Source of the DNA: Fischerella sp. CENA71
GTDB lineage: Bacteria > Cyanobacteriota > Cyanobacteriia > Cyanobacteriales > Nostocaceae
NCBI GenBank assembly: GCA_024239075.1
Contig: JANBVI010000055.1
Span: 124,001-188,000 of the forward strand
Direction: 5' to 3'
Length of the DNA: 64,000 nt
This document shows, piece after piece, positions 1 to 64,000 of the stretch (position 1 is the first letter of the stretch; each line of letters opens with the position of its first letter). A model generated the notes under the pieces. That model did no database searches, was not told the DNA's origin, and worked only from the letters and a program-made list of their open reading frames with translations. A program made the translations under genes and the position numbers.

Positions 1-137
1 ATTGGCATAAAACTTAACTTTTTTCAACCCGAAAAATTGAAAATAATGTACCCTAAAGTCTGACCTGCACAAAAGGCGAAATATACTACTGATATTACTA
101 GTTATTTTTGCCTGATAACCAGCAACAACTAACCAAT

Positions 138-1415
138 TTAAAATCTTTGTCCCGCAAAAATTGATCGTACTTCGCCGTTGCGGCGGATGATTGCCTCTTT
201 GTTCGCAACATCTACTAGTGTCCAACCACTAGAACCTATGCTTTCACCAATATCAACGCGCTGAGTCACACCATTAATTTGAAATAAAGCAGCAGATTTG
301 GATTTATTCTCTGACTCTAGTAATCCCTCAAGAATATAGGCAGGAGTAGGAGCAGATGCAACAGCTGTCACTTCTGTTTTTACTGGTACTGATGTTGGCT
401 GTTGATTGATGGTTGATTTGCTTGCTTGTGTGACTGGAATTGGTGTAGTTTTTATATCTATGGGTTTCAGGCTTGTTTGCACTACTGCTAAGACATTTGC
501 AGGTTTAGTTGGTTTTATGCCAGTTTTGGGAGAAGGTTTAACAACAGATGTAGGTTTAGGTGTATTTGTTGTCTTTTGATGAATAGCAGATGGCATTGGT
601 GGCAAAGTTGTTGTGCTATTGCTACCAGAAACCTTGGGAGGTACATAGCGCATTGGTAATGGCGCTTGATAAACAGGGATATAGATGCGCTCAACAACAT
701 TTGTGGAACGATTTGGAGTTGGAGATGTGTTGTTAGCGGTCAAAACTGGTGGTAGGTTAGCAGGCGGTTGATCATTCCTGACATAAGCCAAGGCTGTGCG
801 GTTTGTTGTAGCTGAGGGTGTGAGTGCAACATTGACAGGCTTAATGTTGGTTTTGGCTTCTTGTCTGTCGATGGCTGCAAGCGAACCCAACATGTAATTT
901 ACAAAATCTGCTTCTATTTCTGCTTTTGTGGGTAATTTTGGTTGCGGTACTTCTAAAGCTTGTTGAAAAGAGGTTAATTTGGTGTGGTTGAACAAACCGG
1001 AGTTCATTAACCAGACAATGCTGGCGATCGCTAATCCTAAGCTTGTTCCCACGTTCAGCATTTTACTAAACCAGTGTCGTGATTTTAGGCGTACTCTCTT
1101 CACCACTTTACTAACAGGAGCAGTCTTTACTACTACTGCATTTGGGTTGTTTCTGTACTGCGACACTGTTTGCAGGCTTCGCCACGGTTTATCAGGCAAA
1201 ACAATTGGCGGTATCTTTACTGTTTGGAGATGCGTGTGTGTTTGCTGCACCGTGTCCGAAGGTAGATTGGGGCTACCATCTAAAATCGAGTCTATCTCGG
1301 CAAATAGATCATCCATAAACCCATCGGCGTAGGTTTCTATCGTCCAGGGTTCACTGGCGATTAATTCATCTGATGGTTCTGGAATAAGAAGATTTGTGCT
1401 GGCTTGTTGAGACAT
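138..1415 (-). CDS. Membrane-anchored proline-rich protein with PilP/GspC-like C-terminus
   Basis: A 425-residue protein of unrecognised specific function. The N-terminal ~120 residues are soluble and acidic. One hydrophobic segment (about residues 121-141, LGTSLGLAIASIVWLMNSGL) would cross the membrane. A long Pro/Thr/Ser-rich linker (about 200-350) follows, then a compact C-terminal domain of ~65 residues (ALFQINGVTQRVDIGESIGS...) resembling the small beta domain of PilP/GspC-type secretion proteins. The expected topology is an inner-membrane anchor with a periplasmic domain on a flexible stalk. It stands alone on the minus strand downstream of mnmG with a 200-base gap. The link to a secretion or pilus apparatus is inference from the C-terminal pattern only. 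Confidence 0.75.
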   Translation of the reverse strand: MSQQASTNLLIPEPSDELIASEPWTIETYADGFMDDLFAEIDSILDGSPNLPSDTVQQTHTHLQTVKIPPIVLPDKPWRSLQTVSQYRNNPNAVVVKTAPVSKVVKRVRLKSRHWFSKMLNVGTSLGLAIASIVWLMNSGLFNHTKLTSFQQALEVPQPKLPTKAEIEADFVNYMLGSLAAIDRQEAKTNIKPVNVALTPSATTNRTALAYVRNDQPPANLPPVLTANNTSPTPNRSTNVVERIYIPVYQAPLPMRYVPPKVSGSNSTTTLPPMPSAIHQKTTNTPKPTSVVKPSPKTGIKPTKPANVLAVVQTSLKPIDIKTTPIPVTQASKSTINQQPTSVPVKTEVTAVASAPTPAYILEGLLESENKSKSAALFQINGVTQRVDIGESIGSSGWTLVDVANKEAIIRRNGEVRSIFAGQRF

Positions 1416-1617
1416 AACGATTTTCAGTTTTAGCTTCGTCGGGGAACTGAATCTGGGAGCAACACCTATTACCCCGTCTCAGTTAGACGAGTTGATGAAG
1501 GATTTGGTATTAAATCCGACTTGTAGTCAGGTAGATGTATGATTGAATTCAGTATATACTGGTGTCATCAATCATACTAAACTATACCCTAATCTACCCT
1601 ACTACTATACTCCCGCT

Positions 1618-3555
1618 TCATAAAGTTTTTTGGGAAGATAAAGCTGAAAACTCAGTATCCGTCTTTGTTCTACGCAATTCTAAATAAATTAATAAAGCAT
1701 TAATATCTGCTGGATTCACACCACCGATACGTGCTGCTTGACCGATTGTCAACGGTTTTACCTTGGTGAGCTTTTCTCGTGCTTCTTTAGAAAGGGTATC
1801 AATTGCTCCGTAATCTAAATCAGCTGGTAAGTGGCGATTGGCTTGACGAGCAATCTGCTCAATTTGATTTTGCTGTCTAGCCAGATAACCAGAATACTTA
1901 ATATCAATTTCTGCACCTTCTGTTTCCGCACGCTCAAGGTGAGTATTTCCTAATCCGTAAGTGTTGAGGTCTAGATAATGAAAGCCTGGACGCCGTAACA
2001 AGTCAGCGAGGGTAATTGAACCTTTGATTGCTTGTCCAGTTGCTTGGGCGATCGCTTTGCCAATTTCATCATGTTCTTTCACCCGGATGCTGTGCAATCG
2101 TTCTTTCTCGGCAGTGATATTTGCTTGCTTGCGGGTAAATAATTCCCAACGGCGATCGTCAATTAGACCAATTTCTCTTCCCAATGGTGTCAGGCGTTGG
2201 TCAGCATTATCAGAACGTAAAATTAAACGATACTCGGACCTACTAGTTAACATCCGGTAAGGCTCCCGCAGGTCTTTTGTACATAAGTCATCAACCAATG
2301 TACCGATGTAACTTTCTTCACGTGGAAACACAATCATCGACTGATCACGCACAAATCGCGCCGCATTAATTCCCGCTACAATACCTTGGGCTGCGGCTTC
2401 TTCGTAGCCAGTTGTACCGTTAATTTGTCCTGCAAAAAACAGTCCTGCTACTTTCTTTGTCATTAGTGTGGGGAAACACTGAGTTGCAGGCAAATAATCA
2501 TACTCAACAGCATAGGCTGGACGTAGCATGACACAGTTTTCTAAACCAGGCAGACTCCGCAACATTTGCAATTGCAAGTTTTCTGGTAATCCTGTCGAAA
2601 ACCCTTGAATATAAAGTTCTGGTATATCTCTACCTTCTGGTTCAATAAATATTTGATGGCTTTCTTTATCAGCAAAGCGCACAATCTTATCTTCAATACT
2701 GGGACAGTAACGGGGTCCTTTTGCTTCTACCCAACCACCATACACTGGCGATAGGTGGAGATTTTCTCGAATCAGACGATGGGTTTCGGCTGTTGTCCGC
2801 GTCATGTGACAAGGCATTTGTTCTCTTTCTACCCACACCTGGGGGTCAAAGCTAAACCAACGCACATCTGTATCCCCTGGTTGGAGTTCCAATTTGCTAT
2901 AGTTTACAGACCGTTTGTCAACTCGTGCAGGAGTACCAGTCTTCAGGCGCCCAGTCTCAAAACCCAAACGTTGGAGAGTTTCCGTTAACTCAACAGCAGC
3001 AAATTCCCCAGCCCTCCCGGCTGACATCGACTTGTTACCAACCCAAATTTTGCCACCCAAGAATGTACCAGTTGTGAGAATGACTGCTTTGCACTCGAAC
3101 CCCACACCAAAATAAGTCTGGACGCCAATTACTTCATCGTTAGCACCCAGTACTAAATCTGTAACCATCCCCTCACGAACAGTTAAATTTTCTTGATTCT
3201 CAACAATTCCCTTCATCACCGCCGCATATTCCCGCTTATCAGTCTGGGCGCGTAAAGCCCACACCGCAGGTCCTCGTGAAGAATTGAGAATCCGCTTTTG
3301 CAAATAGGTGCGGTCTGCCATCTTACCTATTTCTCCGCCCAGTGCATCTACCTCATGGGTCAACTGAGATTTGGCAGGTCCACCCACTGCTGGGTTACAA
3401 GGTTGCCAAGCAATTTTATCTAAGTTGAGTGTCAACAGCATGGTACGGCAACCAAGGCGTGCAGTCGCAAGTGCTGCTTCACAACCAGAGTGACCAGCAC
3501 CAACGACGATGACATCAAAAGCGTCTTGGAAATCTATAAAATTGTGCATGGTCAT
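1618..3555 (-). CDS. mnmG: tRNA uridine-5-carboxymethylaminomethyl(34) synthesis enzyme MnmG (GidA)
   Basis: MnmG is the FAD-dependent partner of MnmE that installs the cmnm5 group on U34 of certain tRNAs. The 645-residue protein has full family length. The dinucleotide-binding motif [11 protein letters not shown] lies at residues 18-28, and the family signatures [33 protein letters not shown] and [17 protein letters not shown] are all readable. The C-terminal MnmE/tRNA-binding helical domain ends in the typical [15 protein letters not shown] region. Two ATGs lie close together at the start (MTMHNF); either could be used. The gene is monocistronic, with about 60 bases separating it from the ABC ATPase gene upstream on the same strand. 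Confidence 0.97.
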
Positions 3556-3617
3556 AATTAGAAAACACTAGGCTTTGAGATTCTGATCAATTTTAACTAA
3601 TACTGCATTTTCAATAC

Positions 3618-4736
3618 TTAAGTAATTTGAGGATATAAACGATCGCCTGTAGCAGTATCAAACACAAATAACTGACTCAAATCAATCTCTAACGTCAAGC
3701 GATCGCCTGGACGAGGACGCACATCCGCACCGACTTGTACATTCACCAGCACCCCCGAACCAGGTAAACCTGCACGAATCAAAGTCTCCCTTCCCAGAGG
3801 TTCCACCACCTTCACCTCCACCACCAACTCTCCTAATTCTTCCTCTGTGTGTTCTCTGCGCCTCTGCGGTTCATTAATATTAATACTCTCCGGCCTCACA
3901 CCCAAATCAAACCCCTGTCCTTCTCGCAGATGCAACTTATCTTGCATATCCACACTCACAGGTAACACCTGCCCATCCACAGCAAAACCCCCAGCCACAT
4001 ACTTAGCTGGTAAAATATTCATCGGTGGACTACCCAAAAAAGTAGCTACCATACGGTTAGCTGGTTTGGCATAAATTTCTTGTGGTTCGCCAATTTGCTG
4101 AATTCTACCCCGATTCAACACCACAATCTGATCAGCCAAGGTCATCGCCTCAACCTGATCATGGGTGACATACACAGTAGTAATACCAAGATTTTGATGT
4201 AACTCTTTTAACTCTGCCCGCGTATCATCTCGCAATTGAGCATCTAAATTTGATAGAGGTTCATCTAATAAAAATACCTGTGGTTGACGGGCGATCGCTC
4301 TTCCTAATGCTACCCGTTGTTGTTGTCCCCCGGAGAGTTGTTTCGGTTTACGTTCTAACAGATGTTCCAAAGCTAGCGATCGCGCCACCGTCATCACCCT
4401 TTCTTGTACAGTCTTCGGATCTATTTTTCGCATCCGTAACCCAAAAGCAATATTTTCTGCCACCGTCATGTGCGGATACAGGGCATAATTCTGAAACACC
4501 ATTGCGACATCTCTTTGTCTGGCGGGGACATTGTTCATTAACTTATCCCCAATGTAAAGTTTGCCAGAAGTCGCAGTTTCCAAACCCGCAATGGTTCGTA
4601 AAATCGTCGATTTACCACAACCCGAAGGCCCTACCAAAACCCAAAATTCGCCATCGGGAATATTAAAGGTAATATCCTCTATAGCGGTGACATTGTTAAA
4701 TTTACGCTTAATGCTTTCGAGACTAACGCTAGCCAT
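3618..4736 (-). CDS. ABC transporter ATP-binding protein, UgpC/MalK type
   Basis: A 372-residue ATPase of the carbohydrate-uptake (CUT1) class, expected to energise a sugar, glucosylglycerol or glycerol-3-phosphate importer at the cytoplasmic face. Walker A GPSGCGKS is at residues 36-43, the signature LSGGQQQR about 100 residues later, Walker B VFLLDEPLSNLDAQLR, and the switch His in VTHDQVEAMTLADQ. The ~130-residue C-terminal extension is the MalK-type regulatory TOBE/OB domain. No permease or binding-protein gene is nearby, so the ATPase probably serves one or more transporters encoded elsewhere, as is common for this family in cyanobacteria. The substrate cannot be told from sequence alone. 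Confidence 0.93.
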   Translation of the reverse strand: MASVSLESIKRKFNNVTAIEDITFNIPDGEFWVLVGPSGCGKSTILRTIAGLETATSGKLYIGDKLMNNVPARQRDVAMVFQNYALYPHMTVAENIAFGLRMRKIDPKTVQERVMTVARSLALEHLLERKPKQLSGGQQQRVALGRAIARQPQVFLLDEPLSNLDAQLRDDTRAELKELHQNLGITTVYVTHDQVEAMTLADQIVVLNRGRIQQIGEPQEIYAKPANRMVATFLGSPPMNILPAKYVAGGFAVDGQVLPVSVDMQDKLHLREGQGFDLGVRPESININEPQRRREHTEEELGELVVEVKVVEPLGRETLIRAGLPGSGVLVNVQVGADVRPRPGDRLTLEIDLSQLFVFDTATGDRLYPQIT

Positions 4737-4800
4737 TGTTGTGATTATGGGCTGATCTATCTGGCGAGGTGCGATCGCATTTTAACGCGAAAATTTTACA

Positions 4801-4983
4801 TTACAGTAATGCAGTTTCTTCTTCCAAGCAAAGTTCAATCACTTCTTTAATATTGCTCATTAACTCATCAATTGTTTCTCCTTGACTATAACAAGCTTTG
4901 AATTGTGGAACTTCGCCTACATAATATCCATCTTCATCTCGTTCAATGATGACGTAAAATTCTCGCTTGTTGGTATCTAACAT
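4801..4983 (-). CDS. HicB-like antitoxin-fold small protein (orphan)
   Basis: A 60-residue protein starting MLDTNKREFYVII with the core pattern of partial-RNase-H-fold HicB antitoxins: the strand pair FYVIIERDEDGYYVGEVPQ, then the region CYSQGETIDELMSNIKEVIELCLEE. I chose the ATG at 4983 rather than an upstream start overlapping the previous gene, because homologous proteins begin just before the first strand. Its start lies 4 bases after the stop of the GUN4 gene, so the two are probably translationally coupled. No hicA-type toxin gene (small dsRNA-binding protein) lies on either side, so a canonical toxin-antitoxin role is doubtful. HicB-fold orphans are common in cyanobacteria. Confidence 0.8.
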   Translation of the reverse strand: MLDTNKREFYVIIERDEDGYYVGEVPQFKACYSQGETIDELMSNIKEVIELCLEEETALL

Positions 4984-4987
4984 AGCC

Positions 4988-5704
4988 TTATTTCTCCCAA
5001 GCCGGGTGAGAAAGCAAAGACGCAATGACTCTGACTCCTCGCAGTTGATTAGAAAGAGGTAAATGACCTTTAGGTGCGGTTAAATCCCAGGTAAATTCTT
5101 GAGGGTAACGTGTCCAGTTATTACCTTTTTTCCAACCAATTTTTACCCAAAGATTATCCCAATTTTTCCCTAAACCCAACCAGATTTCTCTTTGTACTGA
5201 AAAACCAAATTTACCTTCGGAGTGAACTAACCAAAGTCTGTTAATAGTTTGTAAGTCTGTAACTGGAAAATTATCTACTTCGGTAAAATAAAGCCATTTG
5301 CGTTTAACTGCTTCTGCACCCGCAATTTCACACATTTTTTGGAGCGTCATGCGATCACTTGCCTCAAAATCTTGAGTTGCTAGCAGATGTTGCAAGGGAC
5401 TGTAATCAATACCGCACTCTGATTTTAGAGGCACAATCCCTTGTGGAAAATGGGTTTGTAGAAAATCTTTAACTTGAGGTAAATCAGAGTTATACAACAC
5501 TTGGTAAGCTTTACCATCAACCCAAGTAGCGGGAGTGTCGCGACGTTCCATTAAAAATTCCATCAGGACATCGAATCCACCATTACCAAGGTTAGCTAGC
5601 TGCGGGATTGTTTGTTGTTGGACTTGCAGAGACCCAGCAACTAATTGCCCGCGTAGGGATTCAATGTCAGAAGATGAGCCTGATACAATCATTGGGTCTG
5701 TCAT
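4988..5704 (-). CDS. GUN4 domain-containing protein
   Basis: GUN4 proteins bind porphyrins, and the founding members stimulate Mg-chelatase in chlorophyll synthesis. This 238-residue protein has an N-terminal helical domain (about 1-95) followed by a full GUN4 domain: YSPLQHLLATQDFEASDRMT, KWLYFTEVDNFPVTDLQTIN, RLWLVHSEGKFGFSVQ and the closing TAPKGHLPLSNQLRGVR. The size and two-domain architecture match the Gun4 proper of Synechocystis, so a tetrapyrrole role is plausible. Cyanobacteria carry several GUN4 paralogues, so I give no symbol. The chosen ATG (5704) is the first one giving a family-like N-terminus; a longer frame to 5809 adds 35 unlikely residues. It precedes the HicB-like gene by 4 bases. 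Confidence 0.9.
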   Translation of the reverse strand: MTDPMIVSGSSSDIESLRGQLVAGSLQVQQQTIPQLANLGNGGFDVLMEFLMERRDTPATWVDGKAYQVLYNSDLPQVKDFLQTHFPQGIVPLKSECGIDYSPLQHLLATQDFEASDRMTLQKMCEIAGAEAVKRKWLYFTEVDNFPVTDLQTINRLWLVHSEGKFGFSVQREIWLGLGKNWDNLWVKIGWKKGNNWTRYPQEFTWDLTAPKGHLPLSNQLRGVRVIASLLSHPAWEK

Positions 5705-5819
5705 GCCATTACTCAAAAAATGCGATCGGTGAACAAGCGATGAAATATAAAATTTTGTAGATGGGCAAGCATTAGTAGCGTAGAGTAGTTTACAGGAAAT
5801 TGCGCCCAAAGCCTACTCA

Positions 5820-5987
5820 TTATATACCTGCATCATCCTTAGATGTGTCAGTGGTTGTAGAACCCAGTGATCTGATAAACTCTCGCAAAATATCCGTTTT
5901 GGTTCTGCCTACAGCTTGACAGTGAGATTCTAACATTGCGAACTCTTGCTCAGTCACCCTGATAGTGATCTCTCTTTTATTTTTCAT
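5820..5987 (-). CDS. Ribbon-helix-helix (CopG-type) small DNA-binding protein
   Basis: A 55-residue protein with the ribbon-helix-helix pattern: a short beta strand KREITIRVTEQEFAMLES, then helices reaching GRTKTDILREFIRSLGS. Such proteins are usually dimeric repressors or antitoxins. The ATG at 5987 (MKNKREIT) is chosen over an upstream in-frame start because the strand should lie at the very N-terminus. It lies upstream of the GUN4 gene on the same strand, with a 115-base gap. No partner toxin is visible, so its target is unknown; autoregulation of this small cluster is possible. Confidence 0.75.
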   Translation of the reverse strand: MKNKREITIRVTEQEFAMLESHCQAVGRTKTDILREFIRSLGSTTTDTSKDDAGI

Positions 5988-6066
5988 TGCTGGCTTTTTG
6001 CTGTATATTCCCACAGTATACCAATTATGCCTCTAGGCGGTAAGATAGCATCGAAAGAGAGGATAA

Positions 6067-6094
6067 GGGATCGGGGATCGGGGATCGGGGATCG
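6067..6094. repeat. Heptanucleotide tandem repeat (GGGATCG)x4
   Basis: Four perfect tandem copies of GGGATCG in the gap between the CopG-like gene and icd. This is a typical short tandemly repeated repetitive sequence of filamentous cyanobacteria. Confidence 0.9.
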
Positions 6095-6312
6095 GAAAAT
6101 AATCTCGTCTCTCATCTCCAGCCGCTTATACTCTTCTCCAGAGGGGAAAACTCTGTCTGCTGGCTTGCTCAATAACAAGGTACAGCAAAATATGTGATTG
6201 CTGTTTGTTATTTATTGTTTTGAATAATGATCTAGCAACAAACAACGATCAATTACCAATGATCAACAAAAATGTCAGCTGATGTCGCTGCACCACAATC
6301 AGGAGTGTGTGA

Positions 6313-7734
6313 ATGTACGAAAAAATTACTCCCCCCTCAACCGGAGCAAAAATTACTTTCAAAAATGGTGAACCAACTGTTCCTGACAATCCAATCATCC
6401 CCTTTATTCGAGGTGATGGTACTGGGATTGATATCTGGCCAGCAGCCCAAAAAGTGTTTGATGCTGCCGTAGATGTAGCATACAAAGGCAAACGAAAAAT
6501 TAGTTGGTTCAAGGTATATGCTGGTGATGAAGCTTGCGAATTATACGGTACTTATCAGTATTTACCACAAGATACTCTGACGGCAATTCAGGAGTATGGT
6601 GTCGCCATCAAAGGGCCTTTGACCACTCCTGTCGGTGGTGGTATCCGCTCGCTGAATGTTGCTTTACGGCAAATTTTTGACCTTTATGCTTGCGTACGTC
6701 CTTGTCGGTACTATGCAGGTACGCCTTCTCCCCACAAAAATCCCGAAAAACTCGATGTGATTGTTTATCGGGAAAATACCGAAGATATCTATTTGGGAAT
6801 CGAATGGAAACAAGGTAGTGAAATTGGCGATCGCTTGATTTCATTCCTCAACAAAGAACTCATCCCCGCCACACCAGAACACGGCAAAAAACAAATTCCC
6901 CTCGACTCTGGAATCGGTATTAAACCAATCAGTAAAACAGGTTCCCAGCGCTTGGTTCGACGCGCCATCAAACACGCCCTGCAATTACCCAAACACAAAC
7001 AAATGGTGACTTTGGTGCATAAGGGCAACATTATGAAGTACACCGAAGGCGCTTTCCGTGATTGGGGTTACGAACTCGCAACCAGTGAATTTCGGCAAGA
7101 GTGTATCACTGAACGGGAATCTTGGATTTTAAGCAACAAAGAGAAAAACCCCAACATCACCTCAGAAGAAAATGCCAGAATGGTTGATCCTGGCTTTGAT
7201 GCTTTGACCACAGAGAAAAAAGCTCAAATTGTCAAGGAAGTAGAAACAGTTCTTAACTCTATTTGGTCAACTCACGGTAACGGAAAATGGAAAGACAAAG
7301 TGATGGTTAATGACCGCATCGCTGATAGTATTTTCCAGCAAATCCAAACTCGGCCAGATGAGTATTCGATTCTGGCGACGATGAACTTGAATGGCGATTA
7401 TTTGTCTGATGCAGCCGCCGCCATTGTTGGTGGACTGGGAATGGGGCCAGGGGCAAATATTGGCGATGAATGCGCGGTTTTTGAAGCTACCCACGGTACA
7501 GCACCCAAACACGCTGGCTTGGATCGAATTAATCCTGGTTCGGTGATTTTGTCTGGTGTGATGATGCTGGAATATCTAGGATGGCAAGAAGCAGCAGACT
7601 TGATCAAAAAAGGTCTTGGAGATGCGATCGCAAACCGTCAAGTTACCTACGACTTGGCACGGTTAATGGAACCACCTGTTGAACCTTTGAAATGTTCCGA
7701 ATTCGCGGAAGCAATTATCAAACACTTTAGTTAG
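6313..7734 (+). CDS. icd: NADP-dependent isocitrate dehydrogenase
   Basis: Catalyses oxidative decarboxylation of isocitrate to 2-oxoglutarate, the carbon skeleton for nitrogen assimilation in cyanobacteria. The 473-residue protein is of the bacterial homodimeric type, with the cyanobacterial insertion of about 45 residues around TESESW-like text ([26 protein letters not shown]). The signatures [63 protein letters not shown] and the cofactor loop [19 protein letters not shown] are all present. Start ATG 6313 gives the normal N-terminus MYEKITPP. A dispersed palindrome lies just downstream and may act as its terminator. Confidence 0.98.
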
Positions 7735-7746
7735 TTTTGAGGGTTT

Positions 7747-7795
7747 GTAGTAAGTACTTTAGTGCTTAGAAAATAAGGACTAAAGTCCTTACTAC
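7747..7795. repeat. Dispersed palindromic repeat, family A, copy 1
   Basis: Two palindromic halves, GTAGTAAGTACTTTAGTGCT and AAGGACTAAAGTCCTTACTA, are flanked so that the outer ends GTAGTAAG and CTTACTAC are inverted repeats. Related copies occur at 14254-14287, 37113-37164 and 61367-61412. It follows icd directly and could act as a transcription terminator. Confidence 0.85.
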
Positions 7796-7875
7796 GAACT
7801 TTATTATTCTTGAATTCAAACTTGACAGAGTACTACGCCAGGATTAATTTTTAGCCTTAAGTGAACCGTATTGGC

Positions 7876-8742
7876 TTAAACTGAACTGTATTCTCTGAGA
7901 ACGGACTCATAATTTTTGATCAAAATTTCATCAACTTTACCTCTTTTGCTTGCATTTGAGTTGATAGCTCTAGTCGCAGCTATTTTTGTTTGCTTGTACT
8001 CACCATACAAATTTACAATAAACTCTGTGTAGGCATTGCTCAGTAATATATTGCAACCTCTGCGATTTAAATCATCAAAAGTTTCTTTTAATTTTTTCTG
8101 TTGATCTTTACTGAATCCATTCACATCGTACCCAGTAAAAGAAGATGTATCTGATACAGGATCATATGGAGGATCAAAATATACGAAATCGCCTTTTTTG
8201 GCACTTTGAACAGCTTCTTGAAAGTCAGAATTTAATATATCTATTTGATTAGAATTGAGATATTTACTAACAGCTTTTAAAACCGCAACATCTAAAATAT
8301 TTGGGTTTTTGTATCTGCCGAAAGGCACATTAAACTGACCTTGGGAATTAACTCTAAATAAGCCATTATAACAAGTCTTATTTAGGAAGATAATTCTTGA
8401 CGCTCTTTCTACTGGAGTTTTGGATTGATAATCTTTATTTCTATCCCAATCTCTAATAAAATAATAATAAGTTTTATGGTTTTCATGCTTTTTTAGATCC
8501 TCTATTAATTCATCCACTGAATCTCTAATTACTTTGTAGCAATTGATTAATTCTGCATTACTATCATTGATAACAGCCTTTTGAGGTTGCAAGCTGAAAA
8601 AAAGCGCACCTCCACCAATAAAAGGTTCATAGTAGGTGTTGTAGTGTTGAGGAAGATGATTTGCTATGATATCTGGAACTAACTGTCTTTTTCCTCCTAC
8701 CCATTTTAAAAATGGTTTTACGAGCTTATTTACTGATACCAT
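7876..8742 (-). CDS. D12-class (Dam-like) DNA adenine N6-methyltransferase
   Basis: A 288-residue SAM-dependent methylase. The N-terminal motif FLKWVGGKRQL is at residues 11-21, the SAM-binding motif FIGGGALFF at 41-49, and the catalytic motif DPPY at 190-193 within VYFDPPYDPVSD. This order of motifs is that of the Dam/DpnM alpha class, whose known members mostly methylate GATC. No restriction endonuclease gene is adjacent, so it looks like a solitary methylase; solitary GATC-type methylases are common in cyanobacteria. Substrate specificity is inference. The gene is AT-rich compared with its neighbours, which is compatible with horizontal acquisition. Start ATG 8742. Confidence 0.9.
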   Translation of the reverse strand: MVSVNKLVKPFLKWVGGKRQLVPDIIANHLPQHYNTYYEPFIGGGALFFSLQPQKAVINDSNAELINCYKVIRDSVDELIEDLKKHENHKTYYYFIRDWDRNKDYQSKTPVERASRIIFLNKTCYNGLFRVNSQGQFNVPFGRYKNPNILDVAVLKAVSKYLNSNQIDILNSDFQEAVQSAKKGDFVYFDPPYDPVSDTSSFTGYDVNGFSKDQQKKLKETFDDLNRRGCNILLSNAYTEFIVNLYGEYKQTKIAATRAINSNASKRGKVDEILIKNYESVLREYSSV

Positions 8743-8845
8743 TTACCGACCTGAAAATTATTCATAGGATTCTCTACTGTTTTACCTTCAGAATCAGTGC
8801 TTTAATTACTGTAATGAGTGCTATATCCAATAGTTGTATATAGGT

Positions 8846-9094
8846 CTATTGACTACTAAAATTTGACGGTGGGCGATCGCTACTCCAAGCCCACCAGACA
8901 CAACCACATTGACAGTGATAAAATTCTTGCCATTTGCGACGGTATTCCTCTGTAATTACGGGCGAACGGCGATTAATCCACACTTGTGTAGCTTCCAAAC
9001 TGCTAGCATGACATGTGGGACAGCAAAACTCACGAGCATGAATTGCTTTATTAGTCCATTCGGGTGGGATAGGAGCAAAAGCCTCTATAGTCAT
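8846..9094 (-). CDS. Small conserved zinc-ribbon-like protein
   Basis: An 82-residue protein with a CPTC motif (FCCPTCHASS) and a later CQCGC motif (FYHCQCGCVWWAW). The four or more cysteines suggest a zinc ribbon. The aromatic tail WWAWSSDRP and the N-terminus MTIEAFAPIPPEWTNKAIHA look like a genuine conserved cyanobacterial family, but I cannot name a function. It is on the minus strand, immediately beside a large repeat element at 9123-9286. Confidence 0.65.
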   Translation of the reverse strand: MTIEAFAPIPPEWTNKAIHAREFCCPTCHASSLEATQVWINRRSPVITEEYRRKWQEFYHCQCGCVWWAWSSDRPPSNFSSQ

Positions 9095-9122
9095 TAGTTA
9101 TTGGTCATTGGTCATTGGTCAA

Positions 9123-9286
9123 CCGATTTTGGATTTTAGATTTTAGATTTTGGATTGACCCTGACCACAAGGGTACAAGGCTTGGGGATTTTAGATTTAC
9201 GATTTTAGATTTGTTCCGCCCACAAGGGGCGGGGCATGAACCAAAAAACCCCAATCCAAAATCCAAAATCCAAAATCTAAAATTGG
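9123..9286. repeat. Inverted-repeat element built of TTTTGGA/TTTTAGA units
   Basis: The left arm (9123-9157) consists of GATTTTGGATTTTAGA-type units. The right arm (9251-9286) is their near-perfect complement, with CCAAAATCC units. The arms enclose about 90 bases with a further GC-rich hairpin (GCCCACAAGGGGCGGGG). A shorter relative of the right arm occurs at 61715-61741. Open frames read through this stretch on both strands, but they are repeat artefacts. Confidence 0.8.
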
Positions 9287-9401
9287 CACGGTCAAGAGTC
9301 AATTATCTTCAAAACTGGTACTTTAATATCCAATAGCTTAGGTATTCTAAGCATATATCACAAAAATCATACAAGCTGATGATAGCTCACAGCTTAGTAA
9401 A

Positions 9402-9436
9402 CCCCAATCCCCAATCCCCAATCCCCAATCCCCAAT
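9402..9436. repeat. Heptanucleotide tandem repeat (CCCCAAT)x5
   Basis: Five perfect tandem copies of CCCCAAT just upstream of the DUF3318 gene; another short tandem repeat of the cyanobacterial type. Confidence 0.9.
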
Positions 9437-9457
9437 CCTTAGTACATGTCATAATTT

Positions 9458-10057
9458 ATGGAGCCAATTGCCGAAATTCGCCGTTTATATGATGTTATGC
9501 CTGCTTCTGGTCGAATCATGACCAAAATTCTGAATAAACCGGAGCAAGCAAAAGTAATTGATGTTTCCTTTCCTTTACCTTGGAACCGGGAACGACCAAT
9601 ATATATTAATTTTGATTTATGGCGTCGGTTGACGAAACAACAACGGGATTTGATTTTATTGCGGACAGTTTGTTGGTTGACAGGGGTAAGGTGGTTTAAA
9701 CCAGATATTTATCAAGGTATAGCCATAGCTGGGATGTTGGGCGCATTGGTAGAATTTTTGCAAAGAGATCCGATAGGTGTTGTTGTTGCTGGTGGACTGA
9801 CCAGTTTAGCAGTATATCGTATTACTGCTATCAATCGTTCTCAACGCTCAGAGTTAGACGCTGATGAAGCCGCAATCAAAGTAGCACAGCGCCGTGGTTA
9901 CTCTGAGGCTGAAGCTGCACAGTATTTGTTGTCTGCGATTGAGACAGTTACGAAAATAGAAAAACGTAATGTCCTAAATTTCCATGAATTAATTCGTTGT
10001 CAAAATTTGCGGGCGATCGCTGGTTTATCTTCAGTGGGTGTACCAAATAAATTATGA
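9458..10057 (+). CDS. DUF3318 domain-containing protein
   Basis: A 199-residue protein with the conserved opening EIRRLYDVMPASGRI and the block INFDLWRRLTKQQRDLILLRTVCWL typical of the cyanobacterial DUF3318 family. A central hydrophobic hairpin (about residues 89-121, IAIAGMLGALVEFLQ and GVVVAGGLTSLAVYRI) probably inserts in the membrane. The C-terminal part is helical and charged (ELDADEAAIKVAQRRGY). The conserved presence in cyanobacteria is known; the function is not. Its stop overlaps by six bases the end of the convergent glycosyltransferase gene. Confidence 0.85.
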   Translation: MEPIAEIRRLYDVMPASGRIMTKILNKPEQAKVIDVSFPLPWNRERPIYINFDLWRRLTKQQRDLILLRTVCWLTGVRWFKPDIYQGIAIAGMLGALVEFLQRDPIGVVVAGGLTSLAVYRITAINRSQRSELDADEAAIKVAQRRGYSEAEAAQYLLSAIETVTKIEKRNVLNFHELIRCQNLRAIAGLSSVGVPNKL

Positions 10058-11896
10058 ATTACAGTGAAAAAGCTTATACTCATAACCATTAATTGCTGGT
10101 AAAGTTTGGCTGTGCTTCACACAATTTTTGACTGCTTCTGGTTCAGCAGCACGAAAATTTACTAACCATAAGTCAAGGGGACGGGGTAGCTTTTCTAAGG
10201 TATTTTGGAGAGTATTAGAAGGATTAGTATGTTTGTCTTTATGGGCTAGAAGAAATTTTACAGAGAGGGAAACAGAATCGTGAAACTTGAATTCTCTCGC
10301 TACTCCCATCATTTCACCAATTTGTACATGAGTTTTTTGGGTAGTCGCAATCAATATCGGCACTTTAGATGTATTTTGAATCAGTTCTATAAATAAATCT
10401 GGGCGGTAATATTTTTGATAACCTAAATTACAAATAACTGTGATAGCACTGAGAAAGCCAATTACCCAGATAATTAGTACAGACATTTTTCCCGTTACTC
10501 CCCACCTCACTGTTTTCCCTGGGGGAATATTCCAACTAATTGCTAGACTCGCCCCTAGTAAAACCACTACCGCAGGAAAGTACACAAAGTTATAACGAGC
10601 GCCTCTGGTAAGATCAATGCCAAGAAAATAAGTAAAGCAAAAGAATAAAGCGATCGCCCCTACAACTACACCAGCAAACATTTGTGTAATCATGCGGCTT
10701 TGTGGTTTGTAAAGCTGAGTTTTAAAACCATCAATCAAAATTGGTATTGCCCAAACAAAGAAAATAGCCATTACTAGCCCAGAAACAATTACTACTGCTA
10801 GCTGTGGTGATTCTACTGGTAGTAAAGCAATCATCGTAATCCAGGCTGCCATAGCTTGAAAAATGGGACTAATCCAAGCAATACCAATGCGATCGCCTTG
10901 AATCCAATTTGTTAATTTATCACCATAGGCATTATGTAAAAACGCTGGTATCCAAACTATACCTCCGATCAAACTGCCAACAGCAACAGCATAAATACGT
11001 CCCCAAGGAGGAGAGAAGAAGGAGAACTTGAGACGCGATGAAGCGGTGAAACGGAGAGTGGGAGACGCGGAGAGTGACAGACGTGGTGATGCGGAGAGTA
11101 TTTCATCTGTATTCCCCGCGTCCCCGCGTCCCCGCGTCCCCATGTCTTCTTCACCGCGTCCCCCTGTCTTCGCGTCTGTTTGTCTCCACTTTTCCCAGGC
11201 GAGAAAAATTAGCACAACGGCTTCAGTAACCAGAGTCAGTGCAAAAAAGTAGTGAGTTGCAACACCTAAAGCATTAATTCCTATCCAAGCAAATACTAAC
11301 CAAAGGGGTAACTGATTACCCTTTTGGATGTGGCGCGTAGTCACTACTAAGCAAGCCAGAGAAGCGATAACCCACAAAATAGCTAAAGTATAGTGACGAG
11401 CTTCTTGAGCTAAAAAAATGCCATAGGGTGAAATAGCCATGATTGCAGCAGCTAAATGACTCACCAAACGGGAACGAAAAGCCAGCCAGCTTAAACCATA
11501 AATAGCGGGAATCGATATTGCTCCAAAAATAGCAGCAAGCGATCGCGCTCCCCATAATGAAACTAAACCTGCTTGTGTGGGAAACAACTTCACCCACAGG
11601 TGAGTTAGCACAAAGTATAAAGGTGGATGATTGCTTTCACTAAATAAGTGTGTCAATACATCTTGAATTGTTGCATCTGGTTGGGGTTGTAGTGGTTGTA
11701 ATAAAACATCGATAGCGATCGGTTGATTTAACGGTACTGGCAAAAAACTATTTCCCAGACTGAATACTAAAGTAGAAAATTCGTCTGTCCAAGGGGGTTT
11801 TGCTGTCAAATTGATTAAGCGCAAACCAACACCGATGAACAGCCAAACCAAGAGCAAACAAGGATGAAACCAACGGGGATATGGTGGAGCCGCCAT
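10052..11896 (-). CDS. GT39/ArnT-like integral membrane glycosyltransferase with repeat-derived insertion
   Basis: A 614-residue polytopic protein of the PMT/ArnT superfamily, which moves sugars from polyprenyl-phosphate donors onto lipids or proteins outside the cytoplasm. The acidic motif in the first extracytoplasmic loop (KPPWTDEFSTL, about residues 34-44) and NHPPLYFVLTHLWVKLFP are family hallmarks. About 11-13 hydrophobic helices follow. Between residues about 235 and 295 lies low-complexity, Arg/Gly/Ser-rich text (TGGRGEEDMGTRGRGDAG, then SASPRLSLSASPT) that comes directly from tandem CCCCGCGT repeats at 11114-11137 and related units nearby. The insertion is in frame, probably in a cytoplasmic loop. 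ATG 11896 is preferred over the GTG one codon earlier. Confidence 0.85.
   Translation of the reverse strand: MAAPPYPRWFHPCLLLVWLFIGVGLRLINLTAKPPWTDEFSTLVFSLGNSFLPVPLNQPIAIDVLLQPLQPQPDATIQDVLTHLFSESNHPPLYFVLTHLWVKLFPTQAGLVSLWGARSLAAIFGAISIPAIYGLSWLAFRSRLVSHLAAAIMAISPYGIFLAQEARHYTLAILWVIASLACLVVTTRHIQKGNQLPLWLVFAWIGINALGVATHYFFALTLVTEAVVLIFLAWEKWRQTDAKTGGRGEEDMGTRGRGDAGNTDEILSASPRLSLSASPTLRFTASSRLKFSFFSPPWGRIYAVAVGSLIGGIVWIPAFLHNAYGDKLTNWIQGDRIGIAWISPIFQAMAAWITMIALLPVESPQLAVVIVSGLVMAIFFVWAIPILIDGFKTQLYKPQSRMITQMFAGVVVGAIALFFCFTYFLGIDLTRGARYNFVYFPAVVVLLGASLAISWNIPPGKTVRWGVTGKMSVLIIWVIGFLSAITVICNLGYQKYYRPDLFIELIQNTSKVPILIATTQKTHVQIGEMMGVAREFKFHDSVSLSVKFLLAHKDKHTNPSNTLQNTLEKLPRPLDLWLVNFRAAEPEAVKNCVKHSQTLPAINGYEYKLFHCNS
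11114..11137. repeat. Octamer repeat (CCCCGCGT)x3 inside the GT39-like gene
   Basis: Three perfect copies of CCCCGCGT, the complement of the ACGCGGGG unit found at 18232-18311. Degenerate units extend over about 11030-11190. All of it is translated in frame in the glycosyltransferase. Confidence 0.9.
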
Positions 11897-12036
11897 CACA
11901 TTGAATATTAATATAAGTATCAGACGTGAGTTTTGAATTAAAGTTCAATTCAACATCCTAACCTGAATCGCTCAGAATGCCTCATCTCTCTGGAGAGTGG
12001 GAGTGAATGAAAAATTCAGCATTACCTGGACTACAT

Positions 12037-12765
12037 TTATATTTTTGTTGCGATAAATCCGACTTGAGCCTTACTAAATCTGAAGTCTCCATATCCACGC
12101 ATCATTTTGACTTTAAAACCAATTTTTCGGAGTTCTGTTGCAACTTCAGAAGCTTTATATAGTTGAACATGATGAATTTCTTCACTTCGACGATAAAAAT
12201 TATCTATCTGACGGAATATTGTCATTTTCCGAGTTAAATGGTTTGTGATCTTATTCTCTGTTTTTTCCAGCAAAATAGCCCAATCTTGTCCTTGGGAATA
12301 GGTTTTTTGTGGATTCATCCCACAAACATATCCTGGTTGGGCAATATCGAAAATAAATACACCACCTGGTTTTAAGCTTGTGTATATGCGAACAAATAGC
12401 TCTTGAATTTCTACTATACTATGCTCATCAAATTGATAATTTAAGCATTCTCCAATTGAGGTGACAGCATCACATTTTGGTAGTGTGACTCTCAGAAAAG
12501 ATGCTTTTTGAAAATTAGCCTTTGGGGCTTTTTTTCTGGCTAAGTCTATAAATGCATCAGATATATCTATCCCCAAAACCTCATAACCAGCTTGAGTTAG
12601 TGCTTTTGCCCAAATGCCACTACCGCACCCTAGATCAACTACAAAACCATTGTTTATACCTTTTTGATGCAAAATTTATAGTAAACCTGGTGCAGATTCA
12701 GTTGAAAAAGCTCCAAAACCGACATCGTGAATGTAAGCCAGATCCTCTTGATAACCTGTAAGCAT
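12037..12765 (-). pseudogene. SAM-dependent class I methyltransferase interrupted by an in-frame stop
   Basis: The main open frame (12037-12672) encodes 211 residues of a class I methyltransferase, with motif I FVVDLGCGSGIWAKAL, the acidic residue in YEVLGIDISDAFIDLAR, and a post-motif TSLKPGGVFIFDIAQ. It lacks the normal N-terminal helix. Reading upstream in the same frame restores it: ATG at 12765 gives MLTGYQEDLAYIHDVGFG, continuing to SAPGLL and then a TAA at 12676-12678 directly before ILHQKGINN. One substitution (for example GAA to TAA) would explain this. A shortened product could start at the TTG at 12672. The substrate is unknown. The gene is therefore either a recent pseudogene or a sequence error. 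Confidence 0.75.
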
Positions 12766-12828
12766 GGATATATGACCAAGTACATACTACTTGTAATACA
12801 TACTTGGTTGCTTGAATTCCAAAAATAT

Positions 12829-14049
12829 TTATTTCACTTGAGTAACACGCCAACTGAGCTTGAGGTTCACCCAAAAATTCCAAATAGTAGCAATAGCGAT
12901 CGCAATCAAATTCGCAATATAGCGGTTACGAATCATGAAATTAAACACCAAGTTCAACACCAACACATTCAACACCAAACCAGCCAAACAAATAATGTTG
13001 AATTTCAAAAACCGCTTCATGCGCTGACGCCATGAGTTCTGTTGCATCGTCACATCTGCAAAAGTCCAAGCATCATTCCACAAAAAATTATTAAAAATCG
13101 CAATCTCACCAGCGAGGATTTTACTGCGAGTTAGGGGCAATCCCAAGGTAGTTGGATCGCTGAGTAAGTAAAGCACCGCCATATCTACAAATACTCCACT
13201 CAGTCCCACCAAACCAAAACGGACAAATCGACCAACTGGGAAATTTCGGCTTAATCTTCCGATGTGTCCAGTGGAAAGGCGTAGCCGCAATAAATGATAA
13301 ATGTATTCTAGATATTGCTTCCAAGTAACTTTGCTCTCACCCTGTTTGCGTTCACAGAATACGTAACCAACTTCAGCAATCTGCTGGATTTTACCACGCC
13401 CGATTACCTCCAACAATATTTTGTATCCTACCGGATTCAGAGTAACATTAGCTATGCTATGGCGACGTAAGAGAAAATAACCACTCATTGGGTCTGAAAC
13501 TCGACCAACTACGCTAGGTAAAATTATCAATCCTAACAATTGAGCGCCACGAGACAAAAAACGCCTTGTTAAACTCCAACTAGAGACTCCCCCACCATCT
13601 ACATGACGACTAGCAACTGCTAAATCTGCTCCCTGGCCAATTGCATCTAGTAGTTGTAGCAGCACATGAGGCGGATGCTGTAAATCACCATCTATCACCC
13701 CTAGAAGACTTCCTTTTGCTACTTGCCAACCCCGAATTACTGCTGAGGAAAGCCCCCTTTCATGCTGACGCCGCATCACTTGCAATTGCGGGTATTGTTG
13801 CATTAAAGATTGTGCTACTTGCCATGTACCATCTAGACTATCATCGTCTACCACTATCAATTCGTAGTTTCCTGGGATACGCTCATCTAGTAATTGAGTT
13901 AATCTTTGAATGATTTTCTCGATATTAGCAGCTTCGTTGTAAGTTGGAATTACCAGCGAAAACCATATTAATTCTTGAGAAGGTGATTCTGGTATCTGTA
14001 AAGTTCCTGATGGAACTGCTAACAATGAACTGGGTTGATTTATATTCAT
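12829..14049 (-). CDS. GT2 family glycosyltransferase fused to GtrA-like membrane domain
   Basis: A 406-residue fusion. The N-terminal ~250 residues are a polyprenyl/dolichyl-phosphate sugar synthase of family GT2, with FSLVIPTYNEAANIEKII, the nucleotide-binding IVVDDDSLDGTW and the catalytic-region VIDGDLQHPP. The C-terminal ~130 residues form a four-helix GtrA domain (RFVRFGLVGLSGVFVDMAVLY and IFNNFLWNDAWTF), thought to help flip or place the lipid-linked sugar. The domain order is typical of DPM1-GtrA fusions. Given a GT39-like enzyme about 1 kb away that uses such donors, the two may work in the same surface glycosylation path; this is inference. Confidence 0.92.
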   Translation of the reverse strand: MNINQPSSLLAVPSGTLQIPESPSQELIWFSLVIPTYNEAANIEKIIQRLTQLLDERIPGNYELIVVDDDSLDGTWQVAQSLMQQYPQLQVMRRQHERGLSSAVIRGWQVAKGSLLGVIDGDLQHPPHVLLQLLDAIGQGADLAVASRHVDGGGVSSWSLTRRFLSRGAQLLGLIILPSVVGRVSDPMSGYFLLRRHSIANVTLNPVGYKILLEVIGRGKIQQIAEVGYVFCERKQGESKVTWKQYLEYIYHLLRLRLSTGHIGRLSRNFPVGRFVRFGLVGLSGVFVDMAVLYLLSDPTTLGLPLTRSKILAGEIAIFNNFLWNDAWTFADVTMQQNSWRQRMKRFLKFNIICLAGLVLNVLVLNLVFNFMIRNRYIANLIAIAIATIWNFWVNLKLSWRVTQVK

Positions 14050-14610
14050 TAAGCAAAGTAGGGATTATCAAAAAGCAGCAATATTCGGATTTTGTGAAAG
14101 AGCTAATGTCGTTTATATTACTCCTTAGTTAATGTGTAAGATAGTTTATATTTTTTTAAATTTTAATATAACTCAGCGTATACAAATTTTATCAATAGTT
14201 ATTACATAAAAGTTATCGCCCTTACACAAGTGTCATATACAATTATTATTTTTGTTTGTAGTAAGGACTTTAGTCCTTACTACAAACTTGTCATTGATTA
14301 ATAATTTTGTAAAATTCAGATTTTTCGAGGAGGTAGCTCACATAAACTATTCTCAAGAAATAAACAAGAAACTTTTTAATACCTAATATCATCTTTCTAT
14401 TTCTTTTCCCATAAATTTAATTAGCATATGATTTGATTATCTTTAAATAAAATCATAGCCGTATAATTACTTGAAGCATCGTAATTTTAGTTACATTTAA
14501 ATATCAAAATTTAAATACTGAAGATATCAAAACTTAGTTAGTAAAATTTTATTAGTTCACTATAGTCAATTTCCAGTCAATCCAGTCTTTGAGAGCAACG
14601 GCATATTAAG
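14050..14610. other. Intergenic region with no gene recognised
   Basis: An AT-rich 561-base gap between two divergent genes. Apart from the palindrome at 14254-14287 I see no gene, RNA or clear terminator. It must hold the promoters of both the GT2-GtrA gene and cofH. Confidence 0.6.
14254..14287. repeat. Dispersed palindromic repeat, family A, copy 2
   Basis: A perfect 34-base palindrome: GTTTGTAGTAAGGACTT followed by its exact complement AAGTCCTTACTACAAAC written as the second half. It is the most compact member of the family. Confidence 0.85.
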
Positions 14611-15753
14611 GTGATAAACAGCACAGTAGAAATGATTCTTGATCGTGCCTTGATGGGGTACGATTTATCGTCTGAACAGGGATTGGTATTATTACAGCAA
14701 TCTGATCCAAATTCAATTGCTGCAATTCGTGCGACAGCAGACAAACTGCGTCAACGGCAAGCAGGTGACACAGTTACCTACGTTACCAATCGTAATATCA
14801 ACTTTACTAATATCTGCGAACAGCACTGTAGTTTCTGCGCTTTCCGACGAGATGAGGGTGATGAAGGTGCTTACTGGTTAGATTGGACAGCGATTTTGGC
14901 AAAAGCGCAAGATGCTGTTAAACGGGGTGCAACAGAAATTTGTATGCAAGGTGGATTAAATCCAGCAGCCCAAATTAATGGTAAATGTTTGCCTTACTAC
15001 CTTAAATTAGTCAAAACCATTAAACAGGAATTTCCTCATCTACATCTACACGCTTTTTCTCCCCAAGAAGTGCAATTCATTGCTAGAATCGATGGGCTAA
15101 GTTATGCTGAGGTCATCGCTGCTTTAGGAGATGCTGGTGTAGGTTCTATGCCAGGAACAGCAGCGGAAGTATTAGATGATGAAGTGCGGCGCGTACTGTG
15201 TCCTGAAAAAATTGACACCGCAACTTGGTTAGAAATAGTCACTACGGCTCATAAATTGGGTTTACACACCACTAGTACAATGCTGTCGGGACATATCGAG
15301 AATGCAGAACAACAAATTCAGCATTTAGAAAAATTGCGATCGCTCCAACAAACTGCCATCAATCAAGAATATCCAGCCCGAATTACTGAGTTTATTTTGT
15401 TACCTTTTGTTGGGCAAGAAGCACCCAAACCCCTGCGTCGTCGTGTTGGACGGGATCAACCTGTGTTAGAAAATGCACTTTTGCTGACAGCAGTCGCAAG
15501 GATTTTCTTAGGAAACTGGATTCCCAACCATCAACCAAGTTGGGTAAAACTAGGACTCCCAGGAGCAATAGAAGCTCTTAATTGGGGCTGTAATGATATT
15601 GGTGGAACATTAATGGAAGAACACATTACCACCATGGCGGGGGCAATAGGGGGTACATGTATGGAAGTTGAAACCTTACAAAGTGCGATCGCTTCTTTAG
15701 GAAGACCTTACCAACAACGAGATACTATCTATCAAAAGATAGACAATAGTTAA
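14611..15753 (+). CDS. cofH: 7,8-didemethyl-8-hydroxy-5-deazariboflavin synthase subunit CofH
   Basis: A radical-SAM enzyme that joins a tyrosine-derived radical to the flavin precursor on the way to FO, the deazaflavin antenna of some cyanobacterial photolyases. The 380-residue protein has the cluster-binding cysteines C69, C73 and C76 ([12 protein letters not shown]) preceded by [13 protein letters not shown], and the family blocks [31 protein letters not shown] and [10 protein letters not shown]. The start is GTG at 14611; no in-frame ATG comes before residue 8. CofG is not in this window. A product feeding photolyase is known biology of the family; its use here is inferred. Confidence 0.95.
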
Positions 15754-15938
15754 GTTAAATGGTCATTGGGAAGAGACAAGGGACAGATGAGAGCAACAAA
15801 CGCGGTGAATCAATCAAAAATATTCTCCCTTGTCCCCGTGTCCCCGATCCCTAATCCCCACACTCTTCACCTTGGAATGATCCCCAGGATACCAATCCAG
15901 GATAGGATGGACGTTGATTTACATATAATTTGACATCA

Positions 15939-16343
15939 ATGATTATGAAGCGCTATTGGTCACGTCTGCTTGCTCTAGTCTTAGTTGTAGCTATTGGCCT
16001 AATGGGTTGTTCCGGTAGCCCAGATGGTTTGTCTGGCGATTATCGCCAAGATACATTAGCTGTACTCAATACTTTAAGACATACCCTAGAGTTACCAGAC
16101 GATTCACCAGAAAGATTAACAGCGCAATCACAAGCGCGTCAACAAATTAATACTTTTGCAGCTCGTTACCAAAGAGATAATTCTGTTGCTGGTTTGGGTT
16201 CTTTCACAACCATGCGAACAGCCCTCAATTCCCTTGCTGGACACTATAGTTCTTATCCCAATCGTCCTGTACCGAAAAAGCTCAAGGATCGTTTAGAAAT
16301 GGAGTTTAATCAGGTCGAAATGGCGCTAAAGCGTGGTGCATAA
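15939..16343 (+). CDS. psb27: Photosystem II assembly lipoprotein Psb27
   Basis: Psb27 binds the lumenal side of CP43 in photosystem II assembly and repair intermediates. About 134 residues: a positively charged N-terminus and hydrophobic segment ending in the lipobox LMGCSG, then the four-helix domain opening with LSGDYRQDTLAVLNTLRHTLELP and containing FAARYQRDNSVAGLGSFTTMRTALNSLAGHY. Both signal peptide and domain match the cyanobacterial lipoprotein form. ATG 15939 or 15945 is the likely start (MIMKRYW or MKRYW); a TTG at 15930 is less likely. It is alone, 185 bases after cofH, with STRR-like text between. Confidence 0.93.
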   Translation: MIMKRYWSRLLALVLVVAIGLMGCSGSPDGLSGDYRQDTLAVLNTLRHTLELPDDSPERLTAQSQARQQINTFAARYQRDNSVAGLGSFTTMRTALNSLAGHYSSYPNRPVPKKLKDRLEMEFNQVEMALKRGA

Positions 16344-16387
16344 TTGTCTGTTACGCACCAGTCGATTGTCTAAAGTCATTAGGGGAA

Positions 16388-16443
16388 AAGCATTTGTACC
16401 AAAATATTTTGTTTTTATGGGAAAGATATACGTACAAATGCTT
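16388..16443 (+). terminator. Long-loop inverted repeat downstream of psb27
   Basis: AAGCATTTGTAC at 16388-16399 is the exact complement of GTACAAATGCTT at 16432-16443, with a 32-base loop, followed by a T-rich stretch at 16455-16461. It may end psb27 transcription or be a dispersed repeat. The remainder of the 312-base gap to the next gene has nothing else recognisable. Confidence 0.45.
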
Positions 16444-16655
16444 CACCCATAAAAGATTTTTTACCATTTAATTAAATAAAAAACGCGGCAACAGAAATGA
16501 GGTTTTGACAGTCAGTAAAATTGGGCTGCAAAGCCTCACAACTAAATTCCTTATTTTACACACTTCTTCCCAACTCAAATGAGTTGAAATTAAGAGTTTT
16601 TTCTGTAATTTTATTGTTAAGTATGCTTAACCGTCCCCTGAATGTTGTAAAGTCA

Positions 16656-18161
16656 ATGTTCTTTTGGCGGCGTCTTTTCGCTGCGGTTTTCAGCAGTACT
16701 TTGCTGATGCCATACTTGGAAACTCAGCCTGCACAGGCGCAAGAAGTCAACCAATTTTGCCAGATATCAGCAGCAGAAGCGCAAGCAAAAGAGAAATTTC
16801 GTTTGTCAGCCTTTCAAGGCGATCAACAAGCGCAAAACCAGTATCAAGAACTTGTGCGCCAACATAAACAAACTGTACAAGAATGTCGAAATCGCACCTG
16901 GCCACAAGTCCAAGCAATTTGGTTGCGTTTATATCCCTGCGACATTCAGCCTGGTGGTATCGACAGAATTATGGATCGAATTGTCAACCGAGGCTATAAC
17001 CAAGTTTATTTGGAAGTTTTTTATGACGGACAGGTACTATTACCAGCAGGAAGTAATTCTACGGTATGGCCTTCTGTAATTCGTACACCGGGGCAAGAAA
17101 AAGCTGATTTATTATTGAAGGCAATTCAAGAAGGACAGAAACGGGGTTTAAAGGTCTACGCCTGGATGTTTACCGCTAATTTTGGCTATACTTATGCCCA
17201 GCGTCGTGATCGAGAAGGAGCGATCGCACGCAATGGCAAAGGCCAAACAAGCTTGTATGTTGTTGATGACGGTTCTCAAGTATTTATTGACCCATACAAT
17301 GTGCAGGCAAAGCGCGACTATTACCAGATGGTACAAGAAATTTTACGCCGTCGTCCCGATGGAATACTGTTTGATTATGTGCGCTATCCACGACAAACAG
17401 GAGGAAATTCTATAGCCACTAAAGTAACAGATTTGTGGCTATATAGTGAAGCTACCCAACAAGCATTATTTCAACGGGCGCAAAATAATAAAGGGTTGGA
17501 ATTAATTCGTCGCTTTTTAACCAAGGGATACGTGACAGCAGGAGATATTGGTGAAGTTGACAAACTTTATCCTCAAGAAGGAGAACCAATGTGGCAAGGG
17601 CGTACACCACCACCGCCACCCACAGAACCATCATTACCAATAGGACAAAAAGCGATCGCTGCGGTTATCCCCCCCACACAAAGACAACCTATACTGCAAT
17701 CAGAATTATGGCAACTTTCTGTTGCCCACGCCATGCAAGGTATTTTAGATTTTGTCAATCTAGCTGCTTATCCAGCCCAAAAGCTGGGTATTCCCGCAGG
17801 AGTAGTGTTTTTTCCTGATGGCAATCAAACCGTTGGACAAGGTTATGATTCCCGGTTACAGCCTTGGGATCGGTTTCCAAGTTCTCTAGAGTGGCATCCA
17901 ATGTCTTATGCTAATTGCGGTAATGCTGAATGTATTGCAGCGCAAGTCAAGCAAGTGCTAAGTACGGCTAAACCAGGTACAAAGGTAATTCCTGCGATCG
18001 CTGGTCAATGGGGTAAAAATTTCAATGGTCGCCCATCACTAGAAGCACAAATGCAAGCAATGAGACCATTCGCCTCGCAACTTAGAGGAGTGAGCCATTT
18101 TGCTTATTCTTGGCAAGATCCTGAACACGATCAAGAACGGAAATTCTGTCGGGCGAAGTGA
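16656..18161 (+). CDS. Secreted family 10-like glycoside hydrolase (GHL10/DUF187) protein
   Basis: About 501 residues from the ATG at 16656: a signal peptide (MFFWRRLFAAVFSSTLLMPY... ending near AQAQ), then a GHL10/DUF187 (beta/alpha)8 domain with WPQVQAIWLRLYPCDI, VYLEVFYDGQVLLP, GLKVYAWMFTANFGY, VFIDPYNVQAKRDYYQMV and GILFDYVRYPRQ. Such proteins probably act on cell-wall or exopolysaccharide. The enzymology in cyanobacteria is not established. An alternative ATG at 16623 would add 11 residues and weaken the signal peptide. The stop is followed within a few bases by a long minisatellite. Confidence 0.87.
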   Translation: MFFWRRLFAAVFSSTLLMPYLETQPAQAQEVNQFCQISAAEAQAKEKFRLSAFQGDQQAQNQYQELVRQHKQTVQECRNRTWPQVQAIWLRLYPCDIQPGGIDRIMDRIVNRGYNQVYLEVFYDGQVLLPAGSNSTVWPSVIRTPGQEKADLLLKAIQEGQKRGLKVYAWMFTANFGYTYAQRRDREGAIARNGKGQTSLYVVDDGSQVFIDPYNVQAKRDYYQMVQEILRRRPDGILFDYVRYPRQTGGNSIATKVTDLWLYSEATQQALFQRAQNNKGLELIRRFLTKGYVTAGDIGEVDKLYPQEGEPMWQGRTPPPPPTEPSLPIGQKAIAAVIPPTQRQPILQSELWQLSVAHAMQGILDFVNLAAYPAQKLGIPAGVVFFPDGNQTVGQGYDSRLQPWDRFPSSLEWHPMSYANCGNAECIAAQVKQVLSTAKPGTKVIPAIAGQWGKNFNGRPSLEAQMQAMRPFASQLRGVSHFAYSWQDPEHDQERKFCRAK

Positions 18162-18167
18162 GCGGGG

Positions 18168-18311
18168 AATTGGGGAATTGGGGAATTGGGGAATTGGGGA
18201 ATTGGGGAATTGGGGAATTGGGGAATTGGGGACGCGGGGACGCGGGGACGCGGGGACGCGGGGACGCGGGGAATTGGGGAATTGGGGAATTGGGGACGCG
18301 GGGACGCGGGG
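18168..18311. repeat. Composite octamer minisatellite, 18 units
   Basis: Eighteen perfect head-to-tail octamers in blocks: AATTGGGG x8, ACGCGGGG x5, AATTGGGG x3, ACGCGGGG x2. The two units differ only in the first four bases, and the block order suggests duplication of mixed segments. It begins six bases after the stop codon of the upstream gene. Confidence 0.95.
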
Positions 18312-18320
18312 AATAACCAA

Positions 18321-18417
18321 TGACTATTGACTATTGACTATTGACTATTGACTATTGACTATTGACTATTGACTATTGACTATTGACTATTGACTATTGA
18401 CTATTGACTATTGACTA
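18321..18417. repeat. Heptamer tandem repeat (TGACTAT)x13.9
   Basis: Thirteen perfect TGACTAT units plus a partial fourteenth. On the opposite strand the unit supplies the TAG stop codon (18408-18410) of the cyclo-ligase gene, so the repeat has grown into the 3' end of that gene. Confidence 0.95.
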
Positions 18418-18998
18418 ACAACTAATTTTGTTTCTGTACAAACAGCATCTAAAGGTTGATCCCAAGGTTCAACAGGTAATTGGGGTAAGTAGGCAAAATC
18501 AAAGACAACGCCAATAGTTGATTTGTTTGCCCACTCCGGTGCAGCAAGCAAGCGATCGTAATATCCTCCGCCGTAACCCAAACGATAGCCTTGCTGGTCA
18601 CAAGCAACACAGGGAACGAGAATTAAATCTACTTGATCAGGCTCTATAATTGGGGCTTCAGGATCAGGTTCGGGAATACCGTATGTACCAATAATTACTG
18701 GAGCGTTGAGTATCCAAATATGCCACGACAGAGAATTACCGATGCAGCGAGGCATACCCCATATTTTTGGAGAGTGACTATCTTCATCTTGCTTAAATAG
18801 GGGAGTTAAATCGGGTTCCTGACGAAAGCTGAAATAAGCCAGTACTGTTTTGGCTTGAGTAAACTGAGGTGAATTGAGAAGGTTAGTATAGATGCGATCG
18901 CTTTTTTGTTTCCATTCTGCTACTGACATTGATTGACGTTGTTTGAGAAGCGATTTTCGTAGTTTCGCTTTATCTAGTAGGCGATCAACTTTATCCAC
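18408..18998 (-). CDS. 5-formyltetrahydrofolate cyclo-ligase
   Basis: Converts 5-formyl-THF to 5,10-methenyl-THF with ATP. The 196-residue protein has the family N-terminus LRKSLLKQRQSM, the substrate-region AYFSFRQEPDLTPLF, and the diagnostic loop GYRLGYGGGYYDRLLA preceded by LILVPCVACDQQ. Length is normal. The start is GTG at 18998. The last codons and the stop (KLVVSQ-stop) lie in TGACTAT repeats, so the C-terminal residues are partly repeat-encoded. It shares no operon with neighbours. Confidence 0.95.
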   Translation of the reverse strand: MDKVDRLLDKAKLRKSLLKQRQSMSVAEWKQKSDRIYTNLLNSPQFTQAKTVLAYFSFRQEPDLTPLFKQDEDSHSPKIWGMPRCIGNSLSWHIWILNAPVIIGTYGIPEPDPEAPIIEPDQVDLILVPCVACDQQGYRLGYGGGYYDRLLAAPEWANKSTIGVVFDFAYLPQLPVEPWDQPLDAVCTETKLVVSQ

Positions 18999-19123
18999 GC
19001 GAGAAAACTAATTGATGAAACGGCATCTTACGTTTCTATTGTAAGTAAGTGGGCAGGAATAAACATAGTGGGAATTACGAAAAGTAAACATGTACCAATC
19101 CTTACCAATGACAAATGACTATT

Positions 19124-19153
19124 GTACAGACGCAAGGAACATCGCGTCTCTAC
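19124..19153. repeat. Dispersed palindromic repeat, family B, copy 1
   Basis: GTACAGACGC is followed after a short loop by the near-complement GCGTCTCTAC. Same family as 38609-38635, 40071-40100 and 51045-51073. Confidence 0.8.
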
Positions 19154-19173
19154 TTAGCTTTATTTGTGCCGAC

Positions 19174-22100
19174 TTACTTAATTAACTCTTTAACTTGATT
19201 AGCGATTAGGGGATGTGGATCTTTTTGCAGTTGGGGCAGAATTTTGCTCAAAATGCGGGGTGATACTACATTCAAATAGGCGATCGCTGCTTCTCGAACA
19301 AAGCTTGTGGGATGACTCAAGCTTTCTAAAACTTGTTCTGTAGTGAGTCGGATACGCGCAACTTGAGCAAAATGGAAACAGCAAGCCAAGCACCAATCAG
19401 AAAGTAAGTTTTTATGCATTAATAAACTACGGGTACGTTCATTAATTGACATTTGTTGGTATTCTGCCATCTCTGCGGCGATGAGATATTGTAGTTTTTC
19501 TGCTGGCGATCGCCTATCTAAAATATTGATTAGTAAAGATTTATGCTGCAATTTTATTGTGTGTTCTAAAATTTCTAATCCCCGTGCTAAATTGACTACT
19601 GATTCTGACCGTAAATTAAAAGCTGCTGCTTGGATACTTTCTATCGGATAAAGTAGCTGCAAGAGTAATAATAATCGTTCTTTAATATCATTTTCTAGTT
19701 CTAAAATGGCGCGATTGAGTAAAGATATAACAGCAACAATGCTGATATCATAATGATATGTTTCCAGGGTTTCTTGTGTTTTAAAATCTATATATTGATT
19801 ATAGGTTTCTAGTTGATTTTGAAAATCTATATAAGCTGCATAAATTTCACCAACAAAATTTAGTTCTTGCTCAATAAGTCTCTTGATTTTTGTTTCATAA
19901 AACTGTTCTAATGCACCCAGAAGTCCTTCTTTTTGTAATCTTTTAAATAAAGGACGGAGAATGTGATCTCTACTATTACCCCGCGATGTTTCTAAAAATT
20001 GCCACAAGGTTTCTATCGCTTCTAAGGTGGGTATTTGACTAATTGTACGCCAAGCATAAATTCGCACTATTTCTGGCTTATAGACATTCGTAGCTAATTC
20101 AACCAGCATTGGTAGGGTTTCGTTGTCCAGTTTTACCAAAGCTTGCATAGCTGCATTTCGAGTTGATTTGTAATAAAGTCCCCCCAACAAGGCTGGATAG
20201 TACTCTTCTAGGCGAGTTGCGGCGATCATTTCTATGACAGCAAAACGTACTCGTAGGTAATCATCTTGCAACAAATTGGGAATATGAATTCGCAGTGCTT
20301 GTAGATAAACTGCTTCACTCAGGGCTTTGACTGCGTTCATTCGTTCTTGTTCTTGTTGGTGAGTCAGCATCCGCCGTAAAGTTCTGGTGGCTGCTACTTT
20401 GTGCATAGCTTCTCCCTGACGCAGCAATAAGGCGGCGGCTGTTGCACGGATGATTGAATGTTGCTCTTGTCTCAAGTACTTTTCTAATAGATTGACATCT
20501 GAATCTGACTCAGCCAACCAAACGTAGCGTAAAGTCAGGGCAAATACTTCTGGAGTCACACTATTTTGGGGTAATTCCAATAAAGTACGGATTTCTGGTA
20601 AGTAAGCAGGATTTACACCTGCTGCTAGCATGACTTCCAAACTAGATTTCTGCAATTCAGGAGATAGCTTGACTAATAGGGGGGCTAAGACTTCACTTAC
20701 ACCTTTGGGATCAATTTGAGATAAAAGTTCAATACAAGAACGTTTATCTGTGTCAGTTCCTTTTTCCCCCAAGGCTTTAATTACTGCTTCCTTAAATGCA
20801 CGTAAATCTACATTTTTACCACTAAATTTTCCTTGTCCTGCACTTAAAACTAACAGATTCACGTAGCGCGATCGCAAAAACCAAATAACTAGCAAGCAGC
20901 ATAAAGCCACAAGTACAGTTTCTGCCACCATAATTGATTCATGTACGGGTGTAGATAGCAGTCTTCTGCCAAACCACAAGGTAATTAAAATCACAAAACC
21001 TGCTGTTCCTGTACCAAAAGCATCAGCCACACCTCCGGCTAATGACTGGACATGGCTGCGAATTTTATCTGGGATTGGTTGGAAAAGTAAAGGCCCGCTA
21101 CTGACAACAAGGGTGTAACGCAGAAGTTCGTCTAGAAATTTGAGAGTCACTAAACCCCATAAATGATTATGGGAATCACCCCAAGGCAATAATCCTAATA
21201 AAGGTATGGTAAGAGGCATTAACAAACCTACGGTGACTGGTAAAGTTGCAGCAGTAACAAATACTCCAAAGCGTTCGAGAGCGCGACTGGAAATAAATAA
21301 CTGCATTGCTAACTCGCATAATCCCGTAATTCCACCTAAGAAACCTAAAAAGCTAGCAATATCTTTACCCTGAAAATTTGAGTTCAACTGGGTAAGATAT
21401 TGAAAATCGATTAAGACTCCTATTGCTTGTAAAAGAGCAAAAAATGCAAATAATAACCAGGCGTAACGCTTGATTGGTCCAAATAGGCGCCGCTTTTGAG
21501 AGTATTGTGCTGCTTCTATTTCAATTTGGGGAGTATCAGGAAAGGCTTGGTGATAATTTTGACTCAGATAGAAAAGAATACAAGCCCCTAAGCTGATGAA
21601 TATACCAGCTATGGGCATAATCACGTTATCGAGTCCTACAAATAACAATAAAAACGGTAAACTAAAACCACTGATCACATCAGCAACTAAAATACCGCTA
21701 CTAATTAGGGGAAAGGCGCGTTTGATCTCCCGAATGTTGAATAGTTGATTCGCTGTGATCGAAGTGTTGAGGTCGTTGATCACATAGAATGCATCTACCC
21801 ATAACCGCAAGACAAATATAATAAATACGGAAAGATAGGAAACGTGTAAACCTAAACGAAATAGAACTAATGGTATAAACATGCAAGGCGCGATCGCCAC
21901 AATAATGCGCCGCAAGGGAAAAATCTTTTGCAATCGTGAGTATAAAATTACCAAGGCTGCACCCATAATGGCACTGGAGATATAAATCCAAGGTAAGAAT
22001 TCAGACCCGTACTCATCTAGAAACAGCGCCACTGTCGAGTCTTCTGACCACCGCAATCCGATTGAAGTAGTTGTATAAAAAGCGAACATTAACCAAGTGC

Positions 22101-22233
22101 GATCGCTTTCCTCCGGTCGGAGATTCACCCACTTGAGTAAGTGTGACAGAATACCTTTTCTGGGAGCAGTCCAGTAATTTTTCAGTTCCATGCAGTTTGA
22201 CTGTGTTATACCTTGAATTTGCTGATGGTTCAT
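19174..22233 (-). CDS. NTT/MFS-like transporter fused to HEAT-repeat domain
   Basis: A roughly 1019-residue protein. The first ~460 residues carry about 11-12 hydrophobic helices resembling the ATP/ADP antiporter (Tlc/NTT) branch of the MFS (SDRTWLMFAFYTTTSIGLRW, DAFYVINDLNTSITANQLFNIREIKRAFPLI, SGILVADVISGF). The remaining ~550 residues are helical repeats of HEAT type (ELPQNSVTPEVFALTLRYVWL, LRQEQHSIIRATAAALLLRQGE, LLQDDYLRVRFAVIEMIAATR, LSHPTSFVREAAIAYLNVVSPR). This fusion is known in cyanobacteria and other bacteria, but its substrate is not established. ATG 22233 (MNHQQIQ) is preferred over one 33 bases upstream. There is no operon partner. Confidence 0.85.
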   Translation of the reverse strand: MNHQQIQGITQSNCMELKNYWTAPRKGILSHLLKWVNLRPEESDRTWLMFAFYTTTSIGLRWSEDSTVALFLDEYGSEFLPWIYISSAIMGAALVILYSRLQKIFPLRRIIVAIAPCMFIPLVLFRLGLHVSYLSVFIIFVLRLWVDAFYVINDLNTSITANQLFNIREIKRAFPLISSGILVADVISGFSLPFLLLFVGLDNVIMPIAGIFISLGACILFYLSQNYHQAFPDTPQIEIEAAQYSQKRRLFGPIKRYAWLLFAFFALLQAIGVLIDFQYLTQLNSNFQGKDIASFLGFLGGITGLCELAMQLFISSRALERFGVFVTAATLPVTVGLLMPLTIPLLGLLPWGDSHNHLWGLVTLKFLDELLRYTLVVSSGPLLFQPIPDKIRSHVQSLAGGVADAFGTGTAGFVILITLWFGRRLLSTPVHESIMVAETVLVALCCLLVIWFLRSRYVNLLVLSAGQGKFSGKNVDLRAFKEAVIKALGEKGTDTDKRSCIELLSQIDPKGVSEVLAPLLVKLSPELQKSSLEVMLAAGVNPAYLPEIRTLLELPQNSVTPEVFALTLRYVWLAESDSDVNLLEKYLRQEQHSIIRATAAALLLRQGEAMHKVAATRTLRRMLTHQQEQERMNAVKALSEAVYLQALRIHIPNLLQDDYLRVRFAVIEMIAATRLEEYYPALLGGLYYKSTRNAAMQALVKLDNETLPMLVELATNVYKPEIVRIYAWRTISQIPTLEAIETLWQFLETSRGNSRDHILRPLFKRLQKEGLLGALEQFYETKIKRLIEQELNFVGEIYAAYIDFQNQLETYNQYIDFKTQETLETYHYDISIVAVISLLNRAILELENDIKERLLLLLQLLYPIESIQAAAFNLRSESVVNLARGLEILEHTIKLQHKSLLINILDRRSPAEKLQYLIAAEMAEYQQMSINERTRSLLMHKNLLSDWCLACCFHFAQVARIRLTTEQVLESLSHPTSFVREAAIAYLNVVSPRILSKILPQLQKDPHPLIANQVKELIK

Positions 22234-22445
22234 GGTTGCTGGCTCGTTTTTGGAGACAACACACAACCCACAAATTTAGTTACTCAGTTCTGCATGATCA
22301 GTATTAGACTTTTTGCGATCGCATTATTTTGATATGTAAATGCGTTAAACATCTCAAAACTAACGCGATCGCCAACTAAGGTAAGTAAGGTAAGGAATTT
22401 ATGAATCAGACCCCTTTACCTTTAACCTGAAAATGAGTACATAGC

Positions 22446-22492
22446 AAAAACCCTGAGTAACTGAGTATTATTTTTCCCACTCAGAACTCAGG
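22446..22492 (-). terminator. Probable Rho-independent terminator of infC
   Basis: CCTGAGTAACTGAGT (22452-22466) pairs with ACTCAGAACTCAGG (22479-22492). In the minus-strand direction the stem is followed by GGGTTTTTG. It lies about 100 bases downstream of infC. The rest of the gap between infC and the transporter gene has nothing else I can name. Confidence 0.65.
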
Positions 22493-22593
22493 ATTATCAA
22501 TTTTATGAGAATTTTTTGCTTGTTGATGCTTAGTAATTAAATAGTTGGTGTTTTACCAGTATCTACTAACCACTAACCACTCACCAAATTAAA

Positions 22594-23127
22594 CTATTTC
22601 TTCGGAGAAAGAAGCATCATCATGTTTCGCCCTTCTTTTTTGGGTGCTTGCTGCACCTCTGCGAGTGCTTCTAGATCAGTCGCCATCCGTTTGAGTAAAT
22701 CTTCTGCTAAATCGCTGTGTTGTATTTCTCGACCCCGAAACATGACAGTGGCTTTCACTTTATCGCCATCCTTGAGGAAACGTTCTGCTTGCTTAACACG
22801 GACGTTGTAATCATGTTCTTCAATCTTGTAGCGCATTTTCACTTCTTTAACGTCAGCAGTGTGCTGCTTTTTCCTGGCTTCCCGCGCTTTCTTCTCCTGT
22901 TCAAATTTGTATTTTCCATAGTCCATGATCCGACAAACGGGCGGATCAGCCTTGTCACTGAGCAACACTAAATCTAGCTCTTTTTCCTCGGCTAGTTGCA
23001 GCGCTTCCTGTGGGGACAGAATCCCCAATTGGGCTCCATCAGTATCGATGACCCGAATTTTCGGAAAGCGAATCCTTTCATTAATTTGGGGCAAATCGCG
23101 AGTTCTTTTTTTCTCAGTCACTGGCAT
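22594..23127 (-). CDS. infC: Translation initiation factor IF-3
   Basis: IF-3 binds the 30S subunit and checks start-codon pairing. The 177-residue protein has the standard two-domain build: an N-terminal domain with [24 protein letters not shown] and [29 protein letters not shown], then the C-terminal domain [42 protein letters not shown]. The start here is an ordinary ATG (23127), not the rare ATT used by infC in enterobacteria. rpmI and rplT are not next to it. A 450-base gap upstream could contain a regulatory leader. Confidence 0.98.
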
Positions 23128-23577
23128 TGTGATTTGTGGCAGTTCTTTGTTAAGAATAGTGTTTGGTATTGTGTAATCTGCCTCAGGATGATTAAAAATA
23201 TCTGAGGACTCAAATTAAAGGTCTACATCTAAGGTAGCTGATCCATCGGATATTCTTTGGACAATTGTACCTATTCTGTCATTCTACTCATTCTGAAAGA
23301 ATTTCTATCCAATAGTTAACCTAAATTACACATCCGCAGCATTTATTAACTATTTTAGCATTTGTCTATCGTATTATTAACACCTTGTATATCTAAATGC
23401 CTCAGTATATTTACTAGTAACCGTAGGTGCAAAATTAAAATTTGGGCATGGGGCAACAAATCAAAATTTTAACTTACCCTCTGGGAAGCCACTTACGCAT
23501 CTATGACTTTTGACTTGTTTTGTCTGTCTTGTGCCTCCTATACCCTTTCCCCTATCCCCGATTCCCGATCCCCATTT
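23128..23577. other. infC upstream gap
   Basis: A 450-base non-coding region upstream of infC and downstream of the WYL-type gene. It contains degenerate CCCCGATC-type repeat text at about 23549-23575. I see no gene and no structure I can name. Confidence 0.5.
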
Positions 23578-24435
23578 TCAATTTAGACCATAACGCTGAC
23601 AAAGGGTTTGGAGTTTTTCACAGAGGAGCGATCGCACGTTTTCTGGCGACACAATTACACAATCTGGTGCATACTGCATAACTTCGCGGATAAACCAAAA
23701 GGTACTAGATACACGCCTGATCACTCGCCGTACTCGTTGTTTATCTGGTAGCCATTCATTTAATATGTCTTCTGGTTTGGCTTGGTAAGCAAAGGCTAAA
23801 CCGTTAAATAAGTGCATTTCTACCTCTATTTGTGCCAAGTGCGATCGCCATTCACCAGCAATTGCGATCACAGCAGCGTCTTGGATTCTATCTAAACGCA
23901 GACTCCAGTTATTTCTTAACTCTTCTACATCCAAATTTCCTTGTGTCTCTTCGCACCAGCAATCAAGATATTGACGCTTTTCGTGGGGTGTAACTTTAGC
24001 ATAACGAACAGTAAAGTTCCATACTCGCTGTGCGGCGTCTTGATAGGAAAGCTGAAAGGGTTGTTCGCGTAGGATGAAGCGGTCAATCTCTAAACGCCAA
24101 GGTGGAGGTAAATTTTCTAAAAAACGCTCTATTTCAGTTCGCAGTGGGATTGATAGTTCACTGCGTTCGAGAAGCAGTTTGGCAATTTCTTGTGCTTGCT
24201 CATTTTGACCAATATCAGTTAATGCATGCATGGCTCGATCTAAGGCTCTCAGGCGTGTTTCTGACCAATCGTGATTTTTACCGATGGTTAACTGATGACG
24301 AGCGATCGCTTCTACTAGTTTAGAGATGTTTGGGCGATCGCCCCACATCATACCGAATTCTCGCGCTAGGTTTTCTAACTCGGCTTTATCGCGTTCTGAT
24401 ACCGATAGGGTGATGGAATGACCTTTTCGACTCAT
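23578..24435 (-). CDS. WYL-type transcriptional regulator of the type I-D CRISPR locus
   Basis: A 285-residue protein. The N-terminus MSRKGHSITLSVSERDKAELENLAREFG looks like a ribbon-helix or helix DNA-binding segment. The C-terminal half has a WYL-like core (ALDVEELRNNW... RVRRVIRRVSSTFWFIREVMQYAPDCVIVSPENVRSLL). It is divergent from cas3', exactly the position of the WYL-domain protein Sll7009 in the type I-D locus of Synechocystis 6803, reported there as a negative regulator of crRNA accumulation. By analogy it probably represses this locus. I chose ATG 24435, since the longer frame would run across the divergent promoter. Candidate operator copies flank its start. The WYL assignment is moderately secure. 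Confidence 0.8.
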   Translation of the reverse strand: MSRKGHSITLSVSERDKAELENLAREFGMMWGDRPNISKLVEAIARHQLTIGKNHDWSETRLRALDRAMHALTDIGQNEQAQEIAKLLLERSELSIPLRTEIERFLENLPPPWRLEIDRFILREQPFQLSYQDAAQRVWNFTVRYAKVTPHEKRQYLDCWCEETQGNLDVEELRNNWSLRLDRIQDAAVIAIAGEWRSHLAQIEVEMHLFNGLAFAYQAKPEDILNEWLPDKQRVRRVIRRVSSTFWFIREVMQYAPDCVIVSPENVRSLLCEKLQTLCQRYGLN

Positions 24436-24442
24436 TTTTATA

Positions 24443-24461
24443 CGGACACTTTTATATGGAC
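24443..24461. promoter_or_regulatory. Candidate operator A in WYL/cas3' divergent promoter
   Basis: CGGACACTTTTATATGGAC lies 8 bases upstream of the WYL gene start codon. Its first eight bases are repeated exactly 72 bases away at site B. Confidence 0.5.
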
Positions 24462-24514
24462 ATATCTTGCTAATCTCTATTTTGCGTGCCAAGATAGGAT
24501 TTAACAACAAATTA

Positions 24515-24538
24515 CGGACACTATTTAAGGATATGTCC
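24515..24538. promoter_or_regulatory. Candidate operator B overlapping the cas3' start
   Basis: CGGACACTATTTAAGGA, then TATGTCC. It shares CGGACACT and the following T-rich core with site A, ends in the inverted TGTCC, and covers the cas3' ATG at 24533. A bound regulator here could block initiation. Confidence 0.5.
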
Positions 24539-26728
24539 AATTACAGTATTTCGCTTAAGCCTGTATATTCTCAAACAGTACCCACACCTAACGGAGTTAA
24601 TTTACCCGATGGTTTATCACTTGTATGGCATCAAGTCGAAACATTAAAAGCTTTGCAACATCCAGACAATGATGTAGTTATTGACGTAGCAATGACGGGT
24701 GATGGTAAAACTCTAATTGCTTACTTACAATCACTGCAAGGAGAAACACCAGAAGGATTTTGTTATACTATTGCACTGTATCCAACTAACGAACTTGCGC
24801 GCGATCAGGAAGCTCAAGTTAAGAGATATATAGAGCAATTCAAGCCGAATAATGATCCACGTATCTCTAGGCTAAGTGGAGCAGAATTAGAAATTTATGC
24901 TGAAAGTGAAGGAATTAAAAAATGGGAAGCGATCGCAACCCGCATTCAAGAATCTGAAATTATCCAAACTAATCCTGATATTTTTCACTATCTTCATCAG
25001 CACGCCTACTTAACTCCTAAAGATAGCCCTAATAAGCTATGGAGTCCTTTAGATACTAAATTTGATTTATTTATCTTCGATGAATTTCATGTTTTTGCTG
25101 CTCCACAGATTGCCAGCGTTATTAATACAATGTTACTGATTCGCCATACCAATCGGCGTAAAAAGTTTTTGTTTCTTTCGGCTACACCAGATGAACAACT
25201 TATTGAACTTTTGCAAAAGGCGGGATTTAAACCACCTGTAGTGATAGATCCTGTTCAAAAAAATAAATATCAGTTTCCAGATACTTTAGAGCAAAGCCAA
25301 AAATTACAGGAAGATGGATGGCGACAGGTATCAAGACAAATTGAGTTGACATTTATTGAATTGGAACCTACTTATAAAGCTTCTGAAACTTGGCTTTGGG
25401 ATAACCGCTATACAATTTTAGAGCATTTTCAACGCCAACCTAATAGCAAAGGAGCAATTATTCTTAACTCAATTGCAGCAGTTAAGCGTTTAACTAAATT
25501 ATTTAGAGAATTTTTGCATCCTTTAAAAGTTGAAGAAAATACAAGCTTAACAGGCAAAACCAATAAAGATAAATCTCTAATAGCTGATTTAGTGCTAGGA
25601 ACAAGCACGATTGATGTAGGCGTTGATTTTAAAATTAATTTTCTTCTATTTGAATCAGCAGATGCAGGAAGCTTTATTCAACGATTAGGTAGATTAGGAA
25701 GACATGACAGTTATGAAAAAGAAGATGGAAATAAGTTTATCTTTGATAACTTTACTGCTTATGCGCTAACTCCTAAATTTTTAGTAGAAAAGTTATTTAA
25801 GGGAGATCAGCCACCATTAGAACCCAATAGCATTTATGATCGTCCGTATTTCCACAACCAAATCCGCGATAAATATCGTCAAATTAATAATTTTCGAGCA
25901 TATTACCGACGATGGGCAGGTGTGCAATCAGTCCTGCTTAGTAGTAATCAAGGATTGAATCATAAAACAATTAGATCAGAATATGCAGGTAGTCGGGAAG
26001 CATTTATCAAAGATTGTCAACAAGTATTTGGAACTAGCTTAGGTAAAGTAAGAGGTTGCATCAAAAAATGGAAGGAAGAATGGCAAGAGCTTTCTGGTAA
26101 TAAAACAGGAAATCCCATTGCTGAAGATGCTTCTAGCTTTCGGGGTTCTAGTGGATTGCAGTGTAGTTTGTATGATTTGACAGAAAAAAATATTGCAGAC
26201 AGGTTTAAAACGTATGAATTACCTGGAATTCTGAGCAATTTAGAAATTGAGCCAATCACAGAAGTAGAGTTTATGCGACGGTTGCGGGAAACAACGGAAC
26301 GCATAAATCAACCAATTCCCAAGGGAAGATTTGAACACTGTTTGGCGTTTATGGAGTTAAAGGATTACAGGGAAGAAAGATTAAACTGGCGGTTCACGTA
26401 TTCAGGAGACTTGAGAGCGATCGCAGATTCTGCAAAAGTACAAGTTTTGTTAGGGGTTCAGGTTATGCAAGAACCCGCTACTCGCTGGATTTACGCAATC
26501 AACAAGCGTTTGAAAGAAAGAGGTTTGGTTAGCTACATTATTCAGATGCAAGTGGACGAGGCAAAAAAATGTCTACAGCTACCAATGCACTTTCAAATTT
26601 ATCCTATTGATGAGGCTGGTAGAGATGATGCAGCAGCCTACTCTGTCGCTTTTGGTCAGTCAGCTTTACTCTTAGATACTCTAGCCTGTCGTCGCAAGAG
26701 TTCAGGGGGCGAAGCATGGATTTGTTGA
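24533..26728 (+). CDS. cas3: Type I-D CRISPR-associated helicase Cas3'
   Basis: The superfamily 2 helicase of subtype I-D; its HD nuclease partner is located in Cas10d. 731 residues: Walker A MTGDGKT (54-60), motif Ia ALYPTNELARDQ, motif II FIFDEFHVF (DEFH in place of DEAH), motif III FLSATP, and motifs V-VI TIDVGVDFKI and QRLGRLGRH. No HD domain is present, as expected for I-D. ATG 24533 gives MSNYSISLKP; an earlier start would enter the divergent regulator. It is the first gene of the effector operon. Its stop codon lies within a degenerate CRISPR-repeat-like sequence. Confidence 0.95.
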   Translation: MSNYSISLKPVYSQTVPTPNGVNLPDGLSLVWHQVETLKALQHPDNDVVIDVAMTGDGKTLIAYLQSLQGETPEGFCYTIALYPTNELARDQEAQVKRYIEQFKPNNDPRISRLSGAELEIYAESEGIKKWEAIATRIQESEIIQTNPDIFHYLHQHAYLTPKDSPNKLWSPLDTKFDLFIFDEFHVFAAPQIASVINTMLLIRHTNRRKKFLFLSATPDEQLIELLQKAGFKPPVVIDPVQKNKYQFPDTLEQSQKLQEDGWRQVSRQIELTFIELEPTYKASETWLWDNRYTILEHFQRQPNSKGAIILNSIAAVKRLTKLFREFLHPLKVEENTSLTGKTNKDKSLIADLVLGTSTIDVGVDFKINFLLFESADAGSFIQRLGRLGRHDSYEKEDGNKFIFDNFTAYALTPKFLVEKLFKGDQPPLEPNSIYDRPYFHNQIRDKYRQINNFRAYYRRWAGVQSVLLSSNQGLNHKTIRSEYAGSREAFIKDCQQVFGTSLGKVRGCIKKWKEEWQELSGNKTGNPIAEDASSFRGSSGLQCSLYDLTEKNIADRFKTYELPGILSNLEIEPITEVEFMRRLRETTERINQPIPKGRFEHCLAFMELKDYREERLNWRFTYSGDLRAIADSAKVQVLLGVQVMQEPATRWIYAINKRLKERGLVSYIIQMQVDEAKKCLQLPMHFQIYPIDEAGRDDAAAYSVAFGQSALLLDTLACRRKSSGGEAWIC

Positions 26729-26830
26729 AAGTATCATCCCTGATAGGGATTGTAAGTAACAGGACGGAGAAGCTTACGCCAGTAAGTTCAGACGTATTTA
26801 TTTCAATCCCTGATAGGGGTTATAAAAGCT
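26724..26830 (+). ncRNA. Degenerate CRISPR repeat-spacer-repeat unit between cas3' and cas10d
   Basis: Two repeat-like segments lie 70 bases apart, one array period. The first (26724-26760, 37 bases) begins GTTGAAAG, has core ATCCCTGATAGGGATTG and ends TAAC. The second (26794-26830) has core ATCCCTGATAGGGGTT. The functional array repeat, also 37 bases, begins GTTGCAAC, has core ATCCCTATTAGGGATTG and ends AAAC. A 33-base spacer-like sequence (26761-26793, AGGACGGAGAAGC...) lies between. This layout matches the psi-repeat/psi-spacer organisation of Cas-regulating RNAs (CreR) and CreTA antitoxins in type I loci. The first copy overlaps the cas3' stop codon. Transcription is unproven. Confidence 0.5.
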
Positions 26831-26854
26831 TGCAGTTGATGCAAGTCTTAGTCC

Positions 26855-26873
26855 GTCCATATATAAAAGTACC
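26855..26873. promoter_or_regulatory. Candidate operator C upstream of the small ORF and cas10d
   Basis: GTCCATATATAAAAGTACC. Its complement, GGTACTTTTATATATGGAC, aligns with site A (GGACACTTTTATATGGAC) with a two-base insertion. It suggests that a second promoter in the locus answers to the same regulator. Confidence 0.4.
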
Positions 26874-27010
26874 ACATCACAACACCCAGCCATTAGGTTT
26901 TGACATATTCAACTGTTAAATAAATCTGAACTTTATTTTGATAAGCGATCCCTTGACCTGCTACTGAGACAAGTGTTAGCGTTTGACCAACACTCTATTA
27001 GGAGGAGTAA

Positions 27011-27205
27011 ATGAATAAAAAAGAACGCATACGCCAACTTTTGCTTGACGGACAGCCTCACTCAGCAGAAGAACTTGTACCCATAACTTGGAGATTCAAT
27101 GCTGTTATTGATTCACTCCGCAAAGATGATGGATACAACATTAAAACTATTCGGGTTGCTCATAACGTTTACGTTTACCAAATGATAGTAGAGCAAACTG
27201 CCTAG
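27011..27205 (+). CDS. Small winged-helix-like protein between cas3' and cas10d
   Basis: A 64-residue protein: MNKKERIRQLLLDGQPHSAE is followed by ITWRFNAVIDSLRKDDGYNI and KTIRVAHNVYVYQM. This reads as helix, helix-turn-helix and a beta wing, like small ArsR/BirA-type DNA-binding domains. It has an excellent ribosome binding site (GGAGGAG, 5 bases before the ATG). A short inverted repeat, AGTGTT (26972-26977) with AACACT (26989-26994), lies just upstream and may be its operator. It is not part of the standard I-D gene set. It may be a locus regulator or an independent passenger. Confidence 0.65.
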   Translation: MNKKERIRQLLLDGQPHSAEELVPITWRFNAVIDSLRKDDGYNIKTIRVAHNVYVYQMIVEQTA

Positions 27206-27254
27206 TTTTCATGAAGACTCTCTTCTCTAACTTTATGAGAGTCTCACAGGTACT

Positions 27255-27388
27255 AAGGGAAGCTTATCAGTAGCTTGCGGCGTTAAGTACAGACATAGGT
27301 AGTCTCAACCCCCGGTAATGGCTGGTTAAGTCACTTGTCAAAACCACCGCTATTTATAGAAGAGTTAAATTCTGTTAAAGCTTCCCTT
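27255..27388 (+). ncRNA. Candidate structured RNA upstream of cas10d
   Basis: AAGGGAAGCTT (27255-27265) is perfectly complementary to AAGCTTCCCTT (27378-27388) and closes a 134-base domain. Inside, GCGG pairs with CCGC, AGAC with GTCT, and TGGTT with AACCA, forming a branched fold. A short T-run follows the closing stem. A separate hairpin (GACTCTC/GAGAGTC, about 27217-27235) just before it may terminate the small ORF. No known RNA family was recognised. The domain ends 48 bases before the cas10d ATG, so a leader or attenuator role is possible. Confidence 0.45.
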
Positions 27389-27436
27389 TTCCTGCTCAAT
27401 TCAAGCAATTTAAATTAATCTAATTGGAAGTTTAAA

Positions 27437-30400
27437 ATGGCTAAAAAACCTGGAAATGCAAAACCAGAACAACTGGATTTATTCAGTTATGAAGAAGAAA
27501 CGGATTTACAAGACCAATTAGATGAAGATTTTTTAGAAGACGAAAATGAGGATCAAGATGAAGATTTAGGTTTTGGCTTTGGCACTTCTAGCCGTGATGT
27601 TTCTATTGAGCGAGAATTACTGACACTCAAGCTCTTAAGAGAGGCTATTTTAACTCAAAATCCTGATGATGAAATTATGGCAGATTTTGCCAACCACGTT
27701 TTACCAAATTTGCTACGAGTAGCTATTGGTGTGACTGCTAAAGGCGGTAAATGGATTGAGAATAAAGAACAGGAGCTAGAAGCATTAGGAGAAACTTTAG
27801 ACAGACGTAATGCAGGCGATCAATCTCTCAATACTCACTTACTCAATGGCTTATTTCCTGCAAATTTAATTGAACAACGTCTAGAAAAGTTAGATACCAC
27901 AGTTAAACGAGTTATTCGTGAGACAGAAAGACGTTTGTTAATTGCATCTTTTATTTTACATGATTTTGAGAAGTTTGATTATGATAGATTTCCAGAAATG
28001 CCACAAAAATATAAAAATCTTCAAAAAGATAAAAAACAAAAAATTCGTGATTTATCCATATTAGAGCATCGAGAAATTATTGATGTAATTATTCGTTATT
28101 TGAAACTAGACTATTTAATTAATCCACAAGATGACCATAAATATCGAGAGTATCTTGATGATATACTTTGTACTGCTTATAATACCCAAAGAAGATGGGA
28201 TACAAACTGGAATTTTTCAGAACATAGCGAATTAAAACCGAAATTAAAAGGTGATAAGTTAGTTTGCCTTGCTGCATTAGCTTGTCTTGCTGATCGATTG
28301 GCATCTATTATTAAACATCCAAAAGATGCTTTAAAATCAGGTATCAATAATATTGTAGGTCAACTTAGTAATAGACAATTAAAACTGAGCTATCACAGTA
28401 TTGCAGAAAATCGTGGTGTGTTAACTAATGTCGTAAATAATGCACTAATTGATGCACATAAAGATTTTAACACAGAGGAAAATACACATTACGAACCATT
28501 ACTTTACCTACCTACAGGAGTAATCTACCTAACACACCGCAACGCTCCACCTGTAAAACTTGAAAGCATACCAGAAAGAGTTGTTGAAAATATTAAATCA
28601 CTTTGTGCAGGTGAACTTAAAGCCAGACAAACAGGATTTAGTCGTGATGGTAAAGGCATAAAATATGCCGATTACTACAGTTTATTTTTCGATACTCCAG
28701 AATTAATGCAAGTTGCCTTAAAAGCAACCAAACGAATATTGAAAGACGGAAAACAACCTGTTTCTCAAGACCGGAGTCATAATTTAATCAAATTTCAGAA
28801 GCAAAATATTTTATCATCTGCTTACGATTTTAAATTTGATAATGATATCCGGATAGATCAAATTGCGGAATTTGGTGATTTAGTTAGTCGAAAAATTTGG
28901 GGAGAAAGAGTTAAAAAGATTGAGGATGTACGTAAACAACGTCAGAATGAGCGTAAAAAAAATAAAGCCTTACCAGAAATACCTGCAATAGATTTAGTCG
29001 CAGAAGATTTAATTTGTAAAGTTGCTGAATTTTGGAATCTATCTGAATATATACCTGTAATTAGAGAAATTCAACGAATTAATGAAACTTTAAAGGAACA
29101 CAAACTCAAAGGTAATACAGGGGGTGTACCCTATGAATGGTATTTTTTAGCTGCAAAATACCTACAAAAACACCCAGGTATTGAGGATGTTCGTCCAGTG
29201 TGTGAGGAAGTAATCGCCCATATTTCTCAAATTATTGAACCTATTGCTACTCAGTATGTATTACCTGATGGTTGGGATGATTTACGAGTTTGGGTGACAA
29301 AGGTTATCATGCTACCGGAGACAGGGGAAAATTGCTTACTACCTTACAAATTTTTAGAGGAGTTTGAATCTTATAAAGCAGCTAAGAAAAATGGTAGAGG
29401 AAGGCAATTAATCTGTTCTATCTCTCACTCTTCATATACAGTCACAGAACAGATGGAATCAGCAGTCTTATTTGCTCCTCAAGTTTATACTAATAAACAA
29501 ATGTTAGGAGGTTCTAACGCTAAACGTAATATTTCTAGTATCGCTGGTATTGAAATCATGTTGCGACAGATTTTAATGAGTCAAACCCAAGCAAATGGAG
29601 GAAGGTTTGAGGATGCTAAATATAGATATCTATACTTTTATCCAACCTATTACTGCACTCCTGAAACAAACGCCTTTTTACATAAAGCTTATGACAATAT
29701 TAAACAAACTCGCTTTGATACTGGAGTTCGTAATCATTTTATTAGTAAAGATTTGACAGCTAACTTTGGACTAGGACGCTATCAAAATGCTGATTTATTC
29801 TATATAGATGAAAGCTCAGGCAAAAGAAATGAGCGCACATTCAAACTTTCTTACCCCAACAAACAACCTCTAACATTTTACTTCATGGCTTTACCTCCAG
29901 AAGTTAGAGGCAAAGATAAAAAACCTACAGATACAGAGTCTTGGATCATGCCAGCTTGGTTATCATTTGCATTTCCGATGATTCTGGACGTAAAAACAGT
30001 AGTTTCAGAATCTCCAATTCCACCATTTACAGATGGGGCAGAATTTGAAGAAAGCGTATTTCTTGATAGTGCGCCGCAAGCATTTAGAGTGTTATTAAAA
30101 GAGCAGCGTTTTCGCCTTGATTATATCTTAGAAGGTTGGAAGCACAAAGAAACTAATAAGCAATATCCATCACCGTTAAATCTCTTAACAGCAGCTTATG
30201 CTATTCATTTAGATGTTCATTCTAAACAAAGTAAAACTGGCTATGACCCTAACTGGGGTAAGTTTAGTGAGCTTGCAAAAGACTTTGAGACAAGTCCACT
30301 TTATATTTTCGCTTATTTGAATGAGTGGGTACGTAAGCAAAAAATAGATGCCCCAAGCATTAATAAAGTCAAACTTTATGCTTATCACTTTTATCCTTGT

Positions 30401-30934
30401 TTTGACCCTGATACAAAATTTGATTCTATTAAAGAGGAATTAATTGTGGGAGAAGAATCTAGTTTGAACCATCCTAAGAAATTAATGGAACTTTATCGCC
30501 GATTTTATCGAGCCAAATCTAGTAAAGGAAAACCAATTAAATCCAATGCTATCTTGAAACCAATTGATGAAGCAGCAGATACTATTATCAAAGCTGACAA
30601 AGAAGTTTTCAAAGGTGAAGTGTTAGTTGATGCTGTAGCAGCTAAGATTTTCAAATTAATGGAGAGAGTTCGTAACTCAACAGCAGAAGGACGTTGGGTT
30701 ATTGCTCATCGTGATGAAGAAAGAGATGCAATTTTAGATTTTGCACGATACTTTGTTTTAGAAGTTTTTGAAAAATCTTTTGCGGGCGACCGCGCTCGTT
30801 TATCAGGTCGTCAACTTAACCTCATAAAAGACACTTGTGAATTTCTATATCGTCTAGAGAATGATAAGGAACGCCGTGAGAAAGCTAATAAGTCTAATGA
30901 TGATATTTCATATGATAGTGAGGATGAAGATTAA
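27437..30934 (+). CDS. cas10d: Type I-D effector large subunit Cas10d (Csc3)
   Basis: The large subunit of the I-D Cascade, carrying the HD nuclease that pairs with Cas3'. 1165 residues. An acidic N-terminal tail (about 20-45) precedes the HD motif FILHDFEKFDYDRFPEM (H175, D176). Further conserved regions include KLVCLAALACLADRLASI and the basic stretch KKIEDVRKQRQNERKKNKA. No GGDD cyclase motif is seen, as normal for Cas10d. Length is slightly above usual because of the acidic N- and C-terminal tails. ATG 27437. A 113-base gap separates it from csc2 on the same strand. Confidence 0.94.
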   Translation: MAKKPGNAKPEQLDLFSYEEETDLQDQLDEDFLEDENEDQDEDLGFGFGTSSRDVSIERELLTLKLLREAILTQNPDDEIMADFANHVLPNLLRVAIGVTAKGGKWIENKEQELEALGETLDRRNAGDQSLNTHLLNGLFPANLIEQRLEKLDTTVKRVIRETERRLLIASFILHDFEKFDYDRFPEMPQKYKNLQKDKKQKIRDLSILEHREIIDVIIRYLKLDYLINPQDDHKYREYLDDILCTAYNTQRRWDTNWNFSEHSELKPKLKGDKLVCLAALACLADRLASIIKHPKDALKSGINNIVGQLSNRQLKLSYHSIAENRGVLTNVVNNALIDAHKDFNTEENTHYEPLLYLPTGVIYLTHRNAPPVKLESIPERVVENIKSLCAGELKARQTGFSRDGKGIKYADYYSLFFDTPELMQVALKATKRILKDGKQPVSQDRSHNLIKFQKQNILSSAYDFKFDNDIRIDQIAEFGDLVSRKIWGERVKKIEDVRKQRQNERKKNKALPEIPAIDLVAEDLICKVAEFWNLSEYIPVIREIQRINETLKEHKLKGNTGGVPYEWYFLAAKYLQKHPGIEDVRPVCEEVIAHISQIIEPIATQYVLPDGWDDLRVWVTKVIMLPETGENCLLPYKFLEEFESYKAAKKNGRGRQLICSISHSSYTVTEQMESAVLFAPQVYTNKQMLGGSNAKRNISSIAGIEIMLRQILMSQTQANGGRFEDAKYRYLYFYPTYYCTPETNAFLHKAYDNIKQTRFDTGVRNHFISKDLTANFGLGRYQNADLFYIDESSGKRNERTFKLSYPNKQPLTFYFMALPPEVRGKDKKPTDTESWIMPAWLSFAFPMILDVKTVVSESPIPPFTDGAEFEESVFLDSAPQAFRVLLKEQRFRLDYILEGWKHKETNKQYPSPLNLLTAAYAIHLDVHSKQSKTGYDPNWGKFSELAKDFETSPLYIFAYLNEWVRKQKIDAPSINKVKLYAYHFYPCFDPDTKFDSIKEELIVGEESSLNHPKKLMELYRRFYRAKSSKGKPIKSNAILKPIDEAADTIIKADKEVFKGEVLVDAVAAKIFKLMERVRNSTAEGRWVIAHRDEERDAILDFARYFVLEVFEKSFAGDRARLSGRQLNLIKDTCEFLYRLENDKERREKANKSNDDISYDSEDED

Positions 30935-31047
30935 TAGCGTATTTCTGATTCATACTATTCTTTTGAGTTTTCCATGAGGAGCAATTTATCCTTGTTTTTC
31001 TATCCTCAAACTATCTTGTATTTATCTAAAAACTGGAGACAAAAATT

Positions 31048-32082
31048 ATGTCATTTCTAAAAATAACTGACTCAAAATTCTTCCATGATGCAATTCCCTA
31101 CAAACCGATGGGTAAATATGCCCATTTTCTCACCATCCGCATTACCGAATCTTACCCGCTATTTCAAACAGATAGTGAATTGAATAAAGCACGGGTAAGG
31201 GCTGGAGTCAAAGATAGAAACACAATTAGCCGTCTGTCGATGTTCAAGCGTAAGCAGTCAACACCAGAACGTTTAGTTGGTCGGGAATTACTGCGGAATT
31301 ACGGTTTAATTACTGCTGAAGAATGTGAATATAATGTAGCTTTTGCTATGGATAATCCTGATTGTATTATTTACGGCTTTGCTATTGGTGATTCTGGTTC
31401 TGAAAAATCAAAAGTTGTTGTAGATACAGCATTCTCTATCACAGCATTTGATGAGTCACATGAAATATTTACTCTTAATGCTCCTTATGAAAATGGAACA
31501 ATGGCAGCAAAAGGAGAAAAGAAATCTGATGGCAAATTAGATGGAGAAATAGGTACAGTTACCGCTAGGATTAACCAGCAAGATCATATCCTACCTCAAG
31601 TTTTCTTCCCTAGCATTGTCACCCTCAAAGACCCCACAGAAGCAAGCTTCCTTTACGTTTTTAATAATATTTTGCGTACACGCCATTATGGAGCGCAAAC
31701 AACCCGCACAGGGAGGGTGAGAAATGAGTTAATTGGGGTTGTATTTGCTGATGGAGAAATTACTAGTAATTTGCGTTGGACTCAAGCAATATATGACCAT
31801 ATGAAAGCGAATAATTCTTTAAAGTCTCCTGATCCTTTGGATGAAGATGAAGTAATTACTGCTGCTAAAAATGCCATTGAAACTTTAATGTCTGAAGAAT
31901 TCATTGTCCATACTGACTTTATTGGTGATGCTTTTGAGCCTCTATTGCAAGAAGTGAAAAACCTCACTGCGAACGAAACAGGAATTAAAAGCATTTTACA
32001 AAAAGCTGATGCTGAAGCTAAGGCTTATGCGAATAAACACATTAGTAAAAAGAAAACTGCTGCTAAAGCGGGGAAAGAGTGA
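31048..32082 (+). CDS. csc2: Type I-D Cascade backbone protein Csc2 (Cas7d)
   Basis: The Cas7-family subunit that coats the crRNA in the I-D effector. 344 residues with the family text AIPYKPMGKYAHFLTIRITESYP, the loop region RNTISRLSMFKRKQSTPERLVGRELLRNYG and LRTRHYGAQTTRTGRVRNELIGVVFADGE. ATG 31048 has a CTGGAGAC ribosome binding site nine bases upstream. Its stop overlaps the start of csc1 (TGATG), so translation is coupled. Lys/Ala-rich C-terminal tail. Confidence 0.96.
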   Translation: MSFLKITDSKFFHDAIPYKPMGKYAHFLTIRITESYPLFQTDSELNKARVRAGVKDRNTISRLSMFKRKQSTPERLVGRELLRNYGLITAEECEYNVAFAMDNPDCIIYGFAIGDSGSEKSKVVVDTAFSITAFDESHEIFTLNAPYENGTMAAKGEKKSDGKLDGEIGTVTARINQQDHILPQVFFPSIVTLKDPTEASFLYVFNNILRTRHYGAQTTRTGRVRNELIGVVFADGEITSNLRWTQAIYDHMKANNSLKSPDPLDEDEVITAAKNAIETLMSEEFIVHTDFIGDAFEPLLQEVKNLTANETGIKSILQKADAEAKAYANKHISKKKTAAKAGKE

Positions 32083-32792
32083 TGGTATTGATTTACCGTT
32101 GTCAATTAGAATTGCACGACAGCCTTTATTATGCCACGCGTGAAATTGGCAGATTATACGAAACAGAGCCAGTAATTCATAATTACGCTCTCTGTTATGC
32201 ATTAGGATTAGTTGATAGCGAAAAATATTCAACAAACGTCCCTGAAAAAGATTCCTACCGCTACTTTTGTCCCGAACAAGTGCCAAAATACGAGGAACAT
32301 TTAACGCCGCTAAATCAACAGGGAATCTACATTACACCAGCGCGATCGCTTAATCATACTGCCATTCTCAACACTTGGAAATATGCAAATAACAACTATC
32401 ATGTTGAGATGGAAAAAACCCAAAAAAACATTCCTAGTTTTGGTAGAGCCAAAGAAATTGCACCCGAAAGTCAATTTGAGTTTTTTGTGATTTCTCAAAA
32501 AGACATCAAAGATTTGTTACCAAAATGGATTCGCTTGGGTAAATGGATGAGTAAAGCTGAAGTCACAGTTCAACAATTACTAAAATTCAAAGTTAATGAA
32601 GGTATATTCACTTGCACTCATCCTTTAAATCCTTTGGATGTCATGTTCACTAATCAAGTGATTAGTTATGATGTGGTAAATATGCCTCCAGTTAGCCTCA
32701 TTCAAAATGTGCAAATGCGGGGACAATATTATTATCTTGAGGATATAAAAGAACAAATTCCTGTGCAAATGGTATATCGTTTTAGAAATTAA
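32082..32792 (+). CDS. csc1: Type I-D Cascade protein Csc1 (Cas5d)
   Basis: The Cas5-family subunit that binds the 5' handle of the crRNA. 236 residues starting MVLIYRCQLELHDSLYYATRE and containing the family block EPVIHNYALCYALGLV and a C-terminal MPPVSLIQNVQMRGQYY. The ATG at 32082 overlaps the csc2 stop (TGATG). Its stop codon directly abuts, base for base, the stop of the opposite-strand gene at 32793. Confidence 0.95.
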   Translation: MVLIYRCQLELHDSLYYATREIGRLYETEPVIHNYALCYALGLVDSEKYSTNVPEKDSYRYFCPEQVPKYEEHLTPLNQQGIYITPARSLNHTAILNTWKYANNNYHVEMEKTQKNIPSFGRAKEIAPESQFEFFVISQKDIKDLLPKWIRLGKWMSKAEVTVQQLLKFKVNEGIFTCTHPLNPLDVMFTNQVISYDVVNMPPVSLIQNVQMRGQYYYLEDIKEQIPVQMVYRFRN

Positions 32793-33197
32793 TCACTTCC
32801 CAAAACCGGAACTACGTTTTCTTTTCTTCGCTGATGCTTGCGCCAGCAACTCTGCACTAAAACCTCCTTGATGTTCCAACATCAATTTGCGGGTGCGCTG
32901 GCGTTGGTATTTCTGCACCTCAGTGGCGAGGGGATGAATGGAATCAATATTGAGATGAGTAATGGAGATAACATAACGTTCTTCTTCTTCTGGATTAGAT
33001 GCTAAAACACACATAATCCCACCCATATCTCCAGAATATTTCACATCTTCAATCAAAAATTCTTTGTTAGGATTTGCTACCTCTCCTCGTTCTTTTAAAG
33101 TTTTGAGAAACTCTTTTCCCGCGCGTGCTTTAATTGGTAAGCTTTCTTGCAATTTTTCTGTTAGGGCAACTGCTGCATCATAATCGTCAATAATCAT
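32793..33197 (-). CDS. Opposite-strand gene of unknown function inside the cas operon
   Basis: A 134-residue protein, unrecognised. N-terminus MIIDDYDAAVALTEKLQESLPIKARAG; then an alpha/beta-looking middle part with GDMGGIMCVLASNPEEEERYVISITHLNID; and a C-terminus that is basic and helical (QKYQRQRTRKLMLEHQGG, AKKRKRSSGFGK), suggesting nucleic-acid binding. It has a strong ribosome binding site (AAAGGAGAAATATAG-ATG). It is convergent with csc1 (stops touch at 32792/32793) and divergent from cas6 by 45 bases. Synechocystis-type I-D operons lack a gene here. It could be a regulator, an accessory Cas protein or a passenger. Confidence 0.75.
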   Translation of the reverse strand: MIIDDYDAAVALTEKLQESLPIKARAGKEFLKTLKERGEVANPNKEFLIEDVKYSGDMGGIMCVLASNPEEEERYVISITHLNIDSIHPLATEVQKYQRQRTRKLMLEHQGGFSAELLAQASAKKRKRSSGFGK

Positions 33198-33242
33198 CTA
33201 TATTTCTCCTTTGATGATTTTTTCCTAATTTCAAAGCATCTC

Positions 33243-34094
33243 ATGCCACACAGTCTTGTTCTCAATCTGATTCCCCAGTCTCCGATTTACCCTAATTATC
33301 TTACTGGTAGACATTACCACGCGCTATTTTTAAATCTTGTTAGTTCGGTAGATAAAAAATTGGGTGATTTACTCCACGACTCTAGCGCCGATAAAGCTTT
33401 TACTCTTTCTCCGTTACAAGTACAAACAAGTTACACAGGTAATGGTAGTGGCAAGCGAGGATATTCTAGCCACAAAAATTACATTTTGCAATGGGAACAA
33501 AATAAACCAATTGCTCCAGGTACTCCGTGTTGGTGGCGTATCTCTCTGTTAGATGACGCTTTATTTAGTCAACTCACGCCACTGTGGCTAAATATTAATC
33601 CCGAACATGCTTGGCACTTAGGTTCTGCGGATTTGTACATCACTAGTATTCTCGGTACTCCCCAATCAACTCAACCTTGGGCTAATGCTTGTACTTATAA
33701 ACAATTATACGAGCAAGCCTCAGAGAGCGATCGCACAATTTCCCTTACCTTTTCCACACCTACCGCCTTCCGTCAAGGTAAATATGATACTACTTTACCT
33801 ACTAGAGAATGTGTATTTAATTCTTTACTAGCGCGTTGGAATAAATATAGTGGAATTGAGTTTGACAATATTTCTCTTGATGCGATTTTTCCCAGTTTTG
33901 TTAATATTCATACTGAAATGTTAGCTGATTCTCGTAGTAAGTTTATTGGCATTATTGGAGAAGTGAATTATCGAATTTTAGGAGAAGCTGAACCCATCAC
34001 AATTAAGCAAATTAATACTTTAGCTGATTTTGCTTTATATGCCGGCGTTGGAAGAAAAACAACCATGGGTATGGGTATGACACGCAGAATTTAA
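33243..34094 (+). CDS. cas6: CRISPR pre-crRNA endoribonuclease Cas6
   Basis: Cleaves pre-crRNA within each repeat. 283 residues of RAMP fold, with N-terminus MPHSLVLNLIPQSPIYPNYLTGRHYHALFL, a central FTLSPLQVQT, and the terminal glycine-rich loop GVGRKTTMGMGMTRR that marks Cas6. A His in the first 30 residues (GRHYH) is a plausible catalytic residue. A 450-base gap to csc1 is filled by the reverse-strand gene, so cas6 either needs its own promoter or reads through from csc1. cas4 follows after 25 bases. Confidence 0.94.
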   Translation: MPHSLVLNLIPQSPIYPNYLTGRHYHALFLNLVSSVDKKLGDLLHDSSADKAFTLSPLQVQTSYTGNGSGKRGYSSHKNYILQWEQNKPIAPGTPCWWRISLLDDALFSQLTPLWLNINPEHAWHLGSADLYITSILGTPQSTQPWANACTYKQLYEQASESDRTISLTFSTPTAFRQGKYDTTLPTRECVFNSLLARWNKYSGIEFDNISLDAIFPSFVNIHTEMLADSRSKFIGIIGEVNYRILGEAEPITIKQINTLADFALYAGVGRKTTMGMGMTRRI

Positions 34095-34119
34095 TTGGCT
34101 ATCTTTTGTTTTTAGCACT

Positions 34120-34713
34120 ATGAACAATACAGAATATATTCCGATTGCGGCATTAAATCAATATGCTTATTGTCCGCATCGCTGTTGGCGGATGTTTTGT
34201 GCAGAAGAATTTGTTGATAATCAATACACAATTGAGGGTACAAGTTTACATGAGCGTGTGCATACTTTAGGAGAGGGAAATCGGGAAGAAACTTGGCAAG
34301 TTCGAGCAATTTATTTGAAATCCGAAAAATATCAATTAATTGGTAAATCAGATTTAATTGAATTAGAAAATGGTGAATGGTATCCCGTGGAATATAAACG
34401 AGGACGTAAAGGTGAATGGGATAACGACGAGTTGCAAGTATGCGCCCAAGCTTTGTGTTTAGAAGAGATGACTGGCAAACCAGTCACTACTGGATATATT
34501 TATTATGCCCACTCTCATCAACGTCAATTAGTGGAGATTTCAGAAGAATTAAAACAAAGTGCGATCGCCACAATTAAATCAGTACAAAATCTTATAGCAA
34601 CTGGCTTCATGCCAATAGCAACCGATAGCAAACGTTGTCAACAATGCAGTTTTTATCAACAATGTTTACCGCAAATTGCAGAAAAAGTTAGGCGATATGA
34701 AGAAGGAGAATAG
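34120..34713 (+). CDS. cas4: CRISPR-associated Cas4 nuclease
   Basis: A RecB-family iron-sulphur nuclease that trims prespacers and selects the PAM end during adaptation. 197 residues. Cluster cysteines: C18 (NQYAYCPHRC), then C173, C176 and C182 (RCQQCSFYQQC). The nuclease core GKSDLIELENGEWYPVEYKRG provides the Asp, Glu and Lys of the RecB motifs. It lies between cas6 and cas1 in the adaptation block. Confidence 0.95.
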   Translation: MNNTEYIPIAALNQYAYCPHRCWRMFCAEEFVDNQYTIEGTSLHERVHTLGEGNREETWQVRAIYLKSEKYQLIGKSDLIELENGEWYPVEYKRGRKGEWDNDELQVCAQALCLEEMTGKPVTTGYIYYAHSHQRQLVEISEELKQSAIATIKSVQNLIATGFMPIATDSKRCQQCSFYQQCLPQIAEKVRRYEEGE

Positions 34714-34772
34714 GTAAAAAATTGAGATAACAAAAATATTTTTTATTCATTTCATTAATTTCGGAGTCAAGC

Positions 34773-35777
34773 ATGGGTACAGTATATATCACACAAGAAG
34801 ATGCATTTATTGGTAAAGTTGATGAAAGGCTCAACGTTAAATATGAGAAAAACACAATTTTAGATGTGCCATTAATCAAAATAGATGGTTTGGTAGTAAT
34901 GGGAAGGGCAAGTATTTCACCTGCTACTGTTGCTGAGTTAGTTAATCACAAAATTCCTTTAACTTTTTTGACAAATAACGGTAAATATATAGCCCGCTTA
35001 GAACCAGAAATGAGTAAGAATATTTTTCTGCGTTCTGCCCAGTGGAAAGCTGTGGGAGAATCAACACAAGCTATTCATATTAGCAAAGGTTTTGTCCGAG
35101 GAAAATTAAAAAACTATCGTTATTCTCTCCTAAAATCACAACGTAGTTACTCTGATTTAGATTTGAATGGAGGACTAAATAAATTAGCAACTGCGATCGC
35201 AAATCTCGATCAAGCTACATCTATTGATTCTATCCGGGGTTTAGAAGGTGCTGGGAGTGCGGCGTATTTTGGTTGTTTTAATCAACTGATTCGCGTTGAT
35301 AATTTTCAATTCCACACTCGCAACCGTCGTCCCCCTACTGATCCTGTCAACTCTTTGTTGAGTTTGGGCTATGCATTATTATGTCATGATGTGCAAAGTG
35401 CAATTAATATTGTTGGCTTCGATCCATATTTAGGATATCTACATACAGAGCGTTATGGAAGACCATCATTAGCACTAGATTTAATGGAAGAATTTCGTCC
35501 TGTAATTGTTGATGCAGTAGTTTTAGCTGCTATTAATCGTCGCATTCTTTCACCCACAGATTTTATTACTGAACCAGTTAGTAATGCAGTTTCTCTTACG
35601 AAGGAAGGGCTACATAAATTTTTACGACTTTATCAAGAAAAGAAGCAAACAAAGTTTAAACATCCCGTCATGCAAAAGCAATACACTTATCAAGAATCCT
35701 TTGAACTACAAGCAAGATTACTGGCAAAATACCTCATGGGCGAAATTGAAAAATATCCACCATTGGTAATGAAGTAA
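34773..35777 (+). CDS. cas1: CRISPR integrase Cas1
   Basis: The catalytic subunit of the Cas1-Cas2 spacer integrase. 334 residues. Expected active-site surroundings: Glu in SIRGLEGAGSAAYFGCF, His in YLGYLHTERYGRPSLALDLMEEFRP, and Asp in the same block. The N-terminal beta domain opens MGTVYITQEDAFIGKVDERLNVKY. The sequence type fits subtype I-D Cas1. It is separated from cas2 by 81 bases containing a tandem repeat. Confidence 0.97.
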   Translation: MGTVYITQEDAFIGKVDERLNVKYEKNTILDVPLIKIDGLVVMGRASISPATVAELVNHKIPLTFLTNNGKYIARLEPEMSKNIFLRSAQWKAVGESTQAIHISKGFVRGKLKNYRYSLLKSQRSYSDLDLNGGLNKLATAIANLDQATSIDSIRGLEGAGSAAYFGCFNQLIRVDNFQFHTRNRRPPTDPVNSLLSLGYALLCHDVQSAINIVGFDPYLGYLHTERYGRPSLALDLMEEFRPVIVDAVVLAAINRRILSPTDFITEPVSNAVSLTKEGLHKFLRLYQEKKQTKFKHPVMQKQYTYQESFELQARLLAKYLMGEIEKYPPLVMK

Positions 35778-35786
35778 TTTGTTTAG

Positions 35787-35820
35787 TTGGTCATTTGTCA
35801 TTTGTCATTTGTCATTAGTT
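35787..35820. repeat. Heptamer repeat between cas1 and cas2
   Basis: About four units of TTTGTCA-type (TCATTTGTCATTTGTCATTT) between the cas1 stop and the cas2 start, followed by C-rich TCTCCC text. The usual tight cas1-cas2 spacing has been widened by it. Confidence 0.8.
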
Positions 35821-35858
35821 ATCCTCCCCATCTCCCTTCCCTTGTCCTCTATCTCCCC

Positions 35859-36131
35859 ATGTTTATTGTTGTCAGTTACGATATCCCGGAAGATAAACGT
35901 CGTACCAAAATTCATAAAGTTCTTAAGTCTTATGGACAGTGGATGCAGTATTCTGTATTTGAGTGCAATCTAACGGAAACCCAGTATGCTAAACTAAGGG
36001 CGCGGTTGGCAAAACTCATTAAAGCCGATGAAGACAGCATCCGCTTCTATTTTCTTTGTGCTTGCTGTCAGGGTAAAATTGAGCGTATTGGCGGCGAAAT
36101 GCCAATGGATATTACAGTGTTTTTTGCTTGA
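35859..36131 (+). CDS. cas2: CRISPR-associated Cas2
   Basis: The small dimeric scaffold of the integrase. 90 residues from ATG 35859: MFIVVSYDIPEDKRRTKIHK, then GQWMQYSVFECNLTETQYAKLRARL and CACCQGKIERIGGEMPMD. Both the ferredoxin fold pattern and length fit. Longer in-frame starts would translate the upstream repeat and are rejected. It is the last cas gene, about 250 bases before the array on the same strand. Confidence 0.96.
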   Translation: MFIVVSYDIPEDKRRTKIHKVLKSYGQWMQYSVFECNLTETQYAKLRARLAKLIKADEDSIRFYFLCACCQGKIERIGGEMPMDITVFFA

Positions 36132-36385
36132 TGATAGTGCAGACCACTAGGTGTAGAAAAAAAGCAGTCAATTTTTGCGGCTGAAACTCTTGTTCTGTCT
36201 ATGTTAGAGGCTGATTTGATGGGAAATGAGGTCTGCACCTTTTCTGTAAATCTTACCCTGACTAGGTTTGAGCCGTTTTATACTCATTTACTCTTGACAG
36301 TGCGATCGCTCAAACGTTATATTTGCTCTAGGTCTGCACCACTGAACCTTGAAAATCAAATACAGCAAGGCTTCTGAATCGAGCC
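36132..36385 (+). promoter_or_regulatory. CRISPR leader with strong promoter
   Basis: A 254-base leader between cas2 and the first repeat. A near-consensus promoter is TTGACA (36294-36299), a 17-base spacer, then TTATAT (36317-36322); transcription would start near 36329, about 57 bases before the first repeat. The motif GGTCTGCACC occurs at 36230-36239 and 36331-36340 and inverted (GTGCAGACC) at 36137-36145, suggesting a leader-binding site for regulation or integration. Confidence 0.8.
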
Positions 36386-37112
36386 GTTGCAACTAACATT
36401 AATCCCTATTAGGGATTGAAACTTAAATCCCACCACTTCAAGCTTTTTAGCAATTGTTGCAACTAACATTAATCCCTATTAGGGATTGAAACCATTTGTT
36501 CTTCTAAATTGAACACAGCACGGGCCAGATTTGTTGCAACTAACATTAATCCCTATTAGGGATTGAAACGCTGTAAATATCGCTAAGAATGAGCGATCGC
36601 ACTACGTTGCAACTAACATTAATCCCTATTAGGGATTGAAACAGATTGCAGACATCCTATCACGTGGCATTCACAGTTGCAACTAACATTAATCCCTATT
36701 AGGGATTGAAACGGAATCCAGTAGTAGTATTGATTGGTGCATAGGGTTGCAACTAACATTAATCCCTATTAGGGATTGAAACAATTTAGATGCGACTGTC
36801 AAAGCTGAGGTTGAACAAGTTGCAACTAACATTAATCCCTATTAGGGATTGAAACAGCAAGCCCAACTGACTCTATGTACTCAGGCAAAGGTTGCAACTA
36901 ACATTAATCCCTATTAGGGATTGAAACCCTGTGTAGTGCGGTCGTAGACGTACGTCGAAGCGTTGCAACTAACATTAATCCCTATTAGGGATTGAAACAG
37001 CATCGTTTTTTAAGCACGACGACTGTCAAGTAGTTGCAACTAACATTAATCCCTATTAGGGATTGAAACTTCTTTCTATATTTAGAATATTACATCAATA
37101 CAAAGTTGCAAC
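36386..37112 (+). CRISPR. Type I-D CRISPR array, 10 full repeats plus a truncated eleventh
   Basis: Ten identical 37-base repeats (starting GTTGCAACTAAC, core ATCCCTATTAGGGAT, ending GATTGAAAC) begin at 36386, 36456, 36533, 36606, 36676, 36746, 36819, 36891, 36962 and 37033. Spacers 1-9 are 33, 40, 36, 33, 33, 36, 35, 34 and 34 bases. A tenth spacer (37070-37104, 35 bases) is followed by only the first eight bases of a repeat (GTTGCAAC, 37105-37112), where a family A palindromic repeat takes over. Orientation follows the leader and cas genes. No spacer matched this window by eye. No degenerate terminal repeat is present, consistent with loss of the original distal end. Confidence 0.98.
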
Positions 37113-37164
37113 GTAGTAAGTGGCTCTAGCCTTGATGATGAGGACTAAAGTCCTCATTAAAAAC
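37113..37164. repeat. Dispersed palindromic repeat, family A, copy 3, interrupting the CRISPR array
   Basis: GTAGTAAGTGGCTCTAGCC, then AGGACTAAAGTCCTCATTA. The left end is family A and directly joins the eight-base stub of the eleventh CRISPR repeat. The right half keeps the GGACTAAAGTCC palindrome. Confidence 0.75.
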
Positions 37165-37205
37165 AGAAAAATAGAATTGTAATTAATACCTGCATAAGTT
37201 CTAAT

Positions 37206-38468
37206 TTAATTAGGAAATGAATGATTTTTCTTAAATTTGGTCATAGGTAATTCTACTAAGTAGTATGTAACAGTAGCTAGTATAACTGATAAAATCAGTG
37301 TTGCTGCTAGTCTATTATAAAAAGCTTCAATAGGAATATCTGAAGAGAATATTGCATAAATTCTAAGTAAAATTGGCATATGCCAAATGTAAACACCATA
37401 AGATAAATTTCCCAAGACTTCTAATATCCTGAGAGGATTTTTTAAAATAGCAGCAAAGGATAAGTTTTCATTTTTGGTATAGATATGATAATTATCTGAT
37501 TCAAAAGCGAAAATGAAAAAAGATGTAATAATTGCGGTTAATGGCTGAAAAATAAAGATAGTTGTGATTGTTCTCCAACCACCAGGACGATTAGGTAATC
37601 CCCATAATTCTTGATGATATAGGTGATGAGCAGTAAATAGATAAAGTAAAATCATCAAGAGCATAGCTGTATGTTTTTTATTAATAAATCTTTTAAAATT
37701 AATTTTGTTCTCTATTGTGAAAGATTTTGATTTGTAATATTTTATTAGTGGATTTACCAAAAATCCAGATAAAAAGACATCTAAATTATTAAATATGGGA
37801 GTATACCAATATTTAAATGCATATCCCATTTGATGATTAATGTGATGAGAAAAACTCAGCCAAAATAAAGTTTTAATAAAAAATGTTATTGATGTGATTA
37901 ATATTGCTGCTGTAATTAGCTGCTTTTGCTTGAAAATTATAAATTTGCTCAAATTATAAATAAAAGGAACAAATATATAAAATTGCACTTCTGTAGAAAG
38001 TGACCAAAAAACGTCATTGAATGCGATTGGCTGGGAAGAAACATAAGGATGATATGTGAAAGTGCAAACTCGTAGCAGATATCCCCAATTCTCGAATTTG
38101 AGAACATCAGGATAAACAAATATAGATAAAATCAAAACAGCAAAATAATAAAGAGGAAAAATTCGTAAAACACGATTACGCCAAAAGTTAATTACTCCTG
38201 TGACATCGCTGCTATAACGCTCAGTGTAAAAAGCTTTTCCCATCAAGTAGCCAGACAAACAAAAGAAAATCCAAACTGCGACTGCACCATGACTAAAGAT
38301 GAGCCAACTTAAATCGTAGTTTTGGTAAATCAGTGCATTTCTGGGTGGAGCGCAATGGATAATTACTACCATTAAACAGGCAAAGCCACGCAGAGCCAAC
38401 AGAACATCTAGACGATTGTTATTCTGAATAACTTTTGGCAGATGCAAGTAATTTATTGATTTTTCCAT
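37206..38468 (-). CDS. Acyltransferase 3 family membrane protein
   Basis: A 420-residue polytopic protein of the OafA/NodX/YrhL family, which O-acetylates exported sugars or lipids. Diagnostic residues: the N-terminal RLDVLLALRGFACLMVVIIHC, the FFCLSGYLMGKAFY motif, the R-rich segment NFWRNRVLRIFPLYY, WSLSTEVQFYIFVPF, and near the C-terminus LSYGVYIWHMPILL. About ten hydrophobic helices. ATG 38468 (MEKSINYLHL) is chosen over 38528. The gene is conspicuously AT-rich relative to pepP and lies directly beyond the CRISPR array, suggesting it came by horizontal transfer. The acyl acceptor is unknown. Confidence 0.9.
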   Translation of the reverse strand: MEKSINYLHLPKVIQNNNRLDVLLALRGFACLMVVIIHCAPPRNALIYQNYDLSWLIFSHGAVAVWIFFCLSGYLMGKAFYTERYSSDVTGVINFWRNRVLRIFPLYYFAVLILSIFVYPDVLKFENWGYLLRVCTFTYHPYVSSQPIAFNDVFWSLSTEVQFYIFVPFIYNLSKFIIFKQKQLITAAILITSITFFIKTLFWLSFSHHINHQMGYAFKYWYTPIFNNLDVFLSGFLVNPLIKYYKSKSFTIENKINFKRFINKKHTAMLLMILLYLFTAHHLYHQELWGLPNRPGGWRTITTIFIFQPLTAIITSFFIFAFESDNYHIYTKNENLSFAAILKNPLRILEVLGNLSYGVYIWHMPILLRIYAIFSSDIPIEAFYNRLAATLILSVILATVTYYLVELPMTKFKKNHSFPN

Positions 38469-38608
38469 GAATACTTTTAACTGTAGCGATCGCACATCAT
38501 ACATACAATCGCCCAAATAAATATACATTAATTGAAAAATATTTAAGTATATTTTTTATTTAGCATGTTGCCAATTTGGCAAAAAAATGGTCTTAAATTT
38601 GTCAGTGA

Positions 38609-38635
38609 GTAGGGACGCATAGCTGTGCGCCCCTA
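38609..38635. repeat. Dispersed palindromic repeat, family B, copy 2
   Basis: GTAGGGACGCATAGCTGTG, then CGCCCCTAC; a diverged family B palindrome upstream of pepP. Confidence 0.7.
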
Positions 38636-38733
38636 CAAAGGTTATTAGGGTATCAACCAAAGATACTAAGGTGCTTGTAGTTCACCAATGTAAATTTTAG
38701 ACAAAATTAGATTAAGTTCTTTATAGCGGAATC

Positions 38734-40041
38734 ATGCAGATAGAATATAAACAGCGTCGGGAAGCATTAATGTCCAAGATTGGTAATGGTACTGCAATCT
38801 TTCGTAGTGCGCCAACAGCAGTGATGCACAACGATGTCGAATATAACTTTCGTCAAGATAGCGATTTCTTTTATCTGACTGGATTTAACGAACCGCAAGC
38901 AGTAGCAATTCTGGCGCCACATCACCCAGAACATCAGTTTGTGTTGTTTGTGCAACCCAAGGATAGGGAACAGGAAGTTTGGAATGGTTATCGCTGTGGA
39001 GTAGAAGCAGCGAAGGAAGTATATGGCGCGGATGAAGCTTATCCAATTGCGGAAATAGATGAAAAACTACCGCAATATCTCGAAAAAGCCGATCGCATTT
39101 ATTATCGCTTAGGACGCGATCGCACTTTTAACGATAAAATCCTCAATCATTGGCAACGTTTAATGCGGACTTATCCCAAGCGGGGTACAGGGCCGATTGC
39201 GATAGAAGATACTAGTCCCATTCTCCATAGTATGCGTTTGGTTAAAAGCAAAGCAGAATTGGAGTTCATGCGTAAAGCTGCTGACATTGCAGTGGAAGCA
39301 CACAACCACGCTATGCAATTTACTGCACCAGGACTTTTTGAGTATGAAGTGCAAGCAGAAATAGAACATATCTTCCGTAAGCGGGGAGCATTGGGGCCTG
39401 CTTATCCTTCGATTGTTGCTTCTGGTGTCAATGCTTGTGTACTGCATTATGTAGAGAATAATCGACAGATGCAGGATAACGAATTACTGCTGATTGATGC
39501 TGGATGTGCTTATGAATACTACAACTCAGATATTACCCGGACATTTCCTGTCGGAAGTAAATTTACCCCAGAACAAAAAACCTTGTATGAGATTGTTTTA
39601 GCAGCACAAAAACAAGCGATCGCCCAAGTCCAACCAGGCAACCCTTATAATCTATTTCATGATACCGCTGTCCGTGTTCTCACAGAAGGTTTAGTCGAAA
39701 TCGGTATTCTTAAAGGCGAAATTGACAAATTAATAGAGGAAGAAAAATATAAGCCATTTTACATGCACCGTACTGGTCATTGGTTAGGCTTAGATGTGCA
39801 TGATGTCGGAGTTTACCAGCACGGCGACAACCCACAAATTCTGCAACCAGGACAAGTGGTGACGGTAGAACCAGGACTTTATATAGTACCAGATACTAAA
39901 CCAGCAGAAGATCAACCAGAAATAGATCAACGTTGGGTTGGTATTGGTATTCGGATTGAAGACGATGTCTTGGTAACTCCCACGGGAAATGAAGTATTAA
40001 CTGCTGGTGTACCCAAAGAAGTAAAAGACTTAGAAAAATAG
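38734..40041 (+). CDS. pepP: Xaa-Pro aminopeptidase (peptidase M24, PepP)
   Basis: A cytoplasmic dinuclear metallo-aminopeptidase that removes N-terminal residues before proline. 435 residues: an N-terminal AMP_N domain (RREALMSKIGNGTAIFRSAP, NVEYNFRQDSDFFYLTGFNEP) and a C-terminal pita-bread domain with metal ligands in LLLIDAGCAYEYYNSDITRTFP (two Asp), HRTGHWLGLDVHDVG (His), VTVEPGLYI (Glu) and IRIEDDVLVT (Glu). Monocistronic, with an inverted repeat and T-run about 200 bases downstream. Confidence 0.96.
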   Translation: MQIEYKQRREALMSKIGNGTAIFRSAPTAVMHNDVEYNFRQDSDFFYLTGFNEPQAVAILAPHHPEHQFVLFVQPKDREQEVWNGYRCGVEAAKEVYGADEAYPIAEIDEKLPQYLEKADRIYYRLGRDRTFNDKILNHWQRLMRTYPKRGTGPIAIEDTSPILHSMRLVKSKAELEFMRKAADIAVEAHNHAMQFTAPGLFEYEVQAEIEHIFRKRGALGPAYPSIVASGVNACVLHYVENNRQMQDNELLLIDAGCAYEYYNSDITRTFPVGSKFTPEQKTLYEIVLAAQKQAIAQVQPGNPYNLFHDTAVRVLTEGLVEIGILKGEIDKLIEEEKYKPFYMHRTGHWLGLDVHDVGVYQHGDNPQILQPGQVVTVEPGLYIVPDTKPAEDQPEIDQRWVGIGIRIEDDVLVTPTGNEVLTAGVPKEVKDLEK

Positions 40042-40070
40042 GGTGTTGCTGAACGCGGTATGAATCCAAA

Positions 40071-40100
40071 TGTAGAGACGCGATATATCGCGTCTCTACA
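40071..40100. repeat. Dispersed palindromic repeat, family B, copy 3 (perfect)
   Basis: A 30-base perfect palindrome: TGTAGAGACGCGATA followed by its exact complement. Best-preserved member of family B. Confidence 0.9.
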
Positions 40101-40112
40101 AAATTTAAGTAG

Positions 40113-40235
40113 TTACTCAAAATTAATTACATAGTTTTGTCCAAATTCTCTGAGTATTTTTTCCAGAGATTCAACAAACGTTTGCCAGCTAGAATAAGCA
40201 TCGAGCTCAATCCATTGATATTTAATCAGGCAATA
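40113..40235 (-). pseudogene. IS630-type transposase remnant (C-terminal end)
   Basis: On the minus strand about 40 codons read KYQWIELDAYSSWQTFVESL, then EKILREFGQNYVINFE and stop at 40113. This closely follows the usual C-terminal tail of IS630-family transposases (aromatic-x-W, then a helix ending in LREFGxxYxINF). Upstream the frame meets a stop almost at once, and nothing else of the transposase is recognisable. It is a decayed fragment. Confidence 0.6.
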
Positions 40236-40243
40236 TTGTCATT

Positions 40244-40280
40244 AGATAGGTCTTATTGACACTCATGAGACCTATCTTTT
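40244..40280 (+). terminator. Hairpin with T-run downstream of pepP
   Basis: AGATAGGTCT (40244-40253) and AGACCTATCT (40268-40277) form a perfect 10-base-pair stem with a 14-base loop, followed by TTTTCTT. It may terminate pepP, or be the relic of an insertion-element end. Confidence 0.55.
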
Positions 40281-40324
40281 CTTACCATAAATTGCTACAT
40301 ACTTTATCTCATGAGCTTTTCAGG

Positions 40325-43300
40325 CTATTTTGTCGCCCCGTCAGGGTAAACAGAGGAAACATCAATAGTTTTGAGTAGTTCACCGTCTAGGTTCCAAAGT
40401 TGAATCGTTCCATCCCGACTGGAAGTAGCTATCACCTCACCATCAGGACTAAAGCTCACGTTAAAAACTTGGTCAGAGTGTCCGTCCAAAGACTTAATTT
40501 GTTTACCTTTAAGATTCCAAAGTTTAGCTTTTTTATCTTTGCTGGCTGTGGCAATCATGTTACCATCTGGACTAAAACTAATGTCGTAAATTCTATCTTC
40601 ATGTGCTTGGAAAGCATTAATTTCTTTACCTTCTCGACTCCAAAGCTTTACTTCTCCCGTCCAATCTGCTGTAGCAAATATCTTTCCGTTGGGACTAAAA
40701 CTTATACTATCAACTTGGTTATCTTGAGAATTTTTAAACCCCGTCAGCGTCTTGATCTCTTTACCGTCTCGGCTCCATAATTTCACAGTTTTGTCTTTGC
40801 TTGTAGTAGCAATTATTTCACCATCTGGGCTAAACGTTACACTTGTTACCGTGTCTTTATGCCCTTGCAGGGTATTAATTACTTGACCATTACGATTCCA
40901 TAGTTTAACAGTTCCATCTTGGCTGGCTGTAGCAATAGTTTTACCATCCGGGCTAAAGGCTACTCCCCAAACGTTATCTTTATGCCCATTCAGCCTCTGT
41001 AGTTCTTGACGGTTGAAGGTCCAAAATTTAGCAGTTTTATCGAATCCAGCGCTAGCAATGGTTTTACCATCTGGGCTGAAAACAACTTGATTCACTTGTC
41101 CATTGTGTCCTGTCAGAGATGGTTTAAGTTCTTCAGCATTGAGGTTCCAAAGTCTAACTGTCTTATCAAAACCAGCACTGACAATAGTTTGACCATCTGG
41201 GCTAAAATTAACACTACTGACCTCATCAGTGTGTCCTTTGAGGGTTTTTAGTTCCTTGCCCTCTAAACTCCAAAGCTTGATAGTTTGATCGCGGCTACCT
41301 GTAACCAGCATCTTACCATCTGGACTAAAGCTGACGCTGTTAACTGCATCTTGATGGCCTCTTAATATTTTCTCCTGTCTATCTTTGAGGCTCCAGAGTC
41401 TGACTGTTTTATCCCAACTTGATGCTGCAATAGTCCTTGCATCTGAACTAAAAATGACAGTGTTTAGTCCACCATCGCTCTTATCAGCAGGTGCTGGAAC
41501 CTTAAATGGTGGTTGAAGCAGCTTACCGTCTCGGTTCCAAAGCCTAACCGTACCATCTTTACTGGCAGAAGCAATCATTTTACCATCTGGACTGAAGCTG
41601 ACACTATAAACCCAGCCTTTATGTCCTTCTATGGTTTTTAGTTCTTGCCCCTGAAGATTCCAGAGTTTGATAGTTTTATCAAAGCTTGCAGTGGCAATTG
41701 TTTGGCTATCTGGACTAAAGCTGACGCTAGCTACAAGACCTCTATGTCCTTCCAGGGTTTTTAGTTCTCTCCCCTCACGACTCCAGATTTTGACAGTTTT
41801 ATCAGCACTAGCAGTAGCAATTAACTGATTATCTGGGCTAAAGCTCACACTCCAAACTTCATCTTGATGTCCATCTAGACGATTTTGCTCTCTAACTTGA
41901 AATAATGCCCATTGCAGAGCTTTCTGTGCTTGTTTCCATGTTTTATCGTTAGGCTCTACCTGAATTTGCTTTGTTAGAATTGGTTCCGCTGCCCTCATTG
42001 CTGAAAGTAAGGCATCAAAGGGCTGACCAGAATTTCTCAGTACATTAGACGATTGACTCAGAGCATTAACTTGGTCTTCTAAAGCGACAACTGCTGCTTG
42101 TCTAGATAACCAAGCTATACCAGCAGCCGCTGAAATAATCGTAAAAATAGTGCTAAGTGTAAAGATGGTAATGTTTCTACGCCGATGCCGGAGTGTAATA
42201 CTTTGCTTAATAAATTCCTGTTCTTCTCTACTCAATTCCAGGCATCTGTCTCGTAGCCAGTTTTCTGCTTCGATTAAAAATTTTCCTCGTAGTAAACCTG
42301 CATCATCCCTATTATTTTTTTTCCATTCGATGATCGACGATCGCAGCTTTTCTTGCCAGGTACGAAACTCTCGATCAAGATCCAGCCAAATTCTTAAGCG
42401 TGACCATTTCTCAATCAGTGCTTCATGCACAATCTCCACAATTTCTTCTTCGATTAATTTCTCGTTTGTGTCAAAAACTAAGTGATTATTAGTTGTGACA
42501 AGCCGAACATTGGCTAAATGTTGAATTAAATCCCAATTTTCTTCACCTAACTGCCTACGATTTGCTATTCGTCTAGTATCTGGGGTTCCTTCTCTTGGGT
42601 GTCCTGGACGTACAAGTTGAACAAAGATGCGTCTGACTCGTTCTTTTTGTTCTTCATTGAGTTGCTCGAATACCTGATCTGCATAGTGAGCGATCGCTTC
42701 TTTGATTCCTCCCAACTCTTTGTATGCGTTGTGTGTTAACTGAGCATCTCGTTGTTTTTCCCATAGCTGCGTGAGAGTAAACTCCACCAAAGGCAAATAT
42801 CCTGGTTCCATCGCCTTGCCATTTGGCATAATCTCTTCTAACATCAACTCTGTCAAGCTGGGTTCAATTCCTACACCAAATAATTTGGCGGGTTGAGTAA
42901 TCGCCTGCTCCAACTCTAAAGGATTCATTGGGCCAAGCATTTGATCGGCAACAGGGATAACATCAGCAAAAGAGCGATCGCTGAGGGCATAACCAAGAAA
43001 GTCAGCTCGCAAAGTCAGCACCAAAGTCAGATGTAAATGGTAGCGATTAACAGTTTTAACTACTGCTAATAGTCGCTCTAAAAAGCTCTGACACTCCTGC
43101 TTGGAGCAAAGCGTATAAAGTTCCTCAAATTGATCGATCACCATTAATAAGCGAGTGCCTGGATTTTTCCAAATAATCCTTTCAATCGCATCTCGCAAGG
43201 CTTCTGGCTCTTGTTGCAAGTCAATTGCTAGCTTGCGAGTCTCCCTGAGTCGATCATTTTCACTTTCTAGATGTGGTTCTAAACACCGCATTAGTTCAAA

Positions 43301-44638
43301 TGCTAGAGCATGAAAGGGGCGATCGCCAGGACGAAAATCAAGAGTCTGCCAATTTCCTTGGGAACACAACCGAGGAATTAAACCAGCAAATACAGCTGAG
43401 GATTTACCGCTTCCCGATGGCCCTATCACTGTCACTAGACGTTCTCTTCGGACAGCATCCTCTAGCTGTTCGGTAAATTTTTCTCTGCCAAAGAAGAATG
43501 GTGCATCTTCTACTTGAAAGGCAAATAAACCACGATAAGGGCAAGTAGTTGTGGGACGACGCCCTAGTTCTTCCCAAATGGGTGGTGGAGTTGCTGCACT
43601 CTGATAAATTACAGGCAATAGACTAGCACCCGGATATTGGCGATCCAGTCCATCACTATGTAATCTTTCACGCGCTTCTCTGACTGCCAAAGATAAATTT
43701 TGTCCGCTGACAAATGCTTGCAAAAAGTACTTGAGGAATACTTGTGCGACTGCATCGGGAACCGGCTCGCGCATCACGATAACTTGAGGAATTTGTAATT
43801 CCTCTAATTCCCATGCCAATCCTAAGCCATCACAAGAGTTGAAAATTGCTAATTGTAATCCTTTGGCGATCGCTTTCTTGAGTCCATATTTTAAATCCGA
43901 AATTTGTAGGCAATCTTTGGGATTGATGTGAATTAGCCCTGTTTCCGCTTCAGTTTGACTATGGCCAGCAAAAAACAAAATATCCCAAGTTTGCTCCCAT
44001 AGCTGTTCGTTAATCTGCTGCTGTTCTGGTTCCGTTAAAAAAGTAACTTGTGCATCAGCATTTTTCTCTAGTTGTTGGAGAAACTCCCGATCTTTATCAA
44101 CATTAATACCGGAACTATCGCCAAGTATTGCTAGAATTTTGACTTTGTTTTTGAGTGTTGGTACTTTAACTTTAGCTTTGATTTCATATGCAGGCGCACC
44201 GAGTAAGACTTCGGCTTTCTCGAAGCGCTGGATTAAATCCCATTGCTGCCAAGGAAATCGCTGAATTTGACGACAATCTGTGCGAATAATTAGCTGAGTG
44301 TAGTCTTGGGAAGTTAGCTGTTCGAGCAATTTGTCTCGAACTGGGAGAAATTTCTCTGATCGCAGCCAAGTATTCAAGCGATCGCCTACCTTTCGAAAAG
44401 ATTCACTGCACTCGCTGCGAATTTCTTCAGAATTTGGTATGTTTATACCCCGAATCCGCAGATGTTGATTTAAACTGCGATATTTTTTTGCCCAGCGATC
44501 ATAATCTTGGACAATCTCTTGAATTCCAGGTAAACGCCCTGTAATTTCTCCTTGAGATTTACTTCCTTCACCAAATATCAAAGTACATTGAAATTCATTG
44601 GCATCACGATTGAACTTGAGAACTATTGACTTAGCCAT
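40325..44638 (-). CDS. CHAT protease - AAA/STAND NTPase - WD40 protein
   Basis: A 1437-residue multidomain protein. A unique N-terminal region is followed by a CHAT caspase-like domain (about 165-345) with the dyad His226 (FFAGHSQTEAETG) and Cys269 (FNSCDGLG). Next is an NTPase with Walker A GPSGSGKS (406-413) and Walker B LLMVIDQFEELYTL, then helical arms. A transmembrane helix (ITIFTLSTIFTIISAAAGIAW, about 845) is followed by twelve WD40 repeats to the end, the fourth diverged. This is the architecture of a STAND switch: WD40 sensor, NTPase oligomeriser, CHAT effector. It is the last gene of an operon with the DUF1822 gene (18-base gap) and a sigma-like gene. Confidence 0.93.
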   Translation of the reverse strand: MAKSIVLKFNRDANEFQCTLIFGEGSKSQGEITGRLPGIQEIVQDYDRWAKKYRSLNQHLRIRGINIPNSEEIRSECSESFRKVGDRLNTWLRSEKFLPVRDKLLEQLTSQDYTQLIIRTDCRQIQRFPWQQWDLIQRFEKAEVLLGAPAYEIKAKVKVPTLKNKVKILAILGDSSGINVDKDREFLQQLEKNADAQVTFLTEPEQQQINEQLWEQTWDILFFAGHSQTEAETGLIHINPKDCLQISDLKYGLKKAIAKGLQLAIFNSCDGLGLAWELEELQIPQVIVMREPVPDAVAQVFLKYFLQAFVSGQNLSLAVREARERLHSDGLDRQYPGASLLPVIYQSAATPPPIWEELGRRPTTTCPYRGLFAFQVEDAPFFFGREKFTEQLEDAVRRERLVTVIGPSGSGKSSAVFAGLIPRLCSQGNWQTLDFRPGDRPFHALAFELMRCLEPHLESENDRLRETRKLAIDLQQEPEALRDAIERIIWKNPGTRLLMVIDQFEELYTLCSKQECQSFLERLLAVVKTVNRYHLHLTLVLTLRADFLGYALSDRSFADVIPVADQMLGPMNPLELEQAITQPAKLFGVGIEPSLTELMLEEIMPNGKAMEPGYLPLVEFTLTQLWEKQRDAQLTHNAYKELGGIKEAIAHYADQVFEQLNEEQKERVRRIFVQLVRPGHPREGTPDTRRIANRRQLGEENWDLIQHLANVRLVTTNNHLVFDTNEKLIEEEIVEIVHEALIEKWSRLRIWLDLDREFRTWQEKLRSSIIEWKKNNRDDAGLLRGKFLIEAENWLRDRCLELSREEQEFIKQSITLRHRRRNITIFTLSTIFTIISAAAGIAWLSRQAAVVALEDQVNALSQSSNVLRNSGQPFDALLSAMRAAEPILTKQIQVEPNDKTWKQAQKALQWALFQVREQNRLDGHQDEVWSVSFSPDNQLIATASADKTVKIWSREGRELKTLEGHRGLVASVSFSPDSQTIATASFDKTIKLWNLQGQELKTIEGHKGWVYSVSFSPDGKMIASASKDGTVRLWNRDGKLLQPPFKVPAPADKSDGGLNTVIFSSDARTIAASSWDKTVRLWSLKDRQEKILRGHQDAVNSVSFSPDGKMLVTGSRDQTIKLWSLEGKELKTLKGHTDEVSSVNFSPDGQTIVSAGFDKTVRLWNLNAEELKPSLTGHNGQVNQVVFSPDGKTIASAGFDKTAKFWTFNRQELQRLNGHKDNVWGVAFSPDGKTIATASQDGTVKLWNRNGQVINTLQGHKDTVTSVTFSPDGEIIATTSKDKTVKLWSRDGKEIKTLTGFKNSQDNQVDSISFSPNGKIFATADWTGEVKLWSREGKEINAFQAHEDRIYDISFSPDGNMIATASKDKKAKLWNLKGKQIKSLDGHSDQVFNVSFSPDGEVIATSSRDGTIQLWNLDGELLKTIDVSSVYPDGATK

Positions 44639-44656
44639 GATCAGATTTCTATATTT

Positions 44657-45580
44657 TTAAACCACAAATTCTCTGTGTACAGAGGCTTCTTTCCAATTGA
44701 CACTCATACGGAAATGCTCTCCTTTTGAGGCTTTAAAAGCCAGCTGAATACAGTAGTCCCCCTCGTTGGATTCAGCATCTAATCTATTTGCCAATTCATC
44801 TTGAATCTGGAGTTGCACACCTGATGATAAACTTAGTTGTCCCACAGGATAAACTCTGACTCGCACGTCAATTTCTGATTCACTATCAGCAGATACAGAT
44901 ACCACGAGTACAAATGTTTGTTCTTGTAATTGTGTTTTCAGAGTCAGTCTTTGGCCTCTAGTAACTCTTGGTTGTGATTTTGTTTCAATAGCTGATCTAA
45001 AAGCAAAGGATATTTGGGGTTGTTCTGGTTGAAATAAATCTTCAATTCTTTGCCAAGTTTGTTCGACTTTTCCTGTTAACCATTGCCAAAGATTAACTTC
45101 TAGTATCTTCAGATGATCTAGATAGGGAATAAACTCCTCTAGCGATCGCAATTGCTCAAGAGGAATATCAGCAATCGCTGTTGGTACAAATCCTAAAATG
45201 TCTGCTTGCTTGAGCGTTTTATCTAATCGCACAGCCACATAGCCGACACGATCATTTTGGACTTCTGATGGTATCTTACATACTTGCTCATCTGGCAGCA
45301 CCAGGCGACACTCTAGTTTACCTACTTGTTCCACTAGTAAATCTGCAACATCCCAAAATTTGAGAAGCGCTGGATTACGGCTATCGCTATTTTCCCAATC
45401 AGTTTTGTATCCCAAACAAAGAAGATAGCGATTAACTGCATACACTGCCAATATATTTAAATATACTTGTTTAGCTTTTTGGGAATTTGTCTGTTGTTGC
45501 CAGTATCGTTCAGCAATTTCATGGGCTTCAAACGATAAAGGTATTGTAATAGTAGTAAATTGATTGCCTATTGGGTTCAT
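44657..45580 (-). CDS. DUF1822 family protein
   Basis: A 307-residue protein with the family start FTTITIPLSFEAHEIAERYWQ and the block YLNILAVYAVNRYLLCLGY. A long C-terminal beta-rich region (LVVSVSADSESEIDVRVRVYP, LSSGVQLQIQDELANRLDA) follows. Function unknown. DUF1822 genes recur in cyanobacteria beside sigma-like and CHAT or TPR genes, so it is probably a partner of the neighbouring CHAT protein. Ribosome binding site AGAAGG before the ATG at 45580. It lies 26 bases after the sigma-like gene and 18 before the CHAT gene. Confidence 0.85.
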   Translation of the reverse strand: MNPIGNQFTTITIPLSFEAHEIAERYWQQQTNSQKAKQVYLNILAVYAVNRYLLCLGYKTDWENSDSRNPALLKFWDVADLLVEQVGKLECRLVLPDEQVCKIPSEVQNDRVGYVAVRLDKTLKQADILGFVPTAIADIPLEQLRSLEEFIPYLDHLKILEVNLWQWLTGKVEQTWQRIEDLFQPEQPQISFAFRSAIETKSQPRVTRGQRLTLKTQLQEQTFVLVVSVSADSESEIDVRVRVYPVGQLSLSSGVQLQIQDELANRLDAESNEGDYCIQLAFKASKGEHFRMSVNWKEASVHREFVV

Positions 45581-45606
45581 GGTAAATTACCTTCTATATT
45601 TTTGAA

Positions 45607-46260
45607 CTACTCACATATATATTTCTGAAAATAATGTCTCCATTTACGAAATTGTCTATCTTTAAAACTATGGAGTGTACTTTCTGAAATCTTCAGTATT
45701 CTAGAAACTTCTCTCCAAGAAGGATGATCTAGAAAGGTTAGAAGGATAATTTGAAATGTTACCTCTGGGCGAGCTTGAATATGTTCATTCAAAAGATGTT
45801 CTGGATCTTCTTCAACAAACTGACGCATGGAATAGTTATCCGAGGAGTTTGTTTGTATCTGTGAATCCGGGAAATCTCTTTCTAGTTCGTCTAGCGATCG
45901 CACCTTAACTGGCTGTTGATTACTTGTGCGGCTTGGCAGATATCTCATTCCTCCATTGTTGTATTTCTGCAACACATCTAGAAATCGACGGTTGAGTAGA
46001 AAATTAACCCATGCCATCACTTGATGTTGAGGATTATAGTTATCGATTCTCTGGCAAATCTCCATGATCACTTCTTGGAGAGCTTCATTACGTATATCCT
46101 GATAAATCCCTGGAGGACAAAGTTCTCTGTGCGGATATCCCAAACTTGGGGATTTCAATACCATCCCCATTAACTTATTCAGTGCTATTTGTCGTTGGAC
46201 ACTTTCAGATGAATGCTGTTGAGCTTTCAAAACCAACTGCTTAAGTAATTCATCCTCCAT
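45607..46260 (-). CDS. Divergent sigma-70-like factor heading the CHAT operon
   Basis: A 217-residue protein with the shape of a small sigma factor: a region-2-like segment (NEALQEVIMEICQRIDNYNPQ, VMAWVNFLLNRRFLDVLQKYN), a linker, and a region-4 helix-turn-helix (FLDHPSWREVSRILKISESTLHSFKDRQFRKWRHYF). Conservation to true sigma-70 is weak, so DNA targets are unknown. ATG 46260 (MEDELLKQ) has an AGGAA ribosome binding site seven bases away; an upstream ATG at 46290 does not. First gene of a three-gene operon with DUF1822 and CHAT-NTPase-WD40. Confidence 0.78.
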   Translation of the reverse strand: MEDELLKQLVLKAQQHSSESVQRQIALNKLMGMVLKSPSLGYPHRELCPPGIYQDIRNEALQEVIMEICQRIDNYNPQHQVMAWVNFLLNRRFLDVLQKYNNGGMRYLPSRTSNQQPVKVRSLDELERDFPDSQIQTNSSDNYSMRQFVEEDPEHLLNEHIQARPEVTFQIILLTFLDHPSWREVSRILKISESTLHSFKDRQFRKWRHYFQKYICE

Positions 46261-46521
46261 ATTGGTTCCTTGACACTCCCTTGTTTTCATAGATAATTCT
46301 GTTGATCCTTGGGAGTTTTTATAATCTCTTATGCAAAATTTACAATTAAAACATCGATTATTACAAATAATTTACATTTGCCCAGATTACCTATGTTAAG
46401 CACCAGCATCCAAACTTATTCACAAAATTTTGCCCTAAATCTCGTAAAAAAAATCACTTGATGACGAAACAAAAGTAATAGACAGCTCTACTCCCTTACT
46501 TTTCATTCCAAAGGAAAGTCA

Positions 46522-47574
46522 ATGATGGTATCACCTAATTTGACTCAAAAGGCTCTCCCTAGTTTACCCAAGTCCCATGGTTGGCTTGAGAAAACACAGA
46601 CAGTAGCTTCTATCGCCTCAGTAACAGGATTCCTGACAGGAATTTTCCTCCAAAAAGTAGCTTACACTTTGATACCTGTTACTGTATACCTGAGTTTGCA
46701 ACAATTCTATCGCCATAAAATCAGCGAGCAAATTCGTCAAAGTCAGGCAAAAGCTTTTACCGTCATTGAGGAACTTCAGATTGCCCAAGATCGCATCACT
46801 TTTTTAGAAGCACAGATGGAATCGATGATGGCAAGTACAAAGCAATTCCAGCAACAAAGTTATTCCCGTCATCGGTTAATTATCTCTAAACTTCAAGAAG
46901 TTAGCAGAAAGCAATTTATCTTTGATCGAACTGTAGCTCCTCAGATGTTAGTACTCCAAAAGTGCCTCTCCAAGCTTGAAAACGAAACAATTACAGACAT
47001 CACATCAGTTCAGGAGGAAGTTACAAAGCTCCAAGCAACCTTATGCAACATACCAGCAATTGGTAAAATTGCTCAGAGCGATCGCCAAAACAAACCGATT
47101 CGTGTTGCTGCTTTTATTGATGAGGGCAATATCTATCATTCTGCGAAGGAGCAAGGTTTTGAGATTGATTACGCAGGGTTATTAGAAGAACTGAAAGGAA
47201 ACGCCCCGCAAATTGATGCCTACATCTACACAGGTGTGGATGCTAGCAAACCCAAACAGCGAGAAAAGCTCAAACACCTCCAAAAACTTGGCTACAAACC
47301 CATCAGCAAACCTGTTGTAAGGCGAGCAAATGGCTCTAAAAAAGCCAACTTGGATGTTGAGTTGGCTCTTGATTTGGTTGAGTTAGCCAATCAATACGAT
47401 ACTGTGATTTTAGTTAGTGGAGATGGTGATTTGATAGATGCGGTTAGGCGTGTTCAGCGCCAGAAAGTACAAGTTGAAGTAGTAAGTTTTCGTTCAGTTA
47501 CAGCCGTCTCACTCATGCGAGTGGCAGACAAGTACACTGATTTGGCGTCTTTGAATAAAGCTCTTCAATACTAA
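46522..47574 (+). CDS. Membrane-anchored NYN (LabA/PIN-like) nuclease-domain protein
   Basis: A 350-residue protein. Residues about 29-61 hold a hydrophobic hairpin (VASIASVTGFLTGIFLQKVA, YTLIPVTVYLSL); a coiled-coil stretch (about 62-175) follows. Then comes an NYN domain of the LabA/DUF88 type: RVAAFIDEGNIYHSA, DAYIYTG, KKANLDVELALDLVELA and DTVILVSGDGDLIDAV. The four acidic residues of the PIN-like active site are visible. LabA proteins affect circadian output in Synechococcus; other NYN proteins cleave RNA. It faces the sigma-like gene across 261 bases, so shared regulation is possible. Confidence 0.88.
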   Translation: MMVSPNLTQKALPSLPKSHGWLEKTQTVASIASVTGFLTGIFLQKVAYTLIPVTVYLSLQQFYRHKISEQIRQSQAKAFTVIEELQIAQDRITFLEAQMESMMASTKQFQQQSYSRHRLIISKLQEVSRKQFIFDRTVAPQMLVLQKCLSKLENETITDITSVQEEVTKLQATLCNIPAIGKIAQSDRQNKPIRVAAFIDEGNIYHSAKEQGFEIDYAGLLEELKGNAPQIDAYIYTGVDASKPKQREKLKHLQKLGYKPISKPVVRRANGSKKANLDVELALDLVELANQYDTVILVSGDGDLIDAVRRVQRQKVQVEVVSFRSVTAVSLMRVADKYTDLASLNKALQY

Positions 47575-47603
47575 CTTCAAGCGATGGCAAATTCTGAAAT
47601 TAC

Positions 47604-49112
47604 TTACATACGTGTATACCTATGCTTCACCCCTACAGGGAAATACTCTGGATCGCCTGTGGGAGTTACTGTAATTTGTGGTGTTTGATATTCTTTTGGA
47701 ACATAGTTAGCAAATTCACTGTTGAGGCGTAAAAGTTGGGTGAGAATCGAAACTGCAATAACTTGCGTTTTTGCATCGTTAATTTCCTCCCCTGGTGCCA
47801 ATTCTACAACTACAGATAAATACCGATTTTTGTCTGCATCTTCTTTTACCTGCATCACAAATTTACCTGTCACCCAATCTTTAATTTCGGGCTGTTCTAA
47901 TCCCACGGTGACATTTTCTGGGTAAATATTTGCACCAAAGTAGGACACTGTAAAATTAGAGCGTCCGAAAATGTAAACAAAAGGTAAGGGACGCACACCT
48001 CTACCACCATGAGATTGTAATTCAGTTATGGGGTCGAAACCATACCCAGTCAAAAACTTGAGCATGGCATCGTAAGTAATTATCCCGCCAGTATCCAAGA
48101 TGTTGTAACGCACTAAGGGAATACCGTTGTCTCCAGAAAAGAGTAATGCACCATCTTTGACTTCAAAAAAGCGGGCAATTGGATCATATTGTACAAGCGT
48201 AGGTAAACGCGACTCCCCAAACAAAGTCCTTGCGGCTTCTGGATTTGCTGCTAAAAAACGACGAATACAGACACTTAAGGGTGTTTCGTTACCCAATACA
48301 CCTGCATCTGCTGTACCGTAGAGTGATGCAGAGTCATAGCAAAGATGTTGAAAACCAACCCTTTCACCGACTAAACTGCGCCATTCTTCACTAAATACTT
48401 CTCCCGCCATCACCAATTTAATCTGATACTGATGCCATTCAATTCCACGGTTAATACCAGTATCAATTACATCTTTCAGAAAAGGTGGGTATCCCAACAG
48501 CACAACCTGATCAAAAGCAATACCAAGTTCCTGTACTACCCGAAAGATTTCTTCTTTATTATTCCCTGGGGTAATTACAGTGATGGGATAACCTTTGCTA
48601 GCAAGATAGCGGCAACAATTGGTAGTATACATTCCACCTACCCAAGTCCCCAAAGTGAAACAAATCACAGCTAGGGTGCGTCTAGTATCAGCAGCAAAAC
48701 TGTCGTGAAATATCTGTTCAAAGCGAGTTGCAATTTGCAACTCATCTGTGAAGAAACGAGGCCAAAATGTGGGTTTTCCTGTGGAACCTGAAGAGACAGC
48801 TATCATATCACAGTTTTCTAACTGTCCATGACGGCACAAGTTTGCTAGTGGGTGACGTAGCAAATAATTTTCTTTAGTAATAAGTGGCAAAGTTTGGAAA
48901 TCTGTAAGAGTTTGAATAGATTCAGGATTTATTGCCTGTTGTGCCAAAAAATTTTTGTATGCAGGTACACTAGAAGCTACATCATGAAATAATGACACAA
49001 CCGTGGCTTCGGCTTCAGTGTTGACATGCTGTTGTATTAGTGTATCCAAAGGAGTTTGTAAAAATTCTGTATATGCCCTAATTGCCCGTACTCGTTGAGA
49101 TTCAGTATTCAT
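47604..49112 (-). CDS. Phenylacetate-CoA ligase-like (PaaK/coenzyme F390 synthetase family) adenylate-forming enzyme
   Basis: A 502-residue acyl-adenylate-forming enzyme. Motifs: P-loop-like IAVSSGSTGKPTFWPR, LCYDSASLYGTADAG, the Asp/Arg region ALLFSGDNGIPLVRYNILDTGG and the C-terminal lysine-bearing domain FGRSNFTVSYFGANIYPE. The acid substrate is unknown. The correct start is ATG 49112 (MNTESQRVRA): a longer frame to 49355 contains translated heptamer-repeat text and would overlap the divergent kinase gene. It is convergent with the NYN gene. Confidence 0.88.
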   Translation of the reverse strand: MNTESQRVRAIRAYTEFLQTPLDTLIQQHVNTEAEATVVSLFHDVASSVPAYKNFLAQQAINPESIQTLTDFQTLPLITKENYLLRHPLANLCRHGQLENCDMIAVSSGSTGKPTFWPRFFTDELQIATRFEQIFHDSFAADTRRTLAVICFTLGTWVGGMYTTNCCRYLASKGYPITVITPGNNKEEIFRVVQELGIAFDQVVLLGYPPFLKDVIDTGINRGIEWHQYQIKLVMAGEVFSEEWRSLVGERVGFQHLCYDSASLYGTADAGVLGNETPLSVCIRRFLAANPEAARTLFGESRLPTLVQYDPIARFFEVKDGALLFSGDNGIPLVRYNILDTGGIITYDAMLKFLTGYGFDPITELQSHGGRGVRPLPFVYIFGRSNFTVSYFGANIYPENVTVGLEQPEIKDWVTGKFVMQVKEDADKNRYLSVVVELAPGEEINDAKTQVIAVSILTQLLRLNSEFANYVPKEYQTPQITVTPTGDPEYFPVGVKHRYTRM

Positions 49113-49268
49113 AATTTTTATTTTGTTAATTGTTGGTTGTTGGTTAGTAGTTAGTTTTTCTCCCTTGTCCTCCTTGTCTCCCTTGTCCTCCTTGTCCCCG
49201 ATCCCTCCGTAATCACGGCTATCCTTGTTGTAGCTAATAATAAAACCCTTTATCAATTCTTCAGCACC

Positions 49269-50978
49269 ATGCAAGTCTATTGCAGTAAGCAACACGCCAA
49301 TAATGGGAGTAACCGTTTTTGTACTCAGTGTGGTGAACCTTTGCCTATTCATCAAGAAGAAATTATTGCCAAGCGTTATAAAATTATTAAACTCTTAGGG
49401 CAAGGTGGTTTTGGCCGCACTTATTTGGCGGAAGATATGAAAAAATCTGCTCAAAGGTGTGTGCTGAAGGAATTTGCTCCCCAAGTAGAAGAAGAGCAGA
49501 ATTTAAAAAAAGCTAAAGAATTATTTGAGCGAGAAGCTAGTGTCTTAAAAAAACTCCAGCATCCCCAAATTCCGCGTTTTCACGCTTCATTGCAAGCCAA
49601 AATAGGCGAGCATGATTTTTTCTTTTTGGTGCAAGACTATGTGGAGGGTGAAAATTACTTGGACTTGCTAGAAGAACGTCTGAATAAAGGGCAGAGTTTT
49701 AGCGAAGAGGAAGTAATCACTCTCCTACAAAAAATGTTACCTGTACTGTCTTATATCCACTCCCAAAATGTAGTTCACCGTGATATTTCTCCCGATAATT
49801 TGATTTGGCGACATGCTGATCAACTACCAGTATTAATTGATTTTGGCGGTGTTAAACAATTACCAGCTTCTCAAGGTTTTTGGTTTACGCAAATGGGTGG
49901 AATTCGCACCATTTTGGGTAAAAAAGGGTACGCGCCAGAGGAACAGCTACGGCAAGGGAAAGCCTTTCCTAGCAGTGATTTGTACTCTTTAGCAGTAACA
50001 GCGCTGGTGTTGCTGACAGGAAAAGAACCACAAAAACTTTACGATAGCTATCAGGGTAATTGGTACTGGGGAAAGGAAATCAAAGTTAATCCGAACCTAG
50101 AAGCCGTGTTAAAAAAAATGCTGGCTTATAAACCAAGCGATCGCTACCAAAATGCTAATCAAGCCCTCAAAGATTTAAAATCACCCGCCCCGATCAAATC
50201 TGTCAATCCCCATGTCACCAAACTCAAGACAATGGTAGTTGCACCAGGCCGCAAGGGCGTCAAAGCAGTGGCGACAAGATTCCACAACAAAACTCAGGCG
50301 ATCGCCCAAAAGTTACCTTTACCTGTGTGGTTACGTCCTTTCGCTATGAGTATGGTTGGAACCACCGTAGTTGCTTTGACTCTTGTCGGTTCTTGGGCGC
50401 TAGTTAATGCCGTAATTCAAACCGTATCATCAATTACTATTCCTACAATCACTCTGCCCAAATTACCTGATGGTTCCGATTCTCCTACTAAACCAGTGAG
50501 TAATCCTAACAACAAAGAAGGAACCCGCATCAGCCAAATTTTAGATCGCCGCGCCCAGCTACAAGTACCAGAAGGATTTTTTAATCAGATAGTCAATGAA
50601 ATTTTTTATACTAATAATCCAGAATTAAAAGGGCGTTCTCTAACTTCTGACTCTCAAGATGAAGCGTTACGCAAAGAGTGGTATAGTACAGCAGAGAATT
50701 TATTGAAAAAAATAGAACAAGCTAAACTCAGTACCGATGCTCGTAGTCAACTGGGAAATTATAGCCGAAGAAACTTACAAACTTGGCAACAACAAGCCCA
50801 AGCTGGAGAATTCGGAGACTATACAATTGAACAACTTCAAACAGAAACAAATCGAAAATTTGACCGATTATTTCCGGGAAAACGCCCTAGAAATGCGAAA
50901 CTTGATCAGAATACATTTGGTCAGATATGGTATGCGATCGCAGCTGATCAAGTCAGTAAACTAGAATCTGCAAATTAA
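49269..50978 (+). CDS. Zinc-ribbon Ser/Thr protein kinase, tandem copy 1
   Basis: A 569-residue membrane kinase. An N-terminal zinc ribbon (MQVYCSKQHA... FCTQCGEPLP) precedes a Hanks-type kinase: GQGGFG (44-49), catalytic VVHRDISPDN (D172) and DFGGVK (191-196). A transmembrane helix (MSMVGTTVVALTLVGSWALV) follows at about 357-376. The C-terminal ~130-residue domain (FFNQIVNEIFYTNNPELKGR, then NTFGQIWYAIAADQVSKL) is outside the membrane and also occurs in copy 2. This is one of two adjacent paralogues; target proteins are unknown. Confidence 0.92.
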   Translation: MQVYCSKQHANNGSNRFCTQCGEPLPIHQEEIIAKRYKIIKLLGQGGFGRTYLAEDMKKSAQRCVLKEFAPQVEEEQNLKKAKELFEREASVLKKLQHPQIPRFHASLQAKIGEHDFFFLVQDYVEGENYLDLLEERLNKGQSFSEEEVITLLQKMLPVLSYIHSQNVVHRDISPDNLIWRHADQLPVLIDFGGVKQLPASQGFWFTQMGGIRTILGKKGYAPEEQLRQGKAFPSSDLYSLAVTALVLLTGKEPQKLYDSYQGNWYWGKEIKVNPNLEAVLKKMLAYKPSDRYQNANQALKDLKSPAPIKSVNPHVTKLKTMVVAPGRKGVKAVATRFHNKTQAIAQKLPLPVWLRPFAMSMVGTTVVALTLVGSWALVNAVIQTVSSITIPTITLPKLPDGSDSPTKPVSNPNNKEGTRISQILDRRAQLQVPEGFFNQIVNEIFYTNNPELKGRSLTSDSQDEALRKEWYSTAENLLKKIEQAKLSTDARSQLGNYSRRNLQTWQQQAQAGEFGDYTIEQLQTETNRKFDRLFPGKRPRNAKLDQNTFGQIWYAIAADQVSKLESAN

Positions 50979-51044
50979 GAATCGGGGGTCAGGGATCAGG
51001 GATCGGGGATTGGGGATTAGGGAAACAAGCGAGAAATAACTATT

Positions 51045-51073
51045 GTACAGACGCGATGAATCGCGTCTCTATC
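51045..51073. repeat. Dispersed palindromic repeat, family B, copy 4
   Basis: GTACAGACGCGATGAATCGC, then GTCTCTATC; near-palindrome between the two kinase genes. The same gap holds GGGGATTA-type and AATGACC-type tandem units. Confidence 0.8.
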
Positions 51074-51101
51074 AATGACCAATGACCAATGACAATTGAC
51101 T

Positions 51102-53219
51102 ATGAACGTTTATTGCTCCAAAGGACATGAAAACCCGTCTGGTAGTCGCTTTTGTTTACATTGCGGCGAAAAGCTGGATGTTGCAATTAATCAGGGTATC
51201 CAACCGGGACAAACTTTGGGCGATCGCTATTTAATTGTGCGTCAACTTGGTCAAGGAGGGTTTGGACGTACCTATTTAGCTGAAGATATTAACCGCTTTC
51301 GAGAACTTTGTGTTTTAAAGGAATTTTCTCCCCAAGTCCAAACTGCTTATGTTTTAAAAAAAGCAGAAGAATTATTTCAAAGAGAAGCAACTGTTCTCTA
51401 CAAGTTACAGCATCCACAAATTCCCCGTTTTCGCGAACTATTCCGCAGTAATTTTAATGGCAAAGAGTACTTGTTTTTAGTGCAGGATTATGTAGAAGGA
51501 CAGAGCTATAGTTCCTTACTAGATGAGCGTCTACAAAAAGGTTTACGCTTCACCGAGTTAGAAGTTACTGAGCTTTTGCTACAAATTTTACCAGTATTGG
51601 GTTATATCCACTCTCTCAATGTCATTCATCGCGACATATCTCCTGATAACTTAATGCTTCGCAGGATTGACCAACTACCAGTTTTAATAGATTTTGGCGG
51701 TGTCAAACAAGTAGCAGCAGTTGTCGTCTCTCAATATTACCAGCCAAATACAGGTGCTGTAACACCACCAGCTACCTTACTGGGGAAATTTGGTTATGCA
51801 CCCCCAGAACAAATGCAGACGGGATTGGTAGAACCTCACAGCGATTTGTATGCTTTAGCAGCAACAGCATTAGTATTGTTGACAGGGAAACAACCATCTG
51901 AACTCATCGATGACAACACCCTTGCTTGGAAGTGGCGACGAGAAATCAGCCTCAGTCCTACATTAGGAATAGTGTTAGATAAAATGCTTGCTGCGATACC
52001 GCAACAACGCTATCAAAGCGCCCAGCAAGTCCTGCAAGTCCTCAACCCACCCCCAACTTATTATCCTCCGACTCAACCTCCTGCCCCCGTTAGAGTCCCA
52101 GAACCACCCACCACAGCTACTCTAGCCGTCTCCCCCACTCCAAGCACACCCCCCACTTCCCCCACTTCCCCTACTTCCCAAGCTCCTCACACCTGGTGGA
52201 CACCAGACAAAATCATCTTGGTATTTTTATTACTGACAACATCTGCTGTCGTCGCTGTGTGGGGAGCAAACAGCTTGCTTTTATCGCGTTTTGATGATAG
52301 AGAACCACAGCCAACACCAACATTCAGCCCCACTAAGCAACCGCTTGATCCTCTCGCCCAATATTCCCCAGCAGAACGATCGCGCAAACAAAGATTAGGC
52401 GATCGCCGTCAGCGTTTAGCTATTGATGAAAACTTTTATGTGAGTTTGGTAAATCAAATATTTTGGGAGAACAATCCTAGTTTGCAACGCCGTAGTCTCA
52501 CCAATGAACCAGCAGATGAACAACTACGGGCGCAGTGGGACAAAACTGCTGATCAGTTATTGCAAAAGCTAACACTATTGAGTTCCGAAAGCAGACAGAA
52601 ATTGGGTACCTATGGAGGAAGCGATCGCGATCGTTGGAAAGTTGAAGTGAATAACCTAAATGTATCAAGCCGCGCTCTATATGATTTAGGAGATGCAGCA
52701 TTTTTTCACCAATTTCCAGAACAGGAAAGCAAAAATTATCTCGATCAGCCCATTGGACAAGTTTGGCACGCTTTCGTTGCTGATAAACTCAACGCCATTA
52801 TTGCTAGAAGTGCTTTCCAGAAGATTAATTTTGATCCTAACGCCATTAGCAAAACAGTTAGCGGTAATCTCCAAAGTTCAGCAGGTAAAGTTTTCATCGC
52901 CGATCTGCGTCAAGATCAGTCCATGGAGGTGACTTTAGCAGCAAATTCACAAATTTTGTGGTCAATTTATTCGCCCACTGGGAAGTATGTATTTTTGCAA
53001 GATTCTCAAAAGCGATCATGGTCAGGTAAACTCCCAGAAAGCGGATTTTATGAGTTTGTAATTGTATCACGCAGTTCGCAGCCACTTTCATATCAACTCA
53101 CTTTAACTGTAGAAAATCCTACTCCCCCACCATCGCCAACACCAAGCGACACCCCGACATCTGAACCAATCTCTGAACCCACATCGACACCTACATCTAG
53201 CGAGACAGCTACACCGTAG
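51102..53219 (+). CDS. Zinc-ribbon Ser/Thr protein kinase, tandem copy 2
   Basis: A 705-residue paralogue of the previous gene: zinc ribbon (MNVYCSKGHEN, FCLHCGEKL), Hanks-type kinase with GQGGFGRTYLAEDI, VIHRDISPDNLML and LIDFGGVKQ. A Pro/Thr-rich linker, a transmembrane helix (IILVFLLLTTSAVVAVWGANSLL) and the shared C-terminal domain (FYVSLVNQIFWENNPSLQRR) follow. It is extended at the C-terminus by a ~120-residue beta-rich domain (VSGNLQSSAGKVFIADLRQD, MEVTLAANSQILWSIYSPTG) of pre-peptidase C-terminal type and a Pro/Thr/Ser tail. The kinase pair arose by duplication, after which this copy gained an extra extracytoplasmic sensor. ATG 51102 preferred to TTG 51096. Confidence 0.92.
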   Translation: MNVYCSKGHENPSGSRFCLHCGEKLDVAINQGIQPGQTLGDRYLIVRQLGQGGFGRTYLAEDINRFRELCVLKEFSPQVQTAYVLKKAEELFQREATVLYKLQHPQIPRFRELFRSNFNGKEYLFLVQDYVEGQSYSSLLDERLQKGLRFTELEVTELLLQILPVLGYIHSLNVIHRDISPDNLMLRRIDQLPVLIDFGGVKQVAAVVVSQYYQPNTGAVTPPATLLGKFGYAPPEQMQTGLVEPHSDLYALAATALVLLTGKQPSELIDDNTLAWKWRREISLSPTLGIVLDKMLAAIPQQRYQSAQQVLQVLNPPPTYYPPTQPPAPVRVPEPPTTATLAVSPTPSTPPTSPTSPTSQAPHTWWTPDKIILVFLLLTTSAVVAVWGANSLLLSRFDDREPQPTPTFSPTKQPLDPLAQYSPAERSRKQRLGDRRQRLAIDENFYVSLVNQIFWENNPSLQRRSLTNEPADEQLRAQWDKTADQLLQKLTLLSSESRQKLGTYGGSDRDRWKVEVNNLNVSSRALYDLGDAAFFHQFPEQESKNYLDQPIGQVWHAFVADKLNAIIARSAFQKINFDPNAISKTVSGNLQSSAGKVFIADLRQDQSMEVTLAANSQILWSIYSPTGKYVFLQDSQKRSWSGKLPESGFYEFVIVSRSSQPLSYQLTLTVENPTPPPSPTPSDTPTSEPISEPTSTPTSSETATP

Positions 53220-53426
53220 GAAATGGGGAAGCTTACAAACCCCAATTCCTTACCTTGTGGCAATCTTAAAAATTTCTGCATTTATTTCTACATTTATGTA
53301 ATAATCAGAAGTCTGTGCATAAAAGCATAAGAATCTCTAGTCTTGCAGCAAATTTAAATTCCAAGAAGTAGCAAAATCAATCTTGGAGGCTAATTTCTCG
53401 TTAGTTGTTGTATAAGGTGGAAAGAA

Positions 53427-53867
53427 TTGGAAAAGCAATCTTACCTCCCCGAGGAATTATCTTCGGTTCCTGTTGGCAGACACTGTATTCTGGAACTTTA
53501 CGGCTGTCCAATCAGTTTACTTAATGACATCGGGTTCATTAGAGAGGCTTTGCAAGCAGCTGCTAAGACAGCAAAGTCTACTCTACTCAAAGAGATATCA
53601 TATCAGTTTGAACCCTACGGAGTAACCGCATTGGCACTTTTAGCCGAATCTCACATATCGATTCATACTTGGCCAGAAAACGGCTACATCGCAGTAGATG
53701 TGTTTACCTGTGGCCAACATACAAAACCGGAGAAAGCTTGCGAATATCTTGTAGAGGCTTTTCAAGCCACTAAGCATGTACTCATGACACTTCCTCGTGG
53801 TAGGTTTTCACCAAGTATTCAACCAACAATTAAAGAGTTGGAACAGACTCTGCTGGTGAATACATGA
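53427..53867 (+). CDS. speH: S-adenosylmethionine decarboxylase proenzyme
   Basis: Makes decarboxylated SAM, the aminopropyl donor for spermidine. The 146-residue prokaryotic class 1B proenzyme has the self-cleavage site LLAESHISIHTWPE; cleavage before Ser75 creates the pyruvoyl group. Other signatures: GRHCILELYGCP and DVFTCGQHTKPEKACEYL. The start is TTG at 53427, supported by an AAGGTGG ribosome binding site at 53415-53421 and the absence of a better start. speE follows 25 bases after the stop, so the two form an operon. Confidence 0.95.
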   Translation: MEKQSYLPEELSSVPVGRHCILELYGCPISLLNDIGFIREALQAAAKTAKSTLLKEISYQFEPYGVTALALLAESHISIHTWPENGYIAVDVFTCGQHTKPEKACEYLVEAFQATKHVLMTLPRGRFSPSIQPTIKELEQTLLVNT

Positions 53868-53892
53868 TATTGGAAGTAGAGAGAATAATCTT

Positions 53893-54846
53893 ATGCCAGG
53901 TAGCGAAGTCGGTGCAGATTTTTGGGTAAATGAGTACATCACTCCTTGGGATATTTATGCTCATGGAGTAACTGCGGTACTTGCTTACCAGAAAACTGAA
54001 TATCAAGAAATGTACATTGTAGAAACAGGAACCTACGGTAAAGCCCTAGTCCTAGATGGCAAGTGGCAATCTTGTACTGGTGATGAGTTTTTATACCATG
54101 AGCCGCTGGTTCACCCTGCAATGATTTTTCATGGCGCACCACGTAAGGTACTAATTCTTGGTGGTGGCGAAGGAGCTACAGCAAGAGAAGTCTTGCGATG
54201 GCAGACGGTAGATAAAGTTGTGATGATTGACATTGATGGCGAAGTGGTGGAAGCTTGCAAGCAACACCTGAGCGAAATGCATCAAAACGCCTTTGATGAT
54301 CCGCGTCTACATGTGGTAATCGCGGATGCACTTGACTTTTTGGATACCACAGATGAAAAATGGGATGTAATTATCTCTGACCTTAGTGATCCAATTGAGT
54401 CAGGCCCGTCGTTTCAACTGTTTACCAAAGAATACTTTGAAAAAGCCAGCCGGGTACTATCACCAAATGGTTTTTTTGTAGTCCAAGCAGGCCCGGTGTC
54501 ACCAGGGGAATTAAACCTTCATGCGCGGTTGGTAAAAACCCTGAATGCGGTTTTTCCGAATGTGCAGTCATATAGTAGCCATACCTGTACTTATGGCAGA
54601 CCATGGGGTTTTATTCTAGCTTCACAGCTAGAGCTCAACACCCAACCTGAGCCGGAGAAGGTAGATTTACTGTTGCAAGCAAAAACTAGTGGTGGATTCC
54701 GCATGTTTGATGGTGTTGCGCTTTTAGGTATGCTACATTTGCCACTGCATTTGAGAAAGGCGATCGCCACAGAAACCCAAGTTTATACTCTCGCTGAACC
54801 TCCCAAGTTTTTTGGTCAAGGTTCAGCTGTTTCTGTTCGGAATTAA
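53893..54846 (+). CDS. speE: Spermidine synthase (polyamine aminopropyltransferase)
   Basis: Transfers the aminopropyl group of decarboxylated SAM to putrescine. 317 residues: N-terminal domain, SAM-type motif LGGGEGATAREVLRW (GGGEGA 90-95), a catalytic Asp in VIISDLSDPIESGPS, and DEFLYHEPLVHPAM. The C-terminal ~50 residues extend beyond the usual core. Operon with speH; a strong terminator follows at 54911-54943. Whether the product is spermidine or a longer/branched polyamine cannot be told. Confidence 0.94.
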   Translation: MPGSEVGADFWVNEYITPWDIYAHGVTAVLAYQKTEYQEMYIVETGTYGKALVLDGKWQSCTGDEFLYHEPLVHPAMIFHGAPRKVLILGGGEGATAREVLRWQTVDKVVMIDIDGEVVEACKQHLSEMHQNAFDDPRLHVVIADALDFLDTTDEKWDVIISDLSDPIESGPSFQLFTKEYFEKASRVLSPNGFFVVQAGPVSPGELNLHARLVKTLNAVFPNVQSYSSHTCTYGRPWGFILASQLELNTQPEPEKVDLLLQAKTSGGFRMFDGVALLGMLHLPLHLRKAIATETQVYTLAEPPKFFGQGSAVSVRN

Positions 54847-54910
54847 AATCTGGAATTCGCAATTGCTGAAATTAATTGCGAAGTTAAAATTCTTAAATCC
54901 CAATTATTTC

Positions 54911-54943
54911 GGGGTGTAGGCTTATGTCTCTCACCCCTTTTTT
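54911..54943 (+). terminator. Rho-independent terminator of speH-speE
   Basis: GGGGTG (54911-54916) pairs with CACCCC (54932-54937), followed by TTTTTT. Sixty-five bases after the speE stop. Confidence 0.85.
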
Positions 54944-55869
54944 ATTTGATAACTAATTGAGCTAATTAATTAAATATAATAAATATCAAAAAGCAGGTAA
55001 ATAAAAACACATACAAATATTTTATTTTTTTAAATTGATTATGTGTTATAATACAGTGATAGTGTAGAAATTTCCGCAATTGTGTTAAAAATATAGAGGT
55101 TGAAGTATAAGAGTGTGAAAGTTTAGGTAAAGTGCTACTTCAACAAAGTAAACTCTGTGATGTATTTATGGCTTTTGGTCAGATGGTGCTATTCATTGCG
55201 GAAGTTAAATGAGGGTTAAGTTGCTAATAGAAGATGGGACGCACTGGCAAGAGAAATCCTGAAGCTAATTACTAATTAACTTAAGTATATATGCTTATGA
55301 ATTTTGGAAATAAACTTTGGCGTATCCTCTTAAAATAGCCAAAAATTTATGTTTCGTAACATCCCCCAATAATACACACTAACTTAGTTCGGTTATCCGG
55401 CTACTAGCGGCAACACCAAACAAGGTTTTTAGCGTCACTATATATGTAGTTAAGTGTTGCAAAGGATTATCGGCTATTAAATATTTTTTTGGCAAATACA
55501 CTTTTTTAGACTATAATGAAGAACTTTATCTAGACCTCTTTACTCTCAGGTAAATTTGTCCTAATATTAAATAAACAGAACTCATACTGACTTCGTATTG
55601 TGAGTGTCGTTGTTGACGACTTAAAGAAAAGAAGAATTCTTGAAGATAGAGAACTTGTGTTTGTAGAGGTCTGAAAATCTAGAGATAGTAGGGGAACCCA
55701 TCTAAGGAATTAACCGTCTTGACAGGTTCTAAAAACTAAAAAATCAACCTTTTGTAGTAGTTTCCCCATATCTCCTAACGTCTACTGATATATGCACAAT
55801 CTCTTCTAATTAGCCAGAACTATTAAGTATAAGTATTCTTTTGTGTTTGGAGTAGAGGAAAACGCACCA
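54944..55869 (+). promoter_or_regulatory. Long non-coding region upstream of the group 2 sigma factor
   Basis: About 920 bases, AT-rich, without a convincing gene or recognised RNA. Given its length it probably holds several promoters and a long 5' untranslated region of the sigma gene, a common arrangement for cyanobacterial group 2 sigma factors. A TTGACA at 55719 has no good -10 partner. Confidence 0.45.
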
Positions 55870-56853
55870 ATGCCCACTGTTAATGCTGAACAAGAAAACA
55901 CCAATGCCAAATTCACGGCTGATATGGTGCGAACCTATTTGCGCGAAATTGGTCGTGTGCCATTGCTAACCCGCGAACAAGAAATTGTTTATGGTAAGCA
56001 GGTACAGCAAATGATGACATTGCTGGATGCTAAAGAAGCTTTGGTGAAGAAATTGCGCCGCGAACCTAGCCTGGAAGAATGGGCTGTCCACGTGAAAAAA
56101 ACCGAATCAGAAGTGAAGCAGACCGTCCAGCAAGGTAAGCGCGCAAAACAGAAGATGATCGAAGCGAATTTACGCTTGGTTGTTGCGATCGCCAAAAAAT
56201 ACCAGAAACGTAACATGGAGTTTCTGGATTTGATTCAAGAAGGAACACTAGGATTAGAGCGTGGTGTAGAGAAATTTGACCCCACACGAGGTTATAAATT
56301 CTCAACCTATGCTTACTGGTGGATTCGTCAAGCAATCACTCGTGCGATCGCCCAACAAGGCCGTACCATTCGCTTACCCATCCACATTACCGAAAAGCTG
56401 AACAAAATCAAAAAAGTTCAGCGAGAACTCGCTCAAAAATTAGGGCGATCGCCATCTCCTACAGAAATTGCTCAAGAACTGGAATTAGAACCCGCCCAAA
56501 TTCGCGAGTATCTAAACATGGCTCGCCAACCAGTCTCTTTGGATGTCAAAGTAGGCGATAACCAAGATACAGAACTGCAAGAAATGCTCGAAGATGAAGG
56601 CCAGTCACCAGAGTATTACACGACTCAGGAATTCTTGCGCCAAGATTTGAATAACTTGCTTGCAGAACTCACCCCCCAACAGCGAGAAGTATTAGCCTTA
56701 CGCTTTGGTTTGGAAGATGGGAATGAAATGTCTTTGGCTAAAGTCGGTGAACGCTTGAATCTTAGTCGTGAGCGCGTCCGCCAATTGGAACATCAAGCTC
56801 TGGCTCATTTGCGTCGTCGCCGCGCCAATGTTAAAGAGTACATTGCTAGCTAA
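55870..56853 (+). CDS. Group 2 sigma-70 factor
   Basis: A non-essential primary-like sigma factor. About 327 residues: region 1.2 [23 protein letters not shown], region 2 [39 protein letters not shown] and the -10 recognition helix [19 protein letters not shown]. Region 3 runs [20 protein letters not shown], and region 4 ends [20 protein letters not shown]. The short N-terminus (no region 1.1) and close likeness to RpoD place it in group 2 (SigB/C/D/E); I do not assign which. ATG 55870 ([10 protein letters not shown]) is preferred; GTG 55843 is possible. Confidence 0.94.
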
Positions 56854-56880
56854 ATGATTGCTTTAGCACTATCGGCGACG

Positions 56881-56911
56881 CGCCTCCTGAACTCAGGGGG
56901 CGATTTTTTTT
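56881..56911 (+). terminator. Rho-independent terminator of the sigma-factor gene
   Basis: CGCCTCCTGA, loop, CAGGGGGCG, then A and eight Ts, starting 28 bases after the stop codon. Confidence 0.9.
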
Positions 56912-57316
56912 AGCTATCAGTGATCAGTTATCAGTGAACATACAAATTTCAAAACTGTTAACTGTCAAAATCCGGAATCGAAAGATTTTATTTTGTATTT
57001 GCATATAGATGTACAAAATTGAGGTGTTCTTCCAGCAAAAGCGTCTTTAGTTTGAAAAATTACAAAATTTATAAGTATTTTAATTTTCTATGACAATCAT
57101 ACTATTGAATTAGTCTATTAGGAGAAACTGCAATAGCTTAACAAATGGTAGTCTAGGATCGAAGATCAGTTAAAATTTAAAGAAAAAATTTATTTGTTGA
57201 CAGAGTTTTTATCGGACAATATAAATCAACCCTTTGACGGAGTTTTGTCCCTTTAATACTTAGTTAAATTTTAAGCAAAAGCCCAAACAAGTATTTTTTA
57301 TTACAGGAGAAATAGG
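56912..57316. other. Intergenic region
   Basis: About 400 AT-rich bases. Short repeat text (TATCAGTGATCAGTTATCAG) at about 56916-56938. No gene recognised. Confidence 0.5.
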
Positions 57317-58174
57317 GTGCTTGAACACATCAACAAATTCCTTCCGCCCCGTCAGTATAGACTTCCCTTAATTGGATTACTGCTTATTCTTGGTGTTGTT
57401 GGCGAGAGGAGTAAACCTGTGTTAAGTAACCAACTCGCTAGATTATACGTGCCTACAAGTCAGGAATTTGGTAATTCAACCACTACTTATAATTGGTTAC
57501 AACGCAAGCCTACTGTTTCTTTAAAATCAACTCTTACCAATAAAGAAATACGTTTACGGAGGGCGCTTGTAGGATCAAGTTCTACACCAAATCAACTTGA
57601 TGTAGAAAATAAACTAGAAAATAAAACAGCATCTACACAATTGCTTGAGAATCCAGCACAAACTTACACTTGGTTACAAGGAAATAATCGTCCTAACTCA
57701 GAAGCAGGAACATCCTTAAGCAGCGAAATCGCAGTAGTAGATACAACTAAAAATCCCCAACAAAGCGCACCTAAAGCATCCACAAAAACAACACAAGTTT
57801 CCTCAAAATCTAAATTTCCTAAACAAGATGGTGTTTATCTTTACGGACAATCACCTAAACCAGGACAGTTAGGACAAGGGTATATCGTATTTGAAAAGCG
57901 TCAGAATAAAATAATTGGTGCTTTGTATATGCCTAGTTCTGAGTATAGTTGCTTCAATGGAACGCTTAATTCCTCTGGAGAGTTGGCGATGACTGTTAGA
58001 GGTTATGTTGGGGAAATTAGTCCGTCGGAAATTGCCAATAGGAATGGTTTACCTCAAAGAAGTGACGAAGAACCTAATATTTATGGTCATTCGGTGGAAT
58101 TGCAAGACTACTATCAAGTAAACTCAATCACTGGTAGCGATCGCCAAATTTTAAAGACGTGTAAAACTAATTAA
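57317..58174 (+). CDS. Secreted or membrane-anchored hypothetical protein
   Basis: A 285-residue protein of unrecognised function. A hydrophobic N-terminal segment (YRLPLIGLLLILGVVG) serves as signal or anchor. Two copies of a (Y)xWLQ motif (TTTYNWLQRKP and AQTYTWLQGNN) lie in a low-complexity Ser/Thr/Gln-rich middle. The C-terminal ~120 residues are compact (DGVYLYGQSPKPGQLGQGYI, FEKRQNKIIGALYMPSSEYS, CFNGTL) and probably a small beta domain. The start is GTG at 57317 with an AGGAG site 10 bases before. The C-terminal domain looks conserved in cyanobacteria, but I cannot name it. Confidence 0.75.
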   Translation: MLEHINKFLPPRQYRLPLIGLLLILGVVGERSKPVLSNQLARLYVPTSQEFGNSTTTYNWLQRKPTVSLKSTLTNKEIRLRRALVGSSSTPNQLDVENKLENKTASTQLLENPAQTYTWLQGNNRPNSEAGTSLSSEIAVVDTTKNPQQSAPKASTKTTQVSSKSKFPKQDGVYLYGQSPKPGQLGQGYIVFEKRQNKIIGALYMPSSEYSCFNGTLNSSGELAMTVRGYVGEISPSEIANRNGLPQRSDEEPNIYGHSVELQDYYQVNSITGSDRQILKTCKTN

Positions 58175-58313
58175 TAAAGCTATTGGTATTACATATTGTG
58201 AATCTCTAGCTAGAAGTAAATACTCAAATGCTGGGAAAATTTGTATAAAAATTATGAATATGAATCCTGAAATTTTCATAATTCATAATTCATAATTTCT
58301 CGAATCATCATTT

Positions 58314-59165
58314 CTATTTGCTGAGATTATTCACCTGCTCAAGAAGTGCCATTACATCACTACGACTGAGTTTCTCTTTCCCATCAGCGATCGCATTGAG
58401 AGTCCCATAAGCCAAACTAAGGGGAATTTGGCAAAAGTCTAAAGTTGGACCAACACTAAGAGCTTTGGTATAGGCTTCTGCCAAGACTAGATTACGACGA
58501 GCATATACCTGCATATTTTCTGCATTCCAACCAGTGGGGAAAAAATTAACGTCACGGGCTAAATCTTCCTTATGGTTACGGAGAATGTTAACTGCTTGTA
58601 GACCTCTACCAAATCCAACAGCATAAGTACGATTAGTCTGTGTGCCATCATACCAAGTCCACAAATCAGAAAGTAACAAGCCAACAGCACCTGCAACCCC
58701 AAAAGTATAGCGGTCTAAATCAGACTCTGTATGAATTTTCCAATTTTTTTCTGCCCAATATGCCATCCTGTCTGCCATCGCCCCAGTTGCATCCCAAATT
58801 CGTGGAGCGATAGTCTCAGGTGCTAGTAGCGCCCATTCCCTAATTCTAACGCTTACCTCTGCTAATAATTTCTCGTGAGAACTAAATCCCCCAGAGAAAG
58901 CATCGATCGTAAAACCGTCAACGGCTGCTTGTAATGTTAAGCTAATTGACCGCAAAATATCTGCTTTAGTCTGGTTATCGAGTTCTGGATGGTCTTCAAT
59001 TTCATCAATGGCTCGCATACACAGATATGCTGATGCTACTGCTTCTTGTAACCCTCGTGGCAAACGGCTAATTGGAATATAAAACGTTCGACTTGTTTGT
59101 TTTAAAATCTCCAAAGCCTCTGTCATTAAATCCATTTCTACATACCTGTGATCGTGTTTGACCAT
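58314..59165 (-). CDS. Squalene/phytoene synthase family protein, probable squalene synthase
   Basis: Head-to-head prenyl transferase, 283 residues. First Asp-rich motif YLCMRAIDEIEDHPELD; second motif region GRGLQAVNILRNHKEDLARD followed by VNFFPTGW; substrate-binding SRTFYIPISRLPRGLQEAVA. It lies on the same strand directly downstream of the squalene-hopene cyclase gene (252-base gap), so it most likely makes squalene for hopanoids. A role as phytoene synthase is less likely because the carotenoid genes are absent. Confidence 0.85.
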   Translation of the reverse strand: MVKHDHRYVEMDLMTEALEILKQTSRTFYIPISRLPRGLQEAVASAYLCMRAIDEIEDHPELDNQTKADILRSISLTLQAAVDGFTIDAFSGGFSSHEKLLAEVSVRIREWALLAPETIAPRIWDATGAMADRMAYWAEKNWKIHTESDLDRYTFGVAGAVGLLLSDLWTWYDGTQTNRTYAVGFGRGLQAVNILRNHKEDLARDVNFFPTGWNAENMQVYARRNLVLAEAYTKALSVGPTLDFCQIPLSLAYGTLNAIADGKEKLSRSDVMALLEQVNNLSK

Positions 59166-59417
59166 ACTAAAATGTTGAATTTTTTATGATTTGACTGAAT
59201 CTTTTTCACTAACCACTTAATAACTTTATTTGCAACTGTTTATTTTGAAAAGTTGGTTAAAATTATGTAATCTTTTGTTCATAATTAAAACCAAAAAGTT
59301 TTGATTGAAATTAATAGCAGGCATCTACGCCATAGAAGTTTCCATTGCGTAGCACTTGGAAGACAATTGTTTCATTAAATCGAATAATTGTCATCCAAAT
59401 GCTTTATTTCAAATAAG

Positions 59418-61328
59418 TCAAGCAAATAATTTTTGATATTGACCCAGAGCTATTAAGGGAAAGTATTGTTGATAGAGATGATACTTCAGATAAAAATGAC
59501 TCGGAAAGCCAGTACCTGTAAAATCGGCTTCATCCCAACTACCATCTGGCAGTTGAGTTTCAAGTAAATAGTCAATTCCCCTCTCAATTGCTGGTTTGGC
59601 AAAATTGCCAGTTGCTCTACCTCCTGCCATTAGTCCTATTAAAGCCCAAGCTGTCTGAGATGCAGTGCTACGTCCTTTCCCCTTCAGACTCGGATCATCG
59701 TAACTACGACAAGTTTCACCCCAACCACCATCTGAGTTTTGACAACTAACTAACCAAGTCGCACCCTGTTCTATATTGTGGTGGTGAGTTTGAGGAACAA
59801 CCAAAGATAAAGCAGCTAAGACACCACTTGTACCGTAAATATAATTAACTCCCCAACGACCAAACCAACAACCTTCAGACTCTTGCTCATTTAAGAGATA
59901 TTTAATGGCACGTTGTTGATTATATATGTCAATTGATAGTTGGCAGCTACCCAACATTTCTAATACTCTGGCGGTGACATCAGCGGTGTTGGGGTCGATC
60001 ATGGCTTTCAAGTCACCGTAAGGAATTTGATTTAGCCAATCTTGATCATTGTCTAGATCAAAAGCAGCCCAACCACCAGCTTTACACTGCATCGACGCCA
60101 CCCAATCTACAGCCCGAACCATAGCTTGCTGTTTGAGTTTTTCGTTCGGAAGTTCGACCTGATTTAGGGCCATGACTACGACAGCTGTATCATCTACATC
60201 AGGATAAAAGCGATTGTCAAATTCAAATGCCCATGCACCTGGTTTACCTTGGCGATTCTTTACAGTCCAATCACCGTAGTCGAGAATTTGCTTATTTAAC
60301 AACCATTCGGCCGCCTGAACTACAGCAGGATGATTGGGTGATAAACCAGAATCAACAAGCGCTCTAATTGCCCAAGCTGTATCCCAAACTGGGGAAACAC
60401 AAGGCTGAACTCGGTAGGTGTCTGCTGTTTCAATGGCAAAGTTATCGACAGCTTGTAATCCTCGCTCCACAATTGGATCAGCTGGGTTGTAATCCAAACA
60501 GCGCAAAGCTAGCAGCGAATTGAGCATAGCAGGAATAATGCCACCCCAGTCACCTGTGGCTTCTTGGCGCTCTAATATCCATTTTTCGGCAGCTTTGATA
60601 CCTTCGGCACGAAAAGGAACTAAATTCAAGTTTTCAGCCAGTTTGAAACCAGAGTCAAGAGTAAGAAATATATCTCCCCAGTTACCATTACGGGGTAATT
60701 CATACTTGACTTTTTCTATACCTTCTGCATATAACTCATTCAGGTTGAAAGCTGGATCAACTTGAAAAACTGGTTTGCGATCGCACACAATCAATAATGG
60801 TACTGTGCTTGATCTTGCCCAACTGGACATTTCGTAGATGTTGAAGAAAAAATTCTCACTCAGCAACATTACCCAGGGTGGTAACGAAGGAATACCCCGC
60901 CAGCTATAGCAACCAATCAGCGCTAGGTGTAACTTTGTAAAAATGCGAGTCCGGCTAATGCCGCCTCGCTCTAGAATAAATCTTTTAGCCTTGATCATGG
61001 CTGGGTCGGTTGGAGGTACACCCAAGAGCCTCAGTGCCATGTATGCTTCTACCGATGTACTTAGTTCTCCGCCATCATCGTAAAAAAGCTCCCAGCCACC
61101 ATGTTCTCGTTGTTGAGAACGCAGATATGCTTCTACTTTGTGTAGAGGTCTGGATTTATCTGTTCCCCAAATTTTATGAAGGAGGACAACCTCCGCAGTG
61201 ATGGTGACGTTAGATTCTAACTCAGCCCACCAATAACCTTGAGGGTTTTGAATCGAAAGTAAATATTTCTGGCTAGTAGCGATCGCATCTGGTAGTTTTG
61301 ATGCGGTCACTCTGTCTTGAATTTGCAT
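59418..61328 (-). CDS. shc: Squalene-hopene cyclase
   Basis: Cyclises squalene to hopene, the base of hopanoid membrane lipids. 636 residues: the acid motif DVDDTAVVV (Asp at 377-380), several QW repeats (for example GGWGETCRSYDDPSLKGKG, GSWDEADFTGTGFP, GGWAAFDLDNDQDWLNQIP), and aromatic-rich pocket stretches. Full length. ATG 61328. It forms a probable two-gene unit with the squalene synthase-like gene. Confidence 0.96.
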   Translation of the reverse strand: MQIQDRVTASKLPDAIATSQKYLLSIQNPQGYWWAELESNVTITAEVVLLHKIWGTDKSRPLHKVEAYLRSQQREHGGWELFYDDGGELSTSVEAYMALRLLGVPPTDPAMIKAKRFILERGGISRTRIFTKLHLALIGCYSWRGIPSLPPWVMLLSENFFFNIYEMSSWARSSTVPLLIVCDRKPVFQVDPAFNLNELYAEGIEKVKYELPRNGNWGDIFLTLDSGFKLAENLNLVPFRAEGIKAAEKWILERQEATGDWGGIIPAMLNSLLALRCLDYNPADPIVERGLQAVDNFAIETADTYRVQPCVSPVWDTAWAIRALVDSGLSPNHPAVVQAAEWLLNKQILDYGDWTVKNRQGKPGAWAFEFDNRFYPDVDDTAVVVMALNQVELPNEKLKQQAMVRAVDWVASMQCKAGGWAAFDLDNDQDWLNQIPYGDLKAMIDPNTADVTARVLEMLGSCQLSIDIYNQQRAIKYLLNEQESEGCWFGRWGVNYIYGTSGVLAALSLVVPQTHHHNIEQGATWLVSCQNSDGGWGETCRSYDDPSLKGKGRSTASQTAWALIGLMAGGRATGNFAKPAIERGIDYLLETQLPDGSWDEADFTGTGFPSHFYLKYHLYQQYFPLIALGQYQKLFA

Positions 61329-61366
61329 GAAACACTTCTCACACTACACTAAATAAAGAGGAGTTC

Positions 61367-61412
61367 GTAGTAAGCACTTTAGTACTTAGATGAGGACTAA
61401 AGTCCTGACTAC
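61367..61412. repeat. Dispersed palindromic repeat, family A, copy 4
   Basis: GTAGTAAGCACTTTAGTACTTA, then GAGGACTAAAGTCCTGACTA. Two-palindrome form like copy 1, upstream of shc. The rest of the gap to 61757 holds a CCAAAATC-type repeat (61715-61738) and no gene. Confidence 0.85.
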
Positions 61413-61757
61413 AAACTGATCAAAATTAATCAAACAGACCACTATTTATACTTTTCAGTAAATTGATGGTAAATTAATCACCAAGTAAATATGGTCATTT
61501 TTATCATTGGTAAAGACTCAATTTAAAAGTAAAAAATTTATCATTAAAATTTGCCATCAACATATTACGGTCTTAGAGGTTGTTTGTAAATGATTGAAAT
61601 GCTTGGCCCGATTTTAATACTTGCGGGTCTAATTCAGTTACTTGCAGTTTAGCGACCACTACTCCTTCTAAGATACAAGGGTGCATTATGGCGGAACGCC
61701 TAACACCAATTATCCAAAATCCAAAATCCAAAATCGGTTGACAAGTAGGATAGCAGA

Positions 61758-63212
61758 ATGGCAAAAGTTGCATTGCTAATCGGGGTTAGCCAGTATAAAT
61801 CTAATTTAATCAAACCGTTAGCTGGTGTGGTTAAAGACATTGAAGCAATGCAGCGTGTTTTGCAGCACGCGAATATTGGTTATTTTGATGAAGTCAAACC
61901 GTTGATTGACTGTGATTGTAGAACCACACACTTAGAAATTGAACGTCTGTTCACCGAACAGCTTCAAACAAACGACCTTGTACTACTCTATTTATCTGGT
62001 CATGGCTTTCGAGATCAAAACGGGTATTTGTACTTTGTCACCCACGACACCGAAATGAATCTCCAGAGACAAGTTTTTACTGGAACTGCGGTATCTGCTA
62101 GGTTTATCCAAGAACAGTGTATGAATCGTAGCCAATCAAAGCGACAGGTGTTAATTCTTGACTGTTGCTTTAGTGGTGCATTTGCTGAGGGGATGAGCGC
62201 CAAAGATTTACTTCCGGCTATTGACATTGATATTGCTGCTCAATTGGGTGGTGAAGGTAGAGCCGTGTTAACCTCTTCGACAGCTACACAAGTTTCCTTT
62301 GAAGATCAAGGAGGCGGAGTTTATACTCAATATTTAATTGAGGGGATTGAAAAGGGAGCAGCTGATACTGATAACGATGGCGTGATTACGGTTGCTGAAC
62401 TACATGATTATGCCAAGCGCAAGGTGCAAGAAGCAAAACCAGCAATGAAGCCTGAAATTTATGCTGTTCGAGAAGGTTATACAATCCGGCTTGCGAAAGC
62501 TCCTGTAGGTGATCCGAAATTAGAGTATCGTAAGGAAGTTGAGAAATGTGTGAGGAAAGATGGTAGTTTTTCAGCAGTTGGGCGCGGTATTCTGAGTCGT
62601 AGGCAAAGGGAATTAAAGTTAACGCTAGAAGAAGCAAGTGCAATCACAGAAGAAGTTCTCAAACCATTCCGTGAGTATCAGCAAAGTTTACGGGAGTATG
62701 AACAGGTTTTGGTTGAGATGTTGCAGGAGGAACCTGTTCTGAGTGATGAAACTTGGGAAGAATTAGAGCGATTTCAGCAGATTCTCAAACTTCGGGATGA
62801 AGATGTTGCACCGATACACGAGCGCTTAATCCTAACCCCGACTCGCAAGCTGGGAGAAGAGCAGGAGGTGAAAGGGGGTCGGGGTTTTGAGGAAGATGAT
62901 CTCAGTTCTGAAAAAGGGATTGATTACACCAAACTGCGTGACCTACTACTAGCAGGAAAGTGGAAAGAAGCTGACCATGAAACCTATCTCGTGATGATTC
63001 AGGCTGTAGGGAAGAAAGAAAACAGCTGGTTCACAGTAGAAGAACTCTTAAACTTTTCCTGCATCGACCTCCGTACGATAGACCATCTATGGGTGAAATA
63101 TAGCAACGGGCGCTTTGGCTTCAGTGTTCAGAAACAAATTTACCTGGAAGTCGGCGGAAAGCTCGACGGCAAATATGACAGAGAAGCCTGGAATAGATTT
63201 GGCATCGCGTAG
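61758..63212 (+). CDS. Caspase-like (peptidase C14) protein with GUN4 domain, C-terminus lost by frameshift
   Basis: 484 residues to the first stop. N-terminal caspase-like domain: MAKVALLIGVSQYKSNLIKP, catalytic His82 in LLYLSGHGFRDQNG and Cys137 in LILDCCFSGAFAEG. A helical middle region (about 255-390; EKCVRKDGSFSAVGRGILSR) follows, then the first two-thirds of a GUN4 domain (YTKLRDLLLAGKWKEADHET, IDLRTIDHLWVKYSNGRFGFS). The domain stops abruptly after EAWNRFGIA; the missing end is present in another frame (63212-63382). Caspase-GUN4 fusions are a cyanobacterial orthocaspase type that may couple porphyrin sensing to proteolysis. Confidence 0.88.
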   Translation: MAKVALLIGVSQYKSNLIKPLAGVVKDIEAMQRVLQHANIGYFDEVKPLIDCDCRTTHLEIERLFTEQLQTNDLVLLYLSGHGFRDQNGYLYFVTHDTEMNLQRQVFTGTAVSARFIQEQCMNRSQSKRQVLILDCCFSGAFAEGMSAKDLLPAIDIDIAAQLGGEGRAVLTSSTATQVSFEDQGGGVYTQYLIEGIEKGAADTDNDGVITVAELHDYAKRKVQEAKPAMKPEIYAVREGYTIRLAKAPVGDPKLEYRKEVEKCVRKDGSFSAVGRGILSRRQRELKLTLEEASAITEEVLKPFREYQQSLREYEQVLVEMLQEEPVLSDETWEELERFQQILKLRDEDVAPIHERLILTPTRKLGEEQEVKGGRGFEEDDLSSEKGIDYTKLRDLLLAGKWKEADHETYLVMIQAVGKKENSWFTVEELLNFSCIDLRTIDHLWVKYSNGRFGFSVQKQIYLEVGGKLDGKYDREAWNRFGIA

Positions 63213-63382
63213 GATGGAGAGTGGAAGGAAACTGGATACTCTACTCTAAAGTAACTTTTGACATCTCAGCACCACAAGGACACCTCCCAATAGGACATCT
63301 GAGGAAGATTTTGTTGTATACGAATTTGTATACAAGTGAGAGGTTGGTTGCCTTCTGTCGCATTGAAACTTGTAAATTGTAA
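63212..63382 (+). pseudogene. Displaced GUN4 C-terminus of the caspase-GUN4 gene
   Basis: In the frame starting at 63212: GWRVEGNWILYSKVTFDISA, then PQGHLPIGHLRK, ending KL-stop at 63380-63382. This is the standard end of a GUN4 domain (compare TAPKGHLPLSNQLR in the gene at 4988-5704). Restoring one base near 63209 (GCG-TAG read as GCG-GTA) joins both parts into one protein. Confidence 0.85.
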
Positions 63383-63572
63383 TATTTAATTTTAAAAAAC
63401 CACTACCACCAACAAGCAACAATCAGCCATCTTTGTCAGGAGTAGTACGAATAGAGTAGTATTTTTCCCCAAGTTTTATGTACCTTACATAAGGTGTTTT
63501 GTGATCTGCAATACGCACACCCATAAGGTAAGAACATATAAGAACATTATCCCTAATCCCCAAGCCCTTATT

Positions 63573-64000
63573 TTACGAACTACGATAGCCGTAAAAGTTA
63601 ATACTATAATCTGTAACTTTCACTCCTGTCTGTTCTTCAACCAAACGAATAATGTCTTCTGGTAATGTGATGTGAACGTCCATAATTTGGTTTGTATCCA
63701 AACAGTTGACATGGCTGTGGGAGTCACTGATATTGCCATACAGACGTCCGTCACAGCGTTCAATACATTCGATGATGCCACCAGAAGATAAAGCTTCTAA
63801 ATTTTGATATACAGAAGTGTGACCGATCGCTTTACCTTGCTGATTGAGGCGATCGTAAATTTCTCTAGCAGAAAGATGCTCTTTTGCTTGCCAAAGCAAC
63901 TCTAGAATAAAGCGACGTTGGCGACTAACACGCATACCCTGTACTTGACACTGCTCTAATGCATCTTCTAAAGAACGAATGGGTTTTGTAGATATTGTCG
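63573..64000 (-). CDS. Fur-family metalloregulator (partial, runs off the right edge)
   Basis: The visible part reads ISTKPIRSLEDALEQCQVQG, then MRVSRQRRFILELLWQAKEH and LSAREIYDRLNQQGKAIGHT, covering the winged helix. The dimerisation half has SDSHSHVNCLDTNQIMDVHI and VEEQTGVKVTDYSINFYGYR. The frame is open to the window end with no start, so a few N-terminal residues are missing; the internal Met at 63935 is not the real start. The family includes Fur, Zur and PerR. The pattern, with a single Cys, an NCLDTNQ loop and an N-terminal helix before MRVSRQR, most resembles cyanobacterial PerR/FurC. It normally represses peroxide-stress or iron genes. Confidence 0.88.
   Translation of the reverse strand, partial: TISTKPIRSLEDALEQCQVQGMRVSRQRRFILELLWQAKEHLSAREIYDRLNQQGKAIGHTSVYQNLEALSSGGIIECIERCDGRLYGNISDSHSHVNCLDTNQIMDVHITLPEDIIRLVEEQTGVKVTDYSINFYGYRSS

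Follow-up and report, generated by a model that had tools for sequence, protein, structure and literature searches.

In the type I-D CRISPR-Cas locus of Fischerella sp. CENA71, two repeat-like units lie 70 bp apart between cas3' and cas10d, and the question raised by this locus is what they encode. A sequence-only reading had noticed the pair and proposed a CreR/CreTA-type RNA on the plus strand. The paired units are real: the core ATCCCTGATAGGG is present at 26736 and 26806. The window analysed here is a stretch of 64,000 nucleotides, and all positions are counted from its first base unless a locus is named.

The type I-D locus

Profile matches identified cas3', cas10d, csc2, csc1 and cas6, the gene set of a type I-D locus. 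The features around the gap were as follows.

23578..24540, minus strand: WYL/WCX-type regulator, divergent from cas3' (PF25583 above cut-off, WYL below)
24467..26728, plus strand: cas3', type I-D (TIGR03158, E = 1.7e-110)
27437..30934, plus strand: cas10d/csc3 (TIGR03174, E = 5.8e-286)
31048..34094, plus strand: csc2 (31048-32082), csc1 (32079-32792) and cas6 (33243-34094)
34120..36131, plus strand: cas4, cas1d and cas2
36386..37069, plus strand: type I-D CRISPR array of 10 repeats, repeat GTTGCAACTAACATTAATCCCTATTAGGGATTGAAAC

Genome G000 has more arrays with this repeat core, on contigs C63 (7 matches) and C78 (25 matches).

Strand and register of the mini-array

The 17 defined bases of the repeat 3' core TCCCTnnnAGGGATTGAAAC were scored on both strands in the window and in 78 related loci, plus-strand scores being listed only from a threshold of 13 upward. 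The right unit of the window matched at 15/17 bases on the minus strand versus 13/17 on the plus strand, and in many relatives both units scored 17/17 on the minus strand versus 13-15 on the plus strand where the latter reached at least 13. The left unit of the window, taken alone, favours the plus strand (15/17 versus 12/17), which is what misled the sequence-only reading. Its 37-nt frame, psi-spacer and compensated dyad all followed from the wrong strand. The GTTG...AAC segment at 26724 that had been taken for a repeat has its hairpin displaced by 4 nt from the repeat register, and the apparent compensation in the dyad comes from reading the opposite strand: taken from the minus strand, the stem has stayed the same (TCCCTATCAGGGA versus TCCCTATTAGGGA), with one loop base as the sole difference. 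A psi-spacer beginning AGGACGGAGAAG on the plus strand was rejected on the minus-strand cores of the relatives; the minus-strand psi-spacer begins AAATACGTCTGAACTT. The corrected parts, in their order on the minus strand, are listed below.

26866..26874, minus strand: putative extended -10 TGGTACTTT of the mini-array promoter
26800..26836, minus strand: right (5') psi-repeat, 37 nt, handle ATTGAAAT, 15/17 core matches
26767..26799, minus strand: psi-spacer, 33 nt, AAATACGTCTGAACTTACTGGCGTAAGCTTCTC (26799 down to 26767)
26730..26766, minus strand: left (3') psi-repeat, stem intact, handle degenerate in this genome, 12/17 core matches

Two degenerate repeats around one psi-spacer, the structural plan of CreTA, are present in the window. 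The right psi-repeat is identical to the array repeat at 26 of 37 positions (counted by eye). The core of the left psi-repeat, at 12/17 in the window, reaches 17/17 in many relatives, and the first 28 nt of the psi-spacer are identical in L051, L052, L059, L069 and others.

Conservation and sampling

A Cas10d match was found in 154 of the 218 genomes of the family. From the group of higher identity 78 loci were taken, together with 20 of the 34 loci of a group at ~50% Cas10d identity and, outside the family, 20 of the 30 genomes with a Cas10d match. With the window, the same-family type I-D loci of higher identity number 79. The right psi-repeat was found on the minus strand 40-220 bp past cas3' in 67/79 loci, giving, by sequence, the repeat-derived ends of a crRNA-like element as in CreR. 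The psi-repeat of L111 was taken by hand at 1050 bp, and those of L112 and L124 were also taken by hand. Within the searched range it was not found in 12/79 loci; among these, the stretch of L089 is without cas3', and L074, L083, L098 and L128 have only the unit adjoining cas3'.

A psi-repeat with a target (at least 9/10 seed matches) was found in 10/20 loci of the ~50% clade, with none found in the other 10/20, and in 12/20 loci outside the family, where in 2/20 the repeat-like unit had no target and in 6/20 none could be found. For the loci of these two samples the scan also used the array repeat of the locus itself, a choice biased towards psi-repeats resembling it. Among 84 further loci, 47 were repeats of earlier loci, 3 were without cas3', 1 had a gap of <60 bp and 33 were new named or plasmid loci; the new loci comprised 19 with psi-repeat and target (at least 8/10), 7 with a repeat-like unit only and 7 with nothing. 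Carriers include Nostoc sp. 106C, Trichormus NMC-1 and Picosynechococcus PCC 7117, in which the element is on a plasmid. The cas3-cas10d gap of the model strain Synechocystis 6803 is only 13 bp, which may be the reason that no such element has been noticed in that strain.

Both hairpins, whose conservation the sequence-only reading had asked to see, are kept in relatives. Many species share the position, the orientation and the psi-spacer, to an extent that, judged from the sequences compared, exceeds chance. The psi-repeat also tracks the stem of the local array, with CGGGAYTGAAAY in L154 and L162 and CCCTTTTAGGGATTGAAAC in L166 and L109 (by eye).

A partial target ahead of the next gene

A partial match within the locus, also called for by the sequence-only reading, was found once the minus-strand psi-spacer was used. 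It lies on the far side of the right psi-repeat, ahead of a small open reading frame.

26915..26917, plus strand: GTT PAM of the target
26918..26950, plus strand: target protospacer AAATAAATCTGAACTTTATTTTGATAAGCGATC, matching psi-spacer positions 1-5 and 8-16
26953..26982, plus strand: putative promoter, TTGACC (26953-26958), 18 nt, TAGCGT (26977-26982), by eye
27011..27205, plus strand: winged-helix-like ORF of 64 codons with AGGAGGAG upstream, first gene past the target and upstream of cas10d

Within the first 17 positions, guide and target of the window mismatch at 6, 7 and 17. A search of the whole genome (7.47 Mb) found the 19-base target pattern GTYAAATANRTCTGAACTT at a single place. A longer pattern with GG at positions 20-21 had no match across the genome, so the pairing would be short. 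The putative promoter resembles one in L053 (TTGACA-N17-TAGCGT, by eye); it was not listed by a consensus promoter scan of the window.

Seed matching and PAM across loci

The PAM of type I-D is given as GTN in the available text of PMC10212523. Seed matches were scored over psi-spacer positions 1-11 without position 6, at least 8/10 being required, in the ~260 bp past the right psi-repeat. Matches with a GT PAM were obtained in 58/67 loci, versus 0-6/67 for each of the 15 other dinucleotides; seeds shuffled in 200 trials gave matches in at most 5/67 loci of this first set. In a second set of 44 further loci the counts were 41/44 for GT, 0-3 for the other dinucleotides and at most 4 for shuffles. 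As in CreR, these partial, PAM-flanked matches lie near promoters, the promoters being assigned by eye. The idea of a CreR/CreA-type psi-repeat/psi-spacer RNA in subtype I-D is supported by the comparison of loci in both sets, while the strand, register, psi-spacer, seed and compensation first proposed for it have all been replaced.

The nine loci of the first set without a GT-PAM seed match were L061, L062, L063, L080, L087, L097, L110, L112 and L127. In L112 a GTC site lies farther out than the searched range, and in L062 and L063 a minus-strand stretch matches 21 and 22, respectively, of 25 counted psi-spacer positions, with AAT at the place of the PAM. The site listed for L095, one of the 58, is an artefact inside the repeat and was excluded from the position profile; L207, flagged as a duplicate and with a gap of equal length, has a GTT site of score 8. 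At the best sites the third PAM base was T in 31 and C in 26 (n=57), and T in 24 and C in 17 in the second set (n=41). Second sites with a GTA PAM were two, in L133 and L141.

Positions 12-19 played no part in the selection of sites. Among 46 distinct guide-target pairs, positions 13-16 matched in 39, 41, 38 and 32, position 12 in 15, position 17 in 19, position 18 in 4, position 19 in 34, and positions 20-30 in 3-18 each. The 41 pairs of the second set gave 9 matches at position 12, 33, 30, 30 and 30 at positions 13-16, and 23 at position 17; positions 18 and 19 matched in only 10 and 9, so that position 18 is uninformative there. Position 6 was left out of the seed score, which explains part of its low matching. 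According to the available passages of PMC10212523, type I-D Cascade flips out every sixth base; position 6 is exempted from the seed in one passage, while another words the flipping as 'starting at position one', which differs from the dips seen here at 12 and 18. These dips appear to match what is predicted for type I Cascade pairing, and the 46 and 41 distinct pairs would form a collection of natural guide-target pairs with mismatches that fit such pairing.

Direction of transcription and RNA fold

Transcription of the mini-array from the minus strand is supported but not proven by the sequence signals. An extended -10 of the form TGNTANNNT, a pattern picked after the sequences were viewed, is found ahead of the right psi-repeat in 32/67 loci for the minus strand and in 2/67 for the plus strand (shuffled sequences averaged 5.5, with 11 as the highest count). 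In the window, the minus-strand RNA is predicted to be more stable than 200/200 shuffles (z -3.85). A terminator-like hairpin at 26845-26829 on the minus strand, past the putative promoter and ahead of the right psi-repeat, would hinder the transcript if real; it is at chance level (1 found in the scan, 0.7 expected).

In window positions 26760-26860 the right psi-repeat is flanked by GGACGGA and TCCGTCC, which are able to pair in the minus-strand RNA. The TCCGTCC at ~26852-26858 had also been considered as a target and was rejected by eye, being without a GTN PAM in the window; it fits better as an RNA stem of the minus-strand transcript. Across loci, the longest leader/psi-spacer complement averaged 6.15, versus 5.37 for swapped and 5.28 for shuffled pairs. 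This is modestly above the controls and is taken as a lead only.

Eleven further loci were fetched in which the winged-helix ORF lies outside the type I-D gap. In 6/11 a minus-strand unit is found ahead of the ORF, followed by a terminator-like hairpin and a T run (by eye); both units scored at least 14/17 in 4 of these six, and in 2 the left unit was assigned by eye. Outside the gap, L169, L173, L174, L176, L177 and L179 combine minus-strand unit(s), a terminator-like end, the winged-helix ORF and toxin-antitoxin-like genes. A target with a GTC PAM was seen by eye in L169, L173 and L174, and the genome of L174 has a Cas10-like match ~4 kb further on.

The gene slot behind the target

The 64-codon ORF of the window matched the PADLOC profile 'HTH' (PDLC01152, E = 3.1e-8; 4.3e-27 for its homologue in L073), and a search with Pfam and NCBIfam gave no match. 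In the L162 homologue two winged-helix Pfam models were matched below cut-off. No relative was found among solved structures (best E = 0.7). A winged-helix-like fold is suggested by sequence profiles. The family, aligned as A3, is present in 39/218 family genomes. PADLOC 'HTH' may be linked to type VI retrons; a literature search for this link found nothing. Ten ORFs from relatives and that of the window were without a Pfam match to a KilA-N-type domain.

The class of the psi-spacer changes in step with the family of the target gene in 73/80 loci, by motif rules set by hand after the data had been seen. Winged-helix-like ORFs occur with [AG]AATAnGTCTG (30/32), QLELFD-type ORFs with TTCCGnTGCTG (11/11), coiled ORFs with three classes (21/22), NxKTY ORFs with theirs (2/2) and MHIHLNDDD ORFs with ACTGTnGCTTT (9/10). 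In the remaining 7/80, the two loci of one small class were split between families and five were without assignment. Two target sites were found in 27/32 loci of class A/B, 1/37 of classes C-I and 8/10 of class J. In class A/B loci (for example L053, L065 and L069) the sites are in tandem ~26 bp apart, or inverted with the PAMs facing. At 15 loci with sites on both strands, the complex might act on two divergent promoters. In a locus of the ~50% clade, the target gene L142:3853-4356 has a RAMA match just below the Pfam cut-off (E = 3.2e-8, 33.9 versus 35.2 bits).

In the window cas10d follows the small ORF directly on the same strand; in many relatives other genes intervene. Those between the target ORF and cas10d in L053 are DUF433, YhcG nuclease, nucleotidyltransferase and HepT-like genes, and toxin-antitoxin genes are often found at this place in relatives (partly by eye). 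A promoter-like site at 27409-27438, just before cas10d, is at chance level (1 found, 1.9 expected in the scan); cas10d may have its own promoter.

Proposed mechanism and alternatives

Taken together, the observations suggest that cyanobacterial type I-D loci carry a Cascade-guided repressor of the CreR/CreA type. The reading that we prefer, to which a probability of about 0.8 is given, is that the minus-strand mini-array yields a Cas6-processed guide with which type I-D Cascade blocks transcription of the next gene from a partial match. The sequences themselves show the conserved mini-array, its PAM-flanked seed match with dips at positions 12 and 18 and, in examples, psi-repeats that follow the array repeat; that Cas6 processes the RNA, that Cascade binds and represses, and that transcription continues past the small ORF into cas10d is what we infer from them. 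Cas6 of the locus would cut the minus-strand RNA into one crRNA-like guide, expected to be ~70 nt long, possibly trimmed, and to begin with ATTGAAAY followed by AAATACGTC. Cascade carrying this guide would bind the incomplete, PAM-flanked match ahead of the next gene, with pairing ending before the full protospacer, and transcription would be blocked. From the target promoter the small winged-helix-like ORF would be transcribed and probably also the cas10d operon that follows; the outcome would then be Cascade-dependent autorepression of the effector unit combined with control of the small protein, abundant Cascade limiting its own synthesis. Against this stand, in the window, the seed mismatches at 6 and 7 and the degenerate left handle; read-through into cas10d is weakened by the intervening toxin-antitoxin genes and by the promoter-like site at 27409-27438.

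The main rival shares this machinery and differs in purpose. In an addiction of the CreTA/CrePA type the small ORF, or its RNA, would be toxic, guided Cascade would silence it, and loss or inhibition of Cascade would release it, the locus holding interchangeable guarded toxins. This is a possibility to be taken seriously, though we would not bet on it. Five apparently unrelated small-protein families, separated by eye and motif rather than by a pairwise test, supply the first gene past the target and change in step with the psi-spacer class; the toxin-antitoxin-like genes in the gap of L053 point the same way, as do the CreT and CreP precedents in the consulted portions of PMC8501985 and PMC12737573. 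The winged-helix-like ORF of the window, however, has no KilA-N or other toxin domain, 5/11 of its outside-gap relatives are without a nearby pair of repeat-like units, and in G006 one such relative lies ~4 kb from a Cas10-like match, as a regulator might. A related proposal, possible but less likely than not, is that of a swappable slot for a guarded gene: the antisense mini-array would aim Cascade at whichever small protein occupies the slot, and loss of Cascade would release this effector. If true, the toxin-antitoxin genes behind the effector would be released too, giving a multi-family, RNA-guided protein addiction or an anti-CRISPR alarm.

The remaining explanations do without guided repression from the minus strand. 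That the AAATAnGTC-like sites are operators of the winged-helix ORF or of the WYL-type regulator, with their likeness to the psi-spacer secondary, is improbable. In its favour, class A/B usually has two sites, inverted or in tandem (27/32 versus 1/37 in C-I), and a winged-helix-like target gene; against it, GT is preferred over 15 other dinucleotides at the PAM, matching shows dips at 12 and 18 and ends only around positions 16-19, and the sites vary between classes in step with the psi-spacer. A functionless remnant of a decayed array could account for the degenerate left psi-repeat of the window and for the array with a similar repeat ~9.6 kb away; the recurrence of the antisense position after cas3', of psi-spacers and of PAM-flanked targets (58/67, 41/44) makes such a remnant very unlikely. 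Least credible of all is the plus-strand CreR with psi-spacer AGGACGGAGAAG. It is favoured by the left unit of the window and opposed by the 17/17 minus-strand cores at both units in many relatives, by the possible pairing of GGACGGA with TCCGTCC in the minus-strand RNA, and by targets that fit the minus-strand psi-spacer, the only psi-spacer with which the target search was done.

Relation to known systems

Autorepression by CreR is known for types I-B, I-E and V-A according to the accessible part of PMC13131331. The Cascade-guided repressor preferred here would share with CreR, as described there, a repeat-derived guide and a partial match to a promoter within the cas locus. It would differ in belonging to subtype I-D, in a mini-array that is antisense to cas3' and adjoins it, and in having a small-protein gene first past the target, often with two target sites. 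Two divergent psi-repeats, one psi-spacer and a seed-limited promoter match are also features of archaeal type I CreA/CreTA in the excerpts of PMC8501985, and a type I-F CreA/CreTA case appears in the abstract of PMC10097628. CreTA has an RNA toxin, CreT, whereas the target gene here is a conserved protein ORF. Cascade-guided control of a protein gene would fit CrePA, in which a protein toxin is repressed by CreA (sections of PMC12737573); unlike CrePA, no KilA-N domain was found here, and several different small proteins take its place. A partial search of the literature, including portions of PMC11656645 and PMC10651486, found no type I-D cases of such RNAs.

If the preferred reading is true, several cyanobacterial families would have Cascade-guided self-regulation in subtype I-D, a type I/III hybrid, and an account would be offered of the unannotated cas3'-cas10d stretch in, for example, Picosynechococcus PCC 7117. 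Shmakov et al. (NAR, 2023) reportedly describe CRISPR-derived RNA regulatory elements in which mini-arrays are directed against the promoters of cas8 or of cargo, toxin-antitoxin genes among it, and that work may already include type I-D mini-arrays.

Other repeats in the window

Elsewhere in the window, tandem tracts of GGGGAATT/GGGGACGC and TGACTAT units occupy 18162-18417. Repeats are also found at 40380-41851, several of them at a spacing of 123 nt, within a large minus-strand ORF (40325-44638).
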